In this document: positions 1 to 64,000 of the stretch, piece by piece
How the letters are laid out: every line of letters begins with the position of its first letter
How positions within the stretch are numbered: position 1 is the first letter of the stretch
Source: Thozetella sp. PMI_491
Lineage: Eukaryota; Ascomycota; Sordariomycetes; Chaetosphaeriales; Chaetosphaeriaceae
Length of the DNA stretch: 64,000 bases
Reading direction: 5' to 3'
Assembly: GCA_021432635.1 (NCBI GenBank)
Contig: MU270042.1
Span: forward strand, 369,577 to 433,576
Position numbers and translations under genes: made by a program
Notes under the pieces: generated by a model
The model's input: the letters and a program-made list of their open reading frames with translations, nothing else
The model's database searches: none
What the model was told of the DNA's origin: nothing

Positions 1-981
1 AAGTATATAAATATTATAGTTAAGTATCTTAATAAAAGACTAATAATATTATTATTTATACTAAGTATAAGGATTAATATTTTAATACTTATATATATAA
101 ATAAAAAAACTATAGGCTTAATTATAATAAAATATAATTTTACTAAGGTATTTTCTAAGAGAATTATTATTAAAAGCTTTAATATAAATAAAATACTTTA
201 TCTTTAATAGCTTTAATTAATACTTAACCTAAAAGTCTTTAAAAATATTATTACTATATAAAAGGTATTTTTAAAAGTTTAAAATAGTATCGCCCTTTTT
301 TTTACTAACACTTAAATTAAAGAGCTTTTACTTAATTATAAACTCTAAATTCTTTACCTATTAGACCTTTATATTTTAGTAAAAGAATTTAAAATTAAGC
401 TTTTTAAGCTTAATATATTTAAAGTAACTTAGTCTTATAATATTAATAAGCTAAAGCTTAATAAAAAAGAGTAATAACTTATTAAGAGACTATTATTATA
501 AAGAATTAATAAATTAAAAGTCTTTAAAAAAGGCTAATTACTAGTCCTTATTATTAAAAGGTATCTAATAAGTGCTTAATATTATAATTAAGCTTATCTT
601 TAAAAGATAAATTATTAAGGTAAAGACTATAAAAAGTACTAGTTAAAAAAGGTAAAAAAGAAGTAGTATAAAAAAAAAAAAGAGTTAAAATAGTTAAGAA
701 AGGAAAAGAAACTTATCCCCTTTTATAGGTAAATCTAGAGGAGGTTTAATTAAAAGGAGAATACTAATAGTAAATTAAATAGTTATTTTATTCTTATTAA
801 AGAGGTAAGTAGCTATTTTATTCTTCTCTTAAACAAAGAAAAATAGCTACCTCTTATCTAAAAGATAATATTAATATTAAATATAATAACTATTATAAAA
901 CAACTCTTTCCTTACTCTTATTAAACTAAGTAGTTTATTAGGAATAAAAAAAAGTAAAAAAAGTATTACTCTTTAAATAAG
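1..981. other. AT-rich RIP-decayed sequence, no intact gene
   Basis: Almost pure A/T with no open frame of useful length. This is the sequence into which the 987-8697 retrotransposon inserted; the same target sequence resumes at 8703. I see no recognisable motif in it. It is probably part of an older, heavily RIP-mutated repeat. Confidence 0.7.
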
Positions 982-986
982 CTTAG
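982..986. repeat. Target-site duplication, left copy
   Basis: The sequence cttag immediately precedes the LTR and is repeated at 8698-8702 after the other LTR. A 5-bp duplication is usual for Ty3/gypsy integrases. Confidence 0.8.
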
Positions 987-1417
987 TATTATAATACTAA
1001 GATTCTAAGGTTAGTATTCTTAATACATAGGAGATTCTTTCCTAAGGTAGGGAGGGTAGAGACAAGTAAAGTATTAATTAACTAAGGAGTGTAAAATCTA
1101 AAGTATAAGCTAAGGTAGCTTAAATAGATTAATTACTAAAGAGTAAAGGCTAACTAATCTATCTAGGTAGAGACTATAGTCTTATATACTAGGTTACTCT
1201 TTATAGCTCACCTGTTTTAAGGAGTGCTAGTAATCTAGCTTACCTAGTAATCTAAATCACTACTAAGCCTTTAAAGAGGTAATCCTTTCTTATTAGTAGA
1301 ATATCTATATAAGTACTTAAGGTATTTATTAGGGGTTTTACCCTTATTAACTACTAGGCTTAAGTACTAGGCCTTATTAATAGTTATAGGGAAATAGTTA
1401 ATACCTTAATTATAATA
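987..1417 (-). repeat. 3' LTR of the gypsy element
   Basis: 431 bp, aligning end to end with 8267-8697. It has decayed more than its partner: the terminus tattataata stands where the other LTR has tgttataaca. In coding orientation (minus) this is the downstream LTR. Confidence 0.88.
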
Positions 1418-4400
1418 TAAGCTCTTCCTTTTATATTAATATTTATAATAACCTATAAGTAAGCCCTAGCCTATATTTATTAATTAATAGGTTATTATAA
1501 TTTCTTTTCTTTTATATTATTATATTCTAATAAGATATCTAATTCCTTAGAGAAGTAAAAAATTATTTTAGGTAAAACTTATAAGTATTATTATTTAACT
1601 AAATATATTAAATAGTATAGTATAAAAATAATTATACCTTATACATATTATTTTAATAAAGGGGTTAAGTATATTATATTATTATAATCCTTAAAATGTT
1701 TAAACTATATTTATCTAGAGAAACTATATAATAGTTCTTTAGTAGGAATAATATATAGGTTTAATATTTTACTATTTTATAGACTTTTAACTAATAAGTG
1801 TTTTTAGTTTTATATAATATAGTAGAATTAAAAAAGATAAAGAAGGAGAAAGAGAAGATATAGTATTATATATCTAAGGCTTTAGCTAAGTTAAAGTAAT
1901 TATATTAATAAAAGTATCTTCTCTAGGCTAGAGGTAAGAAGTTGTTTAACTATGGGATAGTTAGTTTAAAGGAGGATAATACTAGGGAGATATCTTTTAA
2001 ATAGTATATAGTAGGCAAGGCTTAGTCTTTTAGGGCTCTTAGGGTAATTAATTAAGAGGTGATAGGTTTTAACTTAGTATTAGTTGATTAAAGTTTTAGT
2101 GGTGAAACTACTAAATAAGTTTTTATAAGTTCTCTAAGTATTTACTAGGTTTTTATATATTTTTACTAGTATTATATCCTATCTATTTAACTAAGTATTT
2201 TAATCTATTTTTAATATTATAAGAGTTTATAATATCTTTAACTTTATATTTTAGTTACTTATTAACTTTTATATGTTTATCTAGTTTAGTATTCTTTAGT
2301 ATTAGTTTAAGTAGTAAGATATAGAAAATTAGGTATATCTATATTATTATAGATAGTTTTAGTTTATAAGTGACTTTACTAGTTTATTTTTTAATCTAAA
2401 ATAGTCTTAACTTTTTAAAGTCTAATTTATTACTTAGTTATATTGTTTTAATATTTCTTTATAAGAGGTAAACCTTATCTCTCTTTTAAAAGGTTAGTTC
2501 TTTTAACCTTTTCTAGTTAGTGTATTTACTTATTTTATTATAGATAAACTCTAGTTCTTTTTTTATAAGTTTATATAAGGTTTTTAATTCTTTAACTCTT
2601 AATCCTACTCTTAGATTCTCCTTTAAGTTAAGGGGGGTTTAATAGACTTTTAGTTTAAAATTATAGTTAGTAAAAAATAAGGATATCTTAGTAGATTTTT
2701 ATCTAGTGTTATTATAGGTAAACTAGGTGATTAATAATAATTATACCTAATTGTTTTATTTATAGTTGATATAATAGTATAGGTATTATTTTATAGTTTA
2801 ATTAAGTCTTTCTATTTACTTATTAGACTAAGGGTAATAGGCTATTAATAGTTAATATTTAGTTTTAAGTTAGGCTATAAGAGCTTTTTAAAAGTTTAAG
2901 GTAAATAATTTATCTCTGTTATTAATTAGCTTGTCTAGTAGTTTATAGTTTATAATAATATTTTTTATAAATATATAGGCTAGCTTTTTAGTATTACTAG
3001 CTTTTTTATATAAGATAAAGTAGTTATACTTAATAAGTCTATTAATAATTACTAGAATATTATTAAAAAATACTTTAATTAAAGGTTCTTTTAAGAGTAG
3101 TAATTTTATAATAAAGTCTAAAAAGACTAAGCTCTATAACTTTTTAAGGATTAAAAGGGGTTATAATTTTTTATAGATTTTATACTGATTTACTTTGCTT
3201 TTATTATATTTATTACACTTTTTAATTACTTCTTTTATAACTTTCTTAGCTCTAGAGAAGTTATAAGTGTGATATAATTGTTTTAAAGTCTTAATAACTC
3301 TTTAGTAATTATAGGGAAGGATTTTATATATTTTTTTATTAGGTTTTATTATAAGATATTAGGGACGTAGATTTTACTATAGAATTAATAGACTTTATTT
3401 CTTTTTTCTATGTTTTTATTAAGGCTATTTTACATAAAGTTTATAAAGTCTTAATTATTAAAAACTTTTTTAATCTTATTAGTCTAGTTAGGGTCTAGGA
3501 GGATTTAAAAGGTAGTATTTAACTCTTAAGGAGCCTAGCCTAGGCTTTTATCTTTTAAAACTATTAAGATACTTTATATATAAGGTTTTAGTTCTTATAT
3601 ATAGTCTTTCCTTTGGCTAAGAGTATCTACCCTAGTGTTTTTTAGTCTTTTTTTATATATAATTTTAAAATTAAATTTAAAGAGGAACTTTATCTATTTA
3701 ATTTATTATTTGTTAAGTTTCTTATTAGTTATAAAATAGGTAAGGTTTTTATAGTCTATATAAATAATAACTTAATATTATACTTTATAAAGGTAAACCT
3801 TTTATTTTTTAAAGGCTTTAATAATAACTATTAGTTCTTTATTATATATCTAATAGTTAATTTCTACTCTTTTAAGCTTTTTTAAAAAGAAAATAACTAG
3901 GTATAATAGTTTTTTCTTATTGTATTACTTAAGTTATCCTTTTATTATAAAGTCTAAGGAGTTGGTTTTAACTTTATATAGTTTTACTAGGTCTAGGAGT
4001 ATAAGTATAGGTTTATTTAAGATCTTTAACTTAATAGCTTTAAAGGCTTTACTAGCTTGATTATTTTATTTAAATTTAGTCTTTTTATAGGTGAGTTTTA
4101 TAAGTAGTAGGGTAAGCTTGTTATAGCTTTTTATAAAGTAATAGTAATAATTAATAAATCTAAGGAAAGCTTATACTCCTTTTATTATTTTTAATAGTAG
4201 CTAGTCTTATATTATTACTACTTTTTTAGGGTTTATTCTAATAAATCTAGGGGTGATTTTAAATCTTAAGAAGATAGTTTCCTAAATGTAAAACTTACTC
4301 TTCTCTAGTTTTACTAGGAGTTTAATATCTTTTAAAGCTTATAATATAGTATAGATATATTATTTATATTTTATTTTATTTTTAGAGTAGATAAGGATAT

Positions 4401-7400
4401 TATCTAAGTAGATAATATAGAATCTATTAATATAAGGTTATAAGATATAGTTAATTATAGCTTAAAATATTATTAAAGTGTTTTATAGTTTAAATAGTAT
4501 AATTAAATACTTATAATATCTATACTTAGTCCTAATTATTATTTTTTATTCTTTTCCTTTTACTATTTAGATAAGATTATATACTCTTTTAAAGTTAAGG
4601 TATATTATTATTATAGCTTTTATTAGTTAGTCTTATAGTTTAGATATTAGGGGTAGTAATTCTCTATTAGGGATAGTAATATTATTAAGTTGTTAATAGT
4701 TAATATATAGTCTTTATTTTTTAGTTTTATCCTTGCTTTTCTTTAGTATAAATAAGATTAGGTATCTTACTAATAAATTTAACAGTTATATATAACCTTT
4801 CTTTAGGTTTTTATTAAGGTATTATTATAGGGCTATAAGTTTTTCCTTGTCTAGTCTATAGATTTTATATAGTTTAGGTTGTTCTTTTAGTTTAATTAGT
4901 ATATACTAGTTAAACTAATTATATTTTAATAACTCTATATTTAATATTTCTTTAAATAGTTTATTATATTTCTAGTATTTTTTTAGTATCTTGTTTAAAG
5001 TTCTTATTATAAATACTTTAGTAATTATTAATATTTTAAAGGTCTTTTTTATAGGCTTACTTAGGGATCTTATATAAGTTATACTAAAGGCTAAGTCTTT
5101 TCAAACGTCTTTAGTTTCTTTTTCTAAGATTAGTTAGGTATATTTTTTAGGTACTAGTCTAAAAAATATCTGGCTAGTTATTTAATTAATTCTTAGGTTG
5201 TTTTTTTATAATTATAATATCCTTAGAATTAAATATTATGGTCTAATTTCTATAATATTAAAGGTTACTTCTTTATTATATATATTATAGGCTAATATTA
5301 GGAGAGGTATAGTCTTTATTATAATATCTCCCTTTTTATATTAAGCTAGTTTTCCTTTTATAGTATATAAATAATATATAAATTCTTTTTTTTTCTAAGG
5401 TAGTTATAATTAGTTAATAACTCTTAGTAATATATAATTCCCTTAGGATCTATTATTAATTATTATAGTAATATTATATTAGTTATTAATAATAAAAATA
5501 TAGGTAAGTAGTCTTAAGTTTAGGCTAGTAGTTATTATAAAAGTCTTTATCTCTAGGTTGTTTTATTAACTTTTTATAGGTAATATTTATTATTTTTTAT
5601 CTAGTCTTATCCTAAGGTTAGCTATAGGTATTAGCTTTTATCCTTAGGGTATAGCTTATATTATATAAGATCTTTAAGCTAAGGCTTAAGTCTTATATTA
5701 ATAAATTATTTTTATATATGTTTTATAGCTTTGATTTATTTTTTTATAGTTTTTATTTATAGGCTAGTAGGGTTTCCTCTTATAAGAGTATATCCTTATA
5801 TTTTTCCTTAGTATTATTATATAGTTTTTTCTATATAGTAATATAAATATACTATAGAGGTATATTATATTATGCTTAGCTTATTCTTATAGTGTATTAA
5901 GAACTAAGGGTTTAACCTAAAGATAGCCTACCTATTATATTAGTCTTTTATTTCCTAATACTTTATTTTTTCTTATAGGTAAGGATTATTAATTTACTAT
6001 GTCTTATATTAGATAGGGAAGAAATTATACTTTAGTTTATCTATAGTATATACTTTATATAGTATAATATATTATATCTAAGTAATGTCTTTATAGTATT
6101 TATATTAAGGGCTTATTTAAGGATTATCTTAATAGTTTAGTTATTAGTTGTTTTTTAATAAGTTATAGTATAAGACTCTATCTATAGGGAATAATATATA
6201 TTCCCCTCTTAGGATTAAGTTAAGTCTAATCCCTAGATATTTTTAAACTATAAATAGGGGTGTATCATATATTTCCTTTATTAGTTCTTCCTTAATTTTT
6301 AATAAGCTGCTAAATTCTTTTCTTTATTACTTAGGTATGTAAAAGGTAAGTTATTTATTACTTTCTTTATAGATATAGGTCTTAATAAGAGAGTTGTTTA
6401 ACTATATTTTCTAGGCTTTTTAGTTATTATAATATATTATTATAAGGTATTGTTTAGAGTAGTCTAGTTATTTAGATATAAGTATTAGGATATCTAGTTA
6501 TAAGAGTTTCCCTGGTTGTTATATATTAATAGGTTCTTATTTTATATATAAGGTACTGTTCTTAATATATACGTCACACCTAGGGTTATTTAGGTTTATA
6601 AATTAATATTTCTTTTTATTTTTAAAGTAGTTATTATATAATTTCTAAGGCTAATAGTTTAGTCTATTGTCTTATTCTTTTATATATTTTAAGGTTTATA
6701 GTATATAAGAGAGTAGGTACTTTATATAATAAGTATATATTACTGTTTCTCTTTAGTTTTTAATATAGTAAACTTTCTTACTTTAATACTTTTAATAGGC
6801 TTTAACTCTATTTGTTTTATATAGTTTGTCTAGTCTATAGTATATAATTAGCTTTTATTCTTATATAGTTAGGGTTATACTATTTTTAGCTAGTAGTAAT
6901 AAATAGTCTACTTTTATTATTACTTTAAGGTATAGTATAGCTTTTCTAATTATTAGTTTACTTAGGGCTATATATTAATCTAAAGATAATTCTTTTATTA
7001 GTATTATAATATAGGTATTATTAAGATCTATAGTGTTATAGGCTAGGTTGTTTTATATAGTTATATTTAAGGTTTAAACTAGTTTATACTGTACTAGGTT
7101 AGCTAATTATTTTTTAGGTATTAGTTTCTAACCTATCTTTTTTAGCTGTTTATAAGTATTAGTATAATATCTCTTTTTTAATAGTTATAATACTTAATAT
7201 CTTTTAGGTCTTATTTTAGTTTTTATTATATTATATTTAGGTTTATAGGTTTTAAATATGTCTTATATATTATTGTTTAGTAATTCTAGTACTAGTTAGT
7301 AGATTATTTGGGCTAATTATACTATTAAGGCCTTTTAGTATTAGCTTATTGTCTTAGTTCTTACTACTGTCTTTTTATCCTTTATTTATATAGTTAGTTA

Positions 7401-8266
7401 TTAATATAAGTTATTATTTCTATATATAATAAGAAATCTTCTAGGGTATTAAGTTTAAAGACTTTATCTTTGATTTTACTTTTAAGTCCTTAGTAGAATA
7501 GGAACTTTTTTGTTTTATCTGTATAGTTAAGGAGTGAGTAAAGTTGTTAAAAATCTGTTATATACTAGACTATTAATCCTTTTTGTTTAAATTAGTATAA
7601 GTTTTATTCCTACTAGTGTTTCTTATTAGATTCTTAGAATAATAATCTTAGGGTATATTTATATTTTATATAGGATATAAATATATTCTAAGTTTCTAGG
7701 TATAGTATATAAGTAAGTCCTTTTTTAAAAAATTCTATAAGATAGGGTTTAAACTAGGCTAGTACTTTTCCTTTAAGGAATAAGGCAGTATATACCACCT
7801 TTTTAGCCTTGTTTTAAAAGCTACTAGTGTAGAAGTAATAGTAAGCTTTTACTTAGGCTAGGTAGCTTTTTAAGAGTCTAAGGGTGTTATTAAAGGTTTA
7901 TAACAGGTTAAGCTTAAGTTTTTTATGTCTTACGATAAGGGTTGTAATAATATTAGTAGTGGTATATAATATATTGACTTTATTAATAAGTTTAAGGACT
8001 TAGGTTATACTAGTATATAGTTTATTAATAAGTTTTTTTATTTATATTAGGTCTCTTTTTATATTGTTATACTTAATATTATCTCTACTATTATTAGTGT
8101 CTTTTATTTCTTAGTTAAGGCTATATTAAATAAGAGCTTTTTCCTTTTTTTTGTCAGACTTGCTAGAATTATAACTATTAGTGGACAGGGTGTTTTTACT
8201 GGATATATTGACTGTAGAACGTTATTGATTATACTTGTCTTATTCTTTGAAAGAGAGTAATTAATA

Positions 8267-8697
8267 TGTTATAACACTAAGATTTTAAGGTTAGTATTTT
8301 TAATATATAGGGGATTTTTTCTTAAGGTAGGAAGGGTAGAGATAAGTAGAGTATTAATTAACTAAGGGGTATAAAATCTAGAGTATAAGCTAAAGTAACT
8401 TAAATAGATTAATTACTAAAAAGTAAAGGCTAACTAATCTATCTAGGTAGAGACTATAGTTTTATATACTAGGTTACTCTTTATAGCTTATCTATTCTAA
8501 GGAGTGCTAGTGATCTAACTTACCTAGTAATTTAAATCACCACTAAGCCTCTAAGGAGGTAATCCTTTCTTATTAGTGGAATATCTACATAGGTGCCTAA
8601 GGCATCTATTAGGGGTTTTACCCTTATTAACTGCTAGGCCTAAGCGCTAAGCCTTATTAACAGTCACGGGGAGATAGCTAATACCTTGATTATAACA
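8267..8697 (-). repeat. 5' LTR of the gypsy element
   Basis: 431 bp, beginning TGTTATAACA and ending TTATAACA, so the TG...CA ends are intact. It is noticeably less A/T-converted than the 987-1417 copy; for example it keeps several CpG and CpA-containing words near 8640-8680. Confidence 0.88.
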
Positions 8698-8702
8698 CTT
8701 AG
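8698..8702. repeat. Target-site duplication, right copy
   Basis: The sequence cttag, identical to 982-986. Together the two mark the integration site exactly and show that the element was not rearranged after insertion. Confidence 0.8.
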
Positions 8703-11094
8703 TTATCTTTTAATTATTTAACCTCTCTTACTCTTATCTTTAATAATACTTTTACTCTTCTTTATTTATTAACCTTTAACTCTCTTTAACTATATAACCT
8801 AACTACTACTTATAAATCACTTTAATAACTACTTATTATAATTAGAGCTAATATTTACTTAAAATCTTAATTCCTCTTACCTTTACTATTTTAATAGTTA
8901 TATTTAAACATAAGCTTATCTATATCTTAATATATAATCCTTTAATTAATTACTAATAATTCCTTTACTTCTTATTTTTTTATTAACTAAAAATACCTTT
9001 CCCTACCTTTACCCCTCTGATTAAGGTATAATAAGTTAAAATAATAACTATAACTAGTTAATATAAAGTATTAAAAACTAAACTAAAACAATAGCTACTA
9101 TAATAGTTACTATTCTAAGAGGTTATACTTAAAATATTCTTAAAGAAAGCTTAGTTATTACTCTTAGCTTTAATAGTATTACTTAAGATATTAGAGTATT
9201 ACTTATAAATAGTTCTAAGGAAATATAGCCTAATATAGTTAAACCTATCTACCTTAATATAGTTATAAGTATCTTTAGCCTTTAAATAGTATTCCTTATA
9301 TAAATCTACTAAAGTAAGCTTATTAATATATAACTAGCCTACTTTAATACCTAAAGAGGCTAGGAGAATAATAAGTTACTATAAACCTTTTTCCCTAGTC
9401 TAATCCTATACTTTACCTTTAAGAATAACACGATATATAATATAAGCTAAGAGATATATCTCCTTAAGCTATATAATTTAAAAAAAACTCTTACTTAATA
9501 GGATTAACTTAGTAATATAAGTATAACTACTAGACTCTAATTAATTATAATAAACCTATAAAATAAAGTATAAATCTTACTATATATAATTAGCTAGGTA
9601 CCCTTAAGCCTACTAGCCTATCCTTTAAATAATTAATTCCTCCTATTTTCTATTTATAATAATAGCAACTACTTCTCACTTTTAATTATAAATAAAAGTC
9701 TCTACTATATATTTTTCTTTAACTTATTAAAAGCCTTAACACCTAATCTAAACGCCTATTTAATATCTTACTTAGGATAGCTATAATAATATAATATTAA
9801 TATTAATAACTATAGATTCTTAGCCTTATCTTACACCTAATAATTAACTAGATAAACCTATAGCCTACTAGTTATTAAATTTACTAGGGTCTTCTTTTAT
9901 AAATATAACTTTATAATATTATAAGCCCCTATTAATTAGATATATTTACAAGCTTATAGTTAGATCTAGAAGAAAGTAAGCCTAAACCTCTAGACTGTTA
10001 AGATCTATATTTATTAGATCTACTTAAAGCTTAGTAATTAGAATAAAAATACTCTATAAAACCTAGCTAAGCTTAATATTATAAAGAATATTTATAACAC
10101 TATATTAAACTAGGTAAGTAACTCGTCTATAATAAGAGCTATAAGAAACACTAGCTTAACTCTACCTAGAGTTAAAGATATAGTATAAAAGATCTTATCC
10201 TCTAGTTAAAATACTAGCACCTTTTAAGTCCTACCTACCTATATTTAGTTAATAACTCTAAGAGATATAAGAGAGAATACTATAAAAGGATTAATTATAG
10301 ACATTAAAGAAATACTACTAAAAGCCTTTAAATATCTATCCTATCCTCCTCTTAATAAGATTAAGGAGTAGATAAATAATATAAGAAACTTTAATAAAAA
10401 GGAACTTGTTAAATAAACTATTAAACTTAGCTTTAATAAGGAGAAAAAAAGCAAAGGACTAGCTACTCTTAAAAGGATAATTCTAGACTTAGTAAAAGGG
10501 GAGAAATATAATTAAAAGCTCCTTTATAACTATAAGAGATCTCCTAATAACTATATCTTGCCAAACTACCTTAACAACTTTTATAAATAACTAGATTACT
10601 ACTCTAAAGCTAAGATAATAGCTAACTAATAAACTAGTATAAAGCGTTAAATAACTTATTTACACAGCTATAGAGGGAGTATCTTAATAACTTAGTCTTA
10701 ATAGAAACTATTAACTAACCTAGGCAGATCTCCTCTAGGTACTTTCACTCTTAGTTCTTGTTATAGTTTAAAGCCTATTAATATTAGTAGTAAATCAAGC
10801 CTATTAGATGCTATTATATTTATAAAGAAGCTAACTACTTAACTTATTAGGGTAAGAAATTAGGTTGGATAGTTTTAGGCCTAACTAAAGTAAAAGTAGT
10901 AAGCTAGGGACTTTTATAATAGTAATAGTAAGGAGAAAGGTCTTAAGTAGAAAGGTAGAAGCTTAAAAGAGGATATAGACCTATATAATATTAATAACTT
11001 ACTACTTATACCTAATAGGTATAATAGTAAATAATATTATTAAGGACTAGGGCAGCTTTTTTTACTCTATACTTAACATCTAAAAGCTAAGGAA
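8703..11094. other. AT-rich RIP-decayed repeat DNA
   Basis: Continuation of the target sequence interrupted by the gypsy element. It is less extreme in composition than 1-981; islands such as 10,740-10,960 still hold G/C. I could not recognise a protein motif with confidence. It is probably an older transposon. Confidence 0.6.
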
Positions 11095-11612
11095 AAGTAT
11101 AAGCTAGAGGTAGTCAGTAGATTTTTCTTTTTACCTAGTATAGCCCTAGTATAAGAGGAACTATATAATAGATCTAGACCTTAGTCTAACTAGGCTATAT
11201 TAGCTTGATTTATATAAGTAGTTAAAAAATACTATTCTACCTTAGCGATAAGGATTATTAAGGAATTAATTATTAAGATTTATTAGTCTATTATTTTAAT
11301 AATTAACTTTATATATTTATTTCCCTAGATAAAACTAACTATAAGACTACTTTATATAATTATTATAGGGCTTTACCCTATTCTTATATATTTATTCTAC
11401 CTTAGTTAAAGCCTAGTACTTATTAGATCTTATATTAGTATACCTTCTTTTATATACTATTAGACTTATATTATTTTAACAGCCCTACTTATAAACTAGA
11501 TTATAAGGTTATAGTATTAGTTTTATGTTATAGCTATTAGGCTATAGAGTATATAAGAGTAGTGTTATATATAGGTTATTCTACACATACTCTACTTCCT
11601 ACTTCTTATTCT
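11095..11612 (+). repeat. Left arm of a large imperfect inverted repeat
   Basis: About 518 bp that reappear as the reverse complement at about 13266-13790, with substitutions mostly of the C/T and G/A kind. Examples are the words around 11,130-11,200 (ending near ctaactaggctata) and 11,510-11,611 (tatagctattaggctatagagtatataagag region). The arms flank a truncated copy of the gypsy element. Confidence 0.75.
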
Positions 11613-11616
11613 CACT

Positions 11617-13189
11617 ATTTATAAGTATTAGTATAATATCTCTTTTTTTAGTAGTTATAATACTTAATATTTTTAAGGTCTTATTTTAATTTTTATTATA
11701 TTATATTTAGGTTTATAAGTCTTATATAAGTTTTATATATTATTATCTAATAGTTCTAGTGTTAATTAATAGATTATTTAAGCTAGTTATTTTATTATAG
11801 TTTTTTAATATTAACTAGTTATTAAGTTTTTTACTAGTGTTTTTCTATCCTTTATTTATATAGTTAGTTATTAATATAAGTTGTTATTTTTATATATAAT
11901 AGGAAATCTTTTAAGGGGTTAAGCTTTAAGACTTTATCTTTAACTTTATTTTTAAGTCCTTAGTAAAATAGGAATTTCTTAGTTTTATTAATATAGTTTA
12001 AGAGTAAGTAAAGTCATTAAAATTCTATTATATATTAAACTATTGATTCTTTTTACTTAAGTTAGTATAGGTTTTATTCCTACTAATATTTCTTATCTAG
12101 TTTTTAAAAGAGGGATTTTAAGGCTTATTTATATCTTATATAAGTTATAAAGATATTATAAGTTTTTAGTCTAAGTTCTAAAGTAAATCCTTTTTTAAGG
12201 AAGTTTATAAGATATAGTTTAAACTATACTAGTGTTTTTTCCTTTAGGAATAAGTTAGTATATATTACTTTTTTATATTTATTTTAAAAGCTATTAGTAT
12301 AAAAGTAGTAATAAGTTTTTACTTAGGCTAGGTAGCTTTTTAAATATCTATAGGTGTTATTAAAAGGTTAGGGCTAGTTAAGCCTTAGCTTTTTATATCC
12401 TTTAATAAGGGTTATAATAATATTAATAATAGTATATATAATATATAGGTTGCTTTTAAGTTAGGGTACTTAAGTAATATTAATATATAGTTTACTAATA
12501 AGTTTTTTATCTAGAAGAGGTCTCTCTTTATATTAGTGTATTTAGTATTATCTCTATTATTATTAGTGTCTTTTATTTTTTAATTAAGACTGTGTTAAAT
12601 AGGAGTCTTTTTCTTTTTTTTATTAGACTTAATAGAGTTATAACTATTAGTAAATAAGGTGTTTTTATTAGATATATTAACTATAAAATATTATTAATTA
12701 TACTTATCTTATCCTTTAAAAAAGAGTAATTAATATGTTATAACACTAAAATCTTAAGGTTAATATTTTTAATATATAGGGGATTCTTTCTTAAGGTAGA
12801 GAGGATAGAGATAAGTAAAGTATTAATTAATATAAGGTAAGATCTAATAATATAAGTATTAAGCTTATAAATTAAGTATAGACTTATAGAGATTAATTAC
12901 TAAAGAGTAAAGGCTAACTAATCTATCTAGGTAAAGACTATAGTCTTATATATTAAGTTGCTCTTTATAGCTTACTTTAGATTATTAAAGTCTTAAAGCT
13001 CTTAGGTAAGCTAGGAGCTTTAAGCTTATTAAGGGCTAAGTACTTTATAGTAATCCTTTCTAATTAGTAGAATATTTGTGTGGATGCCTAAGGTATTTAC
13101 TAGGGGTTTTACCTGTTATAACTACTTATAGCTAAGCACTAGGTTATATTAATAGTTGTAGAGAGGTAGTTAATACTTTAGTTGTAATA
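11617..13189 (-). mobile_element. Truncated second copy of the same gypsy family, with LTR
   Basis: This aligns with 7149-8697 of the complete element, that is the coding 5' end plus the 5' LTR. The LTR-like part is 12736-13189, 454 bp, beginning TGTTATAACAC and carrying a roughly 100-bp segment in its middle that differs from the other LTRs. No second LTR and no target duplication are visible, so the copy is a fragment. It is fully RIP-decayed. Confidence 0.8.
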
Positions 13190-13265
13190 TAACCTTAATC
13201 TATATTTTATATTAATAGATAATTATAAAAGTATTAAACTAACCTAAAGACTTTCTTTATATTAA

Positions 13266-13790
13266 GAATAGGGAGTAAGAAGTAGAGTATATATAAAATA
13301 ACCTATACATAATATTACTATTATATACTCTATAGCTTAATAGCTATAACATAAAACTAATATTATAATCTTGTGGTTTAGTTTATATATAAGGCTATTA
13401 AAATAGTATAAGTCTAATAGTATATAGAAGAGGGTATGCTAATATAAGATCTAATAAGTATTAGGCTCTAACTAGGGCAGGATAAATATATAAAAATAAA
13501 GCAAAGCCTTGTAATAGTTATATAGAGTGGTTTTATAGTTAGTCTTATCTAGAGAAATAAATTTATAAAGTTAATTATTATCTAGACGATGTAAATAGAT
13601 AGATAGATAACTAGCTAGTCCTCCTTTAAGGTAGGATAGCACCCCTTAACTACTTATATAAATTAAGCTAGTATAGCCTAGTTAGACTAGAGTTTAGATC
13701 TACTATATAGTTCCTTTAGTACTAGGGCTACGCTAGGCGAAAAGAAAAATCCACTGACTAACCCTAGCTTAATATACTTAAAAGTTTAAA
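13266..13790 (-). repeat. Right arm of the large inverted repeat
   Basis: Reverse-complement partner of 11095-11612. This arm keeps slightly more G/C (for example the gctaggcg word near 13,733), so the two arms were mutated independently after duplication. Confidence 0.75.
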
Positions 13791-15400
13791 TATAATAGAA
13801 AAAGAGATAATAATAATATTATATAACTACTTAACTAATAGGTCTTATTAATATTTAAGTTCTATATGTATTTTATAGTTAATCTAAGGTTATAAAGCAC
13901 TAGGTTTTTAAATAGACTATTTAATTATACCAGCTTAGAAGAGACTTTCTTTTATAAGTATTAATATATATAATAAAACTATAAGTAGTAATATATTACC
14001 CTCTCTCCTTTATTATTCTTTTTATAAGTTTTTATTAAAGACTTAATACTATAATATTATATTTATTTACCTATACTTATATATATTAATATATAACCTA
14101 TTATTATAGATCTAAAATATATATTATAAAACGTATAGACTAATATACCTCTAGGGTAGGTAAGAAAGCCTTATACTTATAAAAGATCTATATAAGTAAA
14201 AATAACTATATGCCTTAAAACATCTATAATTCTATATAATAACTACCTCCTATATAAAACAGCTATACTATATAAAAACGTTAAAAACATACTAAAATAT
14301 ACGCTAAGCCCTTTTAATATATATCTATTAATAAGGGTATAAAACATATAAGAAGATAAAGTGTTTTAAATATAAGTAAGTGTTTTATACACTAGTCTTT
14401 ACAAATATATTAATATAGTAAAAGATTAGCTATCTTAATATAGTAATTAATAGGGCTATATAGTCTATATATATATAGCTTTACTCCCTGATTTAAATCT
14501 TAGATCTTTATTCTCTTATATATACACTTAAATTCACTTATACTTTCACTCTAAAAGATCTACTGGCTAGACTTACTTTTTATATATAATCTATTACTTA
14601 TATTATTAAAATTAATTAATTATTATATCTTTTAATATTATACTATTTATATTATTAAGGGGAAAAATAATAAGGGTATTAATATATTTATAAGTAATAG
14701 TTTTATAATATAAGTAATAAAAGTTAATCTATATAAGAGTAAGATTAATAGCTATTCAGCTGTAAATTACTTACTCCTTAATATATATATATAAAGCCCC
14801 TATTTATTAATAAGCTAGCCTTTATATATTATACTTTTACTAGCCTATTATTATACTTTAAATAGCTAGGCATACTTAAGAGTATTTATCTAAGGGAAAT
14901 TTTATTTTATTTAGCTTAAATAAGTAAACTAATTAATTAAGAAGAGCTAAGACAAAAATATTTTAAGTAGGGCTTTATATTTAATAATTCTTATAGTTTT
15001 ATATAATAAAAGAGTTAAAAGCAGTAAATATCTTATTAATTTATAACGCTAGGTTTATATTAATTACTTACTCCTTACCCTCTCTTTATAAATACTTAAA
15101 ATATATTATCTAAATACTTACTACCTCTTAATTAAGCTACTTAGTTATAAAGCCTAAACAATATTAACCCTTTATTTATATTTCTACTAATAAAGTTGTT
15201 ATACTCTAGCTAGGAATACCCCAAACTATATCTATCTAAGACTTCCACCTATAAGCTAGATAAAACTTCTTATAGAAACTCTTAGATTTTACATAGAATT
15301 TAAAACGTCACAGATTGTTAAGGATTACCTTATAGTAGCTATGCTTTACGTGATTATTGCTAAGGCTATCCTTATATATATAAGCAGCTATACCTGTACG
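13791..15400. other. AT-rich decayed DNA, edge of the RIP block
   Basis: No intact frame or recognisable motif. G/C content rises gradually from about 15,200, and the block ends near 15,400. Confidence 0.6.
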
Positions 15401-16656
15401 CTTTGTAGACTACTCCTCTTAAAGGATAAGGTTTACTACTATATCTCTACGTGATTATTTCGGACCCCATGCTAAATGTAACCTTTGAGATATAAGCTTT
15501 GCCCTGATTCCAGCCGACTTGATTGTGAATGGGTTTACCTGGACGAACGTAAACGGACTATAGCAGAATTCTGTAAAGCACTGAACTCACCAAGGTTGTT
15601 CTCTCTAGAGCTGGCTAGGCGAACATATAATGGAACTAGTATAGTTAGTATAGAACGGAGATTAACGCTTGAGTAGCCCTTGAACCGGGCCCGAAGCGCT
15701 AGCGCTCTGCTTCCTTATATTTAGGGCTCCCTGTTCTAGTTGAGTAGTGGGCGATTCATTACCGACTTTCCCCGACGTCAGGCTTGTAAGCTTGCGTAAA
15801 AGCCTCATCTTTGTGCTCCTTGCAGCTATGGCTTTACAAATTCCCTTAGAATTCCTAAAATGAATTCTCTTCAAATTTCACTTAAATATCTTAATATTTT
15901 CCCTAAGAAACCCTAAGAAAAGACTTGTTGGTCCTGCAACGTCATCCTTTGAAATTGGAAGATCCACGGGTGTACTCCGCCGCAAAGCCCAGGCACCAAC
16001 ACAAAAGTTAGGACGCCGCCCCACAGCAAACGGGCTCTAGCCCCTTAGACTTCTCATGTCTGGACGCTATTAACCTTATCGCAATACATCATCCCTCGAT
16101 TACTACCTCCACTTTCGGTTCTGGAACACGTCCCCACCAGCTAGGCTATAGCTAGATCTTTAGAAAGCGTCTTCGGCAATGTCAAAGCAGTAAATCCCAC
16201 CTGTTAAACTCCGTAGCTGGCAGAGACGATACTAGCTCTTCTCTTTACCAGAATCATATTTAATAGCTTTATACCGTCGTAGGTTTTAAGAACTAGAGAA
16301 AATGGCGTTGTATAGTTTTCCGGGGTTTAGGTTGATAGGTGTGTACTGCTACTGGTAAGTAGTATAACGCCTTATAGCCCCGCGGCTTTCACCCTTAAGG
16401 ATTTAGTAACCCTCCCTATATACTTTTGATAACTAGAGTATCTTAGCTAACGGGAAAAGGCTGGAACTATTAATATATAATAGGCTTATATGAAGTAGCG
16501 ACACTGTATAATAATATAGGTTTTAAAGCCTAATGATATATAGTTAAACTATCCGATCAAAGTAAGTACTAGGATAATCTATAATAATAATTGCTAAAGT
16601 GTGTCTATAGCGTTATATATATCTAGCTTTACTCCCTATAATCCCGTGTCGTAAAT
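15401..16656. other. Gene-free transition DNA
   Basis: Mixed composition. Only short ORFs occur (for example 63 codons at 15485-15676), without splice context or recognisable domains. I see no supported gene. Confidence 0.5.
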
Positions 16657-16875
16657 TCATTTGAATCCTGCTATCGTAAGCGAAAAGCCAGAAGGATTTC
16701 CTACGAAGTAATTTTCCCAGTCTGTCTCAAGAGTCTCATTATTAATACTGGCCTTCAGCGTTCTATACCGCGTGTTGAAGTTTAGTTTTGAAGGGGCTGT
16801 TATATTTGGCGGTGAACAGGTTTGGGCGACTGTGAGGTGACTTGCAGCAACTGCCGCGAAGAGTCCGAAGATCAT
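16657..16875 (-). CDS. Small secreted-protein-like ORF (72 aa), unrecognised
   Basis: The frame begins with a short hydrophobic leader of about 17 residues (MIFGLFAAVAASHLTVA) that looks like a signal peptide, with a likely cut before QTCSPP. The rest is polar, contains N-x-T/S sequons and a single Cys, and stops after 72 codons. It resembles no family I know. Flanking DNA is decayed and AT-rich, so this may be the first exon of a longer gene or a relic. The codon composition is more balanced than its surroundings, which argues mildly for past coding. Function is unknown; a secreted or effector-like role would be only inference from size and leader. Confidence 0.35.
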   Translation of the reverse strand: MIFGLFAAVAASHLTVAQTCSPPNITAPSKLNFNTRYRTLKASINNETLETDWENYFVGNPSGFSLTIAGFK

Positions 16876-17627
16876 ACCGAATCGAGTATTCGCAGACTTG
16901 GGTTATTGACTGCGCTCCGGGCGTTAGGTTTGGGGGAGGGGAAGCGCGAGAGACGATAAGGTAGGACTACGGGGGAAAGTTTGTCTCAGTCCAAACAGGA
17001 CCGGGAAAGGGCTGCAAGGGGTTGTCACCTTGTCGAGAAAACCTCAGATAGCAATATATTGTCAATATCAATGCTGTAAAGGTCCAGCACTAGCACACTA
17101 GGCCAATACACCATAAAAATGGAGCGTTGTACGATCAAGCGTCGTACCGCTGCTAGTGGTCTTATATACCTGGGTGGGGCCTACACCGCTACTTCGCGTA
17201 CTGTGACAAATGTTACTACGGCGGTGAATAGTTCATAAGGGCTCCATCTTAGGCTCATGCGGTAGCCGCACTGATGTGGCGCCAACCCAGGCGCAGCAGT
17301 CATCCACGTCAATTCTTTGGCACGGTTCTCTTCATAGCCTCCTCTGGCTATATGTCGGTAAGCTGAGAGTGTGTGAAGGGACTCACTTAACTTCCAATTC
17401 GTTTAGGGGCCACTAAGCGCCGAAAGCGCGTAGACCAACCATCGTGTCACCTATACGCGGCTTAACGGTCAAGCATCAAGGGAAGGAATACTCTATGTCT
17501 TCGTCGGGGAGCCGGAAGTAGGGAGATCAGAAGAGTTCAGGTTTTGAGGGAGCATTGGAGCTAAAAACTTTGTCATGCGATAATGATCCCGGTAGGCACC
17601 AGCTTTAGCATGGGCTTCATATTTATT
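16876..17627. other. Gene-free intergenic DNA
   Basis: No supported coding frame. Composition is normal (not RIP-like). Nothing recognisable. Confidence 0.5.
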
Positions 17628-17739
17628 CCTTCCAAGCCCATCACCTTCCAAGCCCATCACCTTCCAAGCCCATCACTTTCCAAGCCTATCACCTTCCAAG
17701 CCCATCACCTTCTGAGCCTATTACCTTCTAACCCTATCA
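17628..17739 (+). repeat. 16-bp minisatellite, seven units
   Basis: Seven head-to-tail copies of a 16-bp unit with consensus ccttccaagcccatca. The first five are near-identical; the last two (17708-17739) have diverged. The unit length is not a multiple of three, so the ORF running across it is not a repeat protein. Confidence 0.9.
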
Positions 17740-18210
17740 CCCTCTTGCGCCACATCCTGGCGGACCGAGGCTGTAACCTTATGGCAGTTGTATATAATAG
17801 ATTCCGCCAACGTTATCGATAGTGCCTACTATGCTTTGCATCGTCAGTGGCTGCTACGGAAGCTATACTATGGGCCCTTATTATAGCGAAGCAAAGGTAG
17901 AGAACTGGTGCTTATTTGCCACCAAAGATGGCTCCTTTCGTGATTTACAGCTATAAACGGGGAACCTACCCTATTTTAATCAGGAAATTGCTAAACATTA
18001 CTGATGGCGCCTCTGGATAAGATTGGCGCAGAAGGATTAATAGGCTAGGTGATAGTAGGCTGTGTGGTTCCCTGTCTTTAGAGAAAATAAGATACGTCGA
18101 GGTGTGGCGGCACGGTTTAAACCTGAGTATAAAGTATAGCCAGAGCAGGCTAGATGTTGGACGCGAGGTAAGGCTTTCTACTGCCACACAGCCCGTTAAC
18201 GGTTGATAAG

Positions 18211-18362
18211 TTATATAATAATAGCGGTGCCTTTCCCAGCGACTATTTCGGGGATATCCTCGTACACCATGACAGCAATGATAAACTCGTTGACTACGAC
18301 TGGTGCGAGGAGAATCGGATACCAAGGAGCCCATTCCTTGGCGTTCAAGAGGAGCCTTCTAT
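18211..18362 (-). pseudogene. Possible relic of a membrane-protein exon
   Basis: On the minus strand a frame ending in TAA at 18211-18213 reads as an aromatic and hydrophobic segment (containing WAPWYPILLAPVVV) followed by an acidic stretch. It reads like a genuine protein but has no start, no partner exon that I could find and no family match that I recognise. It lies between the minisatellite and the xylanase gene. Low confidence. Confidence 0.2.
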
Positions 18363-18686
18363 TGCTATACTATACGAGTAGGTGGTTCAGGTCAAGGAGA
18401 GGATAGTTTATTAGCCCAACAGCACCATGGAACTCCTGTTGAAGGTCCAAGCACATACAGGAGTTAGTGGTACCAATGCTAGTAGGAGTCCGGGGTCTAC
18501 GGCCGGGGTTTACTGTTTGAGTATTATGTCAATCATTAGGCGAGAGTGAGATAGCATACAAAAAGGGCCTCAAGGCAGCCAAAGCGGGAGCTGAAACTGC
18601 TTATAACAGGACGTAAAACGGCGACTTGAAGTCATCTGGTTAAAGCTATGTACAAGGTTTTTCGCTGGTTGGAAGCTCTTGACAAG

Positions 18687-19514
18687 CTAGTTGTTATCCT
18701 TTCTCGAATCTGGCTCGTTTGGGTATGGGACTTCGGTCTTTCCAACCTCGCCCACCGTGATGGCCGAAGAGCCGCTGCTTTGATACCCCTCGGTGGCGAG
18801 AATCATATAATCGTGCTTTCCCAACTTCAAGCCGCTCTTTGTCCAGGCGTCAAAGTGGTTTCCAGTGGTAATCTGGCCTCCGATGCGCTTGCCCTGACGA
18901 ATGGACCAAAACTGCGTAAATGTAGCTGTTCCCACAATCGAGGGCTGGTTGACGCGCTGGCTCTGGTAGACATCATAGCTGCCGCCGTCGCTCTTTACGG
19001 TGCCCTTCTTCTGCCCCTGGCTGGGGTTGTACGTTCCATAAGCCTCGACAATATAGTATTCGATCAAAGGGTCTTTTGTCCAGCCGTAGAGTGAGAGGTA
19101 CGAATTGGCGTTGGCACCACTCCATGTGCCATTGTATTCGACCGTCTTGGGCCCGCCGGGGTTCCAGCCCTTGCTTTGAGTGGAAAAGAGGTTAGACTTG
19201 AAGAAAACAGCAGGCCTTCTCCCCAGAGTCGCTTCCACTTACCCTCCAACCCAGTTCTGACAATTGCTCCATTTGCTGTTGTACGATCCGTTTGCGAGGT
19301 TATTGTAGGTAACGCTGTTCGGGCACTGTGACCAGAAGGAGTAGAAGTAGCCGCTATGGAAACCGTTGCCCTCCTTTGACCCGGCCACCATCCCGTGGTC
19401 CTCTTGAGCTGTAAAATTGATTTTGCTGCCCAGGTCGAATGACCTATCAAACAGGAGTTCGTCCAGCGGCACAGCCGCCACGAGAGCAGCGCAGAGGAGT
19501 AGAGACTTGATCAT
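18687..19514 (-). CDS. GH11 endo-1,4-beta-xylanase, secreted
   Basis: Two exons, 19514-19243 and 19173-18687, with a 69-bp GT-AG intron (GTAAGT ... CAAAG), give 252 aa. The ATG at 19514 is chosen because a signal peptide follows directly (about 15 residues, [15 protein letters not shown]). Both GH11 signatures are present: [10 protein letters not shown], with the nucleophile Glu at about residue 129, and ATEGYQSSG, with the acid/base Glu at about residue 219. The intron falls in the conserved NWVGG/KGWNPGG region. Three N-glycosylation sequons are visible. The enzyme cuts internal beta-1,4 bonds of xylan outside the cell. After the usual end of the family fold there is an extra polar tail of about 20 residues and no carbohydrate-binding module. 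Upstream are an XlnR-type GGCTAA, a CreA-type site and a TATA-like box. Family assignment is firm. Confidence 0.95.
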
Positions 19515-19622
19515 AGTGAAAGAGCCGTGAGGAAACCCGGCATCGGTGTCGTCCAAGACCTTACCCCAGAAGCAGTAGAGAAACACAATGAACAGCGGAA
19601 GGCTCTGTCTTTATCCTTTGCT

Positions 19623-19628
19623 CCGGGG
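19623..19628 (+). promoter_or_regulatory. Possible CreA carbon-repressor site
   Basis: CCGGGG matches the SYGGRG consensus of the glucose repressor CreA, about 110 bp upstream of the xylanase start. Xylanase genes are classic CreA targets, but the motif is short and occurs by chance. Confidence 0.3.
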
Positions 19629-19655
19629 AGGGGCTCGGACGACGAGCGGGTCTGG

Positions 19656-19663
19656 ATATATAA
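19656..19663 (-). promoter_or_regulatory. TATA-like box of the xylanase gene
   Basis: The minus strand reads CTTATATA, about 145 bp upstream of the xylanase ATG at 19514. Position and sequence suit a core promoter; there is no direct proof. Confidence 0.4.
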
Positions 19664-19902
19664 GGCCAAGAGGACCTCACCAGCCGACTCCTCATTCAAT
19701 AGCAAGAGGTGGTGAACTTTGGCCAATCCGATGATCCGGGTGCAACCCCAAGTCCCGTGCACAATATTTATCCATACCAATAGCCCCCGGAGCCCTATTT
19801 ACTTCCCAGGCCCAATAGTTGAAAAGAAGCTATATCAGGTCCCATCAATTCCTCCTTCTGCGAATATACCCGGGTAGGACGAGAATATAGGCCGGTGCTA
19901 CG

Positions 19903-19908
19903 GGCTAA
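19903..19908 (+). promoter_or_regulatory. Possible XlnR/Xyr1 site (GGCTAA)
   Basis: GGCTAA is the core of the binding site of the xylanase activator XlnR/Xyr1. It lies about 390 bp upstream of the GH11 start, within the usual promoter distance. A single copy; suggestive only. Confidence 0.35.
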
Positions 19909-19914
19909 TAGGAA

Positions 19915-20947
19915 GGCTGTCCCGTGTCAATGCCGCCGCCACTTGGACGCGTTTTCTAAGCCGTAGCGTTTTTAGGGAGCATAGTCTCACCGATCCGGTT
20001 GGGTCCCGCTGGGCCATCTGGCTCAGCGCCCCACTAAAAGGGATATCTCACTTTTCCTATCAAAAACGCGTTAAATAAATTCAGGTAGTTTACCTGCGTT
20101 AATCGAAATAGCTCTTGATATCGTGCTTTATATACGATTCTAACCTAACACTTTTCAGTATGTTAATCATATTCTCTCCGTCAGCCTGCCTGAACGTGTG
20201 CCACCCGTTGTCAACGTGCACACTGAATGAATTGTGGTGTATAGTATATTCTCCGGATGCCTCTCTAAAATGTACTTCAAGAGGCTGGTTTGGCGTTCCG
20301 AAATAGCGGGTTTAGGCTTCCATTTTCGGAAGGCCCAACATCGACACGAAGAGTGTAAGTTGGAGTAGGGGGTTCCGGCACCCTCGCATGGCTTTGTTGT
20401 ACTTTACGCTGCAAGCCCTACAATCTCGACCGCTGGTCTCGCACTGGCCATAAAAATCGAGGGGAGGCGCCTCCAGCGTAATGGCCGTGCCGATTTCTGA
20501 TTCCTCCATTTGACATCACCTGACCCACCCCCTCATGGGCCTCATTGGCCGCCTCATTGGCCGCATTGGCCGCGCTGCATATGTTGAGGCCGCCATGGCG
20601 CCCAACCTTTTACGGACATAAAAGCGTGATGCTCCTCCGAGCTACCATCAACCTGTTCACACTCCTACAGTTCAAGAGATTCATGATTCATTGTCGAGTA
20701 CCCGGGCTTATCTCTATTTATTTCCTACCATCTAGGAACTTTAGACATCATCTACTATCATACCAGCTTTTGCCAACCCAAGGCAAGTCTTGACCCAATA
20801 ACTCAACGCAACATCATTAACGATAACTTCTAGGGCTTTGTTGAGCCAGTTATCTCAAGGAATTAGAGGGACCGTTCATGTGAATGACATGGACGTTAGC
20901 ATGCTTGCACCATCACCAGTAAGAATCAAAAATCAAGCAAACAGTCA
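19915..20947. other. Gene-free intergenic DNA
   Basis: Short ORFs only. At 20,529-20,575 there is a small run of cctcattggccg-type direct repeats. No supported gene. Confidence 0.45.
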
Positions 20948-20992
20948 ACATGGAATATGATAGGTATTTCTTATACCTATCATATTCCGTGT
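20948..20992. repeat. Hairpin, 20-bp arms with 5-nt loop
   Basis: Positions 20952-20967 and 20973-20988 are a perfect 16-bp inverted repeat (ggaatatgataggtat and its complement) around ttctt. The pairing extends to 20 bp with one T-G mismatch. It lies in intergenic DNA and could be a relic of a small inverted-repeat element or a transcript hairpin. Confidence 0.85.
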
Positions 20993-21145
20993 GGAACCAC
21001 GAGAGATACGTAGGACGTACTATCCCCCCTTTTCAACCGTCGCTTTGTTTGACTTACGGCCGTCGTAGACGGTCGCAGATGACATACAAGAGGCATCGCC
21101 GCTTTTTCTAGTCTCAGTGTTTACCGAACGATCGACTACTTTGGC

Positions 21146-21916
21146 TTGACTTTTTTTGATGAGAGCTTTTCTCATTTAAATCAACAGCAGTCGGCCCCGT
21201 TTTCTATAGAGCCTACAGCGTCACCGACTCGCGCAGCCCCACCTTTAGGCGACAAAAATAGCCCTGGTTCTGTCGTTCCTGATGGATCAGGCGAACCACA
21301 TCACTCGGGCATCGCTCATAGGCGAGATACAAGATCTCCTGGAATGAAGCATCAATAAAACCCTTATTGACGGAGTAAGTTATTAGCTTTTTACTATTTT
21401 ATCCAATGCAGCATATTATCTTCCTTCCGTAATACTAAAGAATTCCGCAGCAGGAGTGATCAGAAGCCCATCACGTTATGCCCACAGGCCAGTTGTCAAT
21501 ACCGCGCCAAAACCAAGAGAGATGTAGATAGGCATTTCAACAGCGTCCATGCAAGATCAATATCGTTCTTTTGCGATCAAGTAGGGTGTGTTCGTCAACA
21601 AAGACGTTGGTCTCGCATGGATTTACGGGACAGGCACATCCAAACTGTCCATAGGATGGCAATTATGGGCAACACAAAGAGCCTGTCAACCCGACAGTGG
21701 TCTCCTGTACCTGATTTAGTATCGGAAATAGCGGACTTGCAGGCTTTCCAGAATCTATCGCCAGAAGACCTTTTGGGCTGCTTGCAGAGGAAGCATGAAG
21801 AGTGGGTCAAGGAGAGACAGCTGCGTCTTCAAGCCGAAAAGGACTTGAGGGCACTGTGGAATAGATTTGAGGAGAGAGAAGACTTGTGGCTCTCAATCAT
21901 TGTAGAGAAGTCATAA
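21146..21916 (+). CDS. C2H2 zinc-finger protein, gene model unresolved
   Basis: The frame open from 21371 to the stop at 21914-21916 reads two consecutive C2H2 fingers: C-x4-C (CPQASC) ... H-x4-H (HFNSVH), then C-x4-C (CDQVGC) ... H-x4-H (HIQTVH), at about 21479-21652. A helical, charged tail of about 85 residues with coiled-coil character follows. The ATG at 21617 that a simple ORF search would choose cuts through the second finger, so the true start is upstream. A 70-codon ORF at 21146-21358, in the same phase, is a plausible first exon, but two stops (21356, 21368) lie between. An intron of about 75 bp with GTAAGT at 21375 and CAG at 21450 is possible, but it does not restore the frame on its own. 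Either more introns exist or the 5' part has decayed. Probably a DNA-binding protein; target unknown. Confidence 0.5.
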
Positions 21917-22420
21917 AAATGATGAATAAAGGCTGTATAGCGTAAACCATAAGTGGGCTGATCATATATGTGGGCTGATCACTTTATATTACATAGTAAA
22001 TCTTGATATTTCTAACTGTTATAATAGTATCAAACATTAATAAAAAACAATTAAACATTAAAATTAGCCTTTAAATATAAATAGTTTATCTGGGAATAAT
22101 TTTTCATTTTTATTAAAAAATTTCTTATAGTAGAACCAAAGTGGAAACAACTTATCTCTACTTTTCTTATTCTTCTATATATTTTATTAAAAAGCTTTTT
22201 GAATATTCTCTCCTAAAAATTCACTAAATAGATTACTTATATTTAAAATTATATTGTACTATAGTTTGTAAATGTTTTTATATGTTGTTTGTGTTTTATA
22301 ATGGTGAGAGATATTAAAATTTACTATGTAACTTAACGATAAGGTTTTCCTCTTAAAGCGTTTAAATAGTCCTTATTCTTATTCGTTACCCCTTTAAAGG
22401 TGGCTTTTAAAAAGCAAACA
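21917..22420. other. Small AT-rich patch
   Basis: About 500 bp of RIP-like A/T-rich DNA isolated between two stretches of normal composition. No coding frame. It is probably a remnant of a small repeat. Confidence 0.5.
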
Positions 22421-22621
22421 TGTTGGCAAAATTGGGAAAGCCCTGGGGATGCCTGTTCTGATCGTCGAAAGAAGGAGCACCCTATCAAAAGTCACGTCCC
22501 CAAAGACTCATCTACGAGGAATACAATCGGACACAGGTAACAATAACAGTGGTACTTCCGAGGGTGGATCTCTGCCTTAGCGCTGACAATCAGTTTGTCG
22601 ATCTACTCGGGGGTCTGCTTT

Positions 22622-23025
22622 CTCACTCTAGTCAATAAGCCCATGTGGAGACCTTGAAGCCCTTTGCGCAAGCTCGGGTTGAATCACCGGCCAATCACGC
22701 GCTAGCAAGGGCCTTCCGGCTAACGGTTGTAAGGCACCCGGACACTTTCCTTGTGGAATTCGACGAGGCCCGCAGCTGTTATAGCAGCCTTGCTCTGGGC
22801 CGTGTCGATCGCGATAGGTCGATTGGCGGACCCCATGGCACCCGACAGGTCGTCTGTCCATCGCTCGAGGACCTAGTTCGTAGGGAGTGACCACCCGTCG
22901 CAGCGAGGCATCTTAGGGTTACGAAGAACAGACGATGAGGTATCGCCACCCTCGCTTGTGTAGGAACAGTAGCGGAGGAAGAGCAATTCGATCCATTCTA
23001 TGTGCCTTTTACGCCTCACCGCGGT
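22622..23025 (-). pseudogene. Relic of a class I SAM methyltransferase (LaeA-like family)
   Basis: On the minus strand one frame reads through about 134 codons with four stops. It carries landmarks of fungal TAM/LaeA-like methyltransferases in the right order: HIEWIEL (the region after the usual PGG), then W-x-DDL, an AAGLVEF segment, a VRVPYN-x-PEGP segment, GR-x-F and finally GLHMGLLTRV. Two stops (22,6xx-22,7xx) stand where the family has Trp, which fits TGG changed to TAG or TGA by G-to-A mutation. The SAM-binding N-terminal part was not found further upstream (above 23,025). The copy cannot encode a working enzyme. Family identification rests on motif order, not on an alignment. Confidence 0.5.
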
Positions 23026-24631
23026 ATCCCTTGCCAAAAGCGTAATCAGGCGAGGCTGTCTTAGAGATGAGCCCGTAGGTAGAGTCGTCACCGAGACATC
23101 AGTTCTCCTATTCTTGATGACCATCATCTGCCATTCTCATATTTGGTGTTACTATATTGTGGTTGGGTGATCATGTGTCAAATCCTTGGCGCTGTACCGT
23201 AGCCCCGGGTTGGCTGTGACGTGCGAGTAATTATACCGACGACATACTTTCCGGGCACCTGGCGCCCAGGTCCTTGAGGGCTAGCTCCTCGGTTCTAATT
23301 CTTCGTTGGCTGCTCCTAAGCTCCTTGAACATGCCGCGGCCAAAGCCACAAGACGAAGCGTATCGCGCATAGAGCGCCGCTGTCGTCGTGAGCAGACGAG
23401 AGACTAGCAGCAACTTGGCAATAAGAGGACGCAGGATAGGCAAACAAGCACAGACAATAGATGTTAGACGATACAAGCCAATTACGGGGTGCGCGATTGT
23501 ATTTCCTTTTGCAAGTCAATAATAGCGGTAGTAGGCGGGCCAAACGCGAGCAACTGACCCCGCTTCCGGCGGAGGTGAGGAAGCGAAAGAAAAAGCAAAA
23601 GGAAAGAGGATAATAGCCCTAGGATATATACTCGTCGTCACCCTCACTCCTTATTATCCTCGGCATCCTTATTCTCCTTATCGTCGTCCTTTATCGTATC
23701 ATCGGAGGGGCCGCAGAGTGTATCAACGTACTAATACGCTAGGTTCCGCGCCACCTGCATAAGTGTGCAGAAAAGGCATAGGACGCGAGTTGGCATGGGA
23801 GACATGGCTGGCCTGAGACCTGTGTGCCAAACGTCTTTAGCCAGGTATGTGTTTCAGTGTGGTCTAGCGCACAGTAATTTCCACGCAAATTTTGTGATAT
23901 GTGATATTAGTTACTACTGGGTTTACAGTGCGGGAACAAAGCTATAAGCAGCAGCCAGGGGTCAAGACGGTGGAGACGGAAGTCGCTTTGGATTGGCACG
24001 TTGCGTGATGAAAGCCTTTAGCCGAGTGCGCGCAAAACGATTTATCGCGGTGCGACACTGTAAGGAGCCCTGCCGTATGACTGCTATTGGCCGGAAAGGA
24101 CTTAATAAGCTGGAGGAAAGGTATTGTTTCCTCTGATATATCATATCATTCAGTGCACGAGCTTATGTGGCGCAGACTCTCAGTCTAGCGAGCCGCCACG
24201 GCGCACCTTATTGGAGAGCAACTAAAGGAGAAGTGGGGGACGCAAGTCCTCGCTAGCTCCTTAGACGGAGAGTTCCAGAGTGCCGGAACCAGCGAAGGCT
24301 GTTTCCCTTTGCAGCTGAGTACAGATCTGGGCAAGCCACGGGCAGATTAGAGTTCCCAGGATTGACCGTGGCCCCCAGCTCGTGCATTAGTTTGCCGCCG
24401 GGGTGAACTGAAAGCCCCCCGAGGACGGTGGCGCATGCACCGACTTCTCCAACCCCTTTGTCAAAGGTTTGGGATAGATTCGAAACTGCTCACAAGTACG
24501 GTGCTATGCTCACGACTCCTCTCTCGTTATGACCTTGACCTGGATCGTTCACGATAAGAGGCCATCCATATTCCTTGCTGCTGCTCACACTGCACGCGTC
24601 TGGCTGGTACCGACGCGTCAACTTCGCGGCA
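23026..24631. other. Gene-free intergenic DNA
   Basis: Only short overlapping frames; no splice-compatible reading or domain seen. It may contain the promoter of the 24632 gene in its last few hundred bases. Confidence 0.4.
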
Positions 24632-26114
24632 ATGGACCAACCGCTGCCGACGATTAACGGGCCGACCGGCGCCAGTGTCATCGCTACCGAGTGGATCCTG
24701 CTCAGCATCGCCGCTTTCTTGATCTCGGCCCGCTTGTACCTCCGGCTCAAGATCAAGCGGCAGCGCCTGATGCTTAGCGACAGTTTTATCTGCTTGGCAT
24801 GGACCTTCGCCGTGGCCTACAATTCATTCGATATCTTGTATATGAGGCTCGGCGCCCTGGAACCGTATGTTGACAGCGCGCTGGTAAATTTTCAGACAGA
24901 CCCTGAGACAGTGCAAACGGTACAACTGGTAAGCACTGTCGCCTGCAGACAAGCTCCGCGCTGGGCGGTGGGCCGAGATGCAACTGAGCGGCAAAACTGA
25001 CTTGCGGTACATCCAGGGATTCTGGGCGAGCTTGATCCCATACTACACCGCCCTCTATTGCAGCAAGGCGGCTGTCTTATCCTTCTATCTCCAGATTTGC
25101 CCCGAATTTTCTAGGTTCAGGAGAAACGGTATCTGGATGGTTATCTATTACTCTGGCGCGGCATTTGTGACGACTATGGGTCTTATTTTCTTCCTTTGCT
25201 ACCCAGTCCAACGGAATTGGTAAGACCGGAAGCTAATCCCTCAGCTTTTGGCCGAGTGAAACATACCTCAAGTGCTTACACTCTTTTCCTAGGGCCATTG
25301 GAGAAAATGTCTGTCCCCCGTCGGCGCCGATTATTCTCTTTCAGGTCGCCTGGTCCTTCCATTTCTCGTCAGACATCTTCAGTGAGACCACCCGGCCGCC
25401 CTAGACGGTTTGTCCAAACTGACTCGTTCTTCACCTTGCAGTCTTCCTGGTTCCATTTCTTATCTTATATCGGCTCCGTATGCGCCGGATAGTGAGAATT
25501 GGCGTTTACGCTACCTTCACTCTCGGTGCCATCAACATTATATTTAGCTTGACGGGATTCCTCACGTTGCAGCTGGCGGTCGAGGACGATTCTATCGTCC
25601 CTCCTTCGCTTACCCAAATTGGTAAGTGCTGAAGTCTATCGACGGCTTTGCCTGGATCTTCTATTTCGGTGTTCCCAGCCCTTGAACGCTTAGCTGATTG
25701 CCTTCCCTTCTTTTTCTCCCAGAGCTTTGGAGCGCCATCGATTGCAACATCGGTGTCATCGTCGCCACCCTTCCATCGCTACGACCCTATCTCCGTATGG
25801 TCTACCAGGGTTCGTCGGCGCGGTCGGGCCGACAGGTAGACGGAATCGCGGCCTCGGACTACCACCTGAATAAGAGAGGCTTTTCACGGATCGGCCAGGC
25901 CGGGGCAGTGGAAGGAACCATGAAGGCTAAAACAAAAACAACGGTCGCCGGCACACAGGAAGAGTGGGACCTTGAGGATCACCCCACAGGCGAGGCTGCG
26001 CCAAGGAGCGACGTCTTGACGGAGACGGGGAGTGAAGTGGAGCTGGTCGAGGTGATGGGCACCCCCCCTCCCCCCTCCCCCCTCCGGGAATCAGTCGCGC
26101 AAGAGAGATACTAG
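24632..26114 (+). CDS. SAT4/rhodopsin-like integral membrane protein
   Basis: Five exons (24632-24928, 24978-25219, 25293-25381, 25442-25621, 25723-26114) join into 399 codons; all introns are GT-AG and 49-101 bp long. The product has about seven membrane segments. The first (around residues 15-40) is followed by a basic loop, and the last ends in the family landmark ELWSAIDCNIGVIVATLPSL, the C-terminal signature of the fungal rhodopsin/SAT4 membrane-protein family (PTH11-like relatives). A hydrophilic cytoplasmic tail of about 100 residues follows, acidic and ending in a Pro run (TPPPPSP). No CFEM domain is present. Members are presumed plasma-membrane receptors or sensors; substrates are mostly unknown. 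The first acceptor (after GCCGAG) is the least certain junction, since its intron is only 49 bp and lacks a clear branch site. Confidence 0.85.
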
Positions 26115-27544
26115 GTCCTAGGGGTGATTTTTCCGGCATGTGCGATGTCAAGGCATAGAGATTAATCAAGATTTAGGAGCACAAGCGTAAATAGTATGGG
26201 AATGAGCAAGTGGAACGTAGCGTATTGTATTTGAACAGCATGCGTGCTTGACTATATGCCTACATGTGTGGGGATGTGGTTAACTATATAGGTTTGGCTA
26301 CAGTCGAGGCTAGTGGATAGTAAGGTATAGTATAGATACGTGCATACAGCTTACTTGGGTAGCCGTCGTAACGGGGCTTGTATGGAACCGTAAGGTTGAG
26401 GGTTCAACTCCCACTATGGTCAGTGTTTTATATAGGGAGCTTTATATGTGATGGCGTGGCAATCCAACAACTCCAGCCTCAGTGCTAGCTCTTAATACTA
26501 CCGCTCTCTCGTGGCTAAGCTATAGTTAATCCCCTGTGAATGCCCTAGGGCTTTACACTGAATCAGTTTTACTTAATAGAAATATGGGTTTTTCGCTAGT
26601 ATATAATAACGTAATAACCCCTAGTTATAGTTTCCCTTAAATATAAACCGCGTTAGTCTTAATAAACCCTAATGTATCTCTTGTGAATATCATCCGTGAC
26701 TATACTAAGGGGTATATCCGTAACCTCTTTAAAATATTCCTTACTACTGGAATTTATTTCCGGGAACTCAAGTCGAGCTTTAAGAAAGACATACCAGCTC
26801 CTAAGATACAGCGATAATGCGGCGATGATTAAGAAGGAAGTGATGACGATCATGGGACATCCTCGACAAGTCGCTAAGCGAAACTACCCATTACTGAAAG
26901 ACTATTTGATTTGAGTCAGAGCGGAATCTCGCCGGCTGACTTCTGGGCGGGGTTAAAATTGATGAAGCGAGTCTCGCCACCTGGCAAGAAATTGAAGGTC
27001 GCCACATAAAAGGAAGAAAGCCCAGAAGTTAAAATAAAAGTAAGTATGATTATTTATAAACATGAGGATAGAGAAGTAGAGGGGAAACGAAAGAAAGGCC
27101 AACTGATATATCTCGGTCGAAATAATGATGACATGCACTGCAAGTTTAGGTTAAACTGACCTTGCGGTGCATCCGTTCTGGGGGTGGTCGCGCTCTCTTG
27201 ACCGCATTCGCGGGGCACGGGATATTCCGGCAAAACACATACAACATAGGGCGAGCCAATCAATGGCTGTGCGTAATGCGCAGCTGCGCACAAACGTGCA
27301 AACAGTATTTGGAATATAAAAGGCCGAGACTAAAGACGGAACGAGTTTTGCTTGTTCTCCTAGCGTTGTTGTCGACATTGAGCAATCCCCAGTCGCCTTC
27401 TCAATCAGATAGCGAGCCATGTAAGCCAGACAATGAAAAAAGAACGTCTACGAGCTAATGGTGCCATTTAGACCTCTAAACCGTAGGCAGGGCTTTGGGC
27501 AGTGTCGACTGAACTATACCACCTTTTTCCGGGGGAGGCCCATT
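26115..27544. other. Intergenic DNA, possible tRNA relic, no gene
   Basis: At 26398-26414 there is a T-arm-like sequence with a B-box match (ggttcaactcc) and a 3' acceptor-like end to 26422. No anticodon arm or matching 5' acceptor can be folded, so it is at most a tRNA fragment. The rest (26,430-27,150) is moderately AT-rich with short ORFs only. The last 100-200 bp should hold the promoter of the next gene. Confidence 0.45.
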
Positions 27545-30040
27545 ATGCCTTCCGAATGGGACAATTCATTTTGTTTGGCCTGTGACAAGCAGACCGACGG
27601 AGCTGTCTACTGCTCCGAGGCTTGTCGACTGCAGGATCACGTACAAATGCAGAGCAGAGATTATAACAGCAGGAACTACGATCTAAATGGTCCAACAAGT
27701 CACCCAAAGTTTTATTTGAGTCCGACTTACGACTTCAGCAAGGCAATCGAATCGAACCAACCTAATCCATACCTTGCTTCGTTTGCATCTAAGCCATCCT
27801 GTTCCACATCCCAGAGGTCTTCAATTTCCAGCAGGGTGTCCGTTGAGAGCACTGTTTCTAGCAAAGTATCCGATGCTAGCAGTGCTTCCACCCTTAGTGC
27901 AGAGTCTGCTAGAAGCCTTATAGAGTACACGAGGAGCTGTAAGAACCCCGATAAATACATACTGGAGATGAGTGGGACGCTGAGAATAATTAGTTCGATG
28001 GACAAGGGTGATGCGAGGTAGGGTGGTCGAAAGTCAAGATAACTCTTCAAATAAGCCGGAGTCTCCGATTGAGTCTCTGATTGGAACTTCACCCACAGTC
28101 CCCTATTGGGGCAAGGTGGCACATCGAGATCATGCACCGCGTAGCCCAGTGGAAACGGCCGACACTGGCTATCAAGGAATTAAAAGTTCCACCTCGGACA
28201 GGGAAGAGAATATTTTCTGTCAGCCATCCTCGACCTTGGGTGATGAAAACGAGGGTCAGTCCTCCTATTGTTGGGAACAGCTGGTGGCGGAAAATGTTAA
28301 CTTCAGTCTCTGGGCAGAACTCGCAGGATCGAGTAACACGGAGCGCTCAGCCTCGACGCAACCCACCGCCGGCGGAAATAATGTCTTGACTTACACTTTG
28401 CGTCCAAGAAATTTTAACCTATCGGTGGATTCAACGGTGTTTTCGATGTCTTTCAAGGATACGCGAGCGACTGACACAGGTCAAGCCTCGCATGATAGTA
28501 CTCGCCAAGCCCTGTCACATTGCCTTAAAGGTTGTTCATCGCAAGGCATAGACCCTTCCTTGTTTCCTGAGACCGGCAAATCTCGTAGTGATGCTCAAGA
28601 CTCGGCCGACGACGCTAATGGCTCCCTCAAGTCCGGCGAGGTTTCACTGTCCGACTGCGTTGACTTCCCGGCCACGGAACGGGGCGGTTTGACGGCACAT
28701 GCTGATTCGGAAGGATCACTAATGAGTGGAAGTACGAGTTCAGGATCTTCAAGGTCTTTCTCGGAATCCGAGAGAACTCTCGGAGCAGAACTGGGCGAGA
28801 GAAAGCGCATTGTTGTCGAGCATATTATGACCTGGTTTAAGACATGGCTGGACACAAGGCTAGCATTATTGACGTCTCAATGCACCAGAAATGATACGCC
28901 AAGCTCCAGGGCTTCTACAAATGCTGGTGTTCCCAGCGTACAGCAGCCACATGATCGCAAGAGAAAAGCAGGCTGCAGCGACCAACAACTGCCAATCGAA
29001 GAAGACGAAGAAGACGAGCAGCAAGGCGACGAAGACGCCGGTAACAGGAAGAAAGCAAAATGGGAGGACCAAGATCTCCGAAAATTGGCCTGCCCCTTCT
29101 ATAAGCATGACAAAGCCTTCTATCATGAGTGGCGGGTGTGCCGCGGTCCCGGGTGGCACACCGTGCATCGCGTCAAGTAAGAAATTCAGTCACTGCTCCA
29201 GATCCTTGAAGCGCATCCCTAACACAGACTAGGGAGCATATTTATCGCTGCCATGTCCTCGCGAAATTCCGCTGTAACCGCTGTTTCCAGGATTTAAAGG
29301 ACTGTGCGAGTCTCGCAGCTCATCAGAGAATGACCGTCCCATGCGAAATACAAGAATACGAGGCCAAAGAGGGTTTCATTACCGATGATCAGGAGAAATT
29401 ACTCCGCAGGAAGCCACCGAGAAGGAAGAGCTCCGACAGAGGTGGCAAAACCGAGTGCGAGAAGTGGGCCGAGGTGTATAAGATCATTTTCCCCGATGAT
29501 GATCCATTGCCAAGTCCCTGTAAGCATTCTGCGTGGTAGCCAAGCAAAGCATTTAGGATGCTGACTGGAGCAGACTACGAGACCAGTGACGAGGAATTGT
29601 TTCAAGCGCGGGCCTCCGGTGTCATGGAGTATGCTTCCTTCATGCGGCGAGAGTTCCCCCCTCTCATCAGACGGGAGCTGGACGCCCTTGTCGATGGCGA
29701 GCTTGAAGAAAGACTCCGTAACCGGATCGTCGAGACAATGCAAGGGCTTCAGTCGGAGCTCGACCGTCGATTCCAGCAACGCCACGCACTATCTATAGCC
29801 GCGGACCCGCAAGCTGACCCGGATCCTCAGTCCCAAAATACCAGTCTATCCCCTCTGCACGGGTCACACGAGCTTCCTGACATCTTTGGTCTGAATGAGT
29901 CGTGGTGGTTTGATACCAGCTTTGCTGATCTTGATGCGGGCGGCATCGCATTATCCTTTCCCAATCTCGACTCGGATTCAGGATACGGTTCAGTGGAGAA
30001 GCTGTCCTTTAAGAGGAGTGAGAAGCCTGAAGGAAACTAG
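27545..30040 (+). CDS. Ecl1-type zinc-binding domain joined to a C2H2-type finger protein
   Basis: Four exons (27545-27938, 27994-29176, 29233-29519, 29574-30040) give 776 codons in one frame; introns are 55, 56 and 54 bp. Residues 10-27 hold CLAC...YCSEAC with the spacing of the Ecl1/2/3 lifespan-regulator family (C10, C13, C23, C27). A long Ser-rich, low-complexity middle follows. Towards the C-terminus (end of exon 2, exon 3) lies the fungal signature CPFYKHD ... CRGPGW ... VHRVKEHIYRCH with a following C-x2-C ... H, a degenerate C2H2 arrangement common in fungal nuclear proteins. Exon 4 is acidic and ends with an aromatic, acidic segment. If intron 1 is not spliced, Ecl1 stops at 28021 and a second gene would start at ATG 28011 inside it. 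The in-frame GTAAGA...TAG intron of matching size makes a single gene more likely. Probably nuclear and regulatory; targets unknown. Confidence 0.7.
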
Positions 30041-31527
30041 GCGATACGATTTGGCATACTAGAACAGGGTTATCCAGTTACTGGAGACAAGGGCTATACT
30101 TGACATAGGGGCGGGGCAGACTACAGAAGACCACTCATAATCTGTTTCTTTTCAGACTTTTCGCTTTAGATTTGCTGTACTCGTACAGTACCCTACTTAA
30201 TAGAGGAGCGTACTAATGAAGGAATCGCAATCGCCCACGAGAAACTCCCGCAGCCCTCACAGTACCTTCCAGCACTAGCAAACCGGAAACGAAAACTGAG
30301 TTCCTCGGTAGAACACGGACATCTCTGCCTGGCTCGAGGGCGGCCCGGCTAGGTCAGTGGCCTGGTTGGACGATGCGACGCGGCTCGCGTCGGTATCGCA
30401 CGGCACGGTCAAGACACTTTTCTTCCCTCCCCGGAGCTCTGACGCTCCGTTGCCTAGACGGGATCAACCGGTCTACACAATAGTGTGTCACTGAGAGAAG
30501 ACCCCATTGCTTTAGTATGGATATCGCCGAAGCCTTTGTCTAAGGCGGTTTCCACCCAGAGTACTACCATACCTAGTTCCTCGTTAAGGACGTGTAATCT
30601 TGTCACAAAGGAAGCAGGGGTATGGCTTGCAGCTGAGCGCCAGCCCTACCAACTGGAAGTAGGGGAAGCTCGTGAACTGGCTCGGCAAGCAGCCGATCCA
30701 CGAACAGGGGATCCAGCTAAGCGAGCAGTTTATGATGGTCACGAGAGCACCCCTGTTTACGAAGAGCAGCGGTTGAGCAAGCGTGGAAAAGGTGTATATA
30801 TTGAGTACGAGCTTCCCTAGTATAGATGGGGAGCAAGCGAGTCTTGAACAGTTTCCTTCATGAGAGCTACTGTGCACCCACTCTGTTGTGACAAATCTCT
30901 ACTCTCTGTATCTTCCCAGCATATTATCACTACCTTCCCTAGCCACGGATATAAACCTGAAAGAAACTAGCGACTGAAACTCTGAGGGGAACCTCAAGTT
31001 AATTCTTACTTAATCTTGCGCTGTGCGCTAAAAGCTTACGGGCGGCGCGTGATCTGACTGTGTGAGTGGCTGGGTGATCATGGGAACTCGAGTTGCCAAA
31101 TTTAGCAATGACTCTCAGGTGTCGGGAAAGGATTAAACCTGAGTTTCAAATCGTAAAATTCTCCAAGTAGTTAAATTAGGCTAGCCTTTCGGCCTTCGTG
31201 TGGTGTACCTAGCCCCAGGTGACCGTAATATAGCTCCAAGTGTGCCGCCCATCTATCTTCCTTCAGGCATGAGTTGGGACTTGTTCCCTCGAAGCAGTTG
31301 GGGAGTCAGACTGAGTAAGATGCGTATTCTTTTGAGATAGTTGGCCTTCAACGCTTCAAGTGGCTCATCTGCCAGCCTTGCATCGCAGCAGAACAGGATA
31401 GTACGTACTACGATGAGCAGCCTTAAGTTCCGCCGAGGTCGCCCGATCAAATAGTTCTGACCATCGTCCTTCTTTCCTCTATTACTCTGTGAAACTCAAG
31501 CATAATTCACATCCCAACCAGTAAAAA
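30041..31527. other. Intergenic DNA, one weak ORF
   Basis: A 111-codon frame at 30485-30820 starts with GTG and has no domain or neighbouring exon that I recognise, so I do not call it a gene. The rest shows nothing specific. The last few hundred bases precede the aminotransferase. Confidence 0.4.
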
Positions 31528-33344
31528 ATGGCAAAACCGGCCCCCTTGGATCTTTCCCATCACTTCTCCTCCATGGCGAAAAGAAGGACAGAATCTTCGG
31601 TTGCCAAGTTTGCTGCTGCGATATTAACAGCACAACACAACCTCGGTCCTGGCTTTCCTTTCGCAGGTAATTTTCCAACTGACACACTTGAAGGCGCGAT
31701 TGCAGAGCCACAACGCTTTCCTCTTCTTCGCCTCACCCCAATCTCGCTTCCAAACACAGACCAGGCTCGATTCACCATCCCCAAGGTATCCCTAGACTCC
31801 CAGTCCGGCGATCCGGCATCGGAAATCGACCTAGCAACCGCACTCCAATATCAATCTTCCACAGGCTATCCGTCCCTGGCATCATTTATTCAAGACTGGG
31901 CGATCAATTTCCAGAACCAAGGGAGAATCCCGTACAATGGCCCCGAGACCCTCATTACGGGAGGGGCACAAGACGGTCTGGCCAAGTGCTTGCTTACCTT
32001 TGCGGATGTGGGCGAGAGTATTTTGGTCGAAGAATACGTTTACTTCAGCGCGAGAGACCAAATTTTGCCCTTTGGAGTGAAGCCCATCCCAGTCGGACTC
32101 GACGAACAGGGTATGTCAGCCCGAAATCTCAAGCACATCTTGGAGAACTGGGACGAAAAGAAGCGAGGGAAAAAGCCTCATCTCATGTACACGGTCACGT
32201 AAGGATTTCAATCCCCGCATGCCGCAGCCTCGCAGACGGCTGACCTTATCTCCTGCTCAGCATTGGCCAGAATCCAACAGGCGGAGTGATGCCAATCTCC
32301 CGGAAGCGTGAGATCTACGAGCTCTGCCACCAACATGACATTCTCATCCTTGAGGACGATCCCTACTGGTCGCTCCAGTATACACTACCCGAAAAGGAGG
32401 CGGCTGATACGCAAGCTTTCCTCGGCTCTTTAACCCCGTCCTATGTGACCATAGATCATGACGGACGGGTTTTGGGTCTCCAAACCTTTACCAAAATCTT
32501 CGCCCCAGGCTGTCGCGTGGGTTGGATTATTGCTCAACCAGCATTCATCGAAAAGCTCACGTTTGTAACAGACGGCACGACCTCGAACCCAAGTGGGTTC
32601 GCCGAGGCTGTGCTCTCGCAAATAATCGTGAGAAACTGGGGCACTGACGGGCTTATTCGCTGGATTCAGGGTCTCCGCCTCAACTATAAGAGCCGCCGGG
32701 ACGTCTTCTGCGAGATTCTCTTCGAAGGAAGAGACCTATCCGTCTCTACCGGAGCGACAGATGCGACAGAGAATTACTCCGACGCGCCGGACGTCCAAAA
32801 TAAAAGGCGTCGACGAGCATCTAAAGAGAGCGAAGCGCGTAGAACGGCAAGGAAGATACGAATGTATGACTTCCGCGTGCCGCCAGGCGGCATGTACGTC
32901 TGGGTGAATCTCCATTTGGAGAACCATCCACTATCCCAGCCCGCACAGCCAGGAAAACAGCAATTGGACCACGAAGATATTGTCTTGCGACTTTGGAATC
33001 ATTTAGTGTCGCCGCCATACAGTGTTCTCACTCTTCCGGGCAGCGTCTTTGCGGCAACACCGGGAATTACTTCGGCCGCGAACCACTTGCGGCTTACATT
33101 TGCTGCCGCATCAGCAACGGATCTCGCTAAAGCAGCCAAGCTGTTCGTTGAAGGCGTTAAGACCTTCTGGGAAGGAGAGGGCTGGGATCTACCATCTGAA
33201 AAGGAGATCATGGAAGCCGGTGAAGGCCAAAAAGGGACAGTGAAGGTCAATAAGGATGACTGCCAACTAGCCAAACTTGTTGAGCACCATGTCCATCGTA
33301 GTCGGGCAGGTCAAGATCTAGGGCTAGCATTCGGCCGAGGCTGA
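31528..33344 (+). CDS. PLP-dependent aminotransferase, class I/II (Aro8-like)
   Basis: Two exons (31528-32198, 32261-33344), with a 62-bp GT-AG intron inside the conserved NPTGG region, give 584 aa. Landmarks of fold-type I aminotransferases appear in order: a substrate loop (YQSSTGYPSL, GAQDGL), GQNPTGG at about 226-232, EDDPYW, and FTKIFAPGCRVGW with the Schiff-base Lys at about residue 302; a C-terminal LRLTFA follows. The pattern matches fungal aromatic or 2-aminoadipate-type aminotransferases of the Aro8 group, which move amino groups between aromatic or branched amino acids and 2-oxo acids in the cytosol. It is longer than typical, with a basic low-complexity insert (around RRRRASKESEARRTARK) and a polar C-terminal extension. 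Exact substrate cannot be read from sequence. The ATG at 31528 gives a natural N-terminus; earlier in-frame ATGs were not seen. Confidence 0.9.
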
Positions 33345-34561
33345 ACTGCCCGTGAACGAAATTCGACCTATTTCGGATATATCATATGGTTGGCAGCTTC
33401 CTTTGCACAGCCAGCAAATGTTGACTAGTAGCACTTGGAAGTGCTTTCTGTCGGCGAGTAAGCCTGTTGGCACCCGTGCTTACCTTCTCGATTATCATGA
33501 AGTGGTAGGGTAAATAGCACGGACAGAATGACGGTGACAATTCTTTTTTTAAAAAAAATCGAAATAGAAAATTCTACACAACTTTTAACTAGATCGAGAG
33601 ATAGTCTAGAGAAGTGCGTCCCTGATATGCAAAGGTCCGCCGGGGGTCCAGTTTGGGAAGAATAACTCATGACACCAATAAAGCGGGCTTCATACTGTAC
33701 TTTGGACAGCCTACTGTAATAGTAGCGTTAAATATCTATTGCAATACCCTTGGTTTAGGCGGGAAGTCATGCTAACAGCTCTATGCAGTCACTTACCTCC
33801 TGACCCACATTGCTTCAAAGCCTCGTTACGTCTTCACGATACATGCCTTCTACATCGGTGAAGCGTTGGATGCCCTGCCCACGCCAGATCGCTGCCCCCA
33901 CTTGCAAGCGTGCAAAGTCAGGTAGGTAGTCGCTGGATCGCTGCTGGCTACACTGGCTACACTGGCTTTATATACCGAAGGCGAGACTTATTTCCTCTGG
34001 CACTTAGATATAGCCTTCGGGAAGGACAGCTCTAGCGCTCCGAAGCGTAGCTTATGGTGTGCTAGAGGGAATCAACGCCGAAGCGAGCGTATTTTACTCA
34101 TATAGCTCCCTTAAACCCTCTCAATCGGTTGCTGAGCAACTAAATGTCACCTCGCTCTTTGGCAGTGTATATTGACCGTTATCGTCCTGAAACTCGATAT
34201 TAGTGATGGAATAGAAAAGGCTGTGAGAATATATAATGTAGGTCAACTAGTAGAGGTATGTACACTCGACATCTTAAAAGACATATAAAAGGCTACGCAG
34301 TATCAAGCTCTTCCCTGGCCTTTAACTTGATGGCTAAAGCACCTACGGCTGTTGTTGAACTAGCGACCTGCATGCTTATCTATTACGACATGAAATCCCC
34401 TACAAAAACTCCAATGTTTTAAGGAGCAGCCGATCGACCCCCTCACGTACACTCTCGGCAGTGACAATAAGTGGTGCTTGTTAGTGACCTACACTCTTGC
34501 CTTGATGTTGACGCTCTTTTCAGGCGCAGCCCCACGATCGGCTGTTCTTATGGGTCACAAG
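33345..34561. other. Gene-free DNA before the second AT block
   Basis: Normal composition, scattered short ORFs, a small tggctacac duplication near 33,950. No supported gene. It may contain the 3' remains of the ankyrin relic. Confidence 0.45.
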
Positions 34562-35030
34562 TCAAAATTTGGCACACTTTTCGAGCAATAGCTTAATGAC
34601 CACTTCGTGCTTATTGACAGCTAAATGCAGTGGCGTGCGGCCCCATTTATCTTGTGCCTTGATGTTGGCGCCTTTCTCGAGCAGCTGCTTAACAGCCCCT
34701 TTGTGCCCGCTCTGAGCGGCTGTGATCAGTGGCGTGCGGTCCCATTCATCTTGTGCCTCAATGTTGGCGCCTTTCTCGAGCAGCTACTTAACAGCCCCTT
34801 TGTGCCTGCTCTGAGCGGCTGCGATCAGTGGCGTGCAGCCATATTCATCTTGTGCCTCGATGCTAGCACTCTTTTTGAATAGCTGCTTAACTGCCCCTTC
34901 GTGCCCGTTCCGAGCGGCTGTGATTAGTGGCGTGCAGCTATATTTATCTTGTGCCTTGATACTAGCACTCTTTTCGAGTAGCTACTTAGAAGCCTTTTTA
35001 TACCCTATCAGTAATTTCCTAACGAGCTGT
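34562..35030 (-). pseudogene. Ankyrin-repeat gene relic cut by the AT-rich block
   Basis: The minus-strand frame ending at the TGA 34562-34564 reads about four and a half ankyrin repeats of 33 residues. Each carries a variant of TPLITAAQSGHKGAVKQLLE and a KGANI(K/E)AQD loop. One internal stop at 34784-34786 (TAG) stands where sister repeats have CAG, the exact C-to-T change expected of RIP. Upstream of about 35,030 the frame dissolves into AT-rich DNA, so the N-terminal part is lost. The repeats are about 90% alike, so this was a recently amplified array of the kind found in fungal NLR/HET-type proteins; no such N-terminal domain is visible here. Confidence 0.8.
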
Positions 35031-35139
35031 AGTAGAGCTTGTAGAAAATTAGCCTGTGTGACGCTAAAATCTATAAAAACGAGGGGTAGAGCTTATAGAA
35101 AAAAAGGAGGTAGAGCTTATAGACTGCTTATTTAAAAAA

Positions 35140-35714
35140 CACTGTTAAAAATATAAGAGATAGAAAGGATAAAAATAAGCTTAAATAATAAATTTTCAGC
35201 TTATAAGAATTTTCTAGATTTAAATTTATACGAGAGAAATCCTAGAGTTATTTTACCTTGTTAAGGCCTATATAAGTGGGGCTTACTTATTAACTAATTA
35301 TACTAGAGCTAATTTCTTATAGTTAATAACTAGGGTTTATATAATTCTTAGGCTAGGAGAAGTAATTATAAATAAGATAAGAGAAGTAAAAATTAAGATT
35401 ACTTTTTACTTAATAACCTAGTATAGTTATATTATATTAGAATTAAAGGCTTATTAAAAAGTAGGAAGAAGGGCTGTATTTAAATATATATTATATTAAT
35501 AGAGTATAAAGGGCTTTTATAACTATTTATATTAGCTATATATATTTACCTATAAAAGTAGGGCTAGATAATATATTAAAAGTCTAGCTTTATTATATAC
35601 CTCTCTTAAGTTGATATAGAGTTTTATATTATGTTAAACTCAGGGTTTTTAAAGTAAAAAGTTGCTTTTATATAGATATTTTTTATCTATACTTTTTTTT
35701 TAAAAGTAAGTTAA
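35140..35714. other. AT-rich DNA, start of the second RIP block
   Basis: No frame and no recognisable motif. Confidence 0.6.
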
Positions 35715-36880
35715 CTAAGCTATAATAAGCTACTTAAACTATAATGTATTAACTAGGTTATAATAAGTTATTTAAGCTATAATATATTAATTAAGCTATA
35801 AAAAGTTAATTAAACTATAGTAAATATATAGCTTGTAATTTATATAAATAACTGTTAGATAATTAATAGGGTAGAGAGAGAAAAGAGGATGTTTATATAA
35901 GGATAATATTTATATATAAAGGGGATAGTTACTAGAATAACTAGTAATTTTATAACTAGGCTATAATAAGCTATTTAAGTTATAATAAATTCTTTAAGCT
36001 ATAATAAGCTAATTAAGCTATAATAAGTTAATTAAGCTATAATAAATTATTTAGGCTAAAGTAAGTTATCTAGGCTATAATAAGCTAATTAAGTTATAAT
36101 AAGTTATTTAAGTTATAATATATTTGCTAGACTATAATAAGCTAACTAAGCTATAATAAGCTAATTAGGTTATAATAAGCTAACTAAGTTATAATAAGCT
36201 ACTTAAGCTATAATAAGTTATAATAAGCTAATTAAGTTATAATAAACTATCTAGGCTATAATAAATAAACTAGGCTATAATATATTAATTAAGTTATAAT
36301 AAGTATATAGTTAGTAATTTTATATAAATAACTATTAAATAATTAATAAGATAAAAGAGAAAAAAAACGTTTATATAAGAATAATATTTATATATAAAGG
36401 TTATTAATAGTTATTAAAATAACTAGTTATTTTATAGTTATATTATAATAAGTTATTTAACCTATAATAAGTTATCTAAGCTATAATAAGTTATTTAAGC
36501 TATAATAAATTATTAAATTATAATAAGCTAATTAAATTATAATAAACTAATAAAGCTATAATAAGTTAGCTAGGCTATAATAAGTTAATTAAACTATAAT
36601 AAGCTAATTAAGTTATAATAAGTTAATTAAGTAATAATAAGCTAATTAGGCTATAATAAGTTAATTAAGCTATAATAAACTAATTAAACTATAATAAATA
36701 TATTATTAATAATTTTAAATTAATAACTATTAAATAATTAAAAAGGTAAAGAGGAAAAAAAATATTTATATAAGGATAATATTTATATATAAAGAGAGTA
36801 GTTATTAAAATAACTAGTAATTTTATAATTAGATTATAATAAGTTATTTAAGCTATAATAAGCTAATTAAGTATTAATTA
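35715..36880. repeat. Nested tandem array: 19-bp units in about 400-480-bp higher-order repeats
   Basis: Dozens of 18-19-bp units of the form ataataagctaattaagct follow each other. They are interrupted three times by a longer shared segment (starting near 35,830, 36,310 and 36,700). That segment reads through a common ataaataactattaaataatt core, a purine run and tatttatatataaag, and then the short units resume. The array is therefore a higher-order repeat with periods of about 480 and 390 bp. Confidence 0.8.
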
Positions 36881-39800
36881 TCTAGCTTATTAAATATAAG
36901 GTAAAAAATAGCTCGGTCTTATAATAAATATATTTACTTTTACTATAGGTAATCTTTTAATATTTTAATAGTGATTTACTTATTAATATAGCTATTAATA
37001 GGAGGAGGTTAAGGCTTATTAGTCTTTTATATAGATTTATTAGGCCTTTTTTTATAACTAGGCTTATATTAAATAATATCTAAATATAAGGTATTTTAAG
37101 CCTAGTTCTCTTATAAAGTATTAATTATTTTATATTAAATAACTTATAAGGAATAGAAAAACTTAGTGTTTTTATTTATAGTTAAAATAAATAAAAGCTA
37201 TTTAAACTAGGCCTAAGTTAAAGCCTAATAAGAAGTACTATAGAATTATACTCTTCTTAAGGTTAACTCTTTTCTTTTTAACCCTTTTAATAATAATAAT
37301 TCTCTTAATAATCTATCTAGTAACTTATTTAATCTTTCTTCTCTTAATAAATAGTCTCTTCTTAGATTATCTATAACTTACCTAGCTAATAGTAATACTA
37401 GCCTTTAATAATAACCTAGAGATAATTCTAGCCCTAGTAGTTTTTTTAATAGTAGTTTTAATAGGATTTAAATATAAGTTATATCTAATCTTAGCTAGGA
37501 TATTATTTATTTTAATAGTAATATAAATAATTATAAAAATAATAGTTATAAAAGTAATAATTATAGTAATAATAACTATAAAAATAATAGTTATAAAAGA
37601 GATAGTTATAAATATAAAAAGGGTATTATAGGTAATTTAGCTATAATTTTTATTACTATTAGTAAAGATAAGTCTTTATCTTAAAAGTCTAAGAGTAAGT
37701 AAGATAATAAAGCTTTTTATATCTTTATTAATAAAGGTAAATAAGTTAATATTAAAGGCTTTTTTATTTTTAATCTAGTTAGTTTTTATATTTATACTAA
37801 TATTTTTTAGGTTTATTTATAGGTTGAACTTCTCTTAGTCCTTATATTTTTAAGCTTTTATCTTTCTTAGATATTTATTATAACCTTTATTAAAGTTATA
37901 CTCTTAGTTATACTACTTTTTTTCTAACCCTAGTTTATACTTTAACTAGTATTATTAGCTTTTATTAATCTTTATAAGCCTTAGTTTTAAGTATAACTTA
38001 TAATATTTACTTTTATAATCCTTTTATAAAAGACTTACCTTTTACCTGCCTTAATAAATATTAAAAGTATAAAAGAGCTTAATAAGTTATTTATAATATT
38101 ATTTTATAAGGGTTTTTTATCTTTTTTAAGGGTTTTTTCTTAGCTCTTTAGGCCTTAATAGTCTTTTTTTTTAACTTATAAATAAAAGCTTTTAAGCTTA
38201 TTTTTTAAGCTTATCCCTATTATTTTCCCCTATTACCTTATAATTAGTTTACTCTTTTCTTTATTTTTTTTAAAAGTAAATAGTTTTAATACCTTAAATA
38301 TCTTTAAGAATTAAGTAATTACCTCTTTTATATTTTTTATATCTATTTTATAAACCTATTAATTATACTTTAAAGGCTATCTAGCCTATTTAACTAGATA
38401 ATATATATCTTTTTTAATATTTTTTTTACCTTATATTTCTTTAATCTCTTATTTATCTAGGTCTTTTTTTAGGTTTAGTATTTATAAAAAGTTAGCTGTT
38501 TAAACGCTTTTTTTAATCCTTTAAGGCTTAAATAACTTAATAGAAAATATATTATAAAGCTGATTATATTATTCTAATAATACTAGTTAATATACCTATA
38601 TTTTAATATATTTAACTACCTTAAAAGGCCTTATAAACTTTATTATTAGCTTTTACTTAGTCTTTAACTTTAAGTTTTTTATTAATAGTTTAACTAGGCT
38701 TTTTACTTTAAACTTAATAAGAGTATAGTTTATATTATAGTATTTCTTTTATAGCTTAATAATATACTTTTAGTATTTTCTTATTAATTTATATATAAAC
38801 TTATAATACTTTAGTTATTTTTTAACTATAAAAACCCTTTTCTTAAGAGTATTACCCTTAATATTTATATTAATTATAAGGCTATAAAATATTAAGGCTT
38901 TATTTAGAGTTTTATCTATAGTAAAACTTTAGAGATTATTATATATTACTTTTATAAAGTGATATAATTTTATTTATATTTTTAGGTTTTCCTTAATATA
39001 ATACTTAAGGTAATACTTTAAAAATTAGTTTATCTTCTTTATTTATTTATTAGTCTAAGAGTAAAATATAGTTAATAATTATTATTTTATACTTATTTAC
39101 TAGTATAATTCTCCTTAAAACTTATTTATAAAGACTAGGCCTTTATCTAAGACTATTTTAACAGGGGTTTTAAAGGGTAACTCTATCTTTTTATAAAAGA
39201 TTATTATTAGCTTTATAATATTAATTATTATTAATACTAGTAAAAACTTATAGTACTTTATAAAGTAGTTAACTATTATTAAAATAGTATTAATCTTTAC
39301 TTTTTTATACTTTACTAGTAATAGTTTTATTATAAAATCTATTAAGACTTTTTTAAATAGCTTTATTAGTAAAGATAAGAGTTAAAACTCTTTATAAAGA
39401 TAATACTATCTTACCTTTACTTTAAAGTAGATTTAATATATTTTTATATAGTTTTTTTACTTTTATAAAGACTTTTTTCTAATAAAACCTTTTTAAAAAG
39501 AGGTTTAAGGTCTTTATTATACCCTTATAACCTATAATTAAATTATTATAATATAGTTTTAAGATCTTTTACTTTATACTCTTTTTTATTAGAATTTATA
39601 ACTAACTTTAATATTAAATAATATTACTTATATTAATTAACTAGGCTAGGTTTACTCTAGCTCTCTTTTATTTAATAGTTTTTATAATAAATAATTAAAG
39701 CTATATATCTTTAGTATTTATTTATTAGAGTCTTATAATTAAATCTTATAAGGACTTTAAGACTTTTATAATAGATATTATTTTAAAAAGGATATATATA

Positions 39801-42800
39801 TATACTTAACTTTATAAGATAAGTTATTTATAATTAGCTATTTTAATATTAATTATTACTAATATTATACCCTAGCTATTATAAATTTAAAGACAGGGGC
39901 TTATAGTTTCTTTTAGTTTTTTTTACCTTTAAGCCTATCTTATTTTAATAGATTATAGACTTACTTATTTAGTCTAGGTTATTATAAGATAAATACTTAT
40001 CCTTTAGACTAGAGTTATTTTTTTCTATAAGATATATAAATATTTATCTATTTTTAAACCCTTTTTAAGTTAGTAATTTAGTCTTTTTAATAGCTTATTT
40101 ATAAGATTTTAATTACCTGTCTAGTACTTAATTTTAAAGTTAAAACTAATTAGATAGATATATTATTTAGCCTATTAGTTATTTAACTTTTTAAAGCTTA
40201 TAAACTCTTTTAAATTCTTATAATTAAAATAAATCTTAATAAAGAATTAACTCCTTTTTAGATAAGGTTTTTAATACTTAAATAAACTTATTATTATTAG
40301 TATTTTCTTTTTAAAGATTTAATAGTTTAATATTATATCTCTTTACTTTTAAGATTAAAATACTATAGGGTAATATACCTTATTTTTATCTAGTTAACTT
40401 AAAATATTTATCCCTATTATTATTAAAATATTAGTCTTTAAATATATTAACTACTTTAAGTTAAAATATTATAATAATAAAGCTTTTATAAAAGCTTTAA
40501 CTAAAGTATTAAATACTTATAATACCTTATCTTTTAAGGTTATATCCCTTAGTTTATAGCTTTTTTTACTCTCCTTTAAAAGATTAGTAAAGGGAGAGAT
40601 AATCTTAGAATAGGTATAAATAAATCTCTTTATAATTTATAGGTATTAGTTATTTAATAATAATATAGATCTACTTTAAATTAATAAAAACTTCTCTAGC
40701 TAAAATTATATAGCTTAAAAAGTTTACTTACTTTTAATAAAATATATACTTCTCTAGGTTTATATATAACTAAGCCTAGTTTAGTCTCTTTAAAACTTAA
40801 TATAGGTATTTAATATATTATTTTTAGTCCTTTAAAAATATTAAGATATTATTTAAGTATATTATATAAAAGGTATTTAATAATTTCTTTAAAGCTAGGT
40901 AGATATAGTTTTAAAAAGTTATAAGTATATTAGTTAATCTAAATAGTATAATTAAATACTTATAATAACTATAATATATTTAAAATATTATCTTTTACTT
41001 ATTATTTATATAAATATAAATCTAATAATATATCTTTTTAATATTAATCTTAGAGAATATTTTTAATTTTAACACTTAATTTAAAATCTTAAAAATTAAT
41101 AATAATATATATTAGTTCTTTATTATTACTTTATTTAATTCCTTATAATTTATATAAAGATAAAAGGTTTTATCTTTTTTAAGTATAAATAAGATTAAAG
41201 TACTTATTAGACTTTTTAATAATTAGATCTTATCTTATTTTAACTTGTCTTAAATATATTATTTTATTACTTTTAACTCCTTTTAAGATAGGTAATAAAT
41301 TCTTTTATAAGGTAAAATAATATTAAGAAAGAGGTTAATAATATAATTTATTTCTTTATAACTAGGTAAAACACTAGACTTCTTTATATTAAAGACTTTA
41401 AACTAGTGTTATAGCTTTTTTAAAAGGCTTATAACTTAACCTTATTAAGTTTTAGCTTATTATCCTCTTTTAATAAATATATTACTTTATATAAGAGAAT
41501 AATAATATATATAACTGCCTTATTTTAATAGACTTTTATAAACTTTTTAAAAGAGATAATATAAATAAAGATAGGTTTAAATATATAACACTAGTAATCT
41601 TTTTATAAAAAGAGTAAGATTCTTAACCTTTTTAAGCTTAGGTTTAATAGGATTATATTTATATCTTCTTATTCTTTTATTATAACTATTAGTATTACTT
41701 TATATCTTTAAGTCTCTCCTTTATAATTTATTAATAAAAATAATAATTAATAGAGTCTTTTATCTTATAATTAAGGACCTCTTAGTCTTTTAATTATTAG
41801 ACTTAATATTATTAATTATTTTAACTAGTATTTTTATATAAACTCTATAATAATTATATCTATTTTTATTATAATATTTAATAATACTTTAATTTTTATA
41901 TTTAAAGATTTTTTATTTTATATAAGAAATATAGTTATTTTAAAGGTATTTCTAATCTTAACTCTTATTAGTTTTATTAGTAGGACCTTTTTATTAATAG
42001 ACTTTCTTTTTTCTATTATATAATTATATCTACTTATATCTTTTTAAAGTAATTAATAATTAAATAATCTCTTAAGTTATAATAATAATATAAAAACTTT
42101 TTTCTCTTATTAGATATAAGAAATAACCTTATTTCTCTTTTTAATAGTTATTCTCTTAATAGATATATTTTAAGTTTATAATTAAGTATCTCTTAAGTTA
42201 GTATTATAAAAGAGTTATATTATAATACCTTATAGTTTTAAAAGTATTTTATCTAAAAATACTTTAAGCTTAAAGATTGTTTAAAGTCTTTTTAATCTCT
42301 TATCCTTTTATATTTACTAGTCTTCCTAGTTTTTTAAAGGTATAAAAGTACCTCTTAGAGTTAAATAACTAGGTTAACTATTTATTATTAAGTATCTAGC
42401 TTTTTTATCTTATAAAGATTAATTTTATTTATTAGCTTAAAGAATAGTTTTTTATAGAATAATATAATATATTCCTTATTACTCTTTTATTTTAGTAGTT
42501 TCTTAATATTATTTAGATAAGAGTAAAAGTTATAAGGGGATTAACCTAATTATTAAATAATATTTTCTTATATTTAAACTATCCTTACTTTTTTATTTTA
42601 ATTATTAAAGATAAAGTTATTAGTCTAGATTATAAATTAATCTTAAAAAGTTTTAATCTAGACTTATTTCTCTTTATCTTTAATAAACTTTAAATAATAG
42701 TTTTATCTAATATAATACTCTTAGTCTATATTATTTAAGGCTAGTAAGATCTTCCTTAAGCCCTTTTTATATTTCCTTAAGGACTTTTTAAATATTTATT

Positions 42801-43400
42801 TCAGGTTCCTTAACTAGTTATCCCTTTAATATATACTAATTATCCTTAAGAGCTTAAAGAGGTTTTTAACCTTAACTTCCCTAGGGCTATTATCTCCTAG
42901 GGAGTCCTAGCTATTATTATTACCCTATTTATTTCACTAGGGAATTAAGATATCTCTATCCTTAAGTTTCTTTTAAAGCTTAGCCTCTTTTTATCTAAGT
43001 ATATAAAGCTATTCTAATAGTTAAATTTATACTTTTATATTAATAATCTCTTTACCTTTAGTCTATACTTTTATAATAGATACCTATACTAATAACTATT
43101 ATTTTATCGTTAGGGTTTTATATTAGCTTTCTACCTCTAAAGGTTTATTTATAATTATAAAGTATAAAGGGTCTAGCTAGGTATTAGGAATAATTAACCC
43201 CTAGCTTTATTATATACTTAAATTAGTATCTTCTTAGACTAGGGCCTTTCCCTTTACTAAGCCTGATCCACCAGCTCTTATTATAGTACTAGTAGCCTAA
43301 TATAAAGAAGTATTAGAATTATAATATTATAGTATTAAGTCCCTAGGAGGGGTTACTAATATAGGCAAGAGTTAAGGGAACAGGTAATTATATTTCTCAA
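36881..43400 (-). mobile_element. Second RIP-destroyed gypsy-type retroelement region, borders unknown
   Basis: Extremely A/T-rich. On the minus strand about 40828-40872 reads as a reverse-transcriptase core: YLDDILIFSKD with both Asp as Asn and Ser as Leu, as RIP would produce. The same neighbourhood (40,935-40,965) shares the word aatagtataattaaatacttataa with 4496-4520 of the first element, so the two are related at the RT region. I found no LTR pair and do not claim borders; the block could hold more than one element. Confidence 0.55.
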
Positions 43401-43428
43401 CTATAACGGTACTACTTAACTAACACTT

Positions 43429-43449
43429 ACAGGAGGGAGATCCTCCTGT
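43429..43449. repeat. Perfect 8-bp hairpin acaggagg / cctcctgt
   Basis: Arms 43429-43436 and 43442-43449 around gagat. It sits where the AT block ends. A second perfect hairpin follows at 43554-43578. Confidence 0.8.
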
Positions 43450-43600
43450 AGCGTAACATACTCAGCCGGTCTGCTTATAAAACCCACTTAGAACGCTACC
43501 AGATTAGGCACGGAACACCCCCGGCTCCCACCTGTAGTACGGTAGTTGCCCCAACTGTAATAGGCATCTTATTACAGTAACCACAGCCTATATTGTTTAC
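43447..43600. repeat. Possible solo LTR or element terminus
   Basis: The GC-normal segment begins TGTAGCG and ends TTGTTTACA, so its ends are short inverted TGTA...TACA. It borders the AT block. It contains a 9-bp perfect hairpin (actgtaata / tattacagt, 43554-43562 with 43570-43578). No second copy was found in the window, so this is a weak call. Confidence 0.25.
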
Positions 43601-43829
43601 AGCGGCCTAAGAACATCCTAGGTATAAGATAGGTATATAATACTGAAATTTAAATATACTTCCCGCCTATCCCGCGCCGGTTCGTTGGATGGCTCGCTCT
43701 TTTAGTACCAAAAGTCTGAGTCTAGGGACATACTGTTGCAAAATATAATTACAGCAAAAGTTTGTATATCGTACCGTCATACCACTCTTTTCGTCGGCGG
43801 TTCCGTTATGATCTATGTTTCATCTAGCG

Positions 43830-44801
43830 CTAAATAAATGCTAGCCACTTTTCGATAGAAAGGCATAAGATCATCCCACCAACACCTGACACTACCGGCC
43901 GGCATGCACAGGCTATGTACTGCAGGAAATAGCTTTTGGGAGTAATGCATTCGATCAGAACTCCAGAGAAGAACAGAAATGCGGCAGTGATGGTTGCAAC
44001 AGATGAGTATAGAGACTTGACTGCTGGTCTTTCCTTTCTCCGCTTCACACCTATTTTACTACTCAGACGCGGTTTCTCCACTATTACCCCCTGCCTAGTA
44101 ACCCTGAACATACAATGTGGTCCCTGTTCAATTGCTACCATGGGAAGGTTGATACTGTAAAGCGTCCCGGGGGATGGGAGGATTACCGCCACTGAAAACT
44201 GGCTGTTTTGCTTACTTTTTGCCCCATCAGTTTTGCAACGTGCGAGGCTCTTTAAAAGCGCCGCTTCGTCAATCCCGCTGACGGTGTACGGGACTTCGTG
44301 GAGAGAGAATTGCCCCTCGGATGCCTGGGGGAGACGGGGAAACATCTATGGTTCGCCGGCGCAAAGCATCCTACAAGCAGCTGCACTTGCAGGTTGTATG
44401 GGCGGGAGATCGCTGTTGCCGACCGCATGGATCTGGGTCTTCCTCTGGGACAACAGTGGGCGCCTCTTTCCCTTTGCTTCTTCGGTGCCCAATGGCTGTA
44501 TTCTTATTCGGTGGCTTCCTCACCCGGGCTGAGAATTCAGCTCGGCATTTGTTGTTATGCTTTGTGAGAGTTCTACGGAAGATTCCGCTATAGATAGTAT
44601 GGGTGGATAGCCTTGCGGAGATCCTATCCGGCTATCTCCCGCCCCTCCTTTTTCATTAATTATTCGTGGCGTACAATATTGGGATTCTAGGCTTGTCTTC
44701 CACACCCACAATAGCGGCCTTGTGGCTTTCTCGCGTTTCGAGATGTCAGCTATTGCGCCTGCCTGAGTGATCACGAGTCTCAATGGTCTACGCCACCACA
44801 T
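43830..44801 (-). pseudogene. Two-stop frame encoding an unrecognised protein with C-terminal membrane segments
   Basis: On the minus strand one reading frame runs from ATG 44801 to TGA 43830 with only two internal stops, TGA at 44520-44522 and TAG at 44346-44348. The three parts share the same frame and similar codon use. The last 70 residues hold two hydrophobic segments separated by a basic, Pro-containing loop. Both stops could come from CGA and CAG by C-to-T change, so a recently disabled gene is more likely than three unrelated ORFs. No intron of acceptable size (above 45 bp) removes the stops. I do not recognise the family. It is divergent from the gene at 45057, with only 255 bp between the starts. 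Confidence 0.45.
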
Positions 44802-45056
44802 TGGCGCACTGGCGTGACATATAATGGTATTTACATAAGGGTAACGTGCGGCCGTACCCTACAGTCCTGAGTAAAAACCTAAGCTAGATTGGTCTCCCAA
44901 CAATTCCGCGGGAAATTGTTTTAAAGCAAAGCTTTGTTCATCCCCCAAGTTCCAGCCCTTTCTAGGCCTCCGAAGTTCTATGATACTTGCATGAGTGTTT
45001 AATGAACTCTACCTCGAGCAAATCACTTCATCACCTCACGCGCTCGGCTATTCGCT

Positions 45057-47109
45057 ATGTTGGATCTAAGAAATCAGACCATTTCAAATGCATCAGATAA
45101 AGACGTCGAGTATCAGAGTTCAATTCATCTCAGTGCCGCAATAGCGAGCACAGTGGTGCTCCTTCTGCTGCAATATCATATTCGCCAGCATGGCTATAAA
45201 CTTAGTCGTACTTGGTACAGATCGACTGACTGTCAGATGTGGGTAGCTATGGGGAGTGTGAGCCTGTTCTGGACGATCCTCGTTCTGCACTCAGCACTTA
45301 TTTGGGAGGATTACGGCTCGACACCATGCAGGGAGAGTTTCAGAAGCTGGGAGTGCGCCGGGAGGCTTGCATTCACACCCTGGATTCTCAATGGCATGGT
45401 TTTCTGGTGGGTTCTGCGGTACATCTTCCACAGAACCAGTCTAGGCTCACGGCGTGCGCTCGTCCAAACCCTTGATTAAGCTTCAGACTGCTAACTCGTT
45501 TAGCAAAGGCGCCCAAAATGGCGGCAATAGAAAGCATGGACTGGCCCGAATCCCACGCATTCCTAAACCATGGAGCTGGCGCATCGAACCATTGACTATC
45601 TTTATCATTACCGCTACTCCAACGGCATGGACAGCGGTGGCGGCCCTCAAAGTGCAGCTCTATACTCTGGGGATGCTCATGTTTGCCACGATGTTCATAC
45701 TGCTCGACGCCATCCAGGAATACCCGTACCACCTCACAATGGTGCACAGATACGCGATGGATGATATCAGAGTGCCGGTGCTATCCCCACTCGACTCTGG
45801 GATGGTTTATATTCTACCATCTCGGAAGTACGGATTCGATGCGGCGTTCTGCCACAAACTGGAGCATGAACACCGGATTCTTGACTCGATTAGGCAGTTC
45901 GTTGAGCCAGTGGATATTGTCATAGGGGAGTGGAACCTGGCAAAATGTAGGGCAGCTGTACGCAAAGTTCTGACCTCGCAAGCCGACAAGATTGATGGCC
46001 ACCAAAACATGATCAAAGACCTGGCATATTGGCTCTACCCGCGCGACGATGACACGTCAACGGCGCATATCTGGGGCGAACCCGGTTTATTTTCGTCTCT
46101 AGCAAACCGATGGAGGCAATTGTGGGCCTGGGTGACTGGCTCCTATATACCACCAGATGAGCAATACACAGAGTGCAAAACCCGCCCAGGTTTTACACTC
46201 ATCGGTCGGGATACTTCTTTGGCCCTTCTATTCTGGGAATACCTCGTATTCGAACGACGTTGGCAACTCGATGATGAGATGGAGCAAAACGTGAAGGAGG
46301 GTCACGGAATCAATGCTGATTCCGAGAAGAAGTTTATTGCATTCCGAGACAAAGTCTGGCGGCTTCGGGCCCCAAAGTATACTGGAGTTGGACCCACAGA
46401 CAATTTTGGGGACTTTGCGAATATACCAGCATGTGGACCACTGTGCAGCAGTCCCACTGACGGCAGTCTTGCATGCCAAGGAGAACTGCTTGTATCGGGA
46501 TCAAGTTCCTTAATCCACTATCAGACTTGCGGCAGCTCCCCTGGATGGCAGGGGTTTCTAGAAGCAGTTTCCGAAGTCTACCGCATACTTGGTAGAGACC
46601 AATTAGGAAAGAAGGGCCCTAGATGCGATGGGAATAGGGCTGATGGTGGTGACGTGGAGATGTATGGTGGCCACTCGGTTATTGCAGAGGCAGAAGCACA
46701 CTGCAGCATACTTGTTGAGAGGGTTATCGAAGAAGTCGACAAGGCCAGAGTCCGCGGCGACCCAATACTGATGAAGGGATCAATCCATACCACCATTAAT
46801 CTGATAACATCGGTAAAAGACTACGCAGCGCGGCTCTGGGATGCCTGCTGGGCAGAGTGTCCAAGCACTTTTGGAGCTCTGTATCTTTGGACAACGGTCT
46901 GGTACATCGACGTTGGCAACATTGGGTTCCACACCACGCCATTGCTCCCAAAGGGGGACCCCAAAAACTGGCTGGACGACGGACCAGACTATATGACTGT
47001 CTGGAGGATTCGGTGGAGGCACCGATGGCATACGGCGATCTTATGTCAATTGGTTGTTTTGCTGCCCACTATGATCAACAGCTTTTTATCTTTGGTTGCA
47101 ATTGTTTAA
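45057..47109 (+). CDS. Orphan multi-pass membrane protein (655 aa)
   Basis: Two exons, 45057-45418 and 45504-47109. The junction resolves a frame change by an 85-bp intron with GTACAT donor, a GCTAAC branch site and TTTAG acceptor. The product has three membrane segments in the first 121 residues, a further one or two at about 145-185, a large soluble middle of about 400 residues and a hydrophobic C-terminus. The middle is rich in Trp, His and Asp and contains a short Cys-containing, Gly/Ser-rich stretch (CGPLCSSPTDGSLACQGE). I recognise no enzyme motif or family. It looks like one of the many uncharacterised fungal membrane proteins with an internal globular domain, often seen in lineage-specific, heterokaryon-type or repeat-rich loci. 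It is intact, so probably expressed; role unknown. Confidence 0.75.
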
Positions 47110-47995
47110 TATACAAGCTAGATGTACACAATGGGTCAAATATCTAGTGAGGTATTGTGGGTTAAGGGCGCGACTAGTATCGAGGTCAAATTGCGGTATA
47201 AGTTATCGCGGCATACCACTATCGACAGTTATTGCGCTGATTGACGCGATCGAGGTAGAACTATTATGGCGGAGCTGCATTCGGTCTACCGTATAATAGC
47301 GGACGTGGTGCTGCGCCGGCGGGGTTTAGCGACACCCTCGTTGGGGCCCTGCGCTTACGACGGATGCTGGAGGTGGAGGGGCTGCCTGTCCCGCCGCTTG
47401 CAGCATTTCTGTTTCTACCGGTGAGTTGCTAGTCGGGGCACACCCGCAACGTAGCGATATAGCTACTCTTCTCGGGGATGGATATCCATTTGATGACGAG
47501 TATTAGGAGATCAGGTCAGAACTATCATCTAAGAAGCCCACTATGGGACCATATGTAAGTCTACGAGGCATAGATATAATGCTACATTGACCTAATACTG
47601 CTGCTTGTTAGACTTTTATACGAGTGCTGGATTATAGCCTACCGGAAAAGAACCTGCCAACTATACATAGGATCCCGAGTTCTTAGATTTCCGTCGTTTA
47701 AGTTCAGAGCTCAAAGACTCGTGTATTATTTCTATTAGGAAAGAGAGTTGATCTAGCTTTAGCGAATGAGTCAGCGAAGTATATACCTTTCTACATTCAG
47801 AAGCTTGCATGCTGAATGCTACTCCCATGGAAAGTGCGGAATGTTATATCTGAGCTCCATGGGCGAGAAAGTGTGGGCAAGGAGCGTCGCTGGATGGGGT
47901 AGGTTACCTAGGACGGAGATAGTCGACCCCACTTGTGCATTCCCGCGACTAAATCTTGAATTGACAGAGGTGAGCATAGCGACGTAAGAGCGTTT
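47110..47995. other. Gene-free intergenic DNA
   Basis: Short frames only; nothing recognised. Confidence 0.4.
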
Positions 47996-48391
47996 TCACA
48001 ACGAAGTTTGGTAATGCAAACCGTGACTGTCGTCGCTGCTCTGGAATAGTGTCCATGACACTGCGCCCACTGTGCTGTGCACTAAGAACCGAGCAATTCA
48101 CCAAACTTGGTCTGCCCCGATACCATCTGACAAGCTGGCGTGAACATGCGTTCCACAGCCATGACCAACAGTCGTGACAATGTCGAAAAATCTCTCGACA
48201 CTGGCCCAAACCTTATTGATATCATCCATGCATTCGCCATTTGATTCGGGCCTAGTCTCAAAGTCATATGCCTATGTAGTTAGCTCAATGCCACAGGCGT
48301 CAGTTTCCACGATAGAGCCATCTGCTTCGACAGTCCACTTCGAATACTCTATTTCTTTGTCCTGCCCGTCACTCGTAGCATCTTCTCCTCA
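47996..48391 (-). pseudogene. Relic of a fungal amidoligase-like gene
   Basis: One minus-strand frame of about 130 codons with two internal stops reads YSKWTVEADGSI, then CGIELTT, then a Trp/Phe segment, then CGTHVHASL, then IARFLV and a C-terminal segment. The trio W-x-V-x-x-D-x-S-I, (G)-IEL and C-G-x-H-V-H is the landmark set of the amidoligase family (ATP-grasp-like carboxylate-amine ligases common in fungi). One stop (TGA, about 48,099) stands in front of IARFLV where Arg (CGA) would fit, so C-to-T decay is likely. The N-terminal and C-terminal ends are missing. It is not functional. Family call is by motif order and spacing only. Confidence 0.55.
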
Positions 48392-49259
48392 TTTACCAAT
48401 ATACATTATTGTTCGATAAAGTCTCTAAGGAATCTCATAATACATATTTAATTATATTCTACAACTTCAGTGTCAGCAGAATTCTATTCTGTACACACCT
48501 TAAACAAATAGTGCTCTTCTAGCAACGGGAGATACTCCTCTTTGGGCCTGAGCGCAGCCTCGAACTCAGCGCCAAACTGAATATTCTGAGTCATAATGTG
48601 CTGAAATCTATCGTCTGCTATATAGCTATATTTACCACTCCGCCTACATTAGGAATTAGTACACAAGGTACTACAATCATTATCCTCTATACCACACAAG
48701 CTACCTGGGTCCCGGGACTAGTAGCTAGGGATCCCAATAGGGAGAAGAGTAAAATAGATAGATTAATCAATAGGTATTCCTAGAATTTTGCAACGAGGCC
48801 TAGTACTCCTATATACGGTTAGAGTGTAAATACTATAGCCTTACAAGACAAACCTTTGTGATACCCGTTAGAAATAGGGGTTATAGAGAAAAAGGCTGTA
48901 GAAGTTGTTATTAATGCAGAAAGTCTCTAATACAACCCTTAAGATATCTTCCGTCTAAGTCGCTTTAAGTTTTAATCTGGATGGCACAGAGTGGTCCCAG
49001 AACCCGATTCCGCCCATAATCGCGTCGACAACAAAGCCCTCGAGAAGAACATATAAGCTCTCGAGTAGAAGAGTGGATCACACATGAAACTCTCCCGTCG
49101 ATATAGATCTCTTATCTTCTGGGGTCCGGTGGCTAGATGAGGATCTGTACTAAGTGATATAATTTGTAATTCATAGCACATACCACCTGCTATAAAATCT
49201 GGCCTGCGAAAATATAATAGCTAAAAGTTTTATACAAAGTATACTACTCTAGCCTAGGA
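48392..49259. other. Degraded DNA upstream of the regulator relic
   Basis: Mixed AT-rich and normal segments. At 48972-49181 (minus) a 69-codon frame with FYSRAYMFFSRALL may be the decayed continuation of the Zn2Cys6 relic (middle homology region), but this is weak. Confidence 0.3.
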
Positions 49260-49800
49260 GAAAGCTTAAGTAGCAGGAGATCCCCCCTAATAAAAAGAGG
49301 TGTCTATCAAGCATGCCTAGCCTAAATAAAGCAGAGAACGCCAGCTCTTTCGATAACAGTAACCGCTCGACAAGATCTAACACATCGCTATTATAGTTAG
49401 CAGCTTAAAAGCCGCTATCCAAGATAGAAGATCTGCTCAACCCAGACTTTGACGTACTTAGGCTTAGCAGGGGGGGTGTAATGGCCCCGTTAAGTAAGCT
49501 TACTGAGTAGATAACTACAGGGCCAGGCCACCCAGGATTTACTAAGGCAGAGGGTTTCTACTTATCTAGACAAGTAGTAGAAGACAACTCTATAAAGTCA
49601 GGATCCATGTAGCTCTCTACAGACCCCAGCCAGTACAACGGTCCAGGGACTAAGTAGGAAGGCGCAGCCTTCTAGATCCCCTCGCCCAAGTAAGGCTAGC
49701 AGCACCCCAGCTCATTTCGCTAGCACCCACAGCAGTGCAGCTTCGTCTCGTCATACTTCTTACACGATCGGCAAGTAAAGCACCCTGGCAGACTCAGTCC
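49260..49800 (-). pseudogene. Relic of a Zn(II)2Cys6 transcription factor
   Basis: The minus-strand frame beginning near 49,800 reads a binuclear-cluster domain, GCFTCRSCKKYDETKLHCCGC then RNELGC, and runs on for about 160 codons to 49,260 with several TAG/TAA stops. Compared with the family pattern, one basic residue is now Cys, one cluster Cys is now Tyr and one codon of the basic stretch is missing. Such changes fit G-to-A and C-to-T mutation plus a small deletion. An intron acceptor-like tttgcag just before the domain (about 49,811) suggests that it was originally exon 2. It cannot bind zinc properly. The plus strand also looks coding here, but that is only a shadow. Confidence 0.6.
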
Positions 49801-49879
49801 CCGCTGCAAAGGAGACGTTTAAGCCAGGCAGAAGAGCAGAAGGGGGGCGAGAAGGTATCTTACCGGTACAAACACGGAC

Positions 49880-50345
49880 TATGCGGCGAGGCGCGTGGGA
49901 AATTATAGAGCCGCCATGTGTATCTCCGACCTGTATCCTACTGCCGGCCAGCATCGGATGTACTTGCCGCCCATAGCCTGACATATCCAGCCCTTGAAAA
50001 CAGACTGGGCTCGCTGAGCGCGGTCTGGAGGGCGAATCAGCTCGGGCAAGAAGAGTCGGAACTGGGGCCAGGACGCGAGACGTTGCAGTGGAGAACGATG
50101 CCGTCGTGTGGGTACATATTCCGTAGTCGCGCGGCGATATAGATAGCGGGACTAGTCGGAGGCGAAAGCGGCACTGCTCAGTCCGCAGTGAGGGGGGCGC
50201 CCGTATGCAAGGCGGACCGCGGCCTTGAATGACTCGTAGATTCGCCATTTTATCTCGTCCAAATCCCAGGAACCAAGATGGTGGAGACAAATATAACTTC
50301 CAAGGTTGGTTTTAAAACGCAGAAAGTACTCACTGGCCTGCAGGA
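49880..50345 (-). pseudogene. Unrecognised protein relic, long readable frame with three stops
   Basis: From about 50,345 down to 49,880 the minus strand reads about 150 codons of protein-like sequence, for example DEIKWRIYESFKAAVRLAYG, then LFLPELIRPPDRAQ and then WICQAMGGKYIRCWPAVGYR. Stops occur at three places. I do not know the family. It ends just before the acceptor of the Zn2Cys6 relic and may be an independent gene. The 176-codon ORF in another frame at 49760-50290 is a shadow of this. Confidence 0.4.
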
Positions 50346-50934
50346 ATTGGAAGTCTTGGAGTTTGGTGGTGTTTCGCTGGCGTATCTACTTTCTGTTCCT
50401 TATTCCACTGCAAATATAAAATGGGGGGGCCTGCGCGCTGCCATACCCTCTGGCTTTAGGGCGAGGAAGAGGCCTAACGCTGAAAAAGGGGGCTACGCCC
50501 CTGCTTCGCAACCCTCTAGGGCTTATAGGCAGTGTCTGACCGAAGGCTATACCAAGCTGTAGCGTATACTACTTTCACTGGCCCCACTTACGCTCCGTGA
50601 GTTTTGGGCGCCTACCAGCTGAGTAGTAGAGGGTCTATCGTTTATGCTCAGACCCTCGGCTAATTGTATTGCCAATACGGGGGGAGCCAGCGTAGCCAGT
50701 CTAGCTACGTTCATGTCGGGGAGACCCCCCGACTCCCCCCTTCCGACAGTACCAAGATGAGCCCGCTACCCAACGAGTAGCCGGCTTGCTGAGAAACTGG
50801 CTCGCCCGTAGAAAAGAATAAAAAAGCGAGGAAAACATTCTATATTCTCTCTATACATCCAAGACTGGCGCCATTTTGTATCTCTATGTAGCAACTTGTT
50901 TTAAGTCTTATTTTCAATGTCCAGTTGTGGTGCT
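50346..50934. other. GC-rich, repeat-like intergenic DNA
   Basis: Stretches such as 50,490-50,530 and 50,690-50,740 contain short complementary runs (gggggctacgcccct; ggggagacccccc). They look like dispersed repeat sequence that has escaped RIP, or structured transcript ends. No coding frame. Confidence 0.35.
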
Positions 50935-53814
50935 TCATTGCGAGTCATTCGATGCCCCCCACACATGGGGAGACGCACCAGGATTCGGTTCGCCGAACGG
51001 TGTTGGCGGATCCTCGTCCACGTATTCCCGAAAGATGCGCCCACTCAACTTGGTCTGCACCTCTGACGCATTGGTGCCAAACATATCTCCAAGGTGGTCC
51101 GCGGTGATGCCGTCGCCGATCAGCGTCACCGAGACACCGGTGCGGAGGACGCGCGGAGGCACGTTGCTGACGTCGATAGAGGACATGTCCATCGAGTTGG
51201 CGCCGACGAACTCGCACTTGTATTTTCCTGCCACTAGCACATGCGGCCGTGACTCGGGGTCTCCCCTGCGGTTGCCGTTCTCGCGACGGGGCAAGCCATC
51301 GGCGTAGCCGAGCGGAATGGTGGCCAGCTTCATGGCCCGGGGCGTCGTGAATGTCCCGCCGTAGCCGACCTCCGAGCCCTTGCAGTACTCGCTGATCTGG
51401 GTGATCTTGGACCTCAGCGTCATGACCTGCTCCAGCGGGTTGCTGTCGGCATCGAAGGGCGCCTGGCCGTGGAAGGTGGCACCCATGCGTACCATATCCT
51501 TGTGTAGGGCCTTGCCTAGGAAGACGGTCGACGACGCGCCGATGGAGTGGTCTGCATCGGGGAAGTGCCTGCAGATGTCCTCAAAGTTGGCGAGCTGCCG
51601 CTGGGTGGAAATGCCCCAGCGACGCCCGTAGGGGCTGCTGCATGGCCCACGCCTTGCCATCGTCGGGTCTTCCGCCCCCAGCAGCGTGTCACCCGCCTTG
51701 GCCAGGTGGGTCATGGCCAGCTTGATGTCGATGTTCTCCAGTTCGCGCGCCCTGAGGCTGGCAAGCAGCTCGCTCGTTTCCCTGCTGCCCATGCCCGCCC
51801 GGCTCATGCCGCTGTCGAATTGGAGGACGGCCGGAAGCTGGCGCCTGGCGTCCACACCGGCCGCATTCCATTCGCGCACCTGCTGCAGGCTGTTGAGCAC
51901 GGGGGTGATCTTGTACTTGATTAGCAGCCGCGGATCCGCGCCCACCAGATTCCCATCCAGCACGTTGATGGCCACGTCGCTGACCAGATCGGGCCGCGAG
52001 CTCTGCAGCATCCTCCGCAACTCGACAGCCTCTCCGATGCGCGCAACGAAGAAGTCGCGACAGCCTTCGGATACGAGAGTCTTGCTGACAATGTCGGCGC
52101 CAAGCCCGTAAGCGTTGGCCTTGACCACGGCGGCCGCCCGCGTGCGGCGTGGCGCTGCCTGCTGTCCATCTACGCCTGGCTTGGGGTTGGCTAGCATTGC
52201 CAACCCGAGCCGGAAATTGCGCCGCAGCGCACCCAGGTCGATAGTCGCGATGCCGCCAGCGGCTGCGCGTAGCTGCTCGCGTTCTGACTCTTGGTCCATA
52301 GCAGCAGCATATTCCGTCGGAAAGTCTTGCGTTCTGGGAATCCCTTTACTTCCGCCTGTCGCCAACTTATCTGGCTCGCTAGTATTGATAGATTCTATGC
52401 AGATAGACGTCTTCGATGTAACAGATTTCTGTGCGCACAATACATTCCCTCTCTGCGGTTGGACGAAGGACCACCCATCGTGTCCGTGGTCGCTAACCAC
52501 GATGCGAGGGCGACGGCGTCTCCGAGGCAGAGTCCAAATCCGCCTGCTTCCAGTATTACAATTCGACATGTCGGCGTTGGGATGCATGTAGCTGCGTATG
52601 GAAGTGGCGTCACTGCTCGGGCTATATTCCTTGCCGCTCTCTTCATCCCCGGCGTCAGTCGTGCGCACTGGGCTGGGCTGTCCCGATCCCGAGTTTGCGA
52701 AGGGTTCGTAGAGCAGCCCGTTGACGAGAGCGACGACCAGGTCGGACGTTCCCTCCAAGAGCGCCGGATCGTTGGCGAGGCGCGGCGTCAGTATAGCGAG
52801 AATGGCCGTGGTCGTCGACAGGATGCCGGTCCGCACCGCCCAGGGTCCCAAGGCCCCGTTCGCGAGATAGCCCTTCTGGTATCCGACGTCCTCGATGGTC
52901 AGCTGAAGCACGTGAGCATCGCTGCCACCTCTGATCTGCGACCGCACCGAAGGGATGGCCTGAAACATGAGGTCCTCTCCGATCTCGCCCAGGAGGTTCA
53001 GTCCGCCGCGTGCCAAGGCATGCTTGATCTGCTCGACGAAGCTCGAACGCGCATTCCAGGCCGCCGATCCCGACGGTGAGGCAAGCCGGGACATGGCCAG
53101 GTTCACGAGCCCCTGGTCTATGCCGTAGCCCACCATCATCAGACCGAAGTGTGTCCAATCTGGCACGGTGCCCGATGTGTTCGGATTCTGCAGGCGCACG
53201 CGCGACTGCACCATCAGATCCCGCATTCCGGTGTACATGGTGAAGGCGAAATGAGTCGAGGCGCTACCAGCAGCCGTGTTTGTGGCCAGCTCGGCGACTG
53301 CTGCGGCCAGGGCTGTGCCGGCCATGATAACTCTCGAGCGGCGGCTGGTGGGCGTCGCCGTTCCGGCATTCTTGTCGCGCCAGAACCCGATCGCATGGGT
53401 CACCACCGCGACACCAGCACCGGAGAGCGTCCCAATTGTCGTCCTCAGCCAGGGCGGCACGTTGGTCTTGTCAAATCCGGCTTCCACACCATAGCTGATG
53501 AACTGCCGCAACACCGTCGGAATGAACACCGACATGAAGTTGCGAGCCGTTACGTTGGCCACAGACCCCAGGATCTTGGCGGTATCACTAGCAGAGTCCT
53601 GGTTCAGCGCAACCCGGGCTTGGAAGTCTGGCGCTTCAGATGTGTAATTCTGTAGTGTACTTGCATCGTCCGCTTTACTTTTCCGCCAGGGAGGCTGGAG
53701 CAGAGATGACAGAATTCTGGACGGCAGCATTTGACCCGAGAGCCCACACAAAGAAAATAACGTAGACTTAGGATCGGGCAGGGCCGAGCTTAGAAGCGGT
53801 AGCTGTACTGCCAA
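50935..53814 (-). CDS. Bacterial-type alanine racemase with a long hydrophobic N-terminal domain
   Basis: One uninterrupted frame of 959 codons without introns. Residues about 520-940 are a fold-III alanine racemase: TIDLGALRRNF, then AAAVVKANAYGLGA with the PLP Lys at about 565, then QFDSGMSRAGM, then HKDMVRMGATFHG, then EVGYGGTF with the catalytic Tyr, then the C-terminal barrel (VTLIGDG...TADHLGDMFGTNASEV). It would interconvert L- and D-alanine, or other small amino acids. Residues about 60-390 are Ala/Gly-rich, with several hydrophobic stretches, and match nothing I know. A Ser/Arg-rich linker separates the two. Met506 could be a second start giving racemase alone. Intronless length and the bacterial-type domain suggest transfer, though yeasts also have fold-III racemases. 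A TATATAAG lies 88 bp upstream. The domain call is firm; the fusion needs transcript proof. Confidence 0.85.
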   Translation of the reverse strand: MAVQLPLLSSALPDPKSTLFSLCGLSGQMLPSRILSSLLQPPWRKSKADDASTLQNYTSEAPDFQARVALNQDSASDTAKILGSVANVTARNFMSVFIPTVLRQFISYGVEAGFDKTNVPPWLRTTIGTLSGAGVAVVTHAIGFWRDKNAGTATPTSRRSRVIMAGTALAAAVAELATNTAAGSASTHFAFTMYTGMRDLMVQSRVRLQNPNTSGTVPDWTHFGLMMVGYGIDQGLVNLAMSRLASPSGSAAWNARSSFVEQIKHALARGGLNLLGEIGEDLMFQAIPSVRSQIRGGSDAHVLQLTIEDVGYQKGYLANGALGPWAVRTGILSTTTAILAILTPRLANDPALLEGTSDLVVALVNGLLYEPFANSGSGQPSPVRTTDAGDEESGKEYSPSSDATSIRSYMHPNADMSNCNTGSRRIWTLPRRRRRPRIVVSDHGHDGWSFVQPQRGNVLCAQKSVTSKTSICIESINTSEPDKLATGGSKGIPRTQDFPTEYAAAMDQESEREQLRAAAGGIATIDLGALRRNFRLGLAMLANPKPGVDGQQAAPRRTRAAAVVKANAYGLGADIVSKTLVSEGCRDFFVARIGEAVELRRMLQSSRPDLVSDVAINVLDGNLVGADPRLLIKYKITPVLNSLQQVREWNAAGVDARRQLPAVLQFDSGMSRAGMGSRETSELLASLRARELENIDIKLAMTHLAKAGDTLLGAEDPTMARRGPCSSPYGRRWGISTQRQLANFEDICRHFPDADHSIGASSTVFLGKALHKDMVRMGATFHGQAPFDADSNPLEQVMTLRSKITQISEYCKGSEVGYGGTFTTPRAMKLATIPLGYADGLPRRENGNRRGDPESRPHVLVAGKYKCEFVGANSMDMSSIDVSNVPPRVLRTGVSVTLIGDGITADHLGDMFGTNASEVQTKLSGRIFREYVDEDPPTPFGEPNPGASPHVWGASNDSQ

Positions 53815-53901
53815 GGAAATTGAAAGGCATCGATGGCCAGAAAACCCATGTGAACTTCATCTCGTTCCCTCTCGGTCCGACTTCTCCAGCGGACTGGACA
53901 G

Positions 53902-53909
53902 CTTATATA
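53902..53909 (-). promoter_or_regulatory. TATA box of the alanine racemase gene
   Basis: The minus strand reads TATATAAG 88 bp upstream of the ATG at 53814. The clear box supports 53814 as the start of the long form. Confidence 0.5.
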
Positions 53910-54970
53910 GAGCGTGAGTCTCGTAAAGGTTGATAACGCACTACGGCTACCCCGGCTAGTAATTTCATTAAGGGCAAGCCGTAATGTAAGCTTTGGCTGT
54001 CTTGGATGCTCAGGCACATTTGTTCTTCATTGTCAAGGGATTCGATGAGACGGGGTAGGGTAAGATGGGATGCTTGGCCGGTCCCTGAGCCATTCCTGGG
54101 GTTTGTCTTCCTTCATGAGTGTCAGGGGCTCGCCGACAGCGGCCAGGGTTGGACCTCGGCAACAGCTTCGGTGATTTAAAGACAGTGGAATTACAGTCAC
54201 CAAGCCAGAAAGATGATTAATTCTTGCCTACTTTTTAGCTTGTCCTCCAGGATAAAACCGTAAATCTATAAGATGCCATTAGTCTGCAAAATAAATGTCG
54301 AGTGAAGAGTATATAAGTCATATTCTTTATTTATGCCAATATGTTTCTAGAAGTAGACTTGATAGGTATCACCAGTGCAGCAAAGTGGATGCATTAGATG
54401 TGCCGGGTCCGGTATATTGTCTCTCACTAGCAGACCAGTCGGCTGCGAAACAGCCCCCTCGCTCCAACCTCCGCTCCCTGTTTTAACAAAGAAAAAAGAA
54501 AAAAAAGAAAGAAAAAAAAGAGGCCCTCTTTCGGAGTGAATTACTAAGTAAACCTCTTACTGCCCCGGGATTTGGCCGTCATACGGGTCGAATGGCCGGA
54601 TATGGGGATGAGTTTCGACTCATCCCGCCTGCATACAGACCACCGAGATCGCACTGAATGCCGAGGATCCTGCCATCTGCTGATGTCTGGTGCAATAGGT
54701 GCAGAGAACGTAATGGCGGAATCGAATAAGTTACCTAGCACGCAGTAGTCATCAGGTCAGACTATTGTCCTACCGAGATTGTACGCTATGATATGCCGGT
54801 GCCTCCGGAGAGTATCCGTCAACTCAAAAAGGGACTGCGCGTTCTATTGCCGTATAATTTCGCGGCGCAGTTGGTAGGTCTACCCCTTCGCTACTCCAAT
54901 CCTACCCTCTGTCAGCTGCAATCTGAGGTGAGGCTTGGTGTGCATGTGTAATCTCACCGCCATCGCGCCA

Positions 54971-55007
<37 letters not shown>

Positions 55008-55806
55008 TTTTAGCCCCTTGCAGCGACCGTGGCGACTCGGGCGGTCTTGTTTCCAATGCCGACCTAACTTTCACCCACGTTCTCTTTGCTCACCGGCGTG
55101 CCCATAAGCCTCTGTAAGACCGCAGAGTCCAGTGCTAAAGTAGGAAATCGACGACGGTGACATGCCGGCCAACATTGACCTGGAGAATTTATGATGGTGG
55201 TTTAAAAGTTTTCTCGATTTGCCGTGACAAGCTATGACTTCGTATCCACTAATTAATGGGACGGCGTCGTACACCGCGCACAATCGTGTCGCTCAACGCC
55301 TAGATCTTATGCATGAAGATGATACTTCGTTTTGGTACTGTTGAACATAATTGTTGGCGTTTCATTGCAAAGCCTTCATAGGAGCCTCACAAGGAGGTCT
55401 AGCTTTCAGTCAACCCACTCCCTTATGAACCGACTTTCTTTCGATGGCGCTCGAGGAGGCGGAAGGACAACTGTCGGACGTACGAGAGCCAGCGCCGCCA
55501 AGATCGTGGCCGAGGTGAGGATCTGCCCCCTCTTATTACATGATAAATATCCGCAATAACATCGAGCTCACTGACTTCAATCGAATCGGTGCTGATATCA
55601 TCTGACCATGATACATAGAAATTCCCGTTCGTGTCTCGCGGGCAAGTGTTGCGTGATGCTTCGTGGTAGGTTGTTGCACGGCGGGCGAAGCGTTATAACC
55701 AGCAGAGATGATCTGTTCAAATTGCAGTATTGGCTGGCCATAGACGTTGGCATGTCCATGAGCCACGGTCTCGAGACACTTCTTCACTCACAAATTATAG
55801 AGAACA
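53910..55806. other. Gene-poor intergenic DNA with a poly-C tract
   Basis: Short ORFs only. Contains a polypurine run at about 54,486-54,521 and the 36-nt C run at 54972-55007. ORFs of poly-Pro or poly-Gly here are products of that run. Confidence 0.45.
54972..55007 (+). repeat. Homopolymer of 36 C
   Basis: An uninterrupted run of 36 cytosines (G on the other strand). Such a length is unusual in fungal DNA; it is highly mutable and may be mis-sized by sequencing. Confidence 0.9.
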
Positions 55807-56076
55807 ATGATGAGAATACATATTCCAACTATTTGTCACGTTGTAGCAATCACCGCTGTCCTTGGGTCCGATATGGATCATTTTACCCTGTGGATACCTT
55901 ATGTGCTGCGGGGTGGGCAGAAGCGTAGATATCTCACTTTTGAAGCTCACGCAAACCTGGATTGTACTGGATCACAAGCTGCTCTTGTGTCGTCTGGACT
56001 GCTGTGTTATTCCTACAAGAATCTGCATCAAGATTTCTTTGGTTGCATCTTTCAAGCCGGTATCACTATAAGTTAA
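55807..56076 (+). CDS. Possible small secreted peptide ORF (89 aa), unrecognised
   Basis: Begins with MMRIHIPTICHVVAITAVLG, a plausible weak signal peptide, and continues with a Lys-Arg dipeptide (GGQKRRYLTF) and a few Cys. Nothing in it is repeated. It could be a small secreted protein or chance. There is no clear intron and the frame ends within intergenic DNA. I list it because it lies between the racemase and the peptide cluster and carries a dibasic site. Confidence 0.22.
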   Translation: MMRIHIPTICHVVAITAVLGSDMDHFTLWIPYVLRGGQKRRYLTFEAHANLDCTGSQAALVSSGLLCYSYKNLHQDFFGCIFQAGITIS

Positions 56077-58157
56077 TACCCTAGACCCACCATGCCTGAC
56101 ATCCACCTATTGCTATTTTGACGTATTTTCAGAAGCCCAGTCAATTCTTTTGGTAATTTCTTGTTTCCTTGATACTACGAGGGCACCGAAAATCTCAGGA
56201 AAGAAGCCTTAGCTCCATGGCCCAGGCCATGTTTGCTCTGGTCTTGTGTGCCCCAAAGGGTCCTGTTCGGGTGCTTGGAAGGACCTGGATTACAGCCGCG
56301 GCTGGATGTTCAAACCATTCACTTCATCTACTTGGTTTTCGCTATGGCAACGGCCTTTTCTTTGATGTTTGAAGCATCAGCAAGAGCAGTTCAGAACACT
56401 TAAAATCGATACACTAAGGGTTGATGGGTTCAACGCTGGTGAGAAAGGCTGTCACGCTACGCTTTGCTCCTGAGACATCAGTCCAGCGTAAGGTCGGTAT
56501 GGCGTTCCCAGTGAACATCGTGGCAGCATTTGCGAGAGACGACAGTGGTGGCTGAGTAAACTGTCTTGGCACATTGAACGCGGCTTTTGCATACTACAAC
56601 ACCAAAATAGATAGCGCTGGAGATCTCTCAGTTTCAGCGATGTCGGATTAGAGAGCTCGGACTTTTCTCTGGGTACTGCCTGGCTCGCTTCCCTTCGCAT
56701 TTATGATGTGACCTTTTTGGGGCATGATTTTTGCGCTGCGTATTCAGATGATGTCTGTTGACACCCGGTGACCGTATCATGCCCGTGGATTGCCAAAACC
56801 GGCCACGCGACAATGAGCCATCCATCGGGGTCTGTCGTAACCTAGCCTTGGCCATAAAGACCTACAGCAATTGCCGCAAAATAAAGAGGCTACAGCGTGT
56901 AGTATCTGCCAGTCAGACACCAGGACAAGGAACCTAGGCCGCAGCGGCTAGGTACGGGCTCGCCCGCCACATGTCGCTACCAGACATAAAGCTTCCCGCC
57001 AAGCCCCGAGCCAATAGGGTGTAGTCCTTCTACCGGGTGTCCTTATTCTTGACTGCCGGAAATTTAGGGGGATAAATCCACTAGCACAGGTGCCGCAGGG
57101 ATTTGGATACGACTTACCCAAGCCGGTTTGCTCAGCGAGCCAACGAGACGGTTGCTCAAGATTCTGTACTTCGCTGTTTACTACTTCAGCACGGTCACGG
57201 GCCAGAAAGAATTGGTTGACCTCTCTATAAATCCTGGCTCAATACTTATGGTGCCCTGGCCCACCCACACTTCGACCCGAGGTCATATACGGATATGTAC
57301 TCATTCTCGCTCGCAATGACTACTGATTAACGCCACGATCATGCATCAGCCAATGGTTCGTCCTCCTATACGATCCCTATACCATTCAGGGGAGGTTCTG
57401 TACGCGCTTACGATTCAGGGGGGGGGTTCTGTACGCGCTTCCGATTCCAGCAATGGAACTACAGTGACACAGCGGCTTACGTGGACGTTCTTAAACCAAC
57501 AATATATTTTCATTACGTGCTTGATTGCTCTGGATGAGCACTGATAGATGACGATGAAACGTTTTATATCACTCGAATTATCACGATGACCCTCAGCAAT
57601 ATTCCGACAACGTGGGGATGTCCCAGATTAACTAACGAGGCTGCTGATGAAGAGACTGGTGAAACGACTGGGATATGAAGTTAGGAGTGGGGTGTTTCGG
57701 ACGCAGCGTGTACAGCTGTGACTCCTGCCAGTGCTTGTATGCTTCCCAACCTTTGATTTCTTGGAGACAGGAACAAGCACCGGGCAGAATAGAGAACAGT
57801 AAATCAAAAGTAGGGACCTTGACCTTTCATCGGAATCATTTCCTAGGCAAAGCATACCAGACTAGATGCTAGAAACTATTTCCTTCCCTCGGAATATCTA
57901 GGATGTCTGGGTGTTTACAAGTCCATCTCTCCGACAAGGCAATCAAGAACACCTTCCTAACCGAAGTCGGCGCGGCAATATCCAGAGCCAAACCCAAAAT
58001 TTTCTATCTCTAACCCTCCATGTAAGCCCAGCCAGAGTGGCTTATTTGGGGGGTGGGGGTGGATCATTTCAGGACTAGCGCCGCTTAAACGAGCCTCTCT
58101 AGGGCTAGGTCAGGCATCAGAATGAGCAGGAAGAGCTGGTCCTATGCTTTCCACCAT
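56077..58157. other. Gene-free intergenic DNA
   Basis: Short frames only. At 57,387-57,447 a segment of about 33 bp (ggttctgtacgcgctt ...) is duplicated in tandem. No supported gene; a long gap before the oxidase gene. Confidence 0.4.
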
Positions 58158-59260
58158 CTAGGGCGGCGTTTTCATGCCCTTGACATTCTTGGGTTTGATC
58201 GGCGGGCTCAGCATCTTCTTGCCAACGCCGTCCTCCCACTCGACGGTGACATCGCGATGCATGTTCCAGCGGATTAGCGTATCCCACTTCTTGCAGGTGT
58301 GCACGGTGTTGAAGTTGGGATGGGGCATAGACCGGCCTTCGACCCAGTTGTAGGTCAGCAGACTGATATCACCGTGGCACATGAGGGTCTGGCGAAGGTT
58401 CTCGACACAGTGCTCGAGGTGGCCCTGCACAACCGACTCGGGCGCGCCCGCGAAGGAGCCTTCATGCTGGTCATAGTAGTCGCGGTGGAGGGCCTTGCGC
58501 AGCAAGTCCACGCAGTGCAGCTGGTGGAACACGTCCAGGCTAGCAAGATACTGGCCCGTACCATGGTCGCGGTCCAGGAGCACGGGGTATTCGTGGTACT
58601 CGTTCACTGCCTCCCATTGCTCCTTGGTGATGCCGATGGCGCCGCCTACCGGACCTAGGTTGTCATTACTACGGGACTCCACCGCAGGCTCCAACGGGAG
58701 CTTAGAAACGCAGAGGCTGCTCACCATCGGTGATGTTGTCCCATGCGGCATCGACCTCTGGCCCAATACCGGTAAAAGGAGACTGGAGGCCAAAGCTGCC
58801 CTTGAACCTCTGGACCTCATACTCCACGCCCTCTTCGGCATCGGGCACTGTTTTGCTCCAAGGGTTAGCACTCTAGTGTTTCCCATGCCCACGGAAGACA
58901 GAGCAAGGCATGGCGAAGCGTTAGGGATTTAGCAGACGCACACCATTGCCCGAGCAGTCTCCCGCACTCCAGTTGGCTCAGGTGCAGTGAGGCTCGGGAA
59001 ATCAACACCGTGATGGCCAGCGCCGCGCACGATGCCACTAAAAGGAGAGCCTCGAGGCTCAGTCGCCAGGTGGATGCGGGGATCCGACGTCGAGAGATCA
59101 ATATAGGCTTTTCATCGGCAAGAAAGGCTTCCCCCTCGCTGGTTTCGTCGGCACTGGCAGTGCGGCTCGCATATTCGCCTTCTATGGGCATGTAGGCGGG
59201 ATGTTCCATCTCCTTTCCGAATTTCGACAGAGATATGCGTACGAGTTTGTTCAGAGACAT
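58158..59260 (-). CDS. UstYa-like (DUF3328) oxidase
   Basis: Three exons (59260-58942, 58847-58725, 58654-58158), introns 94 and 70 bp, 312 aa. The first intron has a GCTAAC branch site. The protein is a type II membrane protein: a polar N-terminus of about 65 residues, one membrane segment at about 67-88, then the family pattern C-x2-RLLGQWLPD-x3-GVEYE. Two HxxHC motifs follow, HQLHC at 191-195 and HLEHC at 226-230, with LMC and a C-terminal CKKW. The paired HxxHC motifs are presumed metal ligands and define the UstYa family. In ustiloxin, asperipin-2a and related pathways such proteins perform oxidative cyclisation, often at Tyr, of ribosomal peptides. The gene is divergent from the repeat precursor (60142) with 881 bp between starts, a strong context. 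Substrate is inferred from that neighbour. Confidence 0.92.
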
Positions 59261-60141
59261 GCTAACGTGTAAGTCAAGACAAGGCAGTGATATTCTGGCG
59301 AGAGGAGATCCTTGGTGTCTGGAGGAGAGAGAGATGGGAGGATCTTGAGAAAGGGACTTGAGAAAGGGAGGGGGTGGTCAGTCTCTAGTCTTCCCCTCTT
59401 CTCCTGTAGCTGCCCAAGGATGCCATGGCATCATGGCTAAGAGCAGTGAGATTGGTCACTATTGCGTATCCTCCCAATGTACGCCAAGGCGAGCCATCTA
59501 GGAAGGTCTGGCAGTTTAGGAAGGTATGTGAAAGGCTCTTTGTTGACACATGATTTTTCAAATGATTGTCGATCCGACCGGCCGTAGAGGGTCCTCTGCA
59601 GAAGACGCCCTGTTGTCAACACCGAAATGCAACACACCACCATTCATGACGTTTGTGATGGCAGAAGTCATTGGTATCACCAATGGAAAAAGTAGGTCTC
59701 GCGATCACCGCCTGGTCGGACATCTCGGACTTGCTCTAGAGTTGCATTTAGGGGGCTCTAGCGACAGCCTCTTGGCCAGTAGGAACATGGCCGGCTCATC
59801 CATGTTTCGTCACACCTTCCAAGTTTGCTCTGGCTTGGATTGCGGGAAATGTGAGCCTTTGCGAACCTATATGCCGTAAAGACGGCCAGTCAGGTCTAGA
59901 CCGAGAGATTGCTTCGCGTCGCGCGCCAGACCGGCACTACGTCCTATATCTAGCTAGATAAGCCAAGACGGTATCAGCAATGGGTTTGCCCCAGCTTATA
60001 TCTACTCACTTCTCTATCCATCTATCCATCGATCTGTCTGTACAAGAGATTGTTCAGAGTCTTTTCCTGACTGCCAAGCCAAGTTTGCTATCTATTCCAC
60101 ACTCATCTTATTTACGTCCCTTTCCCAGACACTCGAACAAT
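59261..60141. promoter_or_regulatory. Shared divergent promoter region of oxidase and precursor genes
   Basis: 881 bp between two divergent starts without a supported gene. It contains a direct pair of CGG triplets spaced by 6 nt (59717-59728, tcggacatctcgga), the kind of site bound by Zn2Cys6 regulators, and a TATA-like ttatat near 59,997 ahead of the precursor. Divergent arrangement would allow joint control. The CGG pair could be chance. Confidence 0.4.
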
Positions 60142-60607
60142 ATGAAGGGCGCTTACGTCGTCGCTACCATTGCTCACGCTGCGGCGGTCTGGGCTGCTGC
60201 CATCCGTAAGTTTGCCATCCCCGATGAGACAGCATGATCTTCGCTCAACCGTGCAACTAGCGGTGGACTCGCTTGGTCCGAGAAACGAAGAGAACTGGAA
60301 CGCCGCGGCTTGGTCCAACTTCGTAAAGAGCTACGTGGACGGCGCCGAAGCTGGCGCTCAGAAGCGAGACGAAAACTGGAACGCCGCAGCTTGGTCCAAC
60401 TTCGTCAAGAGCTACGTCGATGGCGCCGAAGATGCCGTGCAGAAGCGCGACGACAAGTGGAACGCTGCGGCTTGGTCTAACTTTGTCAAGAGCTATGTGG
60501 ATGGCGCCGAGGACAGCGCTCAGAAGCGCGAAGAGAACTGGAATGCCGCTGCCTGGTCCAATTTTGTGAAGAGCTATGTTGACGGCGCCGAGGACGCCAA
60601 GGAGTGA
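60142..60607 (+). CDS. Repeat-containing secreted precursor of a ribosomal peptide (KEP/dikaritin type)
   Basis: Two exons, 60142-60205 and 60261-60607, with a 55-bp GTAAGT...CTAG intron, give 136 aa. The ATG at 60142 is chosen because it gives a signal peptide (MKGAYVVATIAHAAAVWAAA) that splices in frame into the repeat exon. After a short leader (PVDSLGPRN) come four repeats of 27 residues, the last truncated to 25. All contain WNAAAWSNFVKSYVDGAE, flanked by acidic residues; repeats 1-3 end in Lys-Arg (60362-60367 and the two equivalents), the Kex2 cleavage site. This is the architecture of Kex2-processed repeat proteins and of dikaritin precursors: signal peptide, near-identical cores, dibasic separators. 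The single Tyr in each repeat is a candidate for UstYa-type modification. The final peptide and its ring chemistry cannot be read from sequence. Stop codon at 60605. Confidence 0.9.
60287..60604 (+). repeat. Four 81-bp coding tandem repeats
   Basis: Repeats start at 60287, 60368, 60449 and 60530 (the last is 75 bp). In the 18-residue invariant block the DNA differs in 12 of 18 codons among copies, always synonymously. The copies are therefore old enough to have drifted while the peptide was held constant. Confidence 0.92.
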
Positions 60608-62020
60608 CCCTTGCAAGACACCAGATCGCGGGTGGCAGTGCTGCAGTGGCTTATAGGAACACGAGAGATTGGACAGCGGTAGCTAGGTGCCGACTTTTAT
60701 GCATTACACTCGTTTAAAATAGTACGTTCCACGATGAAGTTTGGCTGCGAAAACAGCCCTACCTCTGTGGCCTGGCTAGTTGGCAGATTTTTGTCCCAAT
60801 CGATCGCCATGTTGAACAGCCACTATATTGGGCAAGAACGCAAGCTGCTTAGTACGCGCAAGCGACGATATGATATTATATGCATGGCGGGATATTGTTG
60901 TTTTGCACTCCCGTATGGATACTCTTGTAGCGATGCAGAGGAGCCGGCGGAGCCTCGGCAGGGTGAGAAAACAGGTGTGAGAAGAACTTACAACACCCCA
61001 ATCCTGGAAAGTTCGTTAGCTCGCTACTTGACAAGGGCTATGAACAGGGGCCAGTAGAAGTCCGATATAAGGATTAGACAATAATTACATCAAAGCCCTT
61101 GGTAAAGCAGGCAATACAGGGATTTCCAAGGTGTTTTTCGTAACTTGTACTCTCCTCTACCTTGCTCCAGAATTGGCTGAGCTTAGCTTAATATGTACAG
61201 AGGTAGTTAGGCAAAATTTAGATTTTCCGCCTTAGTTATACTGTATCACCGTGCCATCCTAGCACCAACTTTTCCAGCATTGGGGTGTAGGCGCCCAGGC
61301 ATCTATGCAGGATGTGGTGGGGCAAAGACAAGGCTGTCCTGCACCTGTATTCTCCGCGGATGCCGGGAGGCGGATTCCGGATTTATCACCCTGTCGTGCC
61401 AAGTACCCACTTATACTAGTGCACGTGACCACCTCTTGGCGTAGTTGTACGACACGCCGTTATTACCAGGTTTCTCGGCGCGGGTTGACACTCCTTTCAG
61501 CCAAATCGGCGAATTAGGAAGTTGTTCACCGCAATGTCGACCGAGGACACATTCCGGTCTCATCCCCCGCGATGGCGGGGTTGCCGGGATCGGCATTCAT
61601 TTGATTGCCCAGAGAAAAACGAGGCATGTCGCATCCGTTTTTTGCGGCACATAAGCAAGTTCTGTTACACTCAGTCCAGTCGGCCGGCCTGGCCGCGACC
61701 CATGCAGGCCGAAATTCGTCGGAGAAATCCGTCAAGATGGGCGGCAGCACGTCCGCAGACCGGATCTTGAAAGTAAGCTTGTCCTGACGCAAAGGCGCTG
61801 GGCGCCTCGAGAGCGTTGGGTGTGGCGGCTTACTGAGGTATCGGCTGGGAGCCTGAGAATGGAATACCAGTTGAATAGCAACGTGCATGCCGTCTAGGTA
61901 TAGCTACCGTAGTATCTGGCAGTTCATTTTAATGCACAACCTAGCTATTCGAGGTCTATATACCGGCCCTAGTCGGTCCGGTCAAGGGCTCCACTCACTT
62001 TACGATTTCCTCTGTCTTTG
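60608..62020. other. Intergenic DNA between precursor and transporter
   Basis: No supported gene. A frame at 61626-61772 (plus) begins ATG and ends before a GTAAGC donor, so it could be a first exon, but no continuation was found. Other ORFs here overlap and look random. Confidence 0.4.
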
Positions 62021-63634
62021 TTATCCAGTCGGCAGGCCAGATTGAACCAGAAGCTTACTTCTCTCTCGGATGTTCGGACCCCATATGACTAACACCCATG
62101 GCACTACGCCAAGAGCAAGGCCGATGCCCCCCAGCAGAAAGCCTGCACCCAGAAAGCCTAGCGAGTTAAGCATGGGCTCTACGGCCAGCGGCAGGCAGGC
62201 AGCAAATACGTTGCGTGTGAAGGCTTGCGCGGCGATAGCCGAGCTCGCGTAAGACTGGTAGGTGTCGGCAAGATAGTTGAAGACGGCAAGGTAGACGCTG
62301 AAGATGCCGAGGGTAAGACAGCCGAGCGAGAGCGTGGGAACGATCCAAGGTACGGCGGGGCGCGCGGTAGCACCCAGCCAGAACAGGCCAACCGGCAAGA
62401 AAAGGCTCTGCACACAGGTGAAGAACAGGCGCGCCTCGGGCTGGTTGCGCAAGCGGGACGGCAGCACCCTTGGCGATATGTGCTCCTGCACGATAGCCGC
62501 CATGGCGGCCAGAATAGATGCGATGCTAACGGCCAAAAAGCAGAGACCGGCAGCTTGCGGAGAGAACCCGTAGGCCTCGGCAAATATCAGTGGCACAGCT
62601 TCAAAGGTCAGGTAGAGGATCGACCAAGCAAAGCCCATCCATAACGAGAACCAAAAGACGACGCTCTCGGAGACAAGTAACTGGATCGGCCGCGTCAACG
62701 ATGTCCTGAGAAGGACGGCAAGCGTTGCGCGCTGTTCGTCCGCCTCGACCTTCCAGCGCACTCTCGGGTGTTGCTTTCTCGCGCTCGCGTCCGTCTTAGT
62801 CTCGGCGCTGGGTGCGATGCTGCTGGCCTCAACTCGGTCGCACCAGGCGTTAAGAGCCCTGGCCCTCTGGCTCAGAATCACACTGCCGCGCGTCTCGGGG
62901 AAGAAGAGAAACAAAGCCGCTACCACGAGCCCGCAGGTGATAGTCTGTAGGTAATAGATCCACCGCCAGCTCAGGTGCTCAACCATGACGCCCGACACCA
63001 AAGGTCCGAGGCCGGTACCACAGAGGGCAGCCCCAGAGAAGATGGCCATGGCCGTATTGCGGTCGCGCGTTACGTAGATATCGCTTATGACGCCTCCCAC
63101 CACTGTACTGAACACGGAACACGAGAGCCCTGCAAGTGCCCGCGTCGCCAACAGCCCAGCGAAGGACGCTGTCAGGGCCGAGCCCAGTTGGCTGGCCACA
63201 TAGACCACGCCTGCGGCAAGAAATAGAGGCCGCCGCCCTGTCAGCTCCGAGAACGAGGCTAGAAATAACGGAGCCACCGCAAAGCAGAGAGTGAAGAGGG
63301 TGATGCCTGCATACACCGCCGTTGAGCTGATGCCCCACTCGAGTTGATACTGGGGCTTCCCTGCGGCATACGCGCCAGGTGTGTACGTGGTGACAAAAGT
63401 GCTCAGGCACGAGAGCCAGGTCACGAACGTCTTGCGATGCTGCGGCCAGCCCTGCGGGTCCTCGTACTGAGAGAACGAAGAGCGGCGAAGCGGGACTCCA
63501 TTGCCTGGAGTGGACGTCAGGTAGCCAAGGCCGGGGAACGCTGCGAGGTCGGTGGCGAAGGTCAGGTATAGATATTCCACCGGCATGGTCACGTCGTCTT
63601 TGCCAAGTTCAAAGACTTCAGTCGCCGGATCCAT
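62021..63634 (-). CDS. MFS transporter, DHA1 (12-segment drug:H+ antiporter) type
   Basis: Single exon, 537 aa, about 12 membrane segments. A cytoplasmic N-terminus with YEDPQGWPQHRK at 57-68, the usual lead-in of fungal DHA1 transporters. Motif A between segments 2 and 3 as SELTGRRPL at 129-137. Antiporter motif C in segment 5 (GAALCGTGLGPLVSG, about 201-215) followed by SWRWIYYLQ. A central loop of about 60 polar residues divides the two halves. Such proteins expel small molecules against a proton gradient at the plasma membrane. In dikaritin clusters an MFS gene usually exports the peptide. Here it lies 1.4 kb from the repeat precursor and would be its natural exporter, but specificity is inferred. 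The ATG at 63634 opens directly into the usual N-terminal region. Confidence 0.92.
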   Translation of the reverse strand: MDPATEVFELGKDDVTMPVEYLYLTFATDLAAFPGLGYLTSTPGNGVPLRRSSFSQYEDPQGWPQHRKTFVTWLSCLSTFVTTYTPGAYAAGKPQYQLEWGISSTAVYAGITLFTLCFAVAPLFLASFSELTGRRPLFLAAGVVYVASQLGSALTASFAGLLATRALAGLSCSVFSTVVGGVISDIYVTRDRNTAMAIFSGAALCGTGLGPLVSGVMVEHLSWRWIYYLQTITCGLVVAALFLFFPETRGSVILSQRARALNAWCDRVEASSIAPSAETKTDASARKQHPRVRWKVEADEQRATLAVLLRTSLTRPIQLLVSESVVFWFSLWMGFAWSILYLTFEAVPLIFAEAYGFSPQAAGLCFLAVSIASILAAMAAIVQEHISPRVLPSRLRNQPEARLFFTCVQSLFLPVGLFWLGATARPAVPWIVPTLSLGCLTLGIFSVYLAVFNYLADTYQSYASSAIAAQAFTRNVFAACLPLAVEPMLNSLGFLGAGFLLGGIGLALGVVPWVLVIWGPNIRERSKLLVQSGLPTG

Positions 63635-64000
63635 GGACGTTTTGATGAGTCGGTTGTTAGGAGGAAGATTTGCTCTGTATTCACTGCTGGCAAGATGTCA
63701 GCTCTGCACATATCGTGGCCGTGATTTCTTTCTTTCCCAGAGGGGATGCTCACAGTATCCCCTTTGGACAAATGTCTTTTCCGCTCTGGGTACAAGTCGC
63801 AAAGCGCGTATGCGCACGTGTTGACAAATGGGGTTGCCTGCCCCGACTGTTAAAGCAGTCCAAGAAGGCGCCGGGTGGAGTTTTGGCTCACGGCACACTT
63901 GCAAAGGCAGGTTAAGACAACAGCTTAGCCGAAATTAGATAACAGCATGGAGACGCAAGGAAGGGCGAGGTGTGCTCCTGGAAACGATAGGTTGGGTTAA
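63635..64000. other. Promoter side of the MFS gene, window end
   Basis: Upstream of the transporter on the minus strand. Overlapping short ORFs only. A possible cluster continuation lies beyond the window. Confidence 0.4.

Follow-up and report, generated by a model that had tools for sequence, protein, structure and literature searches.

The stretch of Thozetella sp. PMI_491 DNA analysed here (the window, 64,000 nucleotides, positions 369577-433576 of contig C28 in an assembly of 72.3 Mb and 157 contigs) carries three adjacent genes that probably constitute a UstYa-type RiPP pathway. The genes lie within positions 58158-63634 and encode a UstYa-family (DUF3328) protein, a repeat-containing precursor, and a transporter of the MFS drug-exporter type. 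In the pathway that we propose, Kex2 would free the repeats of the precursor, the UstYa-family enzyme would oxidise them, their ends would be trimmed, and the pump would move the product. Because relatives share contigs for these genes and the locus numbers run consecutively in Rasamsonia, the trio is, as far as sequence comparison can tell, an inherited unit in Sordariomycetes and Eurotiomycetes. A preliminary description of this DNA had reported the same three gene types, the first two of them divergent. That observation is confirmed, and its interpretation as a RiPP-type pathway is supported.

The UstYa gene (minus strand) and the precursor gene (plus strand) diverge from an 881-bp region that may serve as their shared promoter. 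The MFS gene is downstream of the precursor gene and faces it. The features are as follows.

58158..59260, minus strand: UstYa-family (DUF3328) oxidase gene (splice model, Pfam profile, 34 homologues at E <= 1e-20)
58407..58421, minus strand: second HxxHC motif, HLEHC (sequence; 21-sequence alignment)
58512..58526, minus strand: first HxxHC motif, HQLHC (sequence; the H, Q, L, H and C columns are invariant in the 21-sequence alignment)
59261..60141, no strand: region between the UstYa and precursor genes, 881 bp (from gene coordinates)
60142..60607, plus strand: precursor gene, 136 aa, intron 60206-60260 (splice model; 11 homologues; purifying selection)
60142..60205, plus strand: precursor exon 1, hydrophobic, signal-peptide-like N-terminus (translation judged by eye)
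60287..60367, plus strand: repeat unit 1, ends QKR (81-nt period)
60368..60448, plus strand: repeat unit 2, ends QKR (81-nt period)
60449..60529, plus strand: repeat unit 3, ends QKR (81-nt period)
60530..60604, plus strand: repeat unit 4, ends AKE, then stop (repeat comparison)
62021..63634, minus strand: MFS drug-exporter-type transporter, 537 aa (MFS_1, 132.8 bits)

According to the splice model, the precursor carries four repeats, three of which end in Lys-Arg, exactly as first described: KR closes units 1-3, and unit 4 runs into the stop codon. The unit size of 25 residues given at that time is also correct (27 residues if KR is counted). The residue before unit 1 is a single Arg (GPR), so there is no dibasic site at that point. 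The units have diverged as DNA and are held constant as peptide. In a stretch of 20 codons, the six pairs of units together show 50 synonymous differences per 69 sites and 6 nonsynonymous differences per 291 sites; for the whole 27-codon units 1-3 the corresponding values are 25 per 47 and 14 per 196. As synonymous differences are abundant and nonsynonymous ones are few, the precursor peptide is under purifying selection. A search of the genome with the repeats returned one match, the precursor gene itself (two candidates were scored).

The precursor was also compared with other kinds of peptides. Its only Pfam candidate, DUF3669, reached 19.8 bits against a cut-off of 22 (E 0.0007) and was taken as a chance match because it is below the cut-off and no single stretch passes. 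An amphipathic antimicrobial helix was rejected, the hydrophobic moment being not clearly above that of 5000 shuffles: for the 14-residue core, the fraction of shuffles with a moment as high was 0.38; for a 20-residue unit it was 0.057, and two variants gave 0.72 and 0.61. We also dismissed the idea that the peptide imitates a structurally solved protein, since a single unit had no match among PDB sequences at E up to 10.

When about 5.8 billion proteins were searched with an E limit of 10, 11 homologues of the precursor emerged, all with E values of 4.8e-9 or lower. Their hosts include Biscogniauxia marginata, Xylariaceae sp. FL0255, Penicillium hordei, and Rasamsonia byssochlamydoides, and thus fall in Sordariomycetes and Eurotiomycetes (class membership was looked up for Biscogniauxia and Rasamsonia). 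In the 12 precursors, that of the window included, 33 repeats were found by pattern, and the core W-N-A-A-A-W-S-N-F-V/I-K-S/V-Y is almost invariant over them. The residues A5, W6, S7, F9, K11, and Y13 occur in 33 of 33 repeats, W1, N2, and N8 in 32, and A3 and A4 in 30, with V or I at position 10 and S or V at position 12. Because W6, S7, F9, K11, and Y13 are set by the search pattern, more divergent repeats may have escaped. The eight residues past the core Tyr are variable and include two to five acidic ones. KR or RR is present in 20 of the 21 linkers of the 12 precursors, 3-5 residues ahead of the Trp, and one linker has no dibasic site. A dibasic site precedes the first repeat in five precursors and is absent there in the other seven, including that of the window. 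In the prokaryotic and viral collections the pattern gave 29 and 35 matches, respectively, none of which was confirmed.

The oxidase gene has three exons (59260-58942, 58847-58725, and 58654-58158) and, in the splice model, two introns, both GT..AG; the product is 312 aa long. The spliced protein matches Pfam PF11807 with 168.2 bits (cut-off 25) and contains both of the HxxHC motifs that had been ascribed to it, HQLHC and HLEHC. In the latter the second H and the C are invariant over the 21 aligned UstYa sequences, and the first H is found in at least 90% of them. There is a single strong hydrophobic stretch ahead of the catalytic domain, with the best segment starting at residue 69. Enzymes of the UstYa family are membrane-anchored and face the secretory lumen. 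No relative of this protein was found among solved structures at E up to 1.

The 34 homologues of the oxidase, obtained by a protein database search, include proteins from Biscogniauxia, Xylaria, Ustulina, Eutypa, Cryphonectria, Akanthomyces, Penicillium, Rasamsonia, Stipitochalara, and Setomelanomma. They thereby reach Leotiomycetes (Stipitochalara) and Dothideomycetes (Setomelanomma), so that UstYa is found in at least four classes and the precursor in two. Over the catalytic part (at most 211 aligned positions) the oxidase of the window is 92% identical to those of Biscogniauxia and Akanthomyces, 86% to that of Cryphonectria, 75% to that of Penicillium nordicum, and 74% to that of Rasamsonia. 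In a quick tree it clusters with Cryphonectria, Akanthomyces, and one further sequence (SH-aLRT 96).

The third gene is of the MFS drug-exporter type. The database copy of the protein has 521 aa, and therefore translation may start at 63586. Of the proteins with solved structures, Quinidine resistance protein 2 is the most similar to it (E 4.3e-13). In the MFS tree the contig-linked sequences (8 of 51) are scattered, requiring eight changes, and 500 of 500 shuffles gave a number as low; therefore no MFS sub-clade marks the trio.

We infer the linkage of the trio in relatives from contigs of equal length and from locus numbers. Matches of two genes were paired if they lie on contigs of equal length, where the length is that of the longest contig behind each match, the only one that the match table gives for each cluster. 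The input included 11 precursor, 34 UstYa, and 119 MFS lengths (120 of the 621 MFS matches, counting the window's own). The precursor and UstYa share two lengths (363,345, Rasamsonia; 562,445, Biscogniauxia). Among the matches listed, the precursor and MFS share three (5,519; 494,915, Xylariaceae FL0255; 562,445), and UstYa and MFS share five (8,864; 224,817; 154,950, Xylaria intraflava; 562,445; 3,950,794, Cryphonectria). This makes ten pairings on eight distinct lengths among the matches listed, with about 0.05 expected; the expectations by chance, obtained with lengths jittered up to 20%, are 0.003, 0.025, and 0.026 for the three kinds of pairs, respectively.

The species agree in all pairs in which both matches carry names, and in Biscogniauxia all three genes are on one contig (562,445). 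The contigs of 5.5 kb and 8.9 kb leave room for close neighbours only. The Rasamsonia locus numbers are 3164 for the precursor and 3165 for UstYa. In Ustulina deusta and Meristemomyces the UstYa and MFS matches are on contigs of different lengths, and in Bathelium they are in differently numbered MAGs. Seven of the 11 precursors and 23-28 of the 34 UstYa proteins have no partner on a contig of equal length among the matches listed. Short genes often go unannotated. Conservation of the precursor and oxidase pair in relatives had been proposed as a test of the preliminary description; the pair passes it, and the exporter does so together with the pair.

Two explanations had been offered for the small number of tailoring genes: either the chemistry is minimal or the cluster continues past 64 kb. 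The 30 kb inspected beyond the window and the matches listed on the contig favour the former. In these 30 kb no further UstYa gene lies beside the trio; the other UstYa match listed on the contig is one exon at 455,469, which is 22 kb past the window and a few kb from an open reading frame for fatty acid synthase alpha. No tyrosinase and no S41 peptidase is listed on this contig, with 80 and 7 matches in the genome, respectively. Likewise, none of the 102 listed matches to NmrA-type reductases is on it (100 of 180 candidates were scored). A larger cluster was rejected after a scan of 8 of the 24 open reading frames of at least 150 aa in the next 30 kb, none of which could be tied to the trio. 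Six of the eight have a Pfam assignment (methyltransferase, pyridine-nucleotide oxidoreductase, HET, MBOAT, an ankyrin below the cut-off, and FAS alpha), and two have none. The methyltransferase frame is 8.6-9.5 kb past the window, and nothing links it to the trio. AT-rich blocks can arise by RIP. We read the cluster as a set of three genes.

Among known systems, the closest to the trio is the asperipin-2a cluster of Aspergillus flavus (aprA, aprY, aprT, aprR) without its reductase. That cluster is described as very small: besides a repeat precursor and one UstYa-type enzyme, it encodes a transporter and a reductase (PMC6514808). The earlier claim that the three genes are the minimal signature of such pathways agrees fairly well with this cluster, which has one additional gene, that for the reductase. 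The latter is isoflavone-reductase-like, whereas here the listed NmrA matches are all elsewhere in the genome. The cores also differ: asperipin-2a has the hexapeptide FYYTGY, while here the core, WNAAAWSNFVKSY, has at least 13 residues with two Trp. According to the same report (PMC6514808), UstYa-type enzymes are required for the rings of both ustiloxin and asperipin-2a.

The dikaritins ustiloxin and phomopsin are described with a repeated core, Lys-Arg sites, and a UstYa homologue, as in the trio, and with a signal-like N-terminus (PMC6514808), to which the hydrophobic N-terminus of our precursor may correspond. Ustiloxin has two UstYa genes and phomopsin five, by the account of the 2020 survey (PMC7329392), against one here, and our contig has no listed match to the tyrosinase or the S41 peptidase. 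The core here far exceeds YAIG in length. The original definition of dikaritins, as told in PMC12048977, includes five genes, with a tyrosinase, a methyltransferase, and several DUF3328 proteins. The trio, with one UstYa gene and no tyrosinase listed on its contig, is outside this definition, yet it shows sequence features of UstYa-type RiPPs, or dikaritins in the broad sense: an adjoining UstYa gene with two HxxHC motifs and a repeated core with Lys-Arg sites. The epichloecyclin precursor gigA of Epichloe is similar in its four repeats, Lys-Arg sites, and Tyr in the repeat (PMC6514808, PMC9233826). Its products are described as cyclic nonapeptides that join Tyr and Ile, which sets them apart from the core here with no fixed Ile. 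By description, the precursor also fits the KEPs of the 2020 survey and would join the 22% of them with a DUF3328 neighbour (PMC7329392).

We propose the following mechanism. The precursor would enter the secretory pathway, where cleavage by Kex2 behind each Lys-Arg would release peptides of about 25 residues. The UstYa enzyme, anchored in the membrane and facing the same lumen, would oxidise the core W-N-A-A-A-W-S-N-F-V-K-S-Y; the most likely reaction is a bond between the side chain of an aromatic residue (Tyr, Phe, or Trp) and a second residue. The peptide ends would then be trimmed, and the MFS pump would move the small product. Such peptides may undergo terminal trimming, and drug-type pumps usually carry small molecules. 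A 25-mer that is already in the secretory lumen would need no drug-type pump, and hence we expect the final product to be smaller and trimmed. A point against the proposal is that the 2020 survey reports no general enrichment of MFS genes near KEP-type precursors (PMC7329392). The order of secretion, Kex2 cutting, UstYa oxidation, trimming, and export would be as in asperipin-2a. The conserved aromatic residues would be the obvious targets of UstYa; the victorin ring is reported to be closed via Phe and Leu (PMC9233826).

A rather unlikely alternative is that the precursor yields a secreted linear signalling peptide, similar to a pheromone or hormone, whose core is conserved for a receptor, while UstYa makes a minor change or acts on another substrate. 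A secreted peptide of 25 residues could well serve as a receptor ligand, and near-invariance over 33 repeats and two classes is a point in its favour: most KEP types are reported to be confined to a single genus, and nearly 200 of 838 are found in more than one (PMC7329392). However, the UstYa gene adjoins the precursor gene both here and in Rasamsonia and shares its contig in Biscogniauxia, and a secreted peptide would not need a conserved drug-type pump. The survey describes pheromone-annotated precursors as almost all lacking a DUF3328 neighbour (PMC7329392); our precursor has such a neighbour, and the Pfam scan of it gave no pheromone family, so that it differs from alpha-pheromone precursors in both respects.

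We also consider it improbable that UstYa hydroxylates, chlorinates, or desaturates the core instead of closing a ring. For the cyclochlorotine cluster, both hydroxylation and chlorination have indeed been reported as reactions of DUF3328 proteins (PMC12048977). Against this, asperipin-2a acquires crosslinks with a single UstYa (PMC6514808), and the aromatic residues are the most conserved ones of the core; neither point is decisive. That the three genes are chance neighbours is hardly credible. Such genes are common: UstYa exons have at least 149 matches in this genome, and the survey gives MFS_1 as the most abundant profile in the fungi that it covers (PMC7329392). Nevertheless, contigs are shared in several genera, with the complete trio on one of them in Biscogniauxia, and the precursor and UstYa loci are consecutive in Rasamsonia.

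The product of the three-gene UstYa-type pathway is probably an undescribed modified peptide. Five substrings of the core are absent from the running text of the papers searched, and no title on such a trio was found in the literature searched on UstYa, KEPs, dikaritins, and Xylariales. The pathway is of a known kind, and its distinctive features are the long conserved core with Trp and Tyr and the small gene set. An almost unchanged core in distant fungi is unusual among such compounds. UstYa-type genes are abundant and few have a known substrate; here the enzyme, the substrate, and the pump can be read directly. The trio is small enough to be transferred to a laboratory host, it opens the function of a conserved modified fungal peptide to direct testing, and it could reveal whether Trp is among the residues that UstYa enzymes modify.

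The near letter-for-letter conservation of the core across Sordariomycetes and Eurotiomycetes may mean that the peptide acts on a fixed receptor or target. We tentatively raise the possibility, itself in some doubt, that this is a broadly inherited and nearly unchanging ascomycete peptide, in whose 13-residue core UstYa makes one or more Trp, Tyr, or Phe links, and that it serves such a fixed receptor or target rather than being a fast-changing toxin. If this is true, a modified peptide would have a hormone-like or a conserved ecological role in these fungi.

Both P0004 and P0006, database homologues of the trio's precursor, combine two kinds of repeat within a single protein: the conserved core is followed by AVDE or AVDD in one kind and by VRDF, VEDF or VQDF in the other. 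Therefore, one precursor gene of this type may give two products.

The surroundings of the trio contain the following features (L012 is C28:453577-463576, past the window end):

50935-53814, minus strand: 959-aa open frame, alanine racemase in its second half (Pfam)
1-15000 and about 35000-43000: blocks of AT-rich DNA (from GC in 2-kb steps)
L012 1893-2033: UstYa exon
L012 5423-9835: fatty-acid-synthase-alpha ORF

The 959-aa frame, approximately 4 kb upstream of the trio, matches Ala_racemase_N (129.7 bits) and Ala_racemase_C (102 bits); the approximately 550 residues ahead of this half have no Pfam match. The two L012 features lie 22-30 kb beyond the window and probably represent a separate cluster.

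Unlike the AT-rich blocks, where GC is about 0.16-0.29 for most steps, the DNA carrying the trio has normal GC. Short tandem repeats are numerous inside the blocks. Repeat-induced mutation leaves AT-rich blocks of this kind.

UstYa exon matches are frequently clustered, several together (e.g., C36:596800-657821, C20 and C7). With at least 149 such matches in the whole genome (150 of 203 candidates scored), the UstYa enzyme family is greatly expanded in this fungus.
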